In this document: positions 1 through 64,000 of the stretch, piece after piece
Position numbering within the stretch: the first letter of the stretch is position 1
Layout: each line of letters begins with the position of its first letter
Source: Eucommia ulmoides
Lineage: Eukaryota > Streptophyta > Magnoliopsida > Garryales > Eucommiaceae
DNA length: 64,000 nt
NCBI GenBank assembly: GCA_016647705.1
Contig: CM028339.1
Location: 22,917,803 to 22,981,802, forward strand
Reading direction: 5' to 3'
Translations under genes and position numbers: made by a program
Notes under the pieces: model-generated
Database searches by the model: none
What the model was told of the DNA's origin: nothing
The model's input: the letters and a program-made list of their open reading frames with translations, nothing else

Positions 1-330
1 GCGGACAACTAGATCGCCAACAGCCACCCCAAAATCCGATGGCAATGATCTTGTTTTGATTAGAGAGAGAGAGAGAGGAGGTTGTTTCACCAAGATCCGC
101 TCCACTGGTTGTCCTGGTGAATATGTTAAAAAAGATTGAAGGCTCCAATGGTAGTGGTTAGGCGACACTGGCTTGATGGTGATGGCCAAGGAACAGAGAG
201 AAAATAGACGAAAAAAGTTCTAAATAGAATATAAACGAGTTTTAGACCTGCGTATTGCACGAATTTTTAGATTTTTTCCTATATTATATTCTCAACATTG
301 AAACATGAAAATTTAGATGTCGTTTGTTTG

Positions 331-362
<32 letters not shown>

Positions 363-1787
363 TAGTAATAGCCAGGAGCAAGCACATAAATTTTAATAAG
401 TAATGAAATAATATAAATACCAAAAATAAATATACTATTAAAAATTACATAAATAATGATAAAAATGAAATTATATTTCTAAAAATTAACTTTTACTAAT
501 ATATATGAAATAATAATCAAAGAATAATAAATTAGGATTAATTTTATCAATTTTTGTAAGTCGACAAATTCTAATTTTTAATTAGTTTATATCGTATCTA
601 CTTTCTTTTAGGGTAAAGCACAATAGTTATTTTTTTTTTAAGTAATTTAAAACGTGTACCGGGTGCAAGTAATCGTTTTATATTTGTTCCTCAATTAAGG
701 AAAAAATATAACTTAAACAATTTTTTATTTTTTAAAATGATTGGAAAATTTAAGTTAAAATGTTTCCAAACTATTAGTATTCTTTATTGAATAAATGAAT
801 TTATCATGAAGTTTTTTCATTAAATATACTTATGCTAAAATTAGTAAGATTAATAAGAGTTCAAATAAGTTCTTTTAAGCTTTCTTACGCCTTCAAGGAT
901 TTAAGTTTTAGACACGCGTATGGCACAAAAAATTATAATAAATTCTTAATATTAAAGCATGAAACACATAGATATCATTTGATTATTTTAGTAGCAAAGT
1001 CTGGGAGTAGATGTAAATTTTTTTTAGCAAGTAACGATGTTTTATAAATGTTGAACATACTATAAAATAACAAACAAATAATTATAAATTAGGATTAATT
1101 TTATCAATTTTTGCATATCAACAAAATTCTAATTTAATTTATTTATACTGTATCTACTTTCTTTTTGGGTGCAAATATTTTTTGAATCACAATTATTTTT
1201 TAAAATAATTTAAAATGTGGACCGAAAAAATTAATCATATATTTATACATTAAATAGAAAAAAAAAATAATTAAAAAAAGAAGAAGACAAAATTGACAGG
1301 GGCAACTCATATTATTTGATATATAAAAAATAAAAATAACAAAATATATAAAAATTCACCAAAGAATTTGAAAGAATCATTTTCTAAATATATTAAAACT
1401 TCCTCATTTCTTAAAGTATTAGATATTGGATATTAGACATTAGAGTATATATTAAAGTGGGAATATCATCAATTAATATTAAAACTAGGAAAATTAAATT
1501 AAAGCACAACGGTGATTAAGTTGTAGTTTTTTTTTATACGGTAAAATATGTCCGAACCAACTTATGTGCATCTCAATTAATCACCTCATTGGACAATCTT
1601 AACGGCGTATTCTCTCATATCGGTTTGGTGCATTTAGAATTAATTCATAATTTAATTCTTAGAGTGTTTTCTACGAGAATTAAACTTGGGAGTATTGATG
1701 GCCAGTTTAAAATTTCATATTTTTCTAATGTAATTTCAACGGCTTGAAGTCCCCGCAAGATTTTTAAAATGAAAACACCGCCAAAAA
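1..1787. other. AT-rich intergenic DNA upstream of the PPR gene
   Basis: No coding region is supported here; open frames are short and of low complexity. A (GA)n tract lies near 63-77 and a T-homopolymer of about 30 near 332-361. Two segments (about 238-660 and 897-1230) are diverged direct repeats; the clearest shared block is the run reading aattaggattaattttatca near 531 and again near 1087. The 120 bp before the PPR start is AT-rich and may hold its promoter, but I see no convincing TATA box. Confidence 0.6.
531..1200. repeat. diverged direct duplication (two arms about 555 bp apart)
   Basis: The block at about 531-640 and the block at about 1087-1200 share a common order: aattaggattaattttatca, then an ATC/GTC-AACAAATTCTAA-like stretch, then a tatactgtatctactttctt-like stretch. 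The preceding parts (about 238-420 and 897-1040) also match loosely, including the gaaacatgaaa / gaaacacatag blocks. This is probably an old tandem duplication or two copies of a non-coding repeat. Confidence 0.55.
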
Positions 1788-3290
1788 ATGATAACAACAC
1801 CGCAAGATCCAACCTCTGTAATCGCTGCTATCAAACGGTGCACGTCCGTCCAGCACCTGAAAGCCGTGCAAGCTCATCTGCTCCGGTCCGGTCGACTCCA
1901 AGACACATGCGCCGGCGCACTGATCGAGTCCACCGCCGTCAAACTCCGCGGCCACTTGCCCTACGCCCATTCCATCTTCTCTTCTATCCACAACCCTAAC
2001 CTCTTCACCTGGAACACACTCATCAGAGGCTACTCTCTCAGCGATTCCCCCCTTAAATCCATATCGCTATACAAAGAAATGCTTCGCTCCGACGTTTCTC
2101 CGAACTCCTTCACGTTTGGATTCCTCCTCAAGGCATGCGGTAGATTGACGCGACTCGACGAAGCCGAAACGCTCCACCCGCAGATCCTGAGACGAGGTTT
2201 GGATTTCGAAACCGTGGTTCTCAACGGGCTGATGAAATCGTACGCGGATCACCATCGTGTTGACTCCGCACAAAACCTGTTCGATGAAATGCCCCGCCGA
2301 GACGTTGCCTCATGGAGTCTGATGATTTCTGGGTATTCAAAAAATGGACGTCCATTGGATGCATTAGATTTGTTCATGGAAATGCATGGGCAAAATGTGG
2401 GCACGGATGAGTTCACATTGGCTAGTGTTGTTGGGGTTTGTGCTCAATTGGGTGCCCTAGATTTGGGCAAATGGGTTCATGCCTACATAGAAAAAGAACA
2501 CATCAAGATTGATGTTGTTTTGTGTACAAATCTCATCGAAATGTACTCGAAATGTGGTAGTCTAGAGAACGCCCTTGGCGTATTCAACCGAATGCCTTAC
2601 AGAGATGTAATGGCGTGGTCCGCGATGATTGGAGGGTATGCCATACACGGGCATGGCAAAAAAGCCCTAAACTTGTTCTATGAAATGAAGAGAGCAAATG
2701 TGAGCCCTAACGACGTTACTTTCACTTGTGTGTTGACCGCTTGTAGCCACTCGGGCTTGATCGACGAGGGCTGTCGGTGCTTCGACAGTATGCAATTCGA
2801 GTACGGAATCAAGGCCCGAATCGAGCATTACGGTTGTATGGTCGACCTCTTTTGTCGGGCAGGGCTCATGGGGCGGGCTCACGACTTCATCGTGGCAATG
2901 CCGCTCCAGCCCAATGCAGTGCTCTGGCGAACTTTGCTAACCGCGTGCACGCGTCATGGGAAATTGGGAGAGCTCACGGGCTTGAAATTACTCAAGAGCG
3001 AGGCCCTTGGGGGAGAGGATTATGTGCTCGTGTCGAATGTCTACGCTTCGCTTGAAAAGTGGTCGAGCGTGAGCAGGGTTCGAGACCTGATGAAGGAGAA
3101 CAACGTGAGGAAAGAGAGAGGTTGGAGTTCTATAGAGGTGGATTTCGTCGTGCACCGGTTCGTGATGGGGGATGAATCGCATCCACGGACTGAAGAAATC
3201 TATTGGGTGATCGATGAAATGTGGCGAAAGTTGAAACAAGATGGGATTGTAGAGATTACTACTGATGTGTTGTTGCATGATATAGACTAA
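1788..3290 (+). CDS. PLS-class pentatricopeptide repeat protein ending in E/E+ motifs, no DYW domain
   Basis: An intronless 500-residue ORF. It carries alternating PPR motifs: the NLFTWNTLIRGY motif near residues 71-82, DVASWSLMISGY near 172-183, DVVLCTNLIEMYSKCG near 242-257, DVMAWSAMIGGY near 273-284 and NDVTFTCVLTACSHSG near 308-323. The E motif follows (AVLWRTLLTACTRHG, 377-391), then an E+ segment (GWSSIEV...GDESHP, 445-466). The protein stops at VLLHDID, exactly where a DYW deaminase domain would normally start. In the family, such proteins bind organellar RNA sequence-specifically and often direct C-to-U editing, borrowing a DYW domain in trans. Organelle targeting is expected from the family; the N-terminus shows no strong transit-peptide bias. 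The ATG at 1788 is the first Met of this frame and allows a full first motif. The transcript would run alone; the nearest gene is over 50 kb away. Confidence 0.9.
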   Translation: MITTPQDPTSVIAAIKRCTSVQHLKAVQAHLLRSGRLQDTCAGALIESTAVKLRGHLPYAHSIFSSIHNPNLFTWNTLIRGYSLSDSPLKSISLYKEMLRSDVSPNSFTFGFLLKACGRLTRLDEAETLHPQILRRGLDFETVVLNGLMKSYADHHRVDSAQNLFDEMPRRDVASWSLMISGYSKNGRPLDALDLFMEMHGQNVGTDEFTLASVVGVCAQLGALDLGKWVHAYIEKEHIKIDVVLCTNLIEMYSKCGSLENALGVFNRMPYRDVMAWSAMIGGYAIHGHGKKALNLFYEMKRANVSPNDVTFTCVLTACSHSGLIDEGCRCFDSMQFEYGIKARIEHYGCMVDLFCRAGLMGRAHDFIVAMPLQPNAVLWRTLLTACTRHGKLGELTGLKLLKSEALGGEDYVLVSNVYASLEKWSSVSRVRDLMKENNVRKERGWSSIEVDFVVHRFVMGDESHPRTEEIYWVIDEMWRKLKQDGIVEITTDVLLHDID

Positions 3291-4021
3291 GACTAAGCGT
3301 TTTAGATTTGAACAGGATCGGGGAGGATCCAAATCTGACTCATTTATTAATTAAATTATTAGATCGTACCTTTTGATTCATACCTTGACAACCCATGTAT
3401 AGAGGAGGATGAGAAAGAGCACAGATTGGCTCGATTAACCTAATGTTTCTTTATTCAAATAATTGTATTAGTGAACTACGAAACCTAAATTTAATTTCAT
3501 AGATTGTTCACAAAAAATCACAAAAAATTCATACTATTTGAATGCTATATGTTTGATTTAGGTTGTCTAAATTATTTTATTTTTATTTGAGTATGATCTA
3601 ATCAAATTTATATTGGGAAAATTATTGTTTAAGCCCAAAAAAGTTATTGTTCACCGTTTAAACCCACCTATTTTTTCTTGCACTGAAAACTCTCATGTCC
3701 GGCGATTACTTACTCCGATTAGTCCCTTTTTAAAAAACGGTCAGCGACGAGATTACCTAAATGCCCCTCTCGTTATTCGCGCAAAGGACGACTACCTTAT
3801 TCATCGTGAGGGAGGGTGTTCTGTGCTATTCAGTTGTCGGCGAGTGTGTGTGTGTTGTTTGTGGGTGTTGCAGTTCCGGTGGTCTGTGGTTGTCCATTCG
3901 GTGGTGCTCCGGTGTGTGTCGTCAACGATTTCATGTGGGTATGTGTGGGAGTCGTCCGGCGGTGAGTGTTTTGTGTGTGTCGGTTCGCTGTCGTAGGTGT
4001 AGGGGCGTGATCGAAGCTGGC

Positions 4022-4072
<51 letters not shown>

Positions 4073-4486
4073 GCCAGCTAAAAATTTAGGCAGAAATAGA
4101 ACCTGCAAAGCGCGTCACCGCGGCGGTCAGGTGACGGCCGCGGTGGTGAAGATCTAGTGAGCTGATAAGAGAATTGGGGCATTCGCCGCGGCGGTGAAGT
4201 GACGGCTGCAGTGGTGAGTCCAAGCGAAGAAAACAAGAGGGAAAAATCAGATTAAAAATCAAAATCCAAAATTCAACTTCTCAGCCTGCGAGCGATTTAG
4301 GAGCATGTAAAATTTTAATCAGATCGTATTTTCATGAAATTAAATTGTTAATATTAAAAATTTCACAATTGTAATAGTACTTCTCGTAATCGTAATAGTA
4401 TTTTACTAATCGCTAATCTAAATAAAGTGGTACAGTAAATATTAACGTAGCAAAATAGACGAAATAATAATTTTTCACAATAAAAG
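3291..4486. other. 3' flank of the PPR gene and a Gypsy-LTR-like fragment
   Basis: 3291-3600 is AT-rich and probably includes the PPR 3' UTR. From about 3620 to 4486 the order is GT-rich tract (3840-3990), (GA)n tract (4024-4072), then GC-rich CCGCGGCGG motifs (4118-4210). This is the same order seen at about 4960-5680 in the neighbouring LTR copy, so I read it as a further fragment of the same LTR family. No protein is supported. Confidence 0.45.
4024..4072. repeat. (GA)n microsatellite
   Basis: A nearly pure GA dinucleotide run of about 24 units. Similar shorter GA runs occur at about 4724-4746 and 4832-4852, each next to a TA dinucleotide run. Confidence 0.95.
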
Positions 4487-4706
4487 TGTAAGATCCCGAA
4501 TTTTGATCTACATATAATTTAAAGACGCGTTTTAAATATTTCAAAAATACCGGGGTGGATTTCGATATTTATTATGTGAATTAAAACTTTAGGGGGTTGA
4601 ATTGTAATTCTTATAAACATTAAAATTTAGTTTGGGTTTAATTTCTATCCCAACTAAAATGAGGGGAGATTTGTGTAAAATTTTTATATTATTATCTTAT
4701 ATTCTT

Positions 4707-4748
<42 letters not shown>

Positions 4749-7241
4749 GTTAAGGAAAAGGATCGAACGGTGAAAGAGGTGGCCATATGGCCAGCTTCTA
4801 GAACTATCATATACACTTATATATATATATAAAGAGAGAGAGAGAGAGAGAGAAATCATCGGAGCAAAATTCATGAAAAGAGAGAGAGGAAGACGGGGAA
4901 GAGAAGAGGAAGAAAAAGAGAGGTATGGCGTCATTGTTGTCGGTGTGGGATCAGTCTGGTCGTGTGAGCTGTTCGTTGCCGTCTCTAGTAAGTGTGTGTG
5001 TGAGAGGTTTGTGTGTGTTGCTGTTCCGTACGTGTTGTGTGTGCCGTGTGTGTATATGTGTTTCGGCGGCAAAGTGAGTGTCGTTGGCGATGTGGGTTCG
5101 TCGTCATGGTTCGCCGGTAGTGAGTTTGTGTGATTTGCGTCGGGTGTTTGTGTGTTCTTTTGTCTATTTCGACAAGTGGCTGTGTGTTTTGTGTGTGCTC
5201 CGTTTTTCAGTTTAGTTGTGTATGTGTGTGTGTGTTGTCGGTTCGGTGGTGTGTGGGTATCGTCAATGGTGGTGACGGTGGAGTGAGTGTTCCGACGGTG
5301 TGCGTGCGTGTTGATTTGGCCGTCGTTTGGTAAGTGTGCGTGTGTCTGTGTTTGTGTGTGTCCGACAGCGTGTGTGTGTGTGTCGTTTGTGGGTGAGGTT
5401 GCCGACTGGTAAGTTAGAGAGAGAGAGAGCAGTGTGTGTGTGTTGTGTGTGACTGTATGTATTGTGTTTGTTGCGGTGAGGGTGGTTTGAATCGTTGAAG
5501 AGAGTCGGCCAGTGAAGGTGGGAAGAAGTGAGTTTGGTGGTCGGCAGCTGGTTCTTAAACCGAAGTAAAAGCAAAAACGAGAAAGAAAAAAAAAACAGAA
5601 AGAAAAAAAAAAAAAAAAAAAAAAAGAAAAAAATCTCAGGCGTTCGCCGCGGCGGAAATTCCTTCGCCGCGGCGGTAAAACTTCTGGGAGCAGTGTCTGA
5701 TCGATTCGTCGCTGCGGTGGGGACGACAGCTGAACAGAAACAGTTACTTAGGTGGGAAAAAAAAAGAAGCGTGGGAAAGAAAGGAGAAAAAGAAAAGAAA
5801 AGGGAAGAAGAAAGGAAAATGGAGAAATTTCACAAACCACCCCACGAAAAATATAAATCCAATCTCGCGGTCGGTGAAAAATTCGAGGAAGGTTCGCAGG
5901 CACTGGAGTCGGATAGGGGATAGTCGGTTAAAGTTTATGAAAGCGGATATCGAGGTGAGTGTACTGTCTTCTTGCCAAACTATTTTTATATATACATATG
6001 ATGAAATCTGTGTTTACTTCCACTGTATGATTTCAAAATGATAATGGATCAAGCAGGTTTTTAGAGTGAGTTGGTGAAACGAATTTTTGGAGAATTGTAT
6101 TGATTTCTGAAAAGAATGATATTTAATAATTTTCGTTAGATTTTGGGTGAGTTGGCAGAAATGGATTTTCATTAAAATATGGTGGTTTTAAAAGAAAGTT
6201 GAAAAATGAGTTTTGTTGAATTTGGTGATTTTAAAAGATGATAGAAAATATTTGGTTTTCATAAAAATAGAGAGGGGGAAAATAGTTCTGTTAAAATTAG
6301 ACGATTTTCAATCAAAAGTGAAAAATATGATTTTTGGATTTAAAAGTTGGTTTTGCGAAAAAGAGGTGGACGTTGGTGATTTTGACAGTATTGATGAGGT
6401 GGTGATTTATATTATGGTCAATCCGGAGGGTGGTTCGGCAGATGGATATTTATTTGTGATTTGGTGATGATATTATTGAGTTGACTATACCATAGTTTAT
6501 GATGTCATGTCCGGATGGTGGTCCGGCAGGTGGTGATTCATATTATGGTCTGTCCGGAGGGTGGTCCGGCAGATGGATATTTATTATGGTGATTGATATT
6601 ATGTGGTGATTTATATTATTGGCCTCTGGAGACGTCCGGTAGGCGGTGATCTACGCAGTTAGGTCCGCTAGGAAGGTATATTCTACGGATGGTTACGGTA
6701 CCGTTGCAACTCTCGATCGTGAGGTTAAAACGATCACTATGGCTTAGCCGGTGGGTATGGGGTTGAGATGTGGTGCTTTACTTATATTTGGTGATTTATT
6801 ATTTATTATGGTGATTGGTATGATTTTTATACTAGATGGATTTGAATGGAATTTATCTATATCGCTTTATTTTAACTGCTTATATACTAGAGATATTACG
6901 AGTTATGTGGTGTTTATATACTTATACTTGATCCATTTAGATGTTGTACAATGAATTACTATTATTATAAAATGTGTTTACTAAGAAGATAGTACACTCG
7001 CAGGTGAATTATTTAGGAGACGGTCCCCTACTGGCATTAGGTGGAGTCATTTGGGAGTTTTGAGTTGAGCTATCAGAGGTGAACCATATAGAAAGAGAGA
7101 GATTATGCATATCCTTTATAATGAATTGTATAGTAATGTATGCATTTTGTAATGTATTAGAAGTAAAAAAATAAAAAAATGAAATAGGTGATGTCATGTT
7201 GTCGTCACGCTGGCCCTGGGATGATGAGTGTTCTTGTGACA
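4487..7241 (+). mobile_element. long Gypsy-type LTR copy (probable solo LTR)
   Basis: The segment begins TGTAAGATCCCGAATTTTG, typical of the long LTRs of plant Ty3/gypsy elements, and ends ...TTGTGACA. The flanks aaaag (4482-4486) and aaaat (7242-7246) match at 4 of 5 positions, a weak target-site duplication in A-rich sequence. Inside are a GT-rich tract, CCGCGGCGG-type motifs (5641-5680), a poly-A/purine tract, and a short array built on gtccgga...tccggcagatgg (about 6410-6660). No gag or pol adjoins it, so solo LTR or fragment is the best reading. Confidence 0.55.
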
Positions 7242-7689
7242 AAAATTTGGGGAATGGGGAATTATGAAATTTAGGGCTTGCATTGCATGTTAGGTTATTT
7301 TAAATAAAATATTAATTTAGGTCTTATCGCTTTTAGGTTCACAGGCACCGGCATCCCGGTAGGGTTTGGACGGTGATAGTTTTGCAATGCGAAAATCGAA
7401 ATGAATGTATTGTCTTCTATATAAATTTACAAATTTTATTTTCATATAAATTGTGGAAAATGTGTTTATTTAAAAAATGGATAATTTTGCGATGTATTTG
7501 GATCGAGTTGGTTTTAAAAGGTAAAAAATAATTTCTTTTACCAAGTCTGTTTTAAATGTGGGAAATGATTTTTGGATCGAGTAGATTTTAAAGGCGAAAA
7601 GTGATTTTTAGCAGTAGATTTTTAAAAATGGGGAAAGTAATTTTTTTTTTTTAAAAAAAAAAAGGAAAGTGATTTTTGTCCGACTATGC

Positions 7690-8045
7690 CATAGTTTTGA
7701 TCCCATCAGGAGGGCATGTCCTGCGGGATGGTTTTGACCTGTTAGGAGGATTAGTCTTACAGGTGGTTGATTATTATGACATGTCAGGAGAGTATGTCTT
7801 GCAGGTGCTTAATGGTTTTAACCTGTTAGGAGGATTAGTCCTATAGGTGGTTGATTATTATGACTTGTCAGGAGGGCATGTCCTGTAGGTGGTTGATGAT
7901 ATTATGACCTGTTAGGAGGATTAGTCCTACAAGTGGTTGACTATTATGACCTGTCAGGAAGGTAGTCTTGCAGGTGGTTGATTATTATGACCTGTCCGGA
8001 GGATTAGTCCGGCAGATGGTTTGATTGACCCGTAAAGAGTACAAA
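7690..8045 (+). repeat. about 42-bp hairpin-forming tandem array in the LTR
   Basis: About eight units of the form cctgtcaggagg...gtcctgcaggtgg followed by a ttgattattatga spacer. Each unit contains a short inverted repeat (CTGTCAGGA against TCCTGCAG). A related but diverged array with TCCGGA/TCCGGCAG arms lies at about 6410-6660 in the upstream LTR copy. Confidence 0.75.
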
Positions 8046-8744
8046 TCCTGCGGGTGATACCCCTACCATTGGAGATAATAAATGACCCTAACACTGATAG
8101 TCACTTTAGATGACACAGTTGTACAAATTACGGTACCTTCGTAACTCCCAATCGTGGGGTAAAAACGATCATATAGCTAGTAGAGATGAGGTGTAGTGTA
8201 TTTCATTATACGTTGAAAATATTTAGTCTGGTTGATTTAAAATATTTGGATTGGTGGATTTAAAAGATTTCAATTGGTAGATTTAAAATGGTTGGGTGTG
8301 ATTTATTTAAAATTTTTGGAGGGGTTGACTTAAAATATTTGGGCTGGGGGTTAATTATATCTCTTCATTTCATTAGTGGTAGTGGAATTGGATTTTCAAC
8401 ATAATATGCGGTTATATTATTATATTTTGAAATGTGGTGTTTAACACTTCTGCTTATTTTAAATATATTTGCTTATTACATTGATGACAGTGAGACTGGA
8501 TTTTCAACCTAGTATGTAATTATAAAATTTTATATTTCGAAAGTTTGTATTTAACAATTGTACTTGATCCATTAAATGTTTTTATTATGAAGACAGTACA
8601 CCAATAAAAAAATATTTGGTTTCAGGTACCGCGGCTAGGAGTTGGTCCACTACTGACACTAGTAGAGTCCGAAGGTAGTATCTTTTGAGGAGTAGGCCGG
8701 TCAGAGGTGAACCGTGGATGGGAAAAAAAATATTAATAGCGGTG

Positions 8745-8975
8745 CGCGTGCATTTCGAATATGTATATACATGTATGTATGTATTTGGTTGATGGGTCAG
8801 GTAGCGTCATGTCGACGTCACGCCCGGCCTCGGTTGACAGGTGCCTGGGGTGGGAGCAGTATGCGTGCATTTCGAATATGTATATACATGTATGTATGTA
8901 TTTGGTTGATGGGTCAGGTAGCGTCATGTCAAAATCAGGCCCGGCCTCGGTGGACGGGTGCCTAAGGTGGGATGT
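8745..8975 (+). repeat. 117-bp tandem duplication
   Basis: Two nearly identical units, each starting near gtgcatttcgaatatgtata (about 8747 and 8864) and running through ttggttgatgggtcaggtag to ccggcctcggt. It keeps a reading frame open by chance, but nothing suggests a real protein. Confidence 0.85.
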
Positions 8976-9059
8976 GACATATATTCCACACGAACATAAC
9001 ATAACTAATGTTTCATGTGAATGATATTCACAGAAATGACGTCATCCATTGTATTAATG

Positions 9060-11620
9060 TGCAAATATGAGAACGTGACAGTAGTTTTGAGGATGAAGAG
9101 TGACAACAATTTGGTTAAGTTGACTGAGAATATAATAAAAAAAATGGTCAGATCTACGCAATGCCAAATTTGAGTTGTCATACTCGCTCCCGGAACATCC
9201 AAAGTGCATGCTTAATGATCAGAATGATTATGACGAAATATTTTTGTTGGCTGCCCACATGAAGATTGATTTTTTAGACGTGTGTATACAAAAAATTATG
9301 AGTGATTCAAGTGGATCTAAGGGTGCTTCTTCATGTGCAATCATACTCGCAAACAATTGTGTCAGTGGTGACAACGACGGGGAAATATATTATAAAGACA
9401 ACTATGGTAGTATGTTACAGTTAAGCAATGACAAATTGCTACTTTTCGCAAGATAGGCTGATAGTATTCAAGATAAAGGGCAGTAATTCGAAGGGGGGGG
9501 AGGGGGGGGACAAGTGAATTTCATATAGTTTTGAAGAAATTTGTTGTAGAAATTGGGTTTAATTTTCCTTATCTCAAGAATGACAAAACACGCGTGATGG
9601 TTGCATACTCGCTACGAGAGGACAGAAAATGCATGTGGTTAGTGCATAGGTGGGTAAGGAGTGAAAACGGTATCTTTTATATTCGAAATATTGTAAAAAA
9701 ACAAACATGCGAAGATGCATTTCTCACAAACAAGAACAAACGATTGACTTTGGAAGTTATTTCGTCATGTTTGGCTGATGAGGTGCACGCCAACCCCAAA
9801 ACTCGCCCGGTTGATAATGTTGACACTTTTAGGAAACAATACAGCCTAAAAATAATATAACAAAATGCATGGAAAGGGGTAGAAAAGGCCAAGAATAATG
9901 TCTTTTGCGATTACTTGCCATCTTACGACCAATTAAAATGGTTCGTTTGTAAATGTAAGGACACAAACCCAGGCAGTCACGTTGCATTAGAATACAATAT
10001 AGACATAGGACATTTCAAGAGAATATTCATTGTTTTTCAAGCGTGCATACACGGGTTTAGGTTCTGTTGGCCCATGGTGTTTCTTAACGGCACTTTCCTA
10101 ACTGATCGGTACAAAGGGAATTTATTAACGGCAACAACGAAAGATGGGAATCAAGGTACAATTGTAATTTCTGTTTGTTGAATGTAACAATGTTATTTTC
10201 AACATGAAATTGTGAGAACACTTGATGTTACATTCAACATCCACAGGTGTTGAATATAACATCATATGGTTTTTACTCATGCATACAGAAAACAAGAGAA
10301 CATTTGATGTTATATTTAACATCCACAAGTGTTGAATGTAACATCATATGAATTTTACTCGTACATACATAAAACGAGACAACAATTGATATTATATTCA
10401 ACATCCATAGGTGTTGAATATAACATCATATGGACTAACAATTTATGTTTATTAATAGATTAACATCATATGTAACATAGTAATTTTTGTTTGTTACATG
10501 TGACAATGTGACTTTCAACATGAAATGAAACATATCATAATTTTTTTCCTGATCATGCAGGGATGTTTCCAATTACATTCTCTATCGTTGATGCGGAGAA
10601 CAATGATAGCTGGTTTTGGTTTTTATCGGAATTCAGAAAGATTGTTGAGCCAAAGCTCTTCATAACATACATCTCTGACTGGCATAATGGAATTTTGGAA
10701 GGGGTATGGGATGTGTTTCCACACTGTCACCATGCATACTGTTTGCATCATTTGAAGATGAATTTAAGAGTTACGATGACTAGTACAAGCACAACATTTA
10801 AAGATGCGATAGTTTAGAAATTGAATGGATTGGCATACACGCACTCACCATAAATGTATACGATGTTATATGATCAAATGATGTACAAAGGAGATACAAA
10901 GGTGCAGAGATTGATTCAAGAATTATCAGCGCTAAAATTTAGTAATGCGTTTTTTAGAGGCAAACGATACGGCGAGATGACATCTAACTTGGAAGAGTGC
11001 TTCAATTTATGGATAAGTGAATATCGCCATCTACTCGCAATTTTGTTGATTGACGAGATAAGAATACGATGGATGGACTTAATGGCGAAAATTAGAGATG
11101 AAGCGAACAAACTACAATTCGAGATCACCCCAAATTGGGAGAGCCGGATGTGTTAATTGATGAACGAAGGACAAACATAGAATATCAGTTCATTAGGAAA
11201 CGGGGTATTCGAGGTCCATTCCGTCCCTTCCGTTCTAGTCGATACTGAGTAACGCACATGCTTATGCCGACAATGGAAGATAAATGATTCCCATGCATGC
11301 ATGGGTTTGCAGCTATACATAAGAGTGGATTACCTACATTCAAGTACATAGAAGACTATTTTCGGAGTTGTTTTTACCGTGAGACACACTCGAGAGGTAT
11401 ACATGCAATTCCAACAATGGAACGACCGATTTGGGCTGAGAGCAAAGAAGTGATATTGTCTCCGTTATCAAATAAACAACCAAGACAACCCAAGAACATA
11501 AGAATCCCATCCGAGGGAGAGGTAAAAGAAAGATCGTATGGTAGATGTGGGAAAATGGGAAGACACAATAGAAAATCATGTAAAGCACCTCTAAAAGAAG
11601 GATCATCTGGTGGATGTTGA
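9060..11620 (+). pseudogene. MuDR/MULE transposase pseudogene
   Basis: Remnants in order: a degraded N-terminal part (about 9060-9456); the MuDR plug domain (about 9525-9858; FNFPYLKNDKTRVMVAYSLR, ISSCLADEVHANPKTRP); the DDE core (9915-10155 and 10561-10815; LNGTFLTDRYKGNLL, then YISDWHNGIL); a helical part (10854-11150, SNLEECFNLWISEYRHL); a SWIM-like PCMHGFAAIHKSG (about 11288-11330); and a zinc knuckle (about 11535-11575). An intron at 10156-10560 (gt...ag) splits the core and splices KDGNQG to MFPITFSIVDAEN in frame. Stops and frameshifts separate most parts. The first catalytic Asp is Asn (LNGTFL for the usual DGTFL) and the knuckle has lost its first Cys (YGRCGK), so it is inactive. The element would transpose by cut-and-paste with 9-11 bp target duplications if intact. 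Confidence 0.85.
10156..10560 (+). repeat. transposase intron with three palindromic repeat units
   Basis: The intron has gt at 10156 and ag at 10559-10560. It carries three units of about 85 bp. Each has an inverted repeat (GATGTTACATTCAACATCC against GGTGTTGAATRTAACATC) and a spacer like atggtttttactcatgcata. These units match those at 13318-13690 in the opposing gene. Confidence 0.85.
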
Positions 11621-11794
11621 TTTTTTTTTTCTATTTTTTTTCAAATAATAATGTTCTATTCCTTATAAAAAAAATAAAATTAAAAACAATAAAAAAAAAA
11701 AAAAAAAAAACTTATTTTTGTTCAGATTTTGATTGGTACTCGTCTTATGTTCAACACATGAACTCTGTATAAGAAATAAATAGTAGTGATTCAT

Positions 11795-12060
11795 ATTGCA
11801 TGTGTGTTACATTGTTTATTGTGTTACATTCAATAACGTCATACATTTTTGTGTTACATTCAACACTGTCATGGGCTTTTTTGTCATACATTCAACATTG
11901 TCATAAGCTTGTTTGTGTTACATTCAACATTGCCATAGGCTTGTTTGTCATTCAGTTTGTCAGGGGTGTGTTACATTCAACATAATCATAGACCATATGT
12001 CGTGTCGTCACCAATAATGTCATATTTTTATGAGTGTTACATTCATCACATATAAAAAAA
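11795..12060 (+). repeat. cluster of GTGTTACATTCAACA motifs between the two MULE genes
   Basis: Six or more imperfect copies of tgtgttacattcaacattgtcataggcttgtttg, with a unit of about 35 bp and no full inverted partner. It is related to the palindromic units but arranged as a simple tandem array. Confidence 0.7.
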
Positions 12061-13317
12061 GGGACAGCAAAAAGTGTGTATGACAGTATATGCATATATA
12101 TACAACGGATTATGTACAACATGTAACATCAAAAAATAGTTTTCCAACATTCAACGAATAGGAGGGGGCAATTACAGTACTTTTTGCACATGTTAGCAAA
12201 ATTAATCAAAAGCTAAATCAAAACAATACCCCCAAGCACCAAACAATGTACAAAAAAAAAAGCCAAAAAATATTGTTGCAATCCAGCATTGTCCTTTTTC
12301 AGTTAAGTTTGGAGGGGTGGAGGAATTCATTTATTTGGGTTCATTCGTTGTTCAAGTGTGATGTGAATCAAGTGTCCATCTACTTGGTGAATCATTTAAG
12401 AAATCATGAATGATAGCAGCCCGTTCTTTGCGAAACCCGTGCAAGCCCATATTGATAAGGATCTTCTCATTTCTAAAGGTCTACTTTATTACATGGATGA
12501 TGCATACTCCACAATCAATCATGTACATTCAACATCACCAACATTCAACAACTGATCTTTAATGGAGGATTTATGACTTAAATTATTAAGATTTATACGT
12601 GGTACTTACTCTGATGAACCTTGATTTGGTATGTCACCAACATTCAACACCCGATCTTCCAAAGGATTAGCCCAATCATGCTCCAAAAACATTTCGGTGA
12701 GTAGTTGGTCTATGTATGCGATCTGTAGGGGGACAATACCATCAATTATTGTCGGTTATAATAGTAACAAAAACAATATTTTATGAAAATACAAGCTTAC
12801 AAAGTTTTTTTGCATATTGGAAAAAATGGTCAATTGTGCCTCTTCGTTTCAGATTAACAGAATTATAATGACACCATTTTGACTCTTCTTTATCGCACAC
12901 AACCAAGGTCCAATGGCCACTTGTTGGAGTACGCCCGGCAGTGTTATGGGAAAATGGACATACCAGCATATAGATGTGAAGGTACGGATTATCTCAGGGT
13001 TCACAAAAATTTTAAGCGTGAGTTCATCTCGTTGAACAATCCATGTCTGTAGACAACAATTTTAATGTATATCAAAATAACTTTTGTTAGATGTATAACA
13101 GTTAAATGGGTAAGAAGCAAATGTACTCACCCAACATGTACTATTTATAAAAAATGATTAATCAGGAAGAATGTCGCCAAACTTTTTAAAATCACTTGCC
13201 ATCTTCGTCTTTTCAAGCCACATGAGCTCCATAACACCATTGATGACCTGATTGGATAAGCATCAATACGTTTAGAATATCCATCGGAATGTGTAAGGTA
13301 CAATGTAATGCCAGTAC

Positions 13318-13692
13318 ATGTTACATTCAACATCCACAGGTGTTGAATGTAACATCATATAAATTTTACTCGTGCATACATAATACAAGAGAACACTTGA
13401 TGTTAGATTCAACATCCACGGGTGTTGAATATATCATCATATGGTTTACTCATGCATACATAAAACAAGATAAACACTTGATGTTACATTCAACATCCAC
13501 AGGTGTTGAATGTAACATCATATGGATTTTACTCATGCATATACAAAACAAGACAACAATTGATGTTACATTCAACATCCACAGGTGTTGAATGTAACAT
13601 CATATGGATTTTACTCGTGCATACATAAAACAAGAGAATAATTGATATTACATTCAATATCCATAGGTGTTTAATGTAACATCATATGGATT
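13318..13692. repeat. five-unit palindromic repeat array (about 75-85 bp period)
   Basis: Five units, each an inverted repeat with arms GATGTTACATTCAACATCC and GGTGTTGAATGTAACATC around a 2-4 base loop, separated by spacers like atggattttactcgtgcata. The best units have nearly perfect 19-bp arms. The array lies in an intron or gap of the Ulp1-like gene. Confidence 0.9.
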
Positions 13693-14039
13693 TTACTAGG
13701 TCAAGCAAAAACTTGGTAGCATGGGAAAAACACGCCGCTACTTACACTCGCAAGTATACGAGGTCTAAGTTTTAGTATAGTGTGATCGTTAAGATCAGGT
13801 TATCGTATTCACAGGGATTGTTTTCGTTACTATCGAATACCGCGTTTGTCGTGACCTAATTTTATCTAGGCGAAAAATAAATGTATTTAATTAATTAAAC
13901 TAATACTAATATATCCTAAATTAACTACACTAATATGTTAATATGTTTTAGGGTGAAGAATTGTATAGGGATTAACGTGTTTACAAATACGTGTTCGATT
14001 CCGATTTACTCGCGTTTACGTTGTTCGACCTATTTGACA

Positions 14040-14430
14040 ACCTCGGTACGTAAACTCCGCCGCCACCTCTTCCGAGTGTAAAACGGGAGAATACATGACT
14101 TCAAGTCAACGGAGAAGTCCCCCTCAACGTCTTAACGACCCTAGGTCACGTGAGTCGAGAGCGTCATTGATTGCACACAATCCAACTCCCTCCCGAGTTA
14201 TTGGATCGTCGCGTTGTATTTACCCTATCAACAATCTCCGTTCAAAAACTCCCTCGCCACCTCTTCCAAGTGTAAGACGAGGAATATAACGCAACTTCAA
14301 GCCAATGAAGAGGTCCCCCTCAACGTCTTAACGACCCGAGATAGCGTGTGTCTTGCCCAACGTCATCGATTGTCCACGATTCAAACCCCAACCGGGTTAT
14401 AGAATCGTGGCGTTTGTTTACCGTAATCTG
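14040..14430. repeat. about 190-bp direct duplication inside the solo-LTR-like element
   Basis: Both copies contain a stretch like gtccccctcaacgtcttaac followed by gacc..ag...gcg, a cgtcattgattg/cgtcatcgattg block, and tcgtcgcgttgtattta / tcgtggcgtttgtttac. They are about 190 bp apart and moderately diverged. Confidence 0.75.
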
Positions 14431-14937
14431 AATCCAGGGTTTTGTCAAAATCTCGTATTCTCCATTTATCAATCCAAGCATAATAAACAAACAATACGAT
14501 AAATACAATCAAACTACGAAGAACAATCACAAACGAAACACCGAAATCATCCAAATAACATATTTATAAATTATATGTTAATCTCTACTATAATCCATAT
14601 TTAACTCGGGGTCATAACCGCATATACAAGAAAATAACGAGCTAAATATGCTCACATGCTCCTAAGATAAAAAAAAATAAGGAAAACCGATCGAAGAACT
14701 TAGACTCGTCCGATGATAAACCGTTAAGAACGCTCAACGATCGATTCGCCGTCTTCTCCACTTTGGGATGTGAGCTCCACACCTAAAATCCCTAACCCTA
14801 GGCTTAAGTATAACCTAAAGGGATAAAAAAATGCAAGAGAGATGAGAGAGATTCCGCCAAAGGGGGAGGAGAGGGGATATTTATAGCAAAAATATCCTAA
14901 AAATATCTAAAAATATCTCAAGACTGTGCAGGGCAAA

Positions 14938-15225
14938 TCCGCCCAGGCGGTAGAAATTGCGCTTAGGCGGAATTAGGTCGGTTAAGTCTGATCGCCTGGG
15001 CGGTGAAGTAGGCGGTGGAATGGAGAACATTCTGTTGGATTTTTGCCTAGGCGGTAGAAATTTCGCCTAGGCGAGAGGCTGTCAGTAGCCATTCTTCGTC
15101 CTCTGCTGGATGTTTGCCGAAGCGGTAGAATTTTCGCTCAGGCAATCGTCCGTCAGTAACATTTTGCTCTTCTCTGCATCTTCACCGCTTAAGCGGTGGT
15201 CTGGACGCTTAAGCGGTGAGCCTGT
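14938..15225. repeat. cluster of CGCCTAGGCGG-type palindromic motifs
   Basis: At least six imperfect copies of gcctaggcggtagaaatttc, with variants gcccaggcggtagaaattgc, gccgaagcggtagaattttc and gcttaagcggtgg. Each centre is a short palindrome (CGCCTAGGCG, CCGCTTAAGCGG). Confidence 0.8.
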
Positions 15226-15459
15226 TTCGTCTTTTAGCCTCCGAGCTTGTTTATCCACCTTAACTTCGAACCGCTTTGGTTCGATCTTATCGTTTTAGCT
15301 CCAGTTTCCTATCTTTTTGACCCACACACCTGAGTTATACAAAAAGTATGAAAACTAATTAAAACATAATAAAAATAACTATAAACATATTCGAAAACTA
15401 ACCAATTCGGATTGGAAATAGATAAGTTTTTCACACCTATCAGTCAAGGAACAATTGAT

Positions 15460-18400
15460 GTTACATTCAATCAATGTTACACTTCAATAACACATACAAA
15501 GAACACTATACAATTTAACTCACAATGTTTGTCAGTTGTTTTTTCCATAATTGTCCAATAATGTCAATAGCGGAGACCTATGCAAACGTCCATTCTCTAC
15601 CCCAAATGAACATACTAATTGTATAATGAGAAGAAAACATTTTCAATGGATCGGCACGTAACAACCGACACATAAATGAAGACAAAACGTAATAAAAATG
15701 GGAGAATGAGACTTACGTGGACCCCTCTATCAACATAAAAGCTATAAGAGTTTCCAGTCGTCTTCGATTAACATCATAGCCACAACGCTATCTCGGGGAG
15801 GTAGCATGCGTGGCTTATCTAAATTAGTAATGGTTTTGTTGGATTCTCCTTGACACACGACAGTCTCCTTTGACTGATTGGTCCTCACAACCTTTTCCTT
15901 CTCAGAAGCTTTTATAAGTCTCCTCGTTCGTTTCACGAGAACTTTATATTCATAGACCGACCCCTCACCAATTTTCTGTGTCCTCACACAACTTTTAACA
16001 TTTTTCACTTGTGATGTGGGGGTTGTCGTCTGTGTCTTTTAACATGTACTTCATCATGTAACCAGTTTCTCAGACGGATTTTAGACATTGGAACACTGGT
16101 TCATGCTCACGTTTGGCAATCTCATGCGCTTGTTGAACAATAATAGAATCGCGCTCTTTTAGTGCCGTATTATAAAACTTCACAATCTCCACAACCTGTT
16201 CTTTGAATTCATGCTCTTTCCGAATCGACTGCGTAATATAATGCACAATAGCATCTTCTAGATGTTCTTGGAGTATTGTTTTTTTGGTAATATGCTTTTC
16301 CACTTGCGTAACAACATGCACCTCTATTTCAACCAGCGAATCGGTCAATTGGGTGCACTCAGTCTTTAAATTTTCAATCTCTTCCTTCAAATTTTATATT
16401 CTTTTTCTATATTTCCTTCTCAACTCATTGTGCTCCACCTTCAAACGTTCCCAGTCACCAACAAGTTTTTTATTTCTTTCAACAAGTTGAGACAAGTTTT
16501 GGGACCCCCTCTCCCACCAAACTCAGTAACGTCTGTAGTAAACTCTTGCAAAATCTTGAGATCAAAATATGGGAATTCCGACGAATCGACCTTCTTTTTG
16601 CCTTTATGCACGTCATGCCAACCAGACGATTCTTCAGTATCACCATGAATTGGAAGCACAACACCCATTTGTATTTCAACAATAGTTTCCTTGATTTCAG
16701 CCTCCTTAACCTCGACAATAGTTCAGAGGTGTTACATTCAACAATGTACATTATGACGATATATACACAAATATATAACATAGAACATGCTACATATAAC
16801 ATGTATACCTAATTATGAGACAGACAGGACAATTGAAAACCAAATGTAACTTCCATAAGTTGCATTATGTCTCATTTTTCCTAGCGTGGAATAAAATACT
16901 CCCACCCTGCGACTTTGGTAAGTAGATATGTGTGCTCGCATAACCAAAACTGAATGAAAAATGCACGACATCACTAAAATTGAAACAAAACATAAAAAAA
17001 ATATGATGTATACTGGAGAACGATGTATAAAACAGAGAATCACATAACCTACAATGCGATTACATATCCAATAATAGTTTCCGGTCTGCGGTAGGCGGAG
17101 TCTATCGATGACATCAAGGTTGAATGAATTCCTTCTGCCTAGTTATAAGTCGCCATGGTCCTTAAATCCTCAACAAGCATAATATCGGATACACCGGTGG
17201 CTTGCCCCTTGTTTGTAAAAAAAAAAACAAGTTATCAGATGCAAGCATAGCAAAAGAACCACATCTTGCACATCATTAATGTTATCACTGGGCAAAGCTT
17301 TTTGAATTTTGAACTTTATCTCAACAATACTCAACTTGTTTTTAATCAAGCCCTTTCTTGATAAGAATCTAGAACCTAATTTTTTCACATAACGACCCGA
17401 AAGTTGTTCTTTCCCCAGTAGTAATCTGAATATCAACTGGACATCGTTACTCGTAAATCTAACTAGTTTTGATCCAATCTTAAACGCCTTTTGATGTGGT
17501 TGATACGAGCGAATGATATTCGCGATAAGAGAGTCTATTTTATAGAATGAACTAATATCACTCTCCTACCGTCGGAGCGCATTTATAGTGTTTCAAAATG
17601 GAGTTGTTTGTAGAACTGCAAGGTGTGCGAGTTGAAGATGAAGAGACTTGATTAGCGAATGAAATTACAACAGATTTGAACGGTATTTAATTGGTTGCTC
17701 AGCGTTCTCCGGCTGTGAAACTACCAAAAAGAAATGCAATGCAGTCAATTTTAAAGGTATATACTACACAATAATAGATAATTTGGTATGAACATCAATC
17801 AGCAGTTAATGGAAGAAGGAAAATTGCGTACCACTAACATCTTCAGGTTCACTCGTTGTCGTTGTGTGTTGTGTAGCAGGAATAAAAGGGACATCATCTG
17901 AACAATCATTACGACGTTACATTTTTAAAAAACAATAACGATGTTACATATAATATGAATGTTACCTTCAACATAACAACACTTTCAACATATAACACAA
18001 AAATAACCACCTATAACACGAATATAACCACAAATAATGGTGTTACATATAACACGAATATAACAACATATAACAAATATAATGACGAATAATGGTGTTA
18101 CATATAGCACATATATGACCACATATATCACAAATGTTACATATAACAATAAGGTTACATTCAACATCGTTTTGAAAACAAGCAGAAGCGATATATGTCA
18201 TATTAATTTAAGATGTTATATTCAACATCTTGTGCATGTTCTTCTCTAACAAAAAATTAGCAGCGAAACAAATATACGAAACTCTATTAACAATCCATAT
18301 AAAATTACAAACAAGATAAGGCAAAAATATGACAATACAACACGCAAAACAGTACAATAGATGATTACGAACATGCTACAACATAACAAATCTACTTTCT

Positions 18401-19040
18401 TGAATTTTTTAACCATTGTTTTCGTATGCATGTGAAGAATAACAGAGTCTCATATGGATAATATTCGAAAATTAGGCATCGTGCATCGAACATACATCGT
18501 TGAGCCATATCAAAGATAAGAAAGAAAACACACTACCTGTATCGGACATATTTACCGAATCATCAGCCGTGTTAGGATTCTTAGTTACCATTTTTCTTCT
18601 TGTCATCGCCATTTTGTCACCAATTCGAGGAAGAGAAAAATGAGAGAGAGCGGAGCAGAAAGGTGTTTTTGGGTTGCGTATGCGAGAAGATGAAAAGTTT
18701 TGAAAATGAATCGATGAGCATGAGGGCACGTTTCCCCCCCCCCCCCCCCGAAAAAAAAGGTCATGTCCTCGGTGCAGTATATCTGAAAAGGTGCAAAATG
18801 GCGGTTTGGGAGAAAAAATCGTGTAAATCGCGGGTCAGGTGTGGAATATAAGCTGTGTTACATTCAACACATTAATAGACACAAAATAACAATTTTAGGG
18901 GGAATATTCTGGTGCATCACGGAACAGGCTTGGAAAATAAAAAGATGTTATATTCAACGTGTTAAGAAATACAAATTGTCATCCATGTTATATATAACAA
19001 CCACAGAGTTTAATGTTATATATAACATGAACGTAGGTTA
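15460..19040. repeat. dispersed TGTTACATTCAACA motifs through introns of the Ulp1-like gene and its 5' flank
   Basis: Further single copies or half-palindromes occur near 15460-15480, 16730-16745, 17915-18240 (an array of rttacatataacac units) and 18850-19030. They thin out beyond about 19040, just past the 5' end of the Ulp1-like gene, which suggests the repeat belongs to the MULE. Confidence 0.65.
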
Positions 19041-19600
19041 TAAAATAGCAGCTCAAAAAATGACATTGATATTTCATTTTGAAGATTAGAATTTATAGAA
19101 CATTTTTTTAAAATCAAAACACGGATTTCATTAACGTTTGGCATGAATTTGATCAAGTTATGTTTCTTAGTTTTTGTTGCGGCGCTGTGAATGTTTTCCA
19201 CTATTACAAGGTTCAGTTTAGCAGAAGAATGAGCCACCTAATTAATGAAGGGTAAAATCGTCCAAGAATGGCAAAAGTCATAATCGGTGCATTGTAAAAC
19301 TGATGGACTCATTCAGTAATTTTTGCCGCATTTTGGGAGTGGCAGGTGCGCGCCCCTATATTAATTTGATTAAACAAGAAAAATACAATTGTTCTATTTT
19401 AGTAACTTTTAAAATATATTTTATTCGAATTAGAAAATAACGAGAATTAAAATGGCAAGTTAATTGATATAAATGTTTTTCTTACAGCCAAAACTATAAC
19501 AATTGATGAGTTTAACAATTCAAAATATTACTCAATTTACGAATTTAAACCTTTTCAATATTGTAAAATGAAATTTACAAAATGCACCTCCTTATATGCT
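18651..19600. other. flank of the MULE, no gene seen
   Basis: It contains a poly-C run of about 15 (18735-18750) followed by a short A-run, then AT-rich sequence. No coding region, RNA gene or element end could be supported. Confidence 0.5.
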
Positions 19601-19637
19601 GTTGAGATGGTCGAGTTGGTCTAAGGCGCCAAATTAA

Positions 19638-20269
19638 GGTAGCGATTGGTAACCGTTTTTATTTCCATTCCAGCAGTGGAAAGGGAATGAGAATGGGAAT
19701 GGGATGGGATGAGAATTTTGTTTTCTTCTTGGGAGTAGAATCGCATTTGGTAATAATAATTTTATTTATTTATTTATTTATTTTTTGGGAAGAGAATTAT
19801 GTTTGGTAACAATTTTATCCTAAAATCTTTTTTTTTTTTTTTTTTTTCTTTTCTGTTTTGGCCTGACGGCGGTGGCTCCGGCACCGGCGACGGCAGGACG
19901 GCCGTGTCTCCGGTGCCGGCTACCGCTGGACGGCAATGCCAGCGCCGGCGACGGCCGGAACGCAATGGCGCCGGCGACAGCGGTGACGGGTGGGTGACAG
20001 TGGCCGGAAAGTTTCCGACCGGGTGACCGGCGGCAGCGAACGGTGGTCGGCCGGCGGATAAACAGTGACCATGTGTTTTGGGAATGGAATGGGAATAATG
20101 AGAAACAATTTTTTTTTGTTTCTCATTTCTTAAGAAAAAAGTGGGCACAATTCTCAAATGAAAATAAAATAGAAACAGAAACAAAAATTACCAAACGTTA
20201 TTCCCAAACAGAATTCTCAAAAATCTGGGAATAAGATGAGAATTTCTAAAATGGAAACGGTTACGGGCC
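19638..20269. mobile_element. PIF/Harbinger-like MITE (TSD TAA) in the tRNA
   Basis: The 632-bp insert is flanked by TAA (19635-19637 and 20270-20272). The ends read GGTAGCGATTGGTAACCGTT and, on the reverse strand of the right end, GGCCCGTAACCGTTTCC, sharing GTAACCGTTT; with a TAA target this fits PIF/Harbinger-type elements. Inside are direct sub-repeats ttggtaac...gagaat and a strongly GC-rich island (19860-20060) of ccggcgacggc-type repeats. No transposase is present. Confidence 0.75.
19860..20060. repeat. GC-rich CGG-repeat island inside the MITE
   Basis: About 200 bp of imperfect ggcaccggcgacggc / gccggcgacggc units in an otherwise AT-rich element. It reads open in several frames through composition alone. 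It might be captured host sequence or an expanded simple repeat. Confidence 0.7.
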
Positions 20270-20366
20270 TAAGGTTATGGTCCGAAAGGGTTTGGATTTA
20301 AATCTCACTCTCAACACTCTTCGATTGGTTTTGGTTCTTTGATGTTTGAGATTTATTTTCCAATTG

Positions 20367-20489
20367 TTTGCTATTTATCTCATTGAGATAATTTTTTTAT
20401 TAGTTTTAAATCGAGACACCCACTCATCCTGATAAATATTAAGGATATTTTTTGTTATTTAACTTTTCAATTTGATATCTTAAGACGGG

Positions 20490-20541
<52 letters not shown>

Positions 20542-21030
20542 ACACTCTTATTTTAAAAAATAAAATATAAAAAATATTTTTAAATTATTCTTTTACCATT
20601 TTTTTTATAAAAAAAAAATTATCTTATTTTTTGAGATTTTTATTGTTTAGACCATATTTCATACTCTCTTTCTTTAATAATTTTTTTTAACAAAAAAGTT
20701 ATTATTTATCTGATTGAGATATTTTTTTTATTAGTTTTAAATTGAGACACCCACTCATCCTGATAAATATTAAAGATATTTTTTGTTATTTAACTTTCCA
20801 ATTTGATAACTTAAGCCGAGTAATTTTATATGCACATCTATATTTTTTTATATATACGTACGCTCTTATTTTAAAAAATAGAATACATAAGAAAATATTT
20901 TTAAATTATTCTTTTGCCATTTTTTTTAAAATCTTTTATCTTATTTTTTTGAAATTTTTATTGTTGAGACCATATCTTATACTCTCTCTCCTCAATAAAC
21001 TTTTTTAACAAAAAAATTATTATTTAATCT
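20367..21030 (+). repeat. tandem duplication, period about 332 bp
   Basis: Two copies (about 20367-20698 and 20699-21030). Each begins near tttatct.attgagat and runs through ttagttttaaatygagacac, ccactcatcctgataaatat, an AT-dinucleotide region and a final ccata.tt.atactctct block. Copy one has an expanded (TA)n(TG)n run at about 20492-20541. A weaker match to the unit start follows the tRNA-Leu at 50338. Confidence 0.85.
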
Positions 21031-21106
21031 CTCTTAGTATTTTTTAATATTTAATCCTTTGATAGTTAAAAATAATAACGAATAGACAATTATATCCCTA
21101 TAAGAT

Positions 21107-21960
21107 TGGTACACACCTCGAATATGGTCCGATCGGGTGACAGGTGGCTTTTTGCTGAGGTGGAGTCAGCGGCTGAAAATTCCTCACGTAAGCTATTCTG
21201 GGTCCTAGGAGGACGACCTGTTATGCCCAGAGTCTTGCTCCTCGAGGAGTGGTACTTACAGAAAGCTTAGACCGGGATTTATCTCGGCGAAACTCTTCCG
21301 ATGTGAGAATAAGAGCTCAGAGAGAAGAAGTACAGAAATACGTCAAGTAAATAAATGAACTCAAAGCATTCGTGTGTAAAATAAAGCGTACGTCGAGCTT
21401 GTATATCCCTTGATATATATAGGCGTCGAAGATGACTAATCGGGCCTAAACACGGTTAATTAGGTAAAATCATGTGTTTAGCCGATAATCTGGGGCGTTT
21501 AGGAGATAACTGTTGGGTTTGGGCTCTTGGGCCCATTTGGCGAAGTCTGCGGGCCTCTGACAGGCCTATGGTATTCAACTGGTGGAGGAGAGTGGAGATT
21601 CATAGAGTCCTAAATGAGAAGCGAGCTGGAACGGGGAGCCGGTTGAGGTGAACGACTGAGTTCCTAAAGTTGACCGTCTAGGGCACGGCGCAGAGCTTAG
21701 GGTGGCACATCCTTGTAGGGCGCCTTGCTCCTCCCTAGGTGCAAAGAAGATTCCAGGGAGGAACCGTGGTCGGCGCATATTCCAGCATGGCGCTGTGGAT
21801 TTCAGAAAAGGGTTCATTTCACTACAGGGATGAATATGTGGCAGGGTCCCAAGTGCTGACTCAGCGTTACCCAAAAATACCCTCATCAACTCTCTATCCC
21901 TAGTGTGCACCAGCAAAGTATCTTTTCCTTCCTATCTTTCTCTTGCACCAGCATTTCCAA
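21107..21960 (-). mobile_element. Gypsy-type LTR fragment (antisense)
   Basis: Read on the minus strand, a TATA-like TATATATA (about 21413-21420) is followed by a leader with ...TTACTTGACG... and CACATCGGAAGAGTTTCGCC, an arrangement typical of R-U5 regions of plant Ty3/gypsy LTRs. The LTR appears to end in ...GTGTACCA at 21107. The other end and a target-site duplication were not found. A 113-codon frame inside (21575-21916, -) resembles nothing I recognise and is probably U3 sequence. Confidence 0.5.
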
Positions 21961-21979
21961 ATCTAGCAAAACATGGTTG

Positions 21980-22195
21980 GGCAATGGCCACTGTAATGGT
22001 GAACTCACAACAGTTGCTATAATGAACTCATGATGGCGACCACAAGTACCTGCGACTTGATTGCGAACGGACGAACAACGATGATTACGGTGAACTCACG
22101 GCGGTGGCTATGGTGATTGTTGTATTGAACTCATGATAGCTAGCACGAGCACGAGCACCAGCGGCTCGATTACAGGCGGACGAACGACGGTGACT
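21980..22195 (+). repeat. about 105-bp diverged direct duplication
   Basis: The two copies (about 21985-22085 and 22086-22190) share ggtgaactcac, ttgaactcatgat, ccagcg.ctcgatt and ggcggacgaacga blocks. No gene is evident. Confidence 0.65.
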
Positions 22196-23616
22196 ACTCT
22201 TCTTTTATGCCGCCACCGTCGCCTGTCTATATGGATGCTCATCTCGCTCCATCCTCGACGACGATGACCTCGTGTTTTGCTCGACGTTCATCTTCCTTAG
22301 CCGATCTCAATCTTTTTCTCTCTCAGATCTGGATAATTCCAGATATGAAATTATCATATCTGGAATTTTTCTAGATTCCAGATCTGGATTTTTTGCAGAT
22401 TTGTTCGTTAATGTGAATGTTCTTATGGTCATGATTTTCTTTCGGATATGTGAATGTCTGTGGTTTTCTGCTGATTTTGGGTTTTTTTAATGTTCTTTAA
22501 TTTGTGTTTTATGAATTGTTGCACTGTTTTTCAAATCCGTTTTGTTTTGATTTTGTAAGTTTGTTGATTTCAGGGGAGTTTTGTGTTTATTTGAATGTTA
22601 TTTTTATTGATTTATCAGTGAATGTTCATATCGATTTGAGGATTTAGAGAATGTTAGTTTGTGATATGGTTAATGTTCATAATAATTTTTGGAATGTTTT
22701 TTTTTTCATTGATCTTAGGTTTCTTTCACATTATTATTTATTTTTTATTATTTTTTTTGTGAATGTTCGAATGGTTTTCAGATTTGTTTTGATTTAGTTT
22801 GGTAATGAATATGTTTTTCGTGGTCGGTGAATGTTCATACCGATTTATACTTTGTTGATCTTAGAGGGTTTCGATGTTTGCTTGTGGTGTTTTGGGAGAA
22901 CGTTTATGTGGTTTGATAAAATATTCACATCGATTTGTTTTTTGTTGATCATAGTGTTTTTCAATTTTTTTGATTTCGAGTGGTCTTGGTGAAGGTTCAT
23001 ATTCGGAATTTTATTTTTATTTCTTTGTTGATTTGTTCACATAAAGAATAATGAACATTCACAATAGCAGAATGAGAATTAAAATCTATCGAAATGTTTA
23101 AAAATAGCGTAAGGAAAATATGAATGTTTACGTTTTGATTTTTTAATAGAATGACATTTTACGTAAATAATAGAAAATGGATGGACAAATAATAGATGAC
23201 TATTTTCTAAATATCTTTAAGGACTAAAAATTTTATTATGGTAGTTGAGGGTCCATTTTTCGATTTATGTATCTGTTAAGGACTATACATAATTTTTCCT
23301 TTTTTTTTTTGTCACCCATTAATTTTTTTTTAAAATTACACTACCCCCAACAAACATACACACACCCCTTTCCCCGTGGGTAGGCCCCCACCCGTTGTCC
23401 ATCATCGTTACCACCCATCTTACTCTCTCTCTCTCATAAGCTCCCCCAACCCACGGATTTGCACAGATTTTGCAAGGTGGGGGCAATGGGGGTGGGAACT
23501 AACTGGGGTGGGTGGTGGGGAGAGAATGGGGTAAACAATCGATGCCGATGGTGGTTGTTTACTAGAGAAGGGGAAGAAAGAAGAAAGAAGGAAAAAATTG
23601 TAAAAAGCAAACAAAC
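22196..23616. other. non-coding AT-rich stretch with a scattered GTGAATGTTCATA motif
   Basis: No protein gene is supported. The motif gtgaatgttcata..gattt recurs near 22618, 22760, 22829, 22918 and 22989, suggesting a degenerate repeat or an element interior. A C-rich/G-rich stretch occurs at 23340-23540. Confidence 0.45.
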
Positions 23617-23619
23617 TAA

Positions 23620-24705
23620 CGGCATGTTTGGTTGGACGGAATGGAATGAGGGTGGAATGGAATGGAAGAAGTAATGGAATGAGAGAAGGAATGGAATGGA
23701 ATTGTGAATGGAATTACTATTCCATTCTCTTGTTTGGTTATTATGGAATAAAAGAAAGAATGGAATAGTGAAATATAATAAAATTTCTATTTTACCCTTA
23801 TAAAATTATTATTCCATTCTCTTATTGGTTGGTTATAATAAAATTTTATTATATTTCATTATTCTATTTCTTTTCTCATTTTATTATATTTCACTATTCA
23901 ACTCAATTTTAAATTTTTGTTTTCTAATTTCTATTTTTGTTCTCAATTTTCAGTTTCTATTCTTTAATTTCTACTTTTGTTCTCAATTTTCAGTTTCCTT
24001 TTTCAATTTTCAATTTTCTATTATCTAATTTTCTATTTTTTGTTCTCAATTTTCAGTTTATGTTCTCAATTTTCAGTTTTCGTTCTCAATTTTCTATTAT
24101 CTAATTTTATGTTTTTGTTCTCAATTTTCTGTTTTTGTTTTCAATTTTTTGTTTTCGTTCTCTGATTTTATATTTTTGTTCTTAATTTTCAGTTTATATT
24201 CTCAATTTTTTGTTTCTGTTCTCAATTTTTTATTCTCTAATTTTCTGTTTTTGTTCTCAATTTTTAGTTTATGTTCTCAATTTTCTGTTCTCTAATTTTC
24301 TGTTTTTGTTCTCAATTTTTGGTTTTTATTCTCAATTTTCTGTTTCTATTCTCAATTTTCAGTTTCTGTTCTCAATTTTCTAGTTCTGTTCTTAATTTTT
24401 TGTTCTCAATTTTCTATTTTTATTCTCAACTTTCTGTTCTCTAATTTCAATTTATGTTCTCTAATTTCTATTTTTGTTCTCAATTTTCAAGAGTTTAATT
24501 ACAAGGGCTATTATGTAATTTAAGGTATTGATTCCATTGGGTTGGAATCCCATTCCACCCTATTTCAAATGGAATCTCATTCCATCCAATTTCATTCCAA
24601 TGGAATCACAAAAGTGATTCCATTGGAGAACCAAACAACGGAATAAGAATCGAGGGCGGAATGCGATTCCATTCCGCCCTCGATTCCATCCAACCAAACA
24701 TGCCG
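23620..24705. mobile_element. 1086-bp PIF/Harbinger-type MITE (TSD TAA)
   Basis: The left end CGGCATGTTTGGTTGGACGG matches the reverse complement of the right end, CGGCATGTTTGGTTGGATGG, at 19 of 20 positions. The flanks are TAA at 23617-23619 and 24706-24708. The inverted repeats continue imperfectly for about 100 bp (GGAATGGAATG-rich). No transposase is present; the middle is a minisatellite. Confidence 0.9.
23925..24490 (+). repeat. minisatellite inside the MITE (about 16-20 bp units)
   Basis: More than 25 units of the form tttttgttctcaattttcag with variants tctgttctcaattttctatt and ctctaatttt. Strand composition is strongly pyrimidine-biased on +. Confidence 0.9.
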
Positions 24706-24708
24706 TAA

Positions 24709-25600
24709 GAGATATATGTGTTAATAATTTAAAGAGTAAAATAGTAATTAGATTAAATAAAAATTTATTTATTTTGTTAAGGAGTGTAAGGTTAGTAAAA
24801 GGGAGTGTACATTTAGAAGCACCCACACATCGTCTTAACATATTTTATTGACAAAAATACATTTGAAGCATTTTTTTTTTTTTTAATCTTTTACTTATTT
24901 TTTTCCGATTTTTTTAATAGTTTTCTATTTTTCATTTCATTTGTTTTATTTTTGTGTTTCATTCATTGTATTGCTAAAAAAATAAAAAATAAAAAAGTAG
25001 AATATGAAAAACTAAATTTGCAAAAACAAAAGCCAAAAATAGGAATAAAAAAACAAAAAACTTGTTTTAAAAAAAAATAAATTGTTTCTTGTTTTTATTT
25101 TTATTTTCATAATTTTGTTTTTTGATTATTTACTTTAATTTTTTTTTATTAACATCACAAACAAAAACCAAAGAATTATAAATAAAAGCTAAACATAATA
25201 AATAATACCAAACAAAAGTAAAAAAAAAAAATAGAAAATAGAGAGAGAGGAAATTAGCAAATAAAAAAATAACTTTTGAAACAAACATAAAATATTAGGG
25301 CAAATTCTATTTTTGACTCTCTAATTATTGACACATTTTTATATAGTCTAATAAATTTAGTGTGTTTTAATTTAAACATTCTAAGTATGTATTTAATTTT
25401 AAATAACTGTTATGTTTGTTAACATTTCCTTTTAAATGGACGAAAAAACAATTATGTGCAAATGACTTTTAACAGGGCTATTTTGGTTTTTTTTTTTTCC
25501 TTCTTCATTTCTTCTTCATCGAATTTGTCCCTGTTACTGTCCACCCCCCACCGTCCACCACCATAGGCCACAACCCATTGGACTCTTTTTTCTTCTTATG
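24709..25600. other. AT-rich intergenic DNA, no gene seen
   Basis: Homopolymer-rich A and T runs with no supported ORF. From about 25300 there is a segment (cattctaagtatgtatttaat...) whose counterpart near 26310-26400 is roughly inverted (attctatttttgac... against ...caaaatagaatttgtcc), so the ERF relic may sit inside a repeat with inverted ends at about 25300 and 26400. Confidence 0.45.
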
Positions 25601-25606
25601 ATTATT

Positions 25607-26056
25607 GTGGGCGTAAACAATTGAGGGATTCATCCAACCAAGAAAAATCGATTTTAATATTTGGTGGATTGATGGGTGCGTTGTTATCAAATCCATAAAG
25701 AGGGATTTTATCCAGTCCGCTGAAATTGAGAAATTGGTCGTCGAAATCATTTGGTACTGAATCAAGCTCAAATTTGAGGTTGAATCCTTGTCCTATTTGA
25801 TCAGGGATTAATGGAATATGCAATGGTAAGTATCAAGTTTTTCTTTGTCAGTAACAAAAGCTGCCAAAGTATTTTGAGTTTTTCCAGAGAAGTTCATGGA
25901 GGCTTCTTCGGCTATGTTGAAAGGTTCCAGCCAAACCCATTTTCCCTTGAACGGATTGCGAATCTCTGTCTCGCATTTCCCCCATTTGCGCTGACGGACG
26001 CCTTTGAACTTAGACATTGGTAAGCGGGGTTTAGCAGGATTGGTCAAAACCCTCAT
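25607..26056 (-). pseudogene. AP2/ERF transcription factor relic
   Basis: On the minus strand, 26056-25808 encodes KFKGVRQRKWGK...EIRNPFKGK.VWL...FN.AEEA, the core of an AP2/ERF DNA-binding domain. Intact domains read WGKWVSEIR and RVWLGTF, whereas here they read WGKCETEIR and WVWLEPF. The region just after the domain is scrambled, and a stop follows (25808). A second frame (25823-25602) gives DDQFLNFSGLDKIPLYGFD and FSWLDESLN, like the acidic C-terminus of some ERF/CRF-type factors. The linker is missing and there are no intact ends, so it is a broken and possibly retro-copied or transposon-carried fragment. It would have bound GCC-box-like DNA in ethylene or stress responses. Confidence 0.75.
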
Positions 26057-26059
26057 CCG

Positions 26060-27122
26060 TTTTGGGTTTTCTCGTCGTCCTTGAGTCTAGCGAACTATGG
26101 AGGTGGTCAGCGGAGGTGGACGGCAGCAGGGACAACTTCGGTGAGAAAGAAAGCAAGAAGAAGAAGCAAGAAAAAGAAAACAAAAACAAAAAAAAAAAAA
26201 AAAAAAAGTAGAAATAACAAAAACAAAAATAGCCATGTTAAATGTTATGTGTCTTTCGTCCATTTTGAATAAAAATATCAACATGATAACCATTTAAAAC
26301 TAAACGCATATTTAAAAGGTTTAAATTAAAAGACACGAAATTTATTAGACCACATATAACTGTGTTAATATTTAGAGGATCAAAATAGAATTTGTCCAAA
26401 ATATTATGTTGTAAGAGTATTTTCGTCTACAAAATGTAATAAAAGATGTCTCAAATATTATTAAAATAAGAGAGGGAGTATTTAGTATTCGTCGAAATGA
26501 CATAGATGACTTGGGTTTAACTTTATATTTTTCTTAGTTAACACGCGGCTCACCCCTCTCATTTAACTTTATAAGAGAGAGAGTACATTTTATAGTTTGA
26601 ATGATATACCTAGATCTTTCTTATCATATTTTTTGACAGAATTATCATTACATGATTTCTTTCTTTCTTTCTTTTTTCTATTCTCTCCCGTATTATATTT
26701 TATTTTTTAATTTTATTTTGTATTTTTAATTTTATTTATTTTATTTGTATTTCTTTATTTTTTGTATATTATAAACAATAACAATAGAATCAAAAGTAAA
26801 AAAATTGAAAAACAAGAAAAAATAGAAAAGGGAAAGGAAAAGGAAAACAAAACAAAAAAAAAAAAAAAACCTTTAAATTTATAAACAATTTTTTTTTTTT
26901 ACCCTTTTTTGTTTTATTTCTCATTTTTATTTTAAACTAATTTTCTATTTATTTATTTTTTTTTCTAATTTTCATTTTCTAGGTTTTTATATTTTATTTT
27001 TTTTTCTATAAAATCCGTAAAAAAAAATAAGAATAAATAAAATATTTAAGAAAAAAAAAGATAGAGAGTATAAAATAAATAAAAAATAAAAAAATGTATA
27101 TAAAACAACTTAAAATATTCCA
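26060..27122. other. low-complexity AT-rich DNA, no gene seen
   Basis: A purine-rich tract (26150-26215) and A/T homopolymers fill the stretch. Nothing codes for a recognisable product. Confidence 0.5.
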
Positions 27123-28613
27123 TTACAATGGCATTTGGTTAGTATTGTCATTTTTCCCTTTCCACTTGGAATGGGACGAGAATTCTGTTTCTTTCTGAGA
27201 GCAGAATCGCGTTTAGTAACAATAGAATTTTGTTTCTTTTTTAGAACAAAATTTCGTTTGGTAACGAATTATTCCGGAATTGTTTCCTCAACAATTGTTC
27301 TTTTTTCATATTTATTTATTTCCTTAAATGTATAATAATAAATATCAAATTACACCAAATTCAAAAAAATAAACATTAATTAAATTTATTGACATATTAA
27401 ATATAAATATTGTACATATTATACAATAGATGTTTAATTTGATTAAATATAATTTTTGACAATAAAAATAAAATTGTACTTGTTTTCATAAACAATCAAT
27501 ATACAATACACAAATAAAAAACATAAATAATTTATTTTTCAAATTATACATCTGACATCGTCAAACTCTTATCCTAAAATATCAATATATTTGATTACAA
27601 CAAACTCTTAAATATTAATTCAACATAAACAAAATACAATTCAAATTTATAAACTAAATCCTACACATTTAAAAGACAAACACTTAAACCATTAAATGCC
27701 AAACAAGAACACCATCACTTGAAACAAAATCTTCTAACATACCGAGCAAGGTGCCATCAAAGCTCCTAATTACACGATTAACTTTGATTTCTCCCAAAAA
27801 CTTTGATTTCTTATTACACGATTAACTGATGTAGTATAGTCATTGGCCAAAGATGCCTGATACAAAAAATATAGCCAATGTTGGCAAATCTAATAAACAT
27901 CAACATATAATTCTCACTGCCCTAAAACCTCAAAGGGTGAAAAGAAAAACTTATCAAAGGAGTTTGTTCCAATCCCACAAACTATCATCTACTGGCATCA
28001 AGCTCACATGTAGAATCTCCACACAAAAAACATCAATGTAGAAAACCCTTGTATTGATCAATTACCAAATCCACAAAAACAGTTTTTCAATTCCCATAGA
28101 AGTTGACGCATATGAACACTTGAAAGATGCAAAAACTCACTGAATATTAGCACATTACACAAATCAGGGAAACTTTAAGTGAAAAAATACGGCAACATTC
28201 CATCTCAACATTCCACAACTCATTTTTCTTGTTATTTGCCATTACTAATCCTTTCGCAAAAAAAAAAAACAAAAATCGCAATGAACAAGATTTTAAGAAC
28301 ACTTGTTTCTACAAGATCCTCCATCCATAAATAGAGTTACATGATGAAATGATAATAATCAAGTTTAGCACCGACAATTTAATGAAAAAAAAAAAGTTAG
28401 ATTTCGTGAACCCTAAATTGTAAATCAATTTCACGAACCCTAAACCCTCGATTTCAGCAACGAAATCAAAATCGATTTTTGTAATGATATTGAAATCGAT
28501 TCCGGCATCGAAATCAATTCAGCATAAAGGAGAGAGGGAAAGAGAGAGAGATAATGATGGCGGTGGAGACAACGATGATGGCGATGGCTGGAGAAGACGA
28601 CGACGACGATAGC

Positions 28614-29435
28614 TGATAATAACCAACAAGTACCATGAAAGGATCCGTTGCATGTTCTAGTTGGACCTATTACTAGGGCAAGATCCAAGAAGATCAAAGA
28701 AGCACTGAATGGGCTAGTTCAAGATATTTGAGTTGAGTCCTAAATAATGATCAAGGCCTAGTTCATGTCATCAAGGCAAGCGAATAGGCTTAGACGTGAA
28801 CTTAAATGGGCCTAAGAATGAGAGCCACAAAATTTTTAGCTTATTTATTTTATTAATTAGTCTTTTAGTTTTAATTTAGGTAATTTATTTGATGATTTAT
28901 AAGGCATGATTGTCAAATAGTCTCTTCCTTTTTAAACTAGAAGTGTAAAGCAAGTTATGAAACTTCCTTATTTTTTTGTTTTGTCTTCTAGTACGAGACA
29001 CTAGGGTTTTCCTTTATTTTAATTGTGGCCCCACTGTCCACATGCACTATTCACAGCTAGGTTTTTCTCATATTCCTTGGACGCCTATTTAAAGAGGTGG
29101 TGTAAGAATGAAACATTACTTTTGATGAATATAATTGTGAGAGTTTTCTCTTAAGTTCTTCAAAGAACTTTTCCTGAACTTTCAAGAATTTCTTGTGGCA
29201 TTCAAACTCTATACCTTTGGTTCGTGATTCACTTATAATCAGTGGGTCAAGGTTTATTATTTTATACATTTGGTTCGTGTTTTATTCATAAACGATTGGG
29301 TCAAGGTAATCTACCAAACTTTTTTGTATTTTTGTATTCTTCCTTTTTCGTTTGTAAATATGAATTTAGTTCGATCCTCGTGAAGAAACTCTAAATTAGT
29401 TTCGGGTCTCACTAATCCTTAATAGGTTCGCATCA
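28614..29435 (+). repeat. 5' LTR of the outer Gypsy element
   Basis: It starts TGATAATAACCAACAAG and ends ...GGTTCGCATCA. It aligns end to end with 44029-44859 with many substitutions, sharing cctattactarggcaagatc, gagacactagggttttc and ttcgtgattcacttataat. Confidence 0.85.
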
Positions 29436-30018
29436 TTTAGTATCAGAGTATAAATCAGGTTTCATCTATCTTTTTATTTTTTTTCCTTCGTTCATTATTA
29501 TCAGTTTATTCCTACATTAAAATTGTCTTGGCCAAAATATATAATCAAATTTGGTCAATTTTTTATTTTTATTAATACTGTGAATCTTCAAATCTCAATT
29601 TAAAGCTGTTGTATTTAAAAAAAACAAAAAGAAAAAGAAAAAAAAAAGTAGAGAATTTATGTATACAAAAAAAAAAAATCCAGCAACCGAAATTTGAAAT
29701 TTATTTCTTTTTGTTCTATTCCACAAACTTATCTTTGTGTTCCTCTTGTTCACCTTGCTTTCTTTCGTAGGAATCTCATTCTTAGTTCAATTTGTTGAGT
29801 TTGAATTGCTACAAAGAAATTTATGATTGAGATTGGTTAAGTTCAGTAAATAACTAAAAGAGTGAACTAAAGAGTGGAAAAAGGCAAGAGCTTGTGAGCT
29901 CATAAGAGGGTAAAAGTCGAATTGGAGTGAAACACGAGTGTGAGTGCCATCAATATTGAGGAAAACACGTGAGGGAGTGTTTGTGAGGTTTACTAATTTT
30001 ATTTTACAGGTTATTAAA

Positions 30019-30822
30019 AATGTCTCAAGAAACGAACAAAAACTCGTCCGATGAAACCCCAGATAAGATGGATGTCATGGACATCAATTTTTTCTACAAG
30101 GCCTTAATGCAAAAATTTGAACGGTTAAAACTCCCAGTTTGATGAAGTGCATGACCGACTAGAAAATGTTGACTCTAGTTCACAAAAGGGGAAGCCACCT
30201 AAAGCTCCTAATGTGCAACGAAGAGAAAGGAATCCACCTTGTTTTGAATATGAAGATGATTATAGAGATGACCAAGATGAAGAAGATCACGCCTCTAATG
30301 TGAGCTTGGGCAATTCGTGCATGGATATGGGAATAGAGTAGATTGTATGGGAAAGTGATTGATAATAACTTGGGAAGCATCAAGGTGAACATTCCATCTT
30401 TCCAAGGCAAAAACGATCTTGAAGCTTATTTGGAGTGGGAGAAAAGAATCAAGTTGGTGTTTGATTGTCACAACTACTCCAAGTTAAAGAAGGTAAAGTT
30501 GGTTGCCATAGAATTCACCAATTATGTTATTGTATGATAGGATCAACTTACCTTGAGAAGGAGGAGGAATGGTGAAAGACCTATTGCGACGTGGGAAGCG
30601 AAGAAAGCTATTATGAGGAGGCGATTCATTCCAAGTCACTACTATGTAGACTTGTTCTAGAAATTGAAAAGTCTTACACAAGGTTCTAAGTGTGTGGAAG
30701 ACTACTAAAAAAGATTGAAATAGTCATAATTCAAGCCAATGTGCAAGAGGACCAAGAAACAACTATGGCTAGGTTTCTAATCGGGTTAAATCGTGACATT
30801 GAAAATGTGGTTAGAGTTGCAA
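30019..30822 (+). pseudogene. outer Gypsy gag, 5' part
   Basis: The start MSQETNKNSSDETPDKMDV (30019) opens a gag region broken by several stops. VNIPSFQGKNDLEAYLEWEK (about 30391) and MARFLIGLNRDIENVV (about 30764-30811) are typical of plant Ty3/gypsy gag. The reading continues after the inserted element at 40763 with ELNDMVHMVIKVEQQL, so the insertion broke the gag. Confidence 0.8.
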
Positions 30823-31122
30823 CATTATGTAGACACGGCATTTTGACCACCTCGCAAAAAATTATACTTTATTTTATAGTTACCTTTATTTTATTTTTCT
30901 ATTTATTTTGTTTTGATTGTACCGTATTTATGCGGTTTAACACTGCTAAATTAAGTTTTATTAATCTCTTAAGTAAATTAAATATTAGTAATTGATTTTT
31001 ATTTTTTTGATTTTGTAGATTTTTCGAAGTAGAATAAAAACGCGTTAGTTCGGAACAAAATGGATAAGAAACAGACGAGAACGAGAGAGGCCTGGACCGA
31101 ACGGGGGTGGGGGGTGCACAAA

Positions 31123-31278
31123 GGTCGCACGTGCGACCAAAAACTGGTCGCATGTGCGGCCAGCTTAAAGCTGGCCGCACATGCGGCCAGCAAGGGAGGG
31201 GCAGGGACCTTTTGGGTGCACCAAATTTTGGTGCACCCAAAAGGAGGTGGGTGCACCAAATTTCGGTGCACCCACCTC
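31123..31278 (+). promoter_or_regulatory. palindrome cluster upstream of the LTR TATA box
   Basis: Consecutive inverted repeats: GGTCGCACGTGCGACC (31123-31138, perfect), 31144-31163 (CTGGTCGCATGTGCGGCCAG), 31171-31190 (CTGGCCGCACATGCGGCCAG), 31208-31244 (arms with GGGTGCACC) and 31244-31278 (arms GAGGTGGGTGCACC / GGTGCACCCACCTC). The 3' LTR has the same set minus one 27-bp unit. They could be factor-binding palindromes or RNA hairpins; the sequence does not say which. Confidence 0.85.
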
Positions 31279-31332
31279 TTTTTTTTTAACTTTTTCATAC
31301 TTTGTGCGGTTTTTTTTTTCGGCAGATTTTCT

Positions 31333-31365
31333 GAGCCTTCATTCCTATAAATAGAATGAAGGCTC
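31333..31365 (+). promoter_or_regulatory. LTR promoter: TATA box in the loop of a perfect 12-bp inverted repeat
   Basis: Arm GAGCCTTCATTC (31333-31344), TATAAATA (31346-31353), arm GAATGAAGGCTC (31354-31365). The copy in the 3' LTR (39010-39042) is identical. Transcription would be expected to start about 25-30 bp downstream of the TATA box, near 31375-31385. Confidence 0.75.
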
Positions 31366-31708
31366 ACAACACCGAGGAGGGTGATTTTTTTGGAGGAGAG
31401 GAATTTTTGGGGAAGAAATTTTTTAAAGAGGAATTTTTGTAAGGGAGAGGTGAAATCTGGAGAGAAATTTTGAAGAAAATAATATTATTTTCATTTTATT
31501 GTAATTTTGAAGAAGAAAAATCTCCAAGAAGGTGGTAAATTTTCATCTGTTGTAAATCTTACTCTTATTTTTAAATAAGTTGTTATTATACTATTTTTTT
31601 TTTGTAAATTAGATTTTTTTTTTCTTCCTTTATTAGTTATTTATTTATTTATTTATTACTTTTTATTTTCTTTTTATTTTTATTTATTTTTTATTTTTTT
31701 GAGTAAGT

Positions 31709-32800
31709 AAAACGAGGCGGAAAATTCCCAACCTTCAATTTGAACGGTCTAAATTTAGAAGGGTATTACTCCCCTCGATGCGTGTGTGCGGGTGTTTTAT
31801 TTAATTTGTATTAAATATAATGTGCTAACAATACGAGGTGAAAAATTTTCAACCTTCAATTTGAACGGTCTAAATTTAGAAGGGAATTACTCCCCTCGAT
31901 GCGTGTTTGCGGGTGTTTTATTTAATTTGTATTAAATATAATGTGCTAACAATACGAGGTGAAAAATTCCCAACCTTCAATTTGAACGGTCTAAATTTAG
32001 AAGGGAATTACTCCCCTCGATGCGTGTGTGCGGGTGTTTTATTTAATTTGTATTAAATATAATGTGCTAACAATACGAGGTGAAAAATTCCCAACCTTCA
32101 ATTTGAACGGTCTAAATTTAGAAGGGAATTACTCCCCTCGATGCGTGTGAGCGGGTGTTTTATTTAATTTGTATTAAATATAATGTGCTAACAATACGAG
32201 GTGAAAAATTCCCAACCTTCAATTTGAACGGTCTAAATTTAGAAGGGAATTACTCCCCTCGATGCGTGTGTGTGGGTGTTTTATTTAATTTGTATTAAAT
32301 ATAATGTGCTAACAATACGAGGTGGAAAATTCCCAACCTTCAATTTGAACGGTCTAAATTTAGAAGAGAATTACTCCCCTCGATGCGTGTGTGCGGGTGT
32401 TTTATTTAATTTCTATTAAATATAATGTGCTAACAATACGAGGTGAAAAATTTCCAACCTTCCATTTGAACGGTTTAAATTTAGAAGGGAATTACTCCCC
32501 TCGATGTGTGCGTGCGTGTGTGAGCATGTGTTTCTTTAACTCGTATTAAATATAATGTGCTAACAATATGAGGTGGAAAATTCCCAACCTTCCATTTGAA
32601 CGGTTTAAATTTAGAAGAGAATTATTCTCCTCAATGTGTGAGTGTGTGCGTGCGTGTGTTTCTTTAACTTGTATTAAATATAATGTGTTAACAAGATGAG
32701 GTGAAAAATTCACAGCCTTCCATCAGAACGGTCTAGGTTTAGAAGTGAGATCACTTCCCTCAATATGTGTGTATGTGTATATGTGTATATAAGGAGGATT
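31709..32800 (+). repeat. 121-bp tandem repeats in the 5' LTR (nine units)
   Basis: Units start acgaggtgaaaaattcccaac and contain ttcaatttgaacggtctaaa and tactcccctcgatgcgtgtg. The first seven are very similar; the last two are diverged, with extended GT runs. The 3' LTR array (39389-40340) has eight units. Confidence 0.95.
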
Positions 32801-33201
32801 TAAAAATAAAATAAAAACATTCGGATTTAAATTCTAATTGGACTTAATCGGATAAGGTACCGTCTTTGGACGGGCGTCTTGGGGTGCTTGACACCTTCCC
32901 CGAGCGTAACTGACCCCCGAACTCTTTAAACGAATCTCTGGTTAGATCATGTTATTTTTGGAGTCAAATTTTACTTAAGCCATTTTTTTTAAATTATTTT
33001 CAAAAAAGAAAAATATGGTGACCTAGCACATCATTTAAACTCAATGCTAGGTGACGACTCCTTTTTCTAAAACAGGCTTAAGTATATTTTAATGAGAAAA
33101 TCAACGTTTTTAAAAATCCTTCTCGTTTTACCAGCGCCAAGCATATATAAACATATATCTATATTTTTTTGATTTTCTCTGGAAAATCGGGCGCATTCAG
33201 C

Positions 33202-33219
33202 TGGCAACTCCACTGGGGA
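33202..33219 (+). other. putative primer-binding site of the TR-GAG element
   Basis: TGGCAACTCCACTGGGGA lies 2 bp inside the 5' LTR end and starts with TGG, complementary to a tRNA CCA end. I could not assign the tRNA from memory. Confidence 0.6.
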
Positions 33220-33862
33220 TCGGCTGAGGGTCGAGCCCAATATGTTTGAATAAGTCCAACTAATCTAAAGTCCGAATGTTAAATTTTATTTTATTTTTTC
33301 CCTCAATTCAGTAAATAAGTTGTGATTTTTTTTTTATTTTTTTATTTTTTATTTTTATTTTTTATATATCATTTATTTTTTATTTTATATATATATATAT
33401 ATTTTCCTTATTTCCTCTCAGGCCCGTATATCGTTGTAAATCCTCTGACAAAAACAAAACTGTCTTATATCCATATTATCCCCTCAGGATTCTATGATAC
33501 AAGACGAGAAAGGGGTTTTTTGTACTTGATGGATTTATGACGTCTGGGGAAGTCCTAAAAAAAAAAAAAAAAGAGCACACCAAACAAGTTCAAAGTTTTC
33601 AATATCGATAGGGAACGACAAAAAAAATAATAATAATAATAAAAAAAAAAAAATTATTTTAATTAGTCGTTATCGAAATTGAAATCTTCGAATTAGAAAG
33701 GGCTTTAAGGCCACCTAAGACCCACGTGAACTAAAAAAATGATTTTTTTTTGTAGGTGAAAAATAAAAGGACAAGACAAAGAAAATTGGTCCCAGAAAAG
33801 CAAATCCAGTTCCCCCCTTTCGAAGTCCGATCTTTACACGCAGTCGAGCACAGACTCATTCC

Positions 33863-35731
33863 ATGATGACATCAGAAAGCAATCCCGAATCTCCCCGAAC
33901 GACCCAGATAGCTCAGATGCAGGAAACTATTAACAGGTTGATGGAAAGGATCAACGAACTTAGCCGACCTCAGGAGGTGCCTATTCCTCCATCCAACGGG
34001 ACTCCTGTGACTAAATCCCCAAATGGAAACCCTGTAAGTATCGGGATGGAGAACTCAGGGCCGAATCCGAACCACGTCGGCCCGAACTTTGTAGTACCGG
34101 TCTACTATGGACCTCAGATGGGCCCTCATCCTTTCGCCTATGGAGCTCCGACATATCCCATCCAGGGGCATGTTTATCAGGCCTCGCCAGAGGGCTCGGC
34201 CCCCGCCGCCCCGCAGATCCTCATTCACCCGGAGAAGGTCGTTGCTCCACCAAACAATTCAAATGATAGCCAACCGGTCCCGGCCATTGAAACTGAAAAC
34301 AAAGAAGAGAATGGCCCTCCACCGGCTTGGCTTCTGAAAATGGAAAAATTGGAGAAAACTATGGAAGAATGGCAAAAGGAGAAGCCGTCCAAGAAAGCGA
34401 CGTACAAGGAGTTGTCAGCACCACCCGGGATTGTGTACCCGAAAAATTTCGTGGTTCCAGAGTTCACAAAATATGATGGCACTGGCCCTCCAGAATGACA
34501 TGTCAGCATTTACAAAGAGGAGTTAGGAATTCATGCTCGGAACGAAGACCTTTGCCTAAAGATGTTTCGGAGATCGTTGAAAGGACCGGCTCTCAACTGG
34601 TACATGACCTTGGAGCTATCACAGATTAAAACATTTGAAGATCTGGTAGAGGCCTTCTGTGAGCAATATGTGTACAATAGGGATGCCGCGCCAGACCGCA
34701 ATACCCTCTACCAGATACTGAAAAATAAAGACGAAAGTTTCCGGAGGTATACTGCTCGTTGGAGGGAAGAGGCTGCCAAAGTTGTCCCTAAGCTGAGCGA
34801 GGAGGCTCAATTAGAGATATTCAAGTCAATTCAGTCACCTCCATTCTATCGAGATCTCTCAAGCATAGCAGTGGTTTCTTTCGGCGACGTGATCAAACAG
34901 GCCGAGGTGACGGAAGAAGGAATAAGGAGCGGAAAAATTGAAGGGGCCCAATCCAATCTGACGAAAAGGTCAGCCCCGCCAAAGATGAAAGAAAATGAAG
35001 TAGCTGTTGTCGTTTCCCCTCGGCAAACCCATTACCAGAACTACCCCCAAGCTTTTTGTCCCCAAAACTACCCGAACCAGAACAACCAATATCACAACTA
35101 CCCTCCTCAAAATCGCCAAAACCAAAATTATCCTCAAAACCAACCCTATTCCCAAAGCCGCCCCCGCTATTACCAAAATGTACCTCCCCCTTATCAAAAC
35201 CACATTCCCCAATATTACCCTCAAGCCTACCCAACACCCTCTTACCATACCTATCAACCACACCCGAACACCCCACCTCAAATTCCTAACCGCACTCCAA
35301 GGTCAGGAACCCAATACCACCAAGACCTTTTACCTCATGCTACTGGGAGAAATTTCCAGAACGACAAGAAAGAGCTACAAGACCTTCCGGTCTCGATCAC
35401 CGAGTTGTACCGGAATTGTTTGAAGCAAGAGATGCTGACACCCCTTCCATTCTACGAAGTTAAACCTGGGAGTAAAGCAGCTTCTTCAAATGCTTTCTGT
35501 GAATACCACTCAGGAACCAGAGGACATGCGACTGAGCAATGCTTTCAGCTGAAAGACAAAATTCAGGAGTTTATACGGACAGGAGCCATCACGTTTCCTA
35601 AAAAAAAAAAATCTGAGGCCGGTACGCCAAACTGTCAGCAGAATCCGTTGCCTGAGTATGCACCTTCGAGGGGTGGTGAAGTCAATCTTTACCAAAATAT
35701 TATTGGAGATGGGAGCGAGTCACGTGCCTAA
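33863..35731 (+). pseudogene. retrotransposon gag with one premature stop
   Basis: One continuous reading frame of about 622 codons, broken only by a TGA at 34496-34498. The N-terminal part (about 1-211) has a short coiled coil (MQETINRLMERINELSR) and a Pro-rich stretch. After the stop comes the retrotransposon gag core (FRRSLKGPALNWY, IKTFEDLVEAFCEQYV, ESFRRYTARWREEAAKV). A Gln/Asn/Pro/Tyr-rich stretch follows (about 35030-35300), then a zinc-binding variant CEYHSGTRGHATEQC (C-x2-H-x5-H-x4-C, about 35500-35544), and the frame ends at NLYQNIIGDGSESRA. It matches gag of plant Ty3/gypsy elements in order and length. Gag packages element RNA in cytoplasmic particles. The single stop may be recent or read through. 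Confidence 0.9.
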
Positions 35732-37590
35732 GGCTCAATTTGAAAAATCTAAAGACTACAAAACTGTTTTTTTGTTTGCTTTAAATTTGCGAGGTGTTTT
35801 GATAAAATTGAAAAATCTTTGCGTACTCACCTTTCCATCCCGTTGGTCTTTTGGATGGAAAAGGATTTGCTCTGTAATGACTTTTAAAATTTCAATAATG
35901 CAATACTGTTTATTCAAAACTGTGGTCTAATGTTTGAATCTTACTATTTCAGGTGCCCAAAATTGCCTGCATATGTTGTACGTGATGTGACTGAGTGAAG
36001 ATGTGAATGTGTGATTTCAATACAAAGTTAGACCACGATTCAATGGGACTATAATCAAAGGAAGATTATGTTTATCCAAACGATGGTGAAATCTGAAAAG
36101 GCCCGTAACCAAATTCGTCGGCGATTCCAGAAGTACCGGGGGGTTCAAAAGTCAAGATTGGTATCCATTGTCCTTACGATGCTTTGATATATTGTTGCAA
36201 GCTAATCAAACTATCTTTGGTGGTACTTTAGTGATTGATGAAACTAGGTGTAAATATCCCGATTTGCCTATTGTTTGAGTTACTCAATGGTAAAAAAGAA
36301 ATACAATCATCTCAGGCCAATGATCCCAATGAAGAAACTTTCAAATGTTGCAAGAAGATCTCAATTTCCAAATAAAATCAAGTTCATTGATAAGCTCGAT
36401 GTCCCTAAATCATTGTAAGTTCGATATATATAAAAAAAAAAAAAGGAGAAAAAAAAGAAAAAAAAAGAAAAAGAAAAAAAGAATAAAATAATAAGAAAAA
36501 AAGAAAAAAGAAAAAAAAAAAGAGAAAAAATAAATAAAAGAAATGGAAAAACGAAAAGTGGGATAACCGAATAAGAAGTATTGGTATAAATGTGGAAGAG
36601 ATTTGAAGAGGAAATAAAGATGATAGATAGATTTGTTCATATTTTTCACCTCGGTCCAAATTAGCGGCAAATGATATTTTTTGGAATCAGAACTTGATGG
36701 ATTTGAATGGAATTAGAATTTGAGAAAAGAAACATTGGTCGTGATCTGAAAATGTATTAGAATCATATTCCTCTACATTCTTGACTCAAGATCTCACAGA
36801 AAATCATATCGGGTATTGAAGGTACTCATTTTAGTAATTTTCGACATTTACCCATTTTTGGACTAAATCAGTTTTGCAGGACTTGAGAAAACACAGAGCA
36901 TGCAGGAGTATTAGAACCCCAAGCATTGAAGCACCTACTAATTTGAAAAGACAAGAATCCAGTCGAGCAAGCCAAGGAGATCTCGATGAGGTATGTTGGG
37001 CCTTCCCCTGAGTCGAAGGGAACTAAAAAAAAAATTGTCGCATCACCCTGAAGCATGTCGAACTCTCAGTTGAAAAGCGAGACTTCTAAATTCAAAAATG
37101 GAAAAATCTCCCGATACTGTCCCGTGACCCGAGAAAGTCAAGCGCCATCAAATGAGAGATTGCGACGGAAAAGGGGGGGACGGAATTGCTAGTCGTCAAG
37201 AGTGACAAGTTTTTCAAACTAAATTTTCGTGTTGCATGTGTTTTTTGTCCAATTACAGGGTTTTCAAAGGGCAGGGAAGCATGGATTTCTCTCTCACAAA
37301 GACTTCTTACCTTCCGGTTCAAATTAGAAACTTTTATTACTAAAAGTTCGAAAGCTCTAAATGAGCGTCCAGGTATGCGTTTTGCCTTGAAAAGGGCGAA
37401 AAGTGAACTACGCTAAACTTGATCCTCGGCATAATACTAAGGTACGCAGGCAATCTATAAATGTTCGGTCATCTGAGAGTTCGGCTGGGGCACATTTATA
37501 TCTTTGCTCTCTCATTCTGGCTCAGTCACAAGTTGGGGCATATTTTATACTCTTGAACTTTCTTTAAGCCCCTGGCCAAGAGGGCTGGGG
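35732..37590. other. non-coding interior of the TR-GAG element
   Basis: This is the place where pol would be expected. No reverse transcriptase, integrase or protease motif is present on either strand. It holds a purine-rich low-complexity tract (36430-36545) and short open frames without recognisable content. Confidence 0.75.
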
Positions 37591-37591
37591 C

Positions 37592-38400
37592 ATGAATAAT
37601 TTTTATTACTCTAAGCGATCCTCTAAACGGACACGTGTTCATCATGAGTATCGTCATGAGTCATTTTTTTATTACTCTAAACGATTCTCTAAATGGACAC
37701 ATGTTCGTCATGAGTACCGTCATGAATCATTTTATTACTCTAAACGATCCTCTAAACGGACACATGTTCGTCATGAGTACCGTCATAAATTATTTTATTA
37801 CTCTAAACGATTATCTTAACAGACGCTTGTTCGTCATGAGTATCATCACGAGTTAAATTTTTTTATCACTCTAAACGATCCTCTAAACGGACATTTGTTT
37901 ATCATGAACGTCGTCATGAGTCATTTTTTTTATTACTCTAAACAATCCTCTAAACGGACATATGTTCGTCATGAGTACCATCATGAATCATTTTATTACT
38001 CTAAACGATCCTCTAAACAGACACGCGTTTGTCATGAGTCATTTTTTATTATTCTAAACGATCCTCTAAACAGACACTTGTTCGTCATGAGTATCGTCGT
38101 AAGTCATCATTTTATTACTCTAAACGATCCTCTAAACGGACACATGTTCATCATGAGTACCGTCATGAATTATTTTATTACTCTAAAATAATCATCTTAA
38201 CAGACACTGGTTCGTCATGAGTATCATCACGAGTTAATTTTTTATCACTCTAAATGATCTTCTAAACGGACATTTGTTTGTCATGAATATCGTCATGAAT
38301 CATTCTTTTATTTCTCTAAACGGACACTTGTTCGTCGTGACTCTTCTTTTATTACTCTAAACGTACACTTGTTTGTCATGAGTATCGTCATGAGTCATTT
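37592..38400 (+). repeat. about 60-bp minisatellite before the 3' LTR
   Basis: About 13 units built on attactctaaacgatcctct, aaacggacacatgttcgtca and tgagtaccgtcatgaatcat. Some units are truncated (near 38300-38400). The unit length is not always a multiple of three, so the open frames here are not conserved coding sequence. Confidence 0.9.
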
Positions 38401-38519
38401 TACTTTATTTGTTCTACTACCAAAAAATACACTAAAAAAAAAAAAAAAAAAAAAAAAAAATGGGACAATCAAAATGACGTGGTCTTTTATCTTTGCCAAG
38501 CAAGTGGAACTTGCATGAC

Positions 38520-38534
38520 AAAGAGGGGGGCAGC
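38520..38534 (+). other. polypurine tract of the TR-GAG element
   Basis: aaagaggggggcagc sits directly before the 3' LTR (TGTAGACACGG at 38535), the expected position for plus-strand priming. Confidence 0.8.
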
Positions 38535-40757
38535 TGTAGACACGGCATTTTGACCGCCTCGCAAAAAATTATACTTTATATAGTTACCTTTATTTTATTT
38601 TTCTATTTATTTTGTTTTGATTGTACCGTATTTATGCGGTTTAATACTGCTAAATTAAGTTTTATTAATCTCTTAAGTAAATTAAATATTAGTAATTGAT
38701 TTTTATTTTTTTGGTTTTGTAGATTTTTCGAAGTGGAATAAAAACGCGTTAATTCGGAACAAAATGGACAAGAAACAGACGAGAACGAGAGAGGCCTGGA
38801 CTGCACGGGGGTGGGGGGGTGCACAAAGGTCGCACGTGCGACCAAAAACTGGCCGCATGTGCGGCCAGCAAGGGAGGGGCAAGGACCTTTTGGGTGCACC
38901 AAATTTTGGTGCACCCAAAAGGAGGTGGGTGCACCAAATTTCGGTGCACCCACCTCTTTTTTTTTAACTTTTTCATACTTTGTGCATTTTTTTTTTCGGC
39001 AGGTTTTCTGAGCCTTCATTCCTATAAATAGAATGAAGGCTCACAACACAGAAGAGGGTGATTTTTTTAGAGGAGAAGAATTTTTTAGGAAGAAATTTTT
39101 TAGAGAGGAATTTTTGTAAGGGAGAGGTGAAATCTGGAGAGAAATATTGAAGAAAATAATATTATTTTTATTTTATTGTAATTTTGAAGAAGAAAAATCT
39201 CCAAGAAGGTGGTAAATTTTCATCTGTTGTAAATCTTACTCTTATTTTTAAATAAGTTGTTATTATACTAATTTTTTTTTTGTAAATTAGATTTTTTTTT
39301 CCTTCCTTTATTATTTATTTATTTATTTATTTATTACTTTTTATTTTCTTTTTATTTTTATTTATTTTTTATTTTTTTGAGTAAGTAAAACGAGGCGGAA
39401 AATTCCCAACCTTCAATTTGAACGGTCTAAATTTAGAAGGGAATTACTCCCCTCGATGCGTGTGTGCGGGTGTTTTATTTAATTTTTATTAAATATAATG
39501 TGCTAACAATACGAGGTGAAAAATTTCCAACCTTCAATTTGAACGGTCTAAATTTAGAAGGGAATTACTCCCTTCGATGCGTGTGTGCGGGTGTTTTATT
39601 TAATTTGTATTAAATATAATGTGCTAACAATACGAGGTGGAAAATTCTCAACCTTCAATTTGAACGGTCTAAATTTAGAAGGGAATTACTCCCCTCGATG
39701 CGTGTGAGCGGGTGTTTTATTTAATTTGTATTAAATATAATGTGCTAACAATACGAGGTGAAAAATTCCCAACCTTCAATTTGAACGATCTAAATTTAGA
39801 AGGGAATTACTCCCCTCGATGCGTGTGTGTGGGTGTTTTATTTAATTTGTATTAAATATAATGTGCTAACAATACGAGGTGGAAAATTCCCAACCTTCAA
39901 TTTGAACGGTCTAAATTTAGAAGGGAATTACTCCCCTCGATGCGTGTGTGCGGGTGTTTTATTTAATTTATATTAAATATAATGTGCTAACAATACGAGG
40001 TGGAAAATTTTCAACCTTCCATTTGAACGGTTTAAATTTAGAAGGGAATTACTCCCCTCGATGTGTGCGTGCGTGTGTGAGCGTGTGTTTCTTTAACTCG
40101 TATTAAATATAATGTGCTAACAATATGAGGTGGAAAATTCCCAACCTTCCATTTGAACGGTTTAAATTTAGAAGGGAATTATTCTCCTCAATGTGTAAGT
40201 GTGTGCGTGCGTGTGTTTCTTTAACTTGTGTTAAATATAATGTGTTAACAAGATGAGGTGGAAAATTCCCAGCCTTCCATCAGAACGGTCTAGGTTTAGA
40301 AGGGAGATCACTTCCCTCAATGTGTGTGTATGTGTATATGTGTATATAAGGAGGATTTAAAAATAAAATAAAAACATTCGAATTTAAATTCTAATTGGAC
40401 TTAATCGGATAAGGTACCGTCTTTGGACGGGCGTCTTGGGGTGCTTGACACCTTCCCCGAGCGTAACTGACCCCCGAACTCTTTAAACGAATATCTGGTT
40501 AGACCATGTTATTTTTGGAGTCAAATTTTACTTAAGCCATTTTTTTTAAATTATTTTCAAAAAAGAAAAATATGGTGACCTAGCACATCATTTAAACCCA
40601 ATGCTAGGTGGCGACTCCTTTTTCTAAAACAGGCTTAAGTATATTTTAATGAGAAAATCGACGTTTTTAAAAACCCTTCTCGTTTTACCAGCGCCAAGCA
40701 TATATAAACATATATCTATATTTTTTTGGTTTTCTCTGGAAAATCGGGGCGCGTTCA
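38535..40757 (+). repeat. 3' LTR of the TR-GAG element
   Basis: 2223 bp. It is collinear with the 5' LTR but lacks one 121-bp unit and one 27-bp palindrome unit, with few other differences. It ends GCGCGTTCA and is followed by the CATTA duplication. Confidence 0.95.
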
Positions 40758-40762
40758 CATTA

Positions 40763-41225
40763 TGTTGAGTTGAATGACATGGTGCACATGGTGATCAAAG
40801 TGGAGCAACAATTGAAATGAGAGTGTTCCATACGAGTTGGGCAACAATCGGGTTTTTCTTCTTCTTAGAAACCAAATTGGAGCAAGAGGAACGAAAAGCC
40901 TAATTTTCAGCCCAACATTGAACCTTCCAAAATTCACAAACCTAGACGTACACCGAACCAAGATAAAACCAACTTCCAACCTTCTAGAACTAGAGAAATT
41001 AAATGCTTTAAGTATTTGGGAACAAGTCATATTGTATCTCAATGTCCTAATAAGAAAGTGATGATTATGAGGGTTGATAGAGGTATTGAAACCGAAGATG
41101 AGACGAATGATGATTTGATGCCACCTTTGGAGGATGCATGTAATGTTGAATACCCGATTGATGGAGAGCTTCTAGTTGTAAGAAGAGCTCTTATTGCAAA
41201 AGTAAAAAAAGATGAGAAAAAATAA
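40763..41225 (+). pseudogene. outer Gypsy gag, 3' part
   Basis: ELNDMVHMVIKVEQQL resumes the gag broken at 30822. A degraded CCHC knuckle follows (KCFKCLGTSHIVSQCPNKK, about 41005-41060), then MPPLEDACNVEYPIDGELLV. The frame then runs straight into Lys/Glu-rich sequence (41190-41290) that in related elements lies after the protease, so the protease segment has been lost. Confidence 0.8.
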
Positions 41226-41279
41226 AGTGAAAAGAGAAAAGAAAGTGAAAAGAAAAAAGGGAGTAAAAACAAAAACTGA

Positions 41280-44233
41280 GAAACAAGTGAGCTTTTACGC
41301 TAAGACAAGTGATATCAAGAGTGTTTTTTATGTGAACCAGCCTATATTTGTACTACTGTACAAAAAGACATGTTTTAGTACTAACAAACTTGACCAATCT
41401 TTGCCTAGTGTTGTAGTTTCTTTGTCGCAAGAATTTGAGGATGTGTTCCCTAACGATATGCCTAGTGGATTGCCACCTATTCGAGGCGTAGAACATCAAA
41501 TTGATTTTGTGTTGGGTGCAACAATTCCTAACCAACCAGCTTATAGGAGTAATCCAAATGAGACGAATGAACTTTAAAGGCAAGTAGAAGAGTTGCTGGC
41601 CAAAGGACATGTAAGAGAAAGCATAAGTCCGTGCACAGTACCGACACTACTTGTGCCTAAGAAGAATGGAATTTGGAGTATGTGTGTTGATTGCCGAGCT
41701 ATTAACAACATTACAGTAAAGTATCGATATCTCATTCCTAGACTACATAACATGTTATATGAGTTGCATGGGTCAAATATTTTCACTAAAATTTATTTGA
41801 AAAATGGGTATCACCAAATTAGAATGAAAGAGGGTAATGAATGGAAAACTACCTTTAAAACTAAATATTGATTGTATGAGTGGTTGGTAATGTCTTTTGG
41901 GCTAACTAATGAACCAAGTACATTCATGAGGTTAATGAATCATGCATTGTGTGCGTTTATAGGAAAGTTTGTCGTGGTCTATTTTGATGATATTTTGGTG
42001 TATAGTAAGAGCTTAGATGAGGATATTGATCACTTGCATTGTGTGCTTGATATTCTGAGAAAAAAAAAAACTATATGCAAATTTAAATAAATGTTCATTT
42101 TGCTTGGCAAAGTTGTGTTTCTTGGCTATATTGTTAACCCGAAAGAGGTTGTGGTGGATGAAAAAAAGATGAAGGCTATCAAAGAATTTTCCACACCTAA
42201 GTTAACCACGGAGGTAAGAAGTTTTCATGGTTTAGCTAGTTTTTATCATCGATTTGTTAAAGATTTTAGTACACTAGCTGCACCACTCATTGAAATTGTA
42301 AAAAAAAAAAAAATCGTGAATTTTAAAATGGGGTAGTGAAAAAGAGCGTGCATTTAATGAGATTAAAGAAAGGTTATGTGGTGCTTTTTTATTAGCATTA
42401 CCTGATTTTTCTAAAACTTTTGAGATTGAGTGTGATACTTATGCTATTTTGATGCAGGAAAAGCGGTCAATAGCATACTTTAGCGAAAATCTAAATGGTG
42501 TAGTGTTGAATTACCCGACATTTGATAAGGAGTTTTATGCATTGGTGAAAGCACTAGAGACTTGGCAACATTACCTGTGGCCTAGAGAGTTTTTCATACA
42601 TACCAACCATGAGTCCTTGAAGAACATGAAGGGACAAGGTAAGTTGAATAGAAGGCATTCCAAGTGGATGGAATTCATTGTATCCTTCCCTTATGTAATC
42701 AAATATAAACAAAGGAAAATATTATGGTTGATGCATTATCCAGAAGGTACGCCATTGTCTCTACTTTAAATGCAAAATTATTGGGGTTTGACTATGTTAA
42801 AGAGTTGCATGCTAATGATAATAACTTTGCTAATGTGTATGGGGCATGTAAGAAAACGATGTTTGGTAAGTTCTATAGAATGGATAGGCATTTGTTTAGA
42901 GAGAATAGAATTTGTGTGCCCAATAGTTCTATGCATGAGTTCCTTATGCGTGAAGCACGTGGGGGTGATTTGATGAGTCATTTTGGTGTGAGGAAGACCT
43001 TAGCTGTATTGCATGAACATTTATTTTTTTGCCAAAGATGAAGCATGATGTAGAAAGAGTTTGTGCTAGATGTGTTACATATGGACAGGCCAAATCTAGA
43101 ATCTTACCACATGGATTATACATTCCATTACCCGTACCTCGTGCACCTTGGGTGGATATTTCCATGGACTTTGTTTTAGGCCTACCAAGGTTAAGGAAAT
43201 GTATGAATTCAGTTTTTGTTGTTGTTGATAGATTTTCTTAGATGACACATTTCATATATTGTAATAAAATCAATGATGCAACCCACATTGCTGATTTATT
43301 CTTTAGAGAGATAGTACGGCTCCATGGTGTTCCGAGGAGTATCATGTCTGATTGTGATGTTAAGTTCCTTAGCTATTTTTGAAAACTCTTGTGGGGAAAG
43401 TTGGGAACTAAATTATTGTTTTTAATTACTTGTCACCCCCAAACGGATGGACAAACTAAGGTAGTGAATCCAACTTTATCTACTTTGTTGCGTACTATAG
43501 TTCAAAAGAACTTGAAAAATTGGGAGGATTGTTTGTCATTCATTGAATTTGCTTATAATCAGAGTGTTCACTCTACCACTGGTTTTTCACCATTTGAGAT
43601 TGTTTATGGTTTCAATCCACTAACTCTTTTGGATTTGCTGCCTTTGTCAATTGATGAGAGGGCTAGTTTGGATGGACAAAAGAAGGTTGAGATGCTAAAG
43701 AAACTCCACGAAAGTGTGCGACAACACATAGAGAATAAAAATGAGTAATATGCGACCAAAGCCAACAAGGGTTGTAGATGAGTCATCTTTGAATCGGGTG
43801 ATTGGATTTGGGTGCATATGAGGAAATAACGATTTCCATTCCGTAGGTGATCCAAACTACATCCTAGAGGGGATAGCCCATTCAAGTTCTTGAGATGATC
43901 AATGATAATACGTATAAGTTGGATCTTACAAGTGAGTATAACGTTAGTGCAACATTTAACATTTCTAATCTTCCTTCATTTGATTTACATGAAGATTTGA
44001 GGTCGAATCCTTGTAAAGAGAAAGGGGATGATAAGAACCAACAAGCACTTTCAAAGAATCTGTTGCATCTTCCAATTGGGCCTATTACTAAGGCAAGATC
44101 TAAGAAGATCAAAAAATCACTCGATGGGTTAATTCAAGAGATTTGGGCTAAGTCTAAAATGGTGAAATCCAAATTAGGCCCAAATGACGATCAAGGTCTA
44201 GTTCATCTCATCAAGGCAAACGAATGGGCCTAA
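41280..44233 (+). pseudogene. outer Gypsy pol: reverse transcriptase, RNase H and integrase, broken
   Basis: In order: the pre-RT segment (EDVFPNDMPSGLPPIRGVEH), RT (41580-42090; [10 protein letters not shown], then [12 protein letters not shown] at 41980), the thumb and connection, RNase H (about 42350-42720), the integrase zinc-binding region (about 42880-43090), the integrase core ([15 protein letters not shown] near 43150; SDCDVKF near 43350; HPQTDGQTK near 43440), and a C-terminal segment (GPITKARSKK) that overlaps the 3' LTR. The first catalytic Asp of RT is Tyr ([11 protein letters not shown]), and the integrase Glu is Lys (GQTKVVNP for the usual GQTEVVN). At least six stops or frameshifts occur. 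No chromodomain was seen. It is inactive. Confidence 0.88.
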
Positions 44234-44859
44234 GCATGAGAGCCACGAAATTTTTAACTTATTTACCTTTATTTTTTAATTAGTCTTTTAATTTTAATTT
44301 AGGTAATTCATTTAATGATTTGTAGGGCATGATTGCCAAATAGTCTCTTCTTTTTTAAACTAAGAGTGTAAGGTAAGTTAGAAAGTTTTATTATTCTTTT
44401 GTTTTATCTTGTAGTGTGAGACACTAGGGTTTTCTTTTATTTTTTAATTGTGGCCAACACTGTTCATGTGCACTATTTACAGCTAGATTTTTCTTGTATT
44501 CCTTGGTCGCCTATTCAAAAAGGTGGTGTAAGGATAAAGCATTACTTTTAATGAATATAATTGTGAGGGTTTTCTCTTACGTTCTTCAGAGAACGTTTTC
44601 TAAACTTATCAAAAATTTCTTGTGGCATTCAAACTCTATACCTTTGATTCGTGATTCACTTATAATAATTGGGTCAATGTTTATTACTTTATACCTTTGG
44701 TTCGCGTTTTATTCATCAAAAATTGGGTCAAGGTAATCTACCAAACTTTTATGTATCTTCGTGTTCTTCCTTTTTCATTTATAAATCTGAATTTAGTTCG
44801 ATCATCGCGAAGAAACCCTAAATTGGTTTTGGATCTCACTAATCTTTGGTAAGGCATCA
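44029..44859 (+). repeat. 3' LTR of the outer Gypsy element
   Basis: It starts TGATAAGAACCAACAAGC and ends ...GGTAAGGCATCA. The end of pol (stop near 44231) reads about 200 bp into it, a known layout in this group. Confidence 0.85.
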
Positions 44860-45225
44860 ATGGAGATGGCTAAAGACGAAGATGACGATGGCGATGGCTG
44901 AAGATGAGCGATGACGACAATGATGGAGAGACAACGACGATGATGAGCAAACGAACAATGATCGAGAATAGGAAGAAATAAGGAGGATGGATTGTCTCAT
45001 TAGTAATTCAATTAATGATGAGTGTGTTCTCAAATTGGATGGGAATGGATGGGAACCAAAAAAAAAAAATCATATTTTTTTTGTTTCTCACTTCCTTAGA
45101 ATTTCAAGAATCCATCCAATATTTTAGGATGAGATGGGACGGAAATAGGTTTGTCAAATGTGTTCCCAAATATCAATCCCAAAAATTTGGGAATGTGATG
45201 GGCACACTAACCAAACGGGCCCTTA

Positions 45226-46359
45226 GGTAACCAAATTGAAATAATAAGGGGTGTTTCAGATATTATTCAATTTATGGGGAGTCTCCTTGGTATAAGACCA
45301 ATGCACATGGAGTGTTGCTTTGATAAAACTAAATATCAAGTGCTAAAACTGAAAAATAATGAATTTGAAGTCTTGAAATTTAAGTATTGAATTGATTAGG
45401 TAATTTTCTTTGAAATAATTTCAATTCAAATAAATTTATGCTTTTTCAATTTTTGAATTTTTTTTCCTTACAAATTGCTCTCTTAAAAAATTCTATCCCA
45501 TCACCTTTTTTTTTTTTTTTTTGTTATTTCTCTCTCTAGAATTTTATTTGATATTTTTTATCTATATTTTTCAATAGTTATAATTTAGTTATACTTGTGT
45601 TAATAAAAATGTAATAGTTTCAACTGATAAGTCATGTGTAGATCATTTTGTTTTTGTGATTTATTTTTAAGTAATACTTAATAAATAAATAAAAAGTAAT
45701 TTAGGACAATTAACCACATCATATATCTACCATTACCCCTAAATGTCCAATCTCTCATCTTGATTAAATCCTTATATTTAACAGAGGATATATTTTAATT
45801 TTATCACTTGATGATGATATAAACTTATCACAACACGAATACTAAGGAACCTGGGTTAACTGCCAACTTGAGGTTAGTGGACCTCCTCCAGTTCATGTTA
45901 AACCCAATTAGTAGTTCATTGGAATTTTGGACCATGTGAATATTGCCTACAATAAATTGATTATAATATAGCCCACCAATCAGTTTAGATTCAAATCAAT
46001 CTTATAAGATGGATCTACAAAAATTAAGGAGAAACATGAATCATTTGAGGTTTAAAAGATAGTTTTACACACAATTTTAAATATAAAATTTTTAATTAAC
46101 TTATTCTCACATCGGAAGTTATCTGTCTCATATCATATAGGTATCCCAATTATACTTCCTAAGGTTTTTGCAGGTTCAATCAGATTTCTGAATGCGAAGA
46201 ATATTGTTGATTTTTGGGCAGCGTCATCAACCATTTACAAAAAAGAAAATTTGATTTTTTATATATATTGGAATTTTAATGTTTAATCCCCAGGTAGTAC
46301 ATAAAATTATCCATGCTTTCTTTTTAGATATTTTATTAACCTGGTTCTAATACTACTTA
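45226..46359. other. AT-rich intergenic DNA with a dispersed repeat
   Basis: No gene is seen. About 45315-45690 resembles 54505-54870: gataaaactaaa..., ttaagt.ttgaattgatta/catttgattaagt, ttacaaattgctctc/acaatttgatctctc. This is probably two old copies of one non-coding repeat. Confidence 0.5.
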
Positions 46360-49300
46360 CGCTACGTTTGGTACGCTGGAATGGAATAGAATGAATGTGA
46401 TATTGAAATGAATATGGTATTGGAATAGAATGATTATTATCATTCCTATATTTGATGACAAATAGGATTAAACATGGTATTGGAATGACCATTATCATTC
46501 CTACGTTTGGTTATAAAATACATTAAACATGGTATTGGATTCACCGATAAATAAAAATGAAACAATATTCTTAAATGTTTGAAAATTTTAGAACAACATT
46601 TTGGGAACATAATAGAATTATTTAGAGACACTAAATAAGGTCACCTGGATTATCCTTTAACCCAACAAACTAAAGGGCTTGGAAGTACTTTCATGTTTCT
46701 ATTTCTCTTTTTCTGTTCCCAAAAAAACTTATAACTAGAAAAAAAAAATGATTTGCTTATGTTCTGATTCCAATCTGAGAACAGAACAAAACAATTTTTT
46801 TCCTATTTTACTGATTATGTTCCAATAATTTTGTTAACAAATTCAAGATATAGAAACACCAAATCCCACTTATGCCTTACTTGTTTAATATTTTTGTTCT
46901 CATAAAATTGAGAATACAAATAAACATATGGGGGGAAAATTGTTTATTCCGAGTTTTATATCTATATTCCAGGTTTTCTTGGAACAAAAATAGAAATTTG
47001 GGAACAAAAACAGAAATCTGGGAATAAAAACAAAAACAGAAATTTGGAACAAAAGCAGAAATATGGGAACAAAAACATAAATATGTTCCCAAATTTATGT
47101 TTTTGTTTTTGTTCCCATATTTTTGTTTTTGTTCCCATATTTCTGTTTTTGTTCTCATATTTCTATTCCCATATTTCTGTTTTTATTTTGTTCCCAGATT
47201 TCTATTTTCGTTCCCAGATTTTTGCTTTTATTTTTGTTCCCAGATTTCGGTCCCATATTTCTGTTTTCGTTCCATGTTTTCTGGGAACAGAAACATGAAA
47301 GTAACACTACCATATTTTTGTTTCTGTTCTAAGAATTTTATTTTCTGTTGTGAAAAATACGAAAATAAAAGTATAGGTCTTTCTTCTTACACAACACCTC
47401 ATTTTATTTGGAATTAACTAATCCCATGAGTTATAGGATTAGTCATTACTTGAGAATGAGAATGAAAACCAATCCCACCAATCAAACATAGGAATAGAAT
47501 GGTCATTCCCAACTTCATTCCAATCACAAGATGAATCCCATGTATCAAACATGACCTTAGTGATTAATTTTGTATTTTGTGCACGTTCATTTCTAGAAGA
47601 CTATTTTGCCATTTTGCGTCTAATCATGTGCTTTAGAAAGGTTTTGGTTTTAGTAAGTTCGATTTATTTATTCACACACATCATTTATGTTTTCAAATTT
47701 GAAATCACTAATTCCCTCATTTCATATTTGTTGTTCTACGAAATTGTTGAAACATGCAAGTGTTGATTTTGAATACTCTTCGTACGTCTTAACTATTACT
47801 TAAGATAAAAGATGCAACATCATTTCACGTTCATTTCAGGTTTGATTTGTTGTATTATTGTGTTGTTTTACAAAAATTGTCAATTCAAAAAAGATACGCC
47901 AATTTGTCTTTTGTTTGATTCAGTTTTGATTTGCGATTTTGATCAGTGAAATGGGTAACAATAGTTTCGTGTTCATGTAATTTTTGGTTCGTTTTAATGT
48001 GTATTAATCAATTCTTAATTTTTTATTAGTTATAATGTTGTTGAATTTTTTAGATTCATTCGCAATGGATGTTTTTGTTTGATATCATCACAGTCAGCTT
48101 TGAATTTAAGATTGTTAACCTTGATAGTGAACATTCACAAATTAGAGATTGGATTATGATGTTAAATGTATTCTTATTAGAAAATTGACTTTTGATGTTA
48201 TATTTGTTCTTATTTGCTTTAATGTCCTTTTTAGATAGTTAACATTCAATTGACGGATATAACTGAATGTTCAATTGAATTATGCACCTGTGTTGCATGA
48301 TAATTTGAGATAGGTAATGACATGTGTAACTTTAATGTGCAAATTCTATAGATACACAATAAGGTCACGTTTGGCACATGAAATTTATCTTGGGATTAGA
48401 ATGAAGTTGGGAATTACCATTTTATTCCTACATTTGGTTAGTAGGATTGATTTTCATTCTCATTCCCAAGTAATGATTAATTTCACAACTCATGGGATTA
48501 GTCAATTCTAAATGAAATGAGGTATAAGGTAATCCTGAGATTACCTAAATCCAAATGAAATGAGGTATTAGGTAAGAAAAATTGTCTATATTTTTGTTTC
48601 CGTATTTTTCACAATAGAAAATAAAATTATGAAAACAGAAATAAAAATATGGTGGTGGTGTTTTCATATTTTTGTTCCTAGAAAACATAGAACGATAAAA
48701 GAAATATGGGAACGAAATTTGAGAACAAAAACAAAAATTTGGGAATAAAACAAAAACAGAAATCTGGGAACAAAAACAGAAATTTTGTTCCCATATTTCT
48801 GTTTTTGTTCCCATATTTCTGTTTTTGTTCCAAGAAACCTGAAACATAGATATAAAAATCGGAATAAACAATTTTTCTCTCATATGTTTATTTGTATTCT
48901 CAATTTTATGGTAACAGAAACACTAAACAAATGAGGCATAAGTGGTGTTTGATATATCTATCTTAAGTCTGTTAATAAAATGATTGAAATAGAATCAGTA
49001 AAATAGGAAAAAATTTGTTATGTTCTGTTCTCAGATTTTTATAACAAAATCCTGAAATCAAAATATAAGCAAATCATTTTTTTTTTTTTTTTCAGTTATA
49101 AGTTTTCTTTTTAACAGAAAAAAGGGAAACAAAAACACGAAAATACTTTCAATCTCTTTAGTTTGTCAGATTAAATGATAACCTAGGTGACATTTGTTTA
49201 GTATCTCTAAATAATTTTGTTATGTTCCCAAAATTTTGTTCTAAAATTTCCGAATATTTAGAAATATTGTTTCATTTTTATTTATCGATTATTCCAATAC

Positions 49301-49472
49301 TATTTCTAATGTATTTTGTAACCAAATATAGGAATGGTAATGGTAATTCCAATACCATGTTTAATCTTGTTTGTCACCAAACATAGAAATGATAATGGTC
49401 ATTCTATTCCAATACCACATTTATTTGAATACCACATTTATTCCATTTCATTCCAGCGTACCAAACGTAGCG
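46360..49472. mobile_element. 3.1-kb foldback element with about 1.1-1.2 kb inverted arms
   Basis: The left end CGCTACGTTTGGTACGCTGG is identical to the reverse complement of the right end. The inverted similarity continues, with substitutions and indels, along about 46360-47558 and 48360-49472; for example aaaccaatcccaccaatcaaac... and ggtattggaatgaccattatc recur inverted. The flanks are tta (left) and taa (right), so the target was T-A containing but no clean duplication is seen. The central 800 bp (47559-48359) has no recognisable protein. The terminal TTTGGT resembles PIF/Harbinger-type ends; assignment is tentative. Confidence 0.8.
46985..47285. repeat. nested inverted repeat of GGGAACAAAAACAGAAAT units in the left arm
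   Basis: Direct units gggaacaaaaacagaaatct (46985-47088) meet inverted units tatttctgtttttgttccca (47089-47285), centred near 47088. The right arm holds a shorter version (about 48690-48835). Confidence 0.85.
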
Positions 49473-50337
49473 TAAGTGTTAGGTGTTAAGATTGATTTAG
49501 GTTTTACATTTGATATGCTTATTCAAAAGTTAATTATACAGTGAGAGACGTTACATGTTGATACATAGTTTTTACTCAATTATTATAGATCTTGCAATAT
49601 CTTTAAAAATAGATGTAAGGCATGTTGCAGTGGCAGTGGATCTTATAAAGTGTTATTCAAATCATAGGGTGAATGGCATCACAAAGGTAGGTAAATTTAG
49701 TTTTAAATGCAAAAAAAATTATAAATCAAAGGTAGCACAGGAATGTTCTTAAAAAAAAAAAAAAAAAGGTTGCAATTGAAGGTCTGATGGACGATTGGAT
49801 AAAAAGAAAATATATGTTTCTATATATGGGATCTTGATAATAATCAATCATCCGGTGTTGCATTTTAGACTAATAAGAGTGATAAAATGAGCTCTAATGT
49901 TATTAAATCATGTTGTTTGATATCTTTCGTAATACGCCTTCTACACGCCCTATCGATATTGTCCATTTTTTCAAGAATGAGTAGGACTTGAGATCCCTTA
50001 CCACAATTTGTAAATGGATTGGCTCAAATATCATAGTAAGGGTGGTGTAGTGATTGTCATTTGGTCATAGAGTGGCTCTCCGATTTCACACGAGAGAAAG
50101 AATCGTAAAGAAATCAAAAGCAGTGCGGAGGGTTTTTGTCATCAGTATTGGTGAAGTTAATGATAATACTTGTTGAAGTAACATGTTAGAAGGGTCTGCA
50201 TAAACTTTGCAGGTCGATTTTTTGTTCTTAATTTTTAAGAAATTGGTGATTTCATTTTATACCTTAAGGATGTAGAAATTATATGTTCATCGGAATGGAA
50301 GGCAAACTCGTTATATATAAAAACTATATTACACAGT
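49473..50337. other. intergenic DNA upstream of the tRNA-Leu, no gene seen
   Basis: Mixed AT-rich sequence with short open frames only. No recognisable domain or element end was found. Confidence 0.5.
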
Positions 50338-50418
50338 GTTGAGATGGCCGAGTTGGTCTAAGGCGCCAGATTAAGGTTCTGATCCGACAGGCCGTGGGTC
50401 CAAATCTCACTCTCAACA
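50338..50418 (+). tRNA. tRNA-Leu (anticodon AAG), possibly degenerate
   Basis: Acceptor stem GTTGAGA / TCTCAAC with discriminator A. The D arm follows GATGGCCGAGTTGGTCTAAGGC, the anticodon arm is CCAGA-TTAAGGT-TCTGA (anticodon AAG), and a long variable arm is present, as expected for Leu. Deviations are a mismatch at the top of the anticodon stem, a G-U pair in the T stem and TCCAAAT in place of TTCAAAT in the T loop, which weakens the B box. A T-run about 43 bp downstream could stop RNA polymerase III. It may be a weak gene or a pseudogene. Confidence 0.65.
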
Positions 50419-50500
50419 ACGTATTATTAAATTTTCAGCTTCTTCTACGTCTGAGGTATGTTTTTTTAAATTGTTTGCCCTTTATCTAATTAAAATAAAG

Positions 50501-51657
50501 GGTTTTGACACTTTGTACCCTGAAGTTAGACCAAAATGTCACTTTGGTCCTCATGGTTTAAATTTGTACGTATAACACCTTTAAAGTTTTTCAATCATTT
50601 CACTATAGTCCAAGTAATTATGCCCATTACAATTTTAAACAGAAAATAGTCATCTGCCATACTACTACTATTTTTGAGAAGATTTATGGGCAATTCCAAC
50701 TTCATCATTCCCCCTCATTCTCCTTTCCGCCAAAATAATATATGTTCTAGGGATGGTAATTCAATCAGAACCAACAGGTAACCGAACCAAATCAAATGGT
50801 CAATTTTGAAATCGGGCAAATAGTTTATGTTACAATTTTAGTTTGGAAATCGAAGAGGTTTGGTTTTGGTTTTGATTTTAAGATAATAACCATGAAACCG
50901 AACCCCATAACTATTATTTTAGATTATTTTATAAATATATATTACCTCAATTTTTTTTATTTACTCTTTTACCTCTAGTGTGTGTGTGTGTATTTAGTTA
51001 TACTTTTAATTCTATTTTTTTGTTTTAGTTTTGTTTGTTTATTTTTATTACATGTGAATTTTATGTGTTGAACATTAATTATGCTTGCAATTTTTATTGT
51101 AACAATTAATGATTAATTTTGTGGTTTAGTTTTGATTTTGTTTTGAATTTATGTCTTATATTTAGTTATGTTTTGTTTTACAATTTTATGAATTTGTGTT
51201 GCTAGAAAAAATTAATAAATATATAATAATAAAAAATGGGGGATTGTGATTTTACGATTTTGGTTTTGGTTGTATATAAAATTAAATGGTTCGATTTAAA
51301 AACCAACTTCTAAAAAATCGGTGGTTTACGGTTCGATTTTGGGTTTAGTATATACCTAATGATTTTGGTTTCTAATGAAACTGACCCCAAAACCGAACCA
51401 TTGTCATACCTAATATGTTCTTTTATAGAAAATTTATAAGGGAAAAAAGAAAAGATTTAAAATGCCCGTAAAGTCCCTTTTAAAATAGTTGGTGCACGAC
51501 AATTGACTCTTTGTTGCCCAAAATTTAATGGAGTTATTGATTTGGACTGAAGTGGGATGATTACGGAACTTCAGGGTTCTATATGTTCAAATTGAAACTA
51601 TGGGGAATAAAGTGAAATGATGGTCAAACTTCAAGGGTTCAAAGTGTCAAAACTCCT
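50501..51657. mobile_element. MITE with TIR GTTTTGACACTTTG, interrupted by an hAT-type element
   Basis: The left end aaggGTTTTGACACTTTGtaccc and the reverse complement of the right end, aaggaGTTTTGACACTTTGaaccc, form the inverted repeat, and similarity continues (cctgaagtt.gacca). Removing the inner 665-bp element and one 8-bp copy leaves about 485 bp. The flanks share aaata, but the duplication is unclear in AT-rich DNA. Confidence 0.7.
50748..51412. mobile_element. hAT-type non-autonomous element (TSD ATATGTTC)
   Basis: The 665-bp insert is flanked by exact 8-bp repeats ATATGTTC (50740-50747 and 51413-51420), the hAT hallmark. The ends are TAGGGATGGTAAT and, on the reverse strand, TAGGTATGACAAT. 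The interior repeats accgaacc / ggttttggtttt motifs near both ends and has no transposase. It belongs to the same family as 61578-62072. Confidence 0.9.
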
Positions 51658-51831
51658 TGAAATAATATTTTCTCTCCATGCATAATTGCAAGGTTTTGAA
51701 AGGAAAATGAAGTTCTTACGATCAGTTTCGCAGCTATTGTTATCATATTTTAAAATTTAAATCATATCTGTTTTTTGGGTACCAATATTTTAAAATTTTA
51801 AAACTTATTATTACAGTTACTATACAAGTTT

Positions 51832-52139
51832 GAGCTTCTTTCACTTTACACCCTTGAAATTTCATAGAAATGTCACTTTAGTTGCTATCCTTTCAATTTA
51901 AAAATATTAAAACCCTGAAATATCCAAATCGTGCAAATCGATAACTCTATCATTTTTATGACAGAAATCAGTCACGTGTCAAATATGAAATCACTCACGT
52001 TGATGAATTCCAATATTAAAAAATGATGGAAGGACTATTACTTAAGACGATTTGGATATTTCAGGGTTTAATATCTTTTATTTAAAGATACAATAACGTA
52101 GAATTTCTCAAAAACTTTAGGGGTGTAAACTACAAAAAC
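51832..52139. mobile_element. 308-bp MITE with 12-bp TSD CTATACAAGTTT
   Basis: Exact direct repeats CTATACAAGTTT at 51820-51831 and 52140-52151. Inside, imperfect inverted ends of about 110 bp share TTTACACCC near the tips and TTAAACCCTGAAATATCCAAATCG deeper in (about 51915-51945 and inverted at 52035-52070). The length of the duplication suggests a Mutator-type mechanism. Confidence 0.8.
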
Positions 52140-52289
52140 CTATACAAGTTTTATTCCTAAGTGTTCAAGTCTTCGTTGTTTTAATTAAAATTACAAAAAT
52201 ATCACTCAGTTTTTTAGCCTAACACAATCATCTAACCTTCTTATATCTAATATTAATACCTAAAATTGGAAGACTTTGTCTTAGAATAA

Positions 52290-53000
52290 AAGGACAATGG
52301 GTAGGAGGTCCTATATTTAAGCTCTAATTGGTCAAAAGTCCTACATGTGATAAAAAAAAATGATTTAGTCCCATCTCTTTTAAAAACGCAGAAACCTTAT
52401 TTATGTGATAATCGCGCGTTAGTTATATGTAACTATTTTCTATATAATATCACTGTATATCACTGTATTAGTTACAGGTAACTATTTTTTTATTTCTTAT
52501 TTTCAGTTACATATTCCAATAATATGTAACTTTTTAGTTACATGTCTGATATGTAACTAAAAAGTTTGATATTTTTCAGTTACGTGTTTTAATAATATGT
52601 AACTTTTTAGTTACATGTCTCTAATTTGTAACTAAAAAGTTTGATATTTTTTCAGTAACGTCACAAAATATTATACATATATATATATATATATATATAT
52701 ATTGTAACATGTAACTAATATTATATAAAGATATGTAACTAAAAATACTCAAATATGTGTGAAAAGTAATAATTATGAAATTATAATTAACATTAGTTAC
52801 ATGTAATAGAATTCACTATAAAAATCGAATGTACTCACTAAGGGACTCCCTACAATCCCTGCAATATCCCTACAATTCCTGCAATGCGAGACTAAAATAC
52901 AAGTGGAATCTAACTTAAAGGATTAAATCAAAACCTAATAATACAAAAGGACTTTTCACCAATTAGACTTAAAAAAATGGACTTTTCACCAATTTTTCTT
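52290..53000. repeat. repeat region with AGTTACATGTAACT palindromes and a 75-bp tandem duplication
   Basis: Units of ttcagttac.t.tt..aataatatgtaactttttagttacatgtct...tatgtaactaaaaagtttga occur twice (about 52502-52576 and 52577-52652), with more agttacatgtaac copies around (52420-52450, 52480-52510, 52795-52810) and an AT dinucleotide run at 52676-52701. The outer flanks repeat ggacttttcaccaatt near 52950 and 52980. Confidence 0.75.
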
Positions 53001-53604
53001 AGAATAAATGAGAACTCACCAAATATAATATTCATCTTCTCATTGATTCTCCATTTTCAAACCCATTAAATAAAGAAAAAAAATCCTATCTCTTAATTTT
53101 TCTCAATTTCTCTTTTTAACATTTTTATATTTCAATAAGTTTTGAATATTATTTATTATTAATTTAATCATTGAATAAATTTAATTGTTATTTATTATTA
53201 ATATAATGTCTTTAGTACATTTTAATTTTTTTTATTTAATGAATATTTTGATCTCCAAAGTAATAATAATTAAAAAAAAAAAAAAACAGTTGGAATTAGA
53301 ATTGTATTATAATAAAAAAAAAATTAAAAATCAAACTGACAAAAATCATAATTCTTTTAAGAAAGTTATGAGTAGTTTTTATTAAATAATTTTAATTAAT
53401 TTTTAATAGTAAAGTGTCATTGCAATATAGACAAATAATAAATAATTTTATATTTAACATCAAAGAAAAGAGGTGCTGGAGATATTTTTCAAATGACAAG
53501 GGATATCGTTGTAGATTTTCTAAATGACAAAAGACAATACTAAAATTTATCCATATTTTGATTGATGATTATTTTTATTATAATTAATTATATATCACCT
53601 TATA

Positions 53605-53935
53605 GCTTCCGCCTTCCTTTACACTCAAAGAACCGAAGGATTGCACTCGATGTCCCTTCATGAATAAGCCCGCCGAAGGTAGCCAAGCTTTCTTTTCTAC
53701 CGAATACGAAATTCAAGTATCGGCGGGGAAGTAGAGGTTGTAACTATGGATTGGATACATGATGCCGAACAATGGCAAATTCCTCAATCACATTACTATA
53801 GGCTGACTGTTTTTGCCCATCTCCTAACAGTCTTTCTTCCTGATCTCCGCTCCATATAATTCACAGTTGGCGGAGATCTCCTTCCTCAAATTCCTCACCA
53901 GCTATTTCCCAGTAGGGTCTTCCATGTAGAATATG
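53605..53935. other. GC-balanced island, possible organelle-derived insert
   Basis: About 330 bp with composition unlike the AT-rich flanks, including cgatgtcccttcatgaataa and ttcaagtatcggcggggaag. It resembles plant mitochondrial sequence in character, but I cannot match it to a named gene, so the origin is a guess. Confidence 0.25.
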
Positions 53936-55091
53936 ACTGACTTAAGTAGGTAATTGATAGAAGTTAGTAAATGTTTTCTCTCTCTAACAATTTAATAAAA
54001 ATTTCTCTCTTCATCTTTAATTACATATAAAATGTATTCAATTTTAAGTGTTTCAAAGAGTATTATAACAATTCTTAACCAAATAATAGAAATAATTGAA
54101 CAACATAAAAATAACCAATAACATTATTTTACAACTATTATTTGAAAATAAAAAAAAAAAAAAAAATTCTCAATGACCTTATTTACTTATTGATTTACTA
54201 TTTTTCGAAAACAAATATGAGTAAGAATCTTAATAATCTTAAAGGTTGGCATTAATTATTTTTTTAGGTCATAATTTTATTTTTATTTTTCGATATTAAA
54301 ATTTATTTTTATTATACTTTCATAAAATATATTATATATAAAATTAAAGATTCAGTTCTGGATCATATGTAATATTCAAATGAAAAATATATATTAATAT
54401 TTTTCTAGATCCATATAATATGCGGGTCTAAAACTAATTAGTTATTAATTAGTAGAGCATGATGATCAATTAATCAATCACCAGCAATTTTTAGTCTAAA
54501 TAAATTAAGGTTGGTTTGATAAAACTAAAAACTAAGAATTAAAAACAAATGAAAACTTAAATTTAAGTGTTAAAAGTTCATTTGATTAAGTTATTTTCTT
54601 TTAAATATGTTTTTCCCAATAATTTTTTATCTTTATATTTTTTATGTTTTTCTTACAATTTGATCTCTCAAAAATTTTCTCTTTCATGTATTTTCTCGGT
54701 AGTACTTTTTTTCCAACCTTACAACATAATATTTTTAATCTTTATTTTAGTTATTATTTTAATTGATAAATGAGAAATCATGTGCATACCACTTAAAATT
54801 TTAAATCATTATATTTTAAATGATTTTTTTATTTTTTATGAATCACATTTAGTTACAAATGAATAAGTATTTAATACATTTATATTTTAATTGTTGAGAG
54901 TACATTTGAGAAAAATTGTTAAATTATTTTTTAAATAAGTCGTTAGTAATATTTTGTTTATTTTTAATTTTTTAATAATTTAATTTAATTTAATTTATTA
55001 ATTATTATTATCATTAATATTGGGGTTTAGAGTCCCCTCCCCCGCCAAAATCGCCTTATCGGCTTATCCTCGCATCCACGGTCACACACAA

Positions 55092-55094
<3 letters not shown>

Positions 55095-55124
<30 letters not shown>
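55095..55124 (+). repeat. (GA)n tract abutting the start codon
   Basis: About 15 GA units end 0-2 bp before ATG at 55125, in the presumed leader. GA/CT-rich leaders are common in plant genes and may affect expression; no function can be shown here. Confidence 0.9.
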
Positions 55125-55127
<3 letters not shown>

Positions 55128-58100
55128 TCGATGATCTCTGCTTCGCGCTTCACATTTCTTCCGAAACGCCAACAATTCTCATTGGAACTGGAATATCACC
55201 AGAATTATCGGAGTGCAAACCCTAGGCGAAAACCGACGAGGATCAGAGCAGCTTCTGCTGCTCCCGGTGTCGACCTCACCAATCTCCAGTCTGCCATTGC
55301 AAAGGTATTCTCAATCATGTTCATCAATCCTTACGCATATACACAAATGCACAAAATTCACATTTAAACTGTCAATCTCAGTACTGAAAGGTCTCGCATG
55401 TGATAGCTAAGTGTATGGATGAAGATAGAAGGGATGTATTAATAGTATGATTTTTCGAAGATTTAAAATTAACTAGTGCCTCGGCTTGTTACCGAATCTA
55501 ATGCACGAATCTGGTCAGTGCAGTTTGTAATTGCAGTTTCCTGGGAATATGTAATGTTAATGTATTGATTATCGATTTGTGTCCTATTATCACCACAAGC
55601 TAGCGCTGTCGCGTCTGACCTTCTAATATAAGCTGCTTAATGCTTAAAACTTAGTGAGGCTTTTAGGTAGGAATTTTAGGAATGAACGGAATTATGGAAG
55701 CTAGGAACAAATGTAGAAATAGTTTGTGGAATTCAAAACAGATGATTCTTGAAGCACTCATTTTTTCCTAACTTCTTAGAGCAAACAATTGAGAACGGTG
55801 CATCGTCAGCTACTTCTACTTCTGCATCTATACTTCCACAGTAAATTTCACCTTTGCTAGAACATTGTCTTTCATTAATGGTGTGACATCAAGACGGTAC
55901 TAACTAGTAGCACTTCTCTCGAAATCAGGAACCATCAATTAAAACATCAACCCATAAAGGGATTTAACTCAATAGGTATGCTCCCTCACTTAGTGAGTGA
56001 GGTCAGGAGTTCAAGTCAATGTAGCAGCATTGAACCTTGATGGGAGATGGAAGGGAAATGAAGAGAGGGAAAAAAGTGAAATAGCACTATTTTGAAGAAT
56101 CAAGAGATTGTTCTTCATGATTGCTCGTGAAGTGAGTTCATACGTCACATACTTCATATTTTATCAACACTCAGCAGATACCCTTGCTAAAGAACTATGG
56201 GGATTAAAGGTGTATCCGGTGTTTCTTCTTCGAGGAGGCCTAAACATGAGATTTCAAATTTGTTTCATAAAGGAGTTTCAATGGTTCTGATGGAAGTCAT
56301 CTTCAATTTTGTTGCTTCGCTTCAGATATCAGTTCCTCTTGAACATAATTTAGTGGCATTTCCCTTTTGTTCACGACTGCCTCATCCTTAGCATTCCTAT
56401 TTTGCAATTTAAGCCTTAACTCAGATATTACATGCTTTATGCTTCATTCCATTGATGAAGTATCATGCGATGAGTTTGTCCAAAAATGGTAGACAAAATG
56501 ATGAACCCTAGATCCAGAAATGACGAAAATAACAAATTGAGAGAGACTTGGTACTTCGAGAGACTTGGTTCTCTCCCAAAGCCAAAACTCAATACAAAAT
56601 AATTCCGGATGTCCCATACAAACTCCCTTGTGCCCCTTTTATTGCCTACATGTTTCCATATAAAACTCCTCCCCTTGAAGCTAATATAATTTTCCTATTC
56701 TCACCTAAACAACTTTCCCAAAACTCTCCTTAAATCAGGGTAATTATTAACTTTCCTATTCTCACCTAATTGGTGGTCTATTGCAAAAGTCGCAAAACTA
56801 TTAGATCGCACAAGTGAAAACCATTTGTTTACGCCTCAAACTTGAGAAAGCTTATGTCTTAGGAAATCATAGGTTGGTTCATTTATCACAGGCTGTCCAG
56901 TTATTAAAACTTTAGGCTTTCAATTTGCTGCAGAAAGATAGTGATGCTGTCAAAGAGGCACTTGATCGACTGAGAGAAGTTGGTTGGGCCAAAAATTGGA
57001 GTTCTCAACCTAATGTCTCCCGGCGTACGGTCAGTCTCCATTACAAGTATGAAGTTCTGGGAAAGTTCTACTGGATACATTTTATGCATGTACAAACAAA
57101 TGTTTCTATGTACACACTTGAGTACTTACAATAACCTTTGATCTTCTCAAATGCCAGACATCTCTCCGGGAGCTGACAAGTCTTGGAATTAAAAATGCAG
57201 AGAACCTTGCAATTCCAAGTGTTAGAAATGATGTAAGTCTTTAAGGATGATGTGTATCTGTCATAATAAAAGAGTTTGATGCTTGTGATGGTGTTTGGTG
57301 TTTTGTTCCATGTACAAGTTCTGCAAATGAGATTTGGAAGCCAATAGGACAGATTGTGGCATTTATTCATCATCTTTGAGGCATCTTCTAATATTCATTC
57401 TTCATCTAGTTATACCTCAATATCTCTTGATATAACGAAGATCTAATATCATGATTAAAATCATACTTTGTAGAATAGAACAGAATATTTGTGTTTTAAA
57501 TGTTCCTTCTCAAAACTCTACTTGAATCCCTGGATTAGAATACTTCGTCAATATAATTGATTTCATGCAGTAATGCAGGCCGCTTTTCTCTTCACAGTGG
57601 TTGGAACAACAGGCTTTTTGGGTGTTCTAGCTGGCCAGCTGCCTGGGGTAACTTAATTATACCCTGCCTCTCTGTATATGAAAAATCATGTCATCGCGCA
57701 TTGCTCAACTGCGATGCTAGCTCATATTTTGCTGAGGCGGTCTCCATTTTCATGGGTAAAAAACTTTCAAAGAAAGCCCTGTAATCAATCGACTGAAGTT
57801 TTTGTTTAGTTGCATTTGTTCATATAACCATATATTTGGTTGGCTTTGAGAACTACAATTCGAATATGTTGTTGCCAATATGAAATCCATGACTTTGTCA
57901 GAAGAATCTGCCACTCTTTCATCAATGATGTAAGCTTTGATATGTCACCTAGAGTTTCTATTTCTAACAATTTACAAACATAAGATAACCATGACACTCG
58001 CTCTCGCTCTAATGACAAATGACATTTGAAGGGGCTAACTTAAGCACTGATATAAATCTCTAGCAAAGTACAGATACAATTCCATTGGAGTCAGTAGACT

Positions 58101-60382
58101 AGAATAGGGTTGTCTTATACACCAGGTAAAATATGAATGCCTTTATCATGAGATTTCCCAATATGCATGTGTTTATGTACTACAACTACGAATCATGTTT
58201 AACTAGAGTCAATTTTTACCAAAATAGAATTCTTACCATGAGAAAAGATGTTAGTGAAAATCAGTCGCAAAATATTATACTCACAACAAAATCATCTTTT
58301 ATGCTTTGCAAAAATTAAATTGGAACTCCTCCATTGACATTTTTGATGCGTTGCTGCGTTCCTTCTCTTTGTAGGACTGGGGCTTTTTTGTCCCATACCT
58401 GATCGGGAGCATCTCTTTAGTAGTTTTGGCAGTGGGGAGCATCTCACCTGGGTGAGTTGAAAGATTATGATGAAAAGCATACATCATCGTCGCAAGATTA
58501 GGACGATAAACATACATCGTCTTCCCTTTTGTATTCATGTTAAGAGAAGCATTTTTTTTGTCCTTTAAATTGCATAATTAAGGAGAGTCAAGTAAACCAA
58601 GGCTTGTAACCTAGTGGGTATTTATCTAGTGTTCAAGTCTCATCTGCCCCATATAATAGTTGCAGTGTTGATTTAAATCTCTTAAAAATTTTGAATATTA
58701 AATAAAAAAAATGGAGGGATTGTGTAAGTAAATGTTAACAGAGACACCCTGAGTGGTTGTGCTGTTTCTGATTCTCTCATGTATAATGTAGGCTTCTTCA
58801 GGCTGCCATTGGTGGATTTTCAACATTTTTCCCTGACTACCAAGAGAGGATTGCTAGCCATGAAGCAGCTCATTTCTTAGGTGATTTTTGTGATACTCTG
58901 AGCTTAGATATGCTGATATGAAAACGTATACAATATACATTAACCTGTCTTCACAATTCAAATCTACCAAACTTTAGTATTGATTATGAAAAATGATAAC
59001 ATCTGAAGGACTTGATGACTTAGGCTTCCATATTCGATGAAATTGCATGGACATTCTCTAATTCACATATTCTGGTTGAGGGGGATATCGAAATGGAGGA
59101 AATCAAGATATTAGCTTGTTGCACTTCTTTTTCCCCTACTCTTCATGATGTGAGCTATCCGCATGGCAAGACTGATAGTGTAATGTATTTCACCACATGG
59201 GCGGACGGCGATTTCATTTTTAAGCATTTTTTCTTATTTCCTGTTTATTTTCAGTTTTTTACATTTTTATTAAAAAAAAAAATAAAAATAAAAAATCTTC
59301 ACTTTCTGCCTTCTTTAGAGTCATCGTCTGGCGTATTCATAACCAGATAATTTCCTCTTCTAATTGAGTTTCTTTAACTTTTTGGATTGACAGTCGGCTA
59401 CTTACTTGGGCTTCCCATTCTGGGGTATTCTCTGGATATCGGAAAAGAGCATGTCAATCTGATCGACGAGAGGCTAGAGAAGCTGATATACAGTGGACAA
59501 CTTGATGCAAAGGAGCTAGACAGGTACCTCTAAATGTATATGCCACTTTCTAAATCGTAACTTGCATTTTTTTTCCCTTTACAAGACACTTTCTTAACAT
59601 CCTTTCGGCTTTTAAAAACATCATGTGTTTTTATTCTGATGTCATTTCTTTCTGCTTCATTTCTCAATTGGTAAAGAAAATCTGCAAAAAGTGATGCCGA
59701 GAAGAAATGTTTTGCCTGTACTTTTCATTGATGAAACAGTCATTGATGATGAAACACCGACTAGTTATGTCCAAGTGTTTTACAAATTTAAGATTAACGT
59801 AGAATTGTTGTATTTCTTTCCAAACGTGGCTGTTTGGTGTTTTCAGGTTGGCGGTCGTAGCCATGGCCGGACTTGCAGCAGAAGGTTTGAAGTATGATAA
59901 AGTTGTTGGTCAATCCGCTGATCTCTTTACTCTTCAGGTTTGCAAACACTGAACCGAAGCCAAATTTGTTAAAGGTTTTGAACCATAACCTAAAGTGTCA
60001 CTGTATATCATTACCTTGAATACCTTCCATATTCTCAGAGATTTATAAACAGGAGCAAGCCACAGCTCAGCAAAGAACAACAACAAAATCTTACCAGATG
60101 GGCTGTAAGTTCATGTCTACATACATTATTTTCAGAATCTCTACTGCATTTTCTCTTATTTGAGAAACGAAAAATGTTTTATTCATTTTTTAAATATATT
60201 TTTGGGAGGAATCAAAACTCTAAATCTCGAAGAATTATGGGTAATGATCTGATTATATGCAGGTTCTGTTAGCTGGGTCGCTTATAAAGAATAACAAGAC
60301 ACTTCATGAAGCCCTAATTGCGGCAATGTCAAAGAAAGCAACTGTAATGGAGTGCATCGAAGCAATTGAGAAATCCGAGTAA
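55125..60382 (+). CDS. plastid M41/FtsH-like metalloprotease homologue without AAA domain
   Basis: Ten coding exons: 55125-55304, 56934-57029, 57158-57232, 57579-57647, 58375-58451, 58792-58880, 59394-59523, 59847-59937, 60039-60104 and 60263-60382. All introns are gt-ag and all phases join, giving 330 residues. Residues 1 to about 42 are Ser/Arg-rich and end in RIRAAS, a likely plastid transit peptide. Two membrane segments follow (about 118-138 and 143-168). HEAAH (189-193) matches the HExxH zinc-binding motif, and a conserved C-terminal block contains VVAMAGLAAEGL and a Trp-Ala-x-Leu stretch. The family is a plant group (the Arabidopsis VIR3/stress-regulated-protein type) thought to sit in plastid membranes and to act in thylakoid biogenesis; protease activity is inferred, not shown. 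The start at 55125 is supported by the transit peptide. It converges on DPE1. Confidence 0.92.
55305..56933 (+). other. first intron of the metalloprotease gene with a possible tRNA-derived SINE fragment
   Basis: The 1.63-kb intron holds no ORF of note. At about 55965-56025 the order taactcaataggtatgctc ... gaggtcaggagttcaagtca looks like degenerate A and B boxes of a tRNA-derived SINE. A similar pair (taacctagtgggta ... gttcaagtctcatctgcc) lies in a later intron at about 58600-58660. Confidence 0.35.
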
Positions 60383-61061
60383 TTCACAGGCAAATCCTCA
60401 CCGTAAGTTGGATATGTTACAAGTATATTCAGTGATTCTTTCACTAAGGCTAAACATTGGAAAACATACTGTATATGTATATTTTTCCAGTTAAGTGATA
60501 AAAAATCGAGCAAAAACTCACCTGTTGATTCACTATTACCATTGATTTCAAGGGGCTTTGGATTTTTTATGCAATAAATCATGTAAGTCTGATTGTTGAG
60601 GGCATCTTCTTCAAGTCAAGGAAATTCATCAAACAACAAAAATGTACAGTGCACTTAAAAAAAGGGAAAAGTAAAAAAGGCAAGCCAATGCATGATGTCT
60701 CTCATTATTGTAGGGTCTAAAGAGAGTCAAATGTTTACTTAAAGTATGACAAATAAAATCAAAACCCGTCTCATTTTATCATCAAGATTGGAGTAGTCCA
60801 TTCAATTCAAACAGCTTGTGTAAAAAGTTGATACATACAAAGCCAAAATGGTCCGCGCTTAGTTCACTATTGGGCAGGAGGAAAATTTTCCAAGTAACAT
60901 TTCAGTGTTTCGCCCATATTTCAGCAGTGCCAAATATTTTCCTGTACATTTGGAATTTTTTAAGTTAGCATACAAAGAACAAATGAAATCTAGCAAGTAC
61001 CAAATAGATTCACCACCCAAGTTATTGAATTATAAATTTATAATGGAAGCTATTAAGCTAA
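60383..61061. other. convergent intergenic region between the metalloprotease gene and DPE1
   Basis: The stop codons are 934 bp apart, tail to tail. No gene is seen. Poly(A) signals for both strands must lie here; aataaa-type motifs occur near 60572 (+), but none can be assigned. Confidence 0.5.
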
Positions 61062-61282
61062 GGTGGCGTTTGTTTGGTGTTTTTGTTCCCATTTCCCAGA
61101 AAACTGGGAACAGAAAAACAAATACACCAGCGGAAAAAATAAAATTGTATTTGTTATGTCTCTCAAGTACAAATTTCTTGGAACATAAAATTATTGTTCC
61201 CGCATTTCTGTTTCTGTTCCCAGTTTTTCAAAAAAAAAAAAATAGAAATCTAGGAAAAAGGAACAGTAAACAAACGCCACCC
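61062..61282. mobile_element. 221-bp MITE just beyond the DPE1 stop codon
   Basis: The left end GGTGGCGTTTGTTTGGTGTT matches the reverse complement of the right end, GGTGGCGTTTGTTTACTGTT, at 17-18 of 20 positions. Inner parts share tgttccc... and are T/A-rich. The TIR resembles the TTTGGT ends of PIF/Harbinger MITEs. A target-site duplication is not clear. It lies 33 bp past the stop and so is probably in the DPE1 3' UTR. Confidence 0.75.
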
Positions 61283-61315
61283 AAAGCTCTACTCACCCAA
61301 TAAATATACTGGTGA

Positions 61316-64000
61316 TCACAGCCGCCCATAGACCGAAAGCATCTCTTTCAATTTCTTTGCTTCAGTATCCAAGCTGTCAAAGCTCCTGGAACTAGGTATC
61401 CTCCAGTTCCAATTCCCAAACTGCATTTCAAAAACGAGAAAAAATAAAAAGAAGCTGCAGACTGAGGAAATACTTTGCACACACTGTCATAAAAACGGAT
61501 ATAGCCAGATATTTTATATGCATTTTACTTTTGAAACTTTGTCCGAATGTGATTGGCGAAGAAGAATTAGAGGTAAATAGGAATGGCAATTCAAACCGAA
61601 CCGACGGATAACCGAGCAAAACTAAACCGAAAGGTTCGGTTTTGAAACCAACTAAATGGTTTTGGTTTTAAAATTAGAAACTGAAGCGGTTTTGGTTTTG
61701 ATTTTAACCGAACTATGTAACCAAACAGTGTAACCGATATTTTAGATATATTTTCATGATATATATATCCTCACTTTTTTATTTATTTACAGTTTAACCC
61801 CTAGTATCTATAAAGATTTTCTTTAATTTATTTACAGTTTAACCCCTACTGTGTATATATATGTGTGCATGTAATACATATGTTTATAGGGTTTTGGTTC
61901 TTGTATAAATTTAAAAAAATTTAAACGGTTTCGCGGTTTTGGTTTTGTATAATGTTAAATGGTTTAATTTTAAAACCGTTTAAAAAACCCAGCGGTTTTG
62001 GTATAATGTGTAACGGTTTTGGTTTCGGTTTCTAGTGAAACCGAACAAAAAACCGGACCATTGACATCCCTAAAGGTAAATAATAACCATGTGGAGGGAA
62101 GGGGAGTTTTCTCACACCTGAGTAGCGGGAATGTTCATCCTAGCAGAGTTACCCAGCTTAAGTATGTCCTGCATAGGTATGATAGCAGTCCGGGCAACGG
62201 AAGAGACTGCAGCCCGGATTAGTTCCCAGGAGATTTCACCTTCTTCAGCAATTTTAAGATACTTCACAACCTGATAACAGAACACGGGCATAAATTTTTT
62301 TAAGCATCTACCTAACAATTAAATGGTGTGAATTTGTATGAATTAAACAATATTATGCTGGAAAACCGCTCACGTTTGACTTCTCTCCTTGCTGCAACAC
62401 ATCCCACCAACCGTGAATCTGGTAGTAATATTTACAGAAAATAAGCAAGTATCTTATTTGAATGCATAAAACTGTAGCTTCCTGCTAGTTTTTCATATTG
62501 TATGGTCCAAAAAATTATGCTAATGGGAACAATTCTGATTCATTATATATTTTCAGATTATACGAGTACGAGGCATAGAGAATTACCGTGTCATTATCAT
62601 GAGTACCAGTGTAGACTACTTGATTTTGCTCATGATTATGAGGCAAATGAGGGTTTTCTGCATCACTTCCAAAACCTATACCCATAAATATGAAGAACTG
62701 AGATTTGCTGTCATACCTTATAATAGAGCTCGAAAACTTTTAGTATTTATGAATCTAAAAACACAAAACCGATTGGGTAAATTGATACCAAACTGAAGGA
62801 CAGCCATTCCCGGTGCTCCAATAGATCTTCTAAGCTGAACTACATCTTCAGTGATTACTCCCTGTCACCCGCCGTACATATCAATAAGTATTTAAACAAA
62901 TTAATATGTCAAAAGAACAATTATTATTATATTAAACTATTCTGAGGCATCATTCAATACAGTGATTATTCTTGTGGCCATGGGTTATACTTAGTCAAAC
63001 CACTTAAATCTTTGTCGATATTCCGCATTGATCTCTCTCTCTCTCTAATATTCAGTTTTTTCCTGTTTCCGGGGTATTGTGTGCGTATAGGAGTGATCCC
63101 TAAAAGAAGGAAGCTTCTCTCACCCAACTCCGGTAGATTTGCATCAATGGCTGTGAAACAAAGTCACCAGAGATGGAGTGGAGATGCATCTCCTCAAACA
63201 TTTTCATTCCAGATCTCAAAGTATATCTTCAGGGACTTCAAGGGAGATGGAAGAGTCGTGGTGATGCGTTTATCTGTAGATGGAAGGAGAAAAGAGAAAG
63301 GAAAAATGTAATGAATATTGTTAACTTTTTTCTTCTAACTTCGATTTTTTTCTGTTTTCTCCCTTTTATTTAATGTATTACTTTTTTAGATCAGAAATAT
63401 TTTTATGTTTATTTTTTTATTATTTTAATACAAAAGTCATGTGATCTGCAAGTGACTTTTTCCGTCCAAAAAATAGACAGATCGTCCAATCTGCATTTGA
63501 TTGACACACTAGAACCTTACAGGAGAAATTGGGAAAAAAATAGATTGGGGACCAAATTAATACTCCTGTTAAAGTTTAGGGACCATTAGTGAAATCAACC
63601 TTTGTTTTTAATATGAATTTCCAGCTCCTTATAAAGGCAAGGCTTCGGCTTCTTAAAATGACAATAAATTTTAGAGAATAACACTCTTGCCTTGGACATT
63701 AAATTATTGTCAGATGAACGACTTGAGAAATGTAGTTAGAGACAATTATAATGATATTAAGATTCAAAGAAAATGAGTCACAGACAATCTGAAAGCACAT
63801 ACCAAGTCTTCTGCTATGATATTCATCTTCCCTAGGGCACTGAAAATGGCGTCAAAGAAAGACTTTCCAGGTCCCGCCTATGTCAATGAAAATCATTAGT
63901 AATAGAATTGTCGGAGCAAATGGAGAAAGTAAGATGTAAACTAAAACAATGAGGAAAGGGGGATACCTTCCACTGTCCAACCATTGCAATTTTTGCCTCT
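61316..64000 (-). CDS. DPE1: plastid 4-alpha-glucanotransferase (disproportionating enzyme), 3' part
   Basis: Seven coding exons on the minus strand: 64000-63967 (partial), 63877-63803, 62861-62789, 62675-62587, 62418-62374, 62270-62118 and 61420-61316. All are gt-ag with matching phases, giving the last 190 or so residues. GH77 landmarks are IAEDLGVITEDV with the general acid/base Glu, APGMAVLQFGFGSDAENPHL, VVYTGTHDNDT with the transition-state Asp, and SVARTAIIPMQDIL...ARMNIPATQFGNW near the end. The chain ends LKEMLSVYGRL, as in plant DPE1. The enzyme moves glucan units between malto-oligosaccharides in the plastid stroma and recycles maltotriose from starch breakdown. The nucleophile Asp and the N-terminus lie beyond the window. 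Intron lengths are inflated by transposon insertions (an hAT element in the last intron). Confidence 0.95.
61578..62072. mobile_element. hAT-type non-autonomous element in the last DPE1 intron
   Basis: 495 bp with ends TAGGAATGGCAAT and, reversed, TAGGGATGTCAAT. The flanks gaggtaaa (61570-61577) and aaggtaaa (62073-62080) match at 7 of 8 positions. The interior repeats ggttttggtttt and aaccgaacc like 50748-51412. It lies in the intron between the exons at 62270-62118 and 61420-61316 and leaves the splice sites intact. Confidence 0.85.
62862..63802 (-). other. large DPE1 intron with unrecognised sequence
   Basis: The 941-bp intron contains a frame on the opposite strand (63012-63311) that resembles nothing I know, and a tail reading like a MITE end (ttaaagtttagggaccatta near 63569). 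No gene is supported. Confidence 0.5.

Follow-up and report, generated by a model that had tools for sequence, protein, structure and literature searches.

The 9.9-kb LTR retrotransposon that we analysed within a 64,000-nucleotide stretch of Eucommia ulmoides DNA (the window) very probably belongs to a TR-GAG class, non-autonomous and recently amplified, within a Tat-type Ty3/gypsy family; it would be mobilised in trans, its pol-less core riding a backbone swapped with that of its helper. As shown in Table 1, the target site duplication (TSD), primer-binding site (PBS) and polypurine tract (PPT) claimed in the initial annotation were all located. Both LTRs start with TGTAGACACGG and end with TTCA, and their lengths agree with the 2.2-2.4 kb given there; calling them near-identical, as was done, is somewhat too strong because across 2,220 aligned bases the pair is 97.75% identical, with 39 transitions and 11 transversions (K2P 0.0229), and it differs further by a single 121-b tandem unit, an indel of 27 b and five small indels (1-3 b). 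The element is inserted into an older one, and it is to the latter that pol sequence matched at 41653-42712 and 43434-43610, outside the element studied here, belongs.

Table 1. Features of the element and its flanks, in positions of the window
Feature	Position	Strand	Basis
TSD, left (CATTA)	30823-30827	.	exact match to right copy
5' LTR, 2,372 b	30828-33199	+	LTR comparison
121-b tandem array inside 5' LTR	31712-32772	+	repeat comparison
PBS for tRNA-Arg(ACG), one mismatch in window copy	33202-33219	+	tRNA complementarity
Untranslated leader, common to autonomous partner	33220-33862	+	84-87% identity, 4 partner copies showing leader
gag N-terminal part, stopped by TGA at 34496-34498 in window copy	33863-34498	+	ORF
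gag C-terminal part with Retrotrans_gag domain; final stretch specific to pol-less class	34499-35731	+	Pfam and comparison
Pol-less core, replaces protease-RT-RNaseH-integrase	35656-37100 (right edge ~37100)	+	comparison with partner
Relic of partner gag-pro/RT spacer and RT frame start, K2P 0.45	35769-36100	+	67% identity
3' tail, common to partner, ~95-97% identity	37101-37590	+	comparison with partner
Tandem repeats of ~63-66 b, also in partner	37591-38410	+	repeat comparison
PPT	38520-38530	+	read by eye
3' LTR, 2,223 b	38535-40757	+	LTR comparison
TSD, right (CATTA)	40758-40762	.	exact match to left copy

The long gag frame with a single TGA was borne out: it runs from 33863 to 35731, and the part after the stop matches Pfam Retrotrans_gag at E 2.7e-10, with no match to its sequence in the PDB at E 0.1. 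Beyond the two gag parts, no frame of at least 150 residues lies within the element, and ten further frames of at least 90 residues wholly within it matched no Pfam family; the A-rich stretch 36405-36670 also holds two shorter frames (84-86 residues), and another crosses the left element end. When the pol of the autonomous partner described below was compared in six pieces with the whole element by tblastn, the sole match was a short relic of the start of the RT frame (35930-36102); the stretch 36100-36680 has no clear counterpart in the partner. Thus the claim that no pol exists anywhere holds for the element except for this relic, which shows that an ancestor lost pol through deletion. The presence of gag sets the element apart from a LARD, whose internal region has no coding domain. 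It has the paired LTRs and TSD, the PBS and PPT and the amplified pol-less class expected of a TR-GAG element, together with GAG only (GAG plus AP would also qualify) and, of RT, RNase H and INT, only the short decayed RT relic.

The core word of the pol-less class was found at 178 genome sites (reversed control, 0), and the 1,821-b region following gag gave 40 scored genome matches, the window copy being one, all of which span the region. Among the sister copies fetched, which were picked from the best matches to the window copy, 19 of 19 non-chimeric copies share one gag/core joint and one core with it, and leader, gag, core, tail and PPT are all visible in 16 of the 19. Core divergence among pol-less copies is 1.5-1.8%, two subgroups differ in the right breakpoint of the core, and matching 5-b TSDs flank all 12 copies with both ends visible. 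Some counts lack L014 (N part of gag absent; fetched stretch without PPT or 3' LTR), L015, L021 and L029 (runs of N), L009 (5' U3 partial) or L037 (U3 split), and the chimera L026, described below, was kept out of distances and group counts. By these counts the gag-only TR-GAG type, an amplified pol-less class that would need borrowed enzymes, was correctly recognised in the initial annotation. Its description of the copy as young does not hold within the class: LTR K is 0.0259 in the window copy and 0.0025-0.0224 in 16 other pol-less copies, which makes it the oldest of the 17 dated. Recent activity, which had been read from the single TGA, is indeed shown by the other copies, but the TGA itself is decay. 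Of 150 scored Retrotrans_gag matches in the genome, none of the 8 fetched matches the gag of the window copy. On contig C7, three gag matches are spaced 7.16-7.18 kb apart.

The autonomous partner that the initial annotation proposed to look for was found, with matching LTR ends, PBS and PPT. This pol-bearing class in the same genome has LTRs, leader, PBS, gag, 3' repeats and PPT as in the pol-less class; the segment 38450-38534, which holds the PPT, is present in five partner copies at 92-97% identity, the gag proteins of the two classes are 95-96% identical, and both use a tRNA-Arg(ACG) primer. Matching 5-b TSDs flank all five autonomous copies with both ends visible. The Ogre subclade has an extra frame upstream of gag; a frame of at least 150 residues was not found in the leader of the partner copy L031, and partner leaders are only ~0.66-0.73 kb long. 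Other Ogre-type traits are a PBS for tRNA-Arg and an intron-like spacer that separates the gag-pro frame from the RT-INT frame; the partner PBS is that for tRNA-Arg(ACG), and in L029 one frame stops at 6624 and the next opens at 6800, but L031 has a single gag-pro-RT frame. The partner pol carries RVT_1, RT_RNaseH, RVT_3, Integrase_H2C2 and rve domains, and in the two copies with pol visible the additional RNase H (RVT_3) lies between RT_RNaseH and Integrase_H2C2/rve, so that the assignment as Tat-type is by domain order, the Tat clade being marked in the relevant passage of PMC6317226 by an extra RNase H that follows RH and precedes INT.

A protein search scored 102 gag matches, 81 of the pol-less and 21 of the partner type, and an RT word lies at the expected distance from 12 of the 14 partner-type matches on the contigs for which RT-word sites were listed. 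Because the RT word occurs at 424 genome sites and the core word at 178, pol-bearing copies are probably more numerous than pol-less ones, although these figures give no exact copy ratio since the RT word, being coding, may be conserved better than the core word, which is not. The initial annotation had regarded as contrary to its view a family whose members mostly carry pol and a window copy that had simply lost it. The former is what the word counts suggest; the latter was not found, the window copy having inherited a pol-less core common to its class.

We compared the two classes segment by segment, autonomous sequence being represented by five copies, three of which enter the LTR and leader tree. 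The part of the core at 36570-37100 differs by 32.1% between classes, whereas LTR, leader, gag and tail differ by 2.8-11%, and silent divergence of gag is low (dS 0.079) compared with the core (K 0.44). Only in the core (35656 to ~37100) are the classes cleanly separated, with two clades at 100/100 support in the core tree. They are interleaved in the LTR and leader tree (AU p = 4e-47) and less sharply so in the gag tree (AU p = 0.03) and in that of the tail, for which autonomous copies as one clade are not rejected (p = 0.17). Both the gag and the tail tree show clustering of class labels, shuffles as low numbering 7 and 11 of 500 for gag and 1 and 2 of 500 for the tail; because of this clustering and the tail result, exchange in gag and tail appears to be rarer than in the LTRs. 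A direct autonomous/pol-less chimera, L026, is 99.0% identical to the autonomous L029 over 4,319 b and then 98% identical to pol-less copies. Its LTR 3' parts are 99.3% alike, in a segment for which copies differ by 3-6% on average; its 5' LTR is rearranged, which precludes a TSD check and makes an origin at the DNA level possible. Judged on these sequences, the pol-less class and its partner cannot be told apart outside the core.

Co-packaging and template switching are the most likely route of this exchange. Pol-less RNA would be packaged together with partner RNA in particles of nearly identical Gag proteins, and, as the shared cis sequences and the recombination suggest, partner enzymes would copy and integrate it; template switching inside these shared particles could then transfer the pol-less core to new backbones of LTR, gag and tail, which would keep the element compatible with its helper. 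We regard as unlikely that the exchange occurred instead in chromosomes, by ectopic gene conversion or crossing over: the spacing of the three C7 gag matches suggests LTR recombination in the family and the 5' LTR of L026 is rearranged, but swapped tracts occur in young insertions with intact TSDs, and the LTR 3' parts of L026 are more alike than those of different copies are on average. That selection on the protein alone, without recombination, made the two gags alike is highly improbable. Purifying selection would fit the gag dN/dS (0.27 among pol-less copies, 0.20 between classes), but the reading is contradicted by the low silent divergence of gag next to so divergent a core and by the untranslated LTR, leader and tail, which are alike as well.

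The origin of the core itself admits another account, in which it is the contribution of a second and divergent autonomous lineage, set on the present backbone once, fairly recently; its 32% difference would then date the split of the lineages and not the loss of pol. This is possible, if doubtful: the near uniformity of the core among pol-less copies fits a recent founder, but LTR and leader interleave regardless, so that later exchange with the partner would be needed even then. Further, among the core sites listed, none lies within 2.6 kb of any of the 21 partner-type gag matches, and among 100 listed of the 424 RT-word sites none lies less than 13 kb from the 45 listed core sites on contigs C1-C8, although more sites exist than were listed and a divergent lineage need not carry the RT word. 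There is next to no chance that each pol-less copy is a separate deletion derivative of an autonomous element; the RT relic does show an ancestral deletion of pol, but the notion is contradicted by the 19 non-chimeric copies, which share one joint and a nearly uniform core that differs by 32% from that of the partner.

Several partnerships of this kind are known. TR-GAG elements were reportedly treated by Chaparro et al. in 2015, Dasheng/RIRE2 of rice by Jiang et al. in 2002, and 'LTR swapping' of SNRE by Du et al. in 2010. Dasheng is not known to have coding sequence, whereas the Eucommia element retains a gag nearly identical to that of its partner; BARE-2 of barley is defective in gag, the reverse of the Eucommia element. 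In the passages concerned, TR-GAG elements have an LTR pair, gag as sole coding domain, many copies and no autonomy (PMC6022998, PMC10025401), as does the element studied here, which at 9.9 kb is longer than their third quartile of 8,054 b (PMC10025401) and differs further in that its partner is identified and exchange with it measured. Dasheng is likewise presented as the non-autonomous counterpart of RIRE2, an autonomous gypsy family, with chimeric elements reported (PMC5473765), RIRE2 being placed under Tat/Retand (PMC6317226), and BARE-2 as a non-autonomous LTR element (PMC6022998), similar in relying on a close relative. SNRE of soybean, going by a title that names 'LTR swapping' and the passages on it (PMC3701649, PMC10025401), is an autonomous/non-autonomous pair with LTR exchange; in Eucommia, leader, gag and 3' tail seemingly were exchanged too, and the core ends at either of two right breakpoints. 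Comparable partnerships are thus already published, as the passages on Dasheng/RIRE2 and SNRE indicate.

We tentatively propose, while thinking it rather improbable, that the pol-less core is 17-27 Myr old (core K 0.44) and has been kept by recombination onto current helper backbones together with a Gag-only message supplying shared particles with structural protein. The element would then be a partial mutualist rather than a pure parasite, because its core would have persisted through repeated transfer to helper backbones and through the Gag that it supplied to shared particles. The results also carry a warning, that similarity of LTR or gag cannot tell which copies of such a family are autonomous and which are not. 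Overall, with the two classes and their boundaries as well as a direct chimera in one genome, survival of a pol-less element through continued recombination with its helper becomes testable in Eucommia, as does the usefulness of retaining gag.

The gag-only element of the window (C15:22917803-22981802) sits inside an older Ty3-type element. As the initial annotation had it, the LTR pair, the TSD CATTA, the PBS and the PPT were all found, together with a gag frame interrupted by a single TGA; the C-part of gag matched Pfam Retrotrans_gag (E 2.7e-10). The absence of pol also held: tblastn of six partner pol pieces against the element gave no match other than two short segments where the RT frame begins (46–47% over 26 and 30 residues), and none of ten other frames scanned contained a Pfam family. 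By structure, the element fits TR-GAG as defined in the available part of PMC6022998. The LTRs, described somewhat too strongly as near-identical, are 97.75% identical over 2,220 b (K2P 0.0229; 0.88 Myr at 1.3e-8 or 1.77 Myr at 6.5e-9 substitutions/site/year). K from U3 and the LTR 3' segments alone was 0.0259 (1.57 Myr at 8.25e-9, a rate applied in the available part of PMC7603500), the top of the range of 0.0025–0.0259 across 17 datable pol-less copies, six of them dated from U3 alone. A pyrimidine-rich TTTCAG precedes the RT frame start both here and in the partner copy L029 (6636–6971), and resembles the acceptor (3') splice site that ends an Ogre-type intron.

Features of the window in and around the gag-only element
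Feature	Position	Remark
5' LTR	30828-33199	
3' LTR	38535-40757	
Stretch with pyrimidine-rich TTTCAG before the RT frame start	35769-36100	
Matches to RT frame start	35930-36007; 36013-36102	
LTRs of older Ty3-type host element	28614-29420; 44029-44847	81% identical to each other
pol matches of older element	41653-42712; 43434-43610	broken frames
Inverted repeat	46355-47029 / 48783-49477	~700 b, 83%; resembles a fold-back or MITE-like element, or a pair of opposite-oriented copies
Inner inverted arms	47173-47562 / 48357-48783	
Open frame	1788-3290	500 residues; PPR-like (pentatricopeptide-repeat protein resemblance judged by eye)

The 946.67-Mb genome was searched with the 1,821-b post-gag region, and 40 places, the window included, were scored among 2,339 first-look candidates. 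All 40 cover essentially the whole query, the 39 others at 93–98%. Twenty of these 39 were fetched (the best 14 and 6 from the 93–94% group), and all 20 have the gag/core joint and the core in common. One, the chimera L026, also contains protease and part of RT upstream of the core; in the other 19, partner protease, RT and integrase pieces gave no match (E 1e-5). Leader, gag, core, tail and PPT are complete in 16 of the 19, the exceptions being L015 and L021, with N runs, and L014, in which gag is partly missing and the fetched stretch contains neither PPT nor 3' LTR. The 5-b TSDs match in 12/12 copies with both ends in view, and a 34-b word from the core was counted at 178 genome sites at ≤3 mismatches (reversed control, 0). 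Pol-less elements are a class rather than an accident, as the proposal of a non-autonomous family had anticipated. Because gag is uninterrupted in 9 of the 17 copies with complete gag, intact-gag members exist, the window copy not among them. Recent activity is shown by other copies; the single TGA of the window copy, initially read as a sign of it, marks decay.

The autonomous partner that the initial annotation had called for was found in a protein search with the C-part of gag (409 residues), for which 102 places were scored among 7,903 candidates. Matches extended to the query end at 81 places and covered residues 1–396/397 only at 21, many of the latter lying in long open frames, the longest of 1,841 residues (partly an N run). 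Among the core sites listed, the core word lay within 2.6 kb of 67/81 full-length matches and of 0/21 shorter ones. At C7:35412320-35427872, three gag matches are spaced 7.16–7.18 kb, possibly a head-to-tail pol-less array via LTR recombination. Five of the 21 partner-type loci were fetched, two stretches each; where in view, their LTRs, leader, gag, 3' tail, 63-b repeats and PPT are those of the pol-less class, and their TSDs match (5/5). Pol is in view in two copies, L029-L030 and L031, which contain RVT_1 (E 6.8e-32 and 6.8e-29), RT_RNaseH, RVT_3, Integrase_H2C2 and the motif IDNGSALN, which we take to be the protease. In the pieces scanned, rve was found in L029 and G-patch, ahead of RT, in L031 (5050–6660, E 7.2e-10). 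A second RNase H, lying after the first and before integrase, marks angiosperm Tat elements (PMC6317226, available part), and G-patch is mentioned in plant gypsy elements (PMC9289625, available part).

An RT word was counted at 424 genome sites (control, 0). It lay at the expected distance from 12/14 partner-type gag matches on the contigs with listed RT sites, and no listed core site was closer than 13 kb to any of the 100 RT sites listed of the 424. Pol-bearing copies are therefore probably the larger class (424 against 178), although the coding RT word may be better conserved than the core word; yet the pol-less copies fetched have joint and core in common without exception. The PBS consensus is TGGCGACTCC[A/G]CTGGGGA, with scattered changes among copies with the leader in view (one in the window copy). 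Its complement occurs, in both variants, at 7 genome sites in tRNA 3'-end context, and ARAGORN called tRNA-Arg, anticodon ACG, at all three fetched.

Mean pairwise differences within and between classes (autonomous means from 6 or 10 pairs)
Segment	Pol-less/pol-less	Autonomous/autonomous	Between
U3	0.101	0.127	0.110
LTR 3' part	0.030	0.061	0.049
Leader	0.060	0.080	0.070
gag N	0.026	0.030	0.028
gag C	0.026	0.019	0.030
Core 36570-37100	0.018	0.016	0.321
Tail 37178-37580	0.054	0.046	0.058

In the core tree, the two classes were set apart at 100/100 support. The LTR+leader tree, built from 17 pol-less and 3 autonomous copies, had the autonomous ones scattered; a single autonomous group was rejected (p = 4e-47) and class labels were no more clustered than in shuffles. 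A single autonomous group gave p = 0.03 in the gag tree (17 pol-less, 4 autonomous) and p = 0.17 in the tail tree (20 pol-less, 5 autonomous), where well-supported branches force two changes. Because labels were clustered in both of these trees (7–11 and 1–2 of 500 shuffles as low, respectively), exchange between classes looks rarer in gag and tail. Silent divergence in gag was 0.060 among pol-less copies, 0.066 among autonomous copies and 0.079 between the classes, with dN/dS of 0.27, 0.20 and 0.20, respectively. Protein-level selection cannot hold silent sites and untranslated DNA alike, and sequence exchange between the classes is therefore required.

Identity between the window copy and the partner drops at ~35655–35690 and recovers at ~37100–37117. 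Past that right end L024, representing the L023-L028 group, is 22–32% off the window and thus unlike partner-like sequence until ~37277; two right ends of the core suggest, from alignment, at least two exchange events. The chimera L026 (with L039) is 99.0% identical to autonomous L029 along a 4,319-b tract that starts in gag, crosses protease and spacer and reaches into RT, and beyond this tract 98% identical to pol-less L024/L028, starting within gag. By eye, the two sources have only a few bases in common at the joint. The 3' parts of the chimera's two LTRs are 99.3% identical, and the first part of its 5' LTR seems inverted. Between classes, core K is 0.44–0.45. Provided that core divergence is neutral and goes back to one origin, K 0.438 corresponds to 26.5 Myr (8.25e-9) or 16.8 Myr (1.3e-8); derivation from a divergent second autonomous lineage, which we consider rather unlikely, would take away this old age. 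The present pol-less burst is recent, because the core is nearly uniform among pol-less copies.

The available parts of published sources hold related cases: non-autonomous/partner chimeras are mentioned for Dasheng/RIRE2 (PMC5473765), LTR swapping for soybean SNRE (PMC3701649, PMC10025401), intra-family recombination for Onsen (PMC5668417), homogenised regulatory regions for non-autonomous pararetroviruses (PMC5491270) and recent elements without some domains for Retand (PMC11963269). Alongside the observed structure, copy class, partner, primer and exchange, we propose that Gags of both classes would co-assemble, that pol-less RNA would be packaged together with partner RNA and copied and integrated by partner enzymes, and that strand switching between the two RNAs would renew the pol-less backbone. 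The open gag in 9/17 copies and dN/dS of 0.27–0.30 agree in being compatible with selection on Gag, a signal that may be partly imported along with partner sequence.
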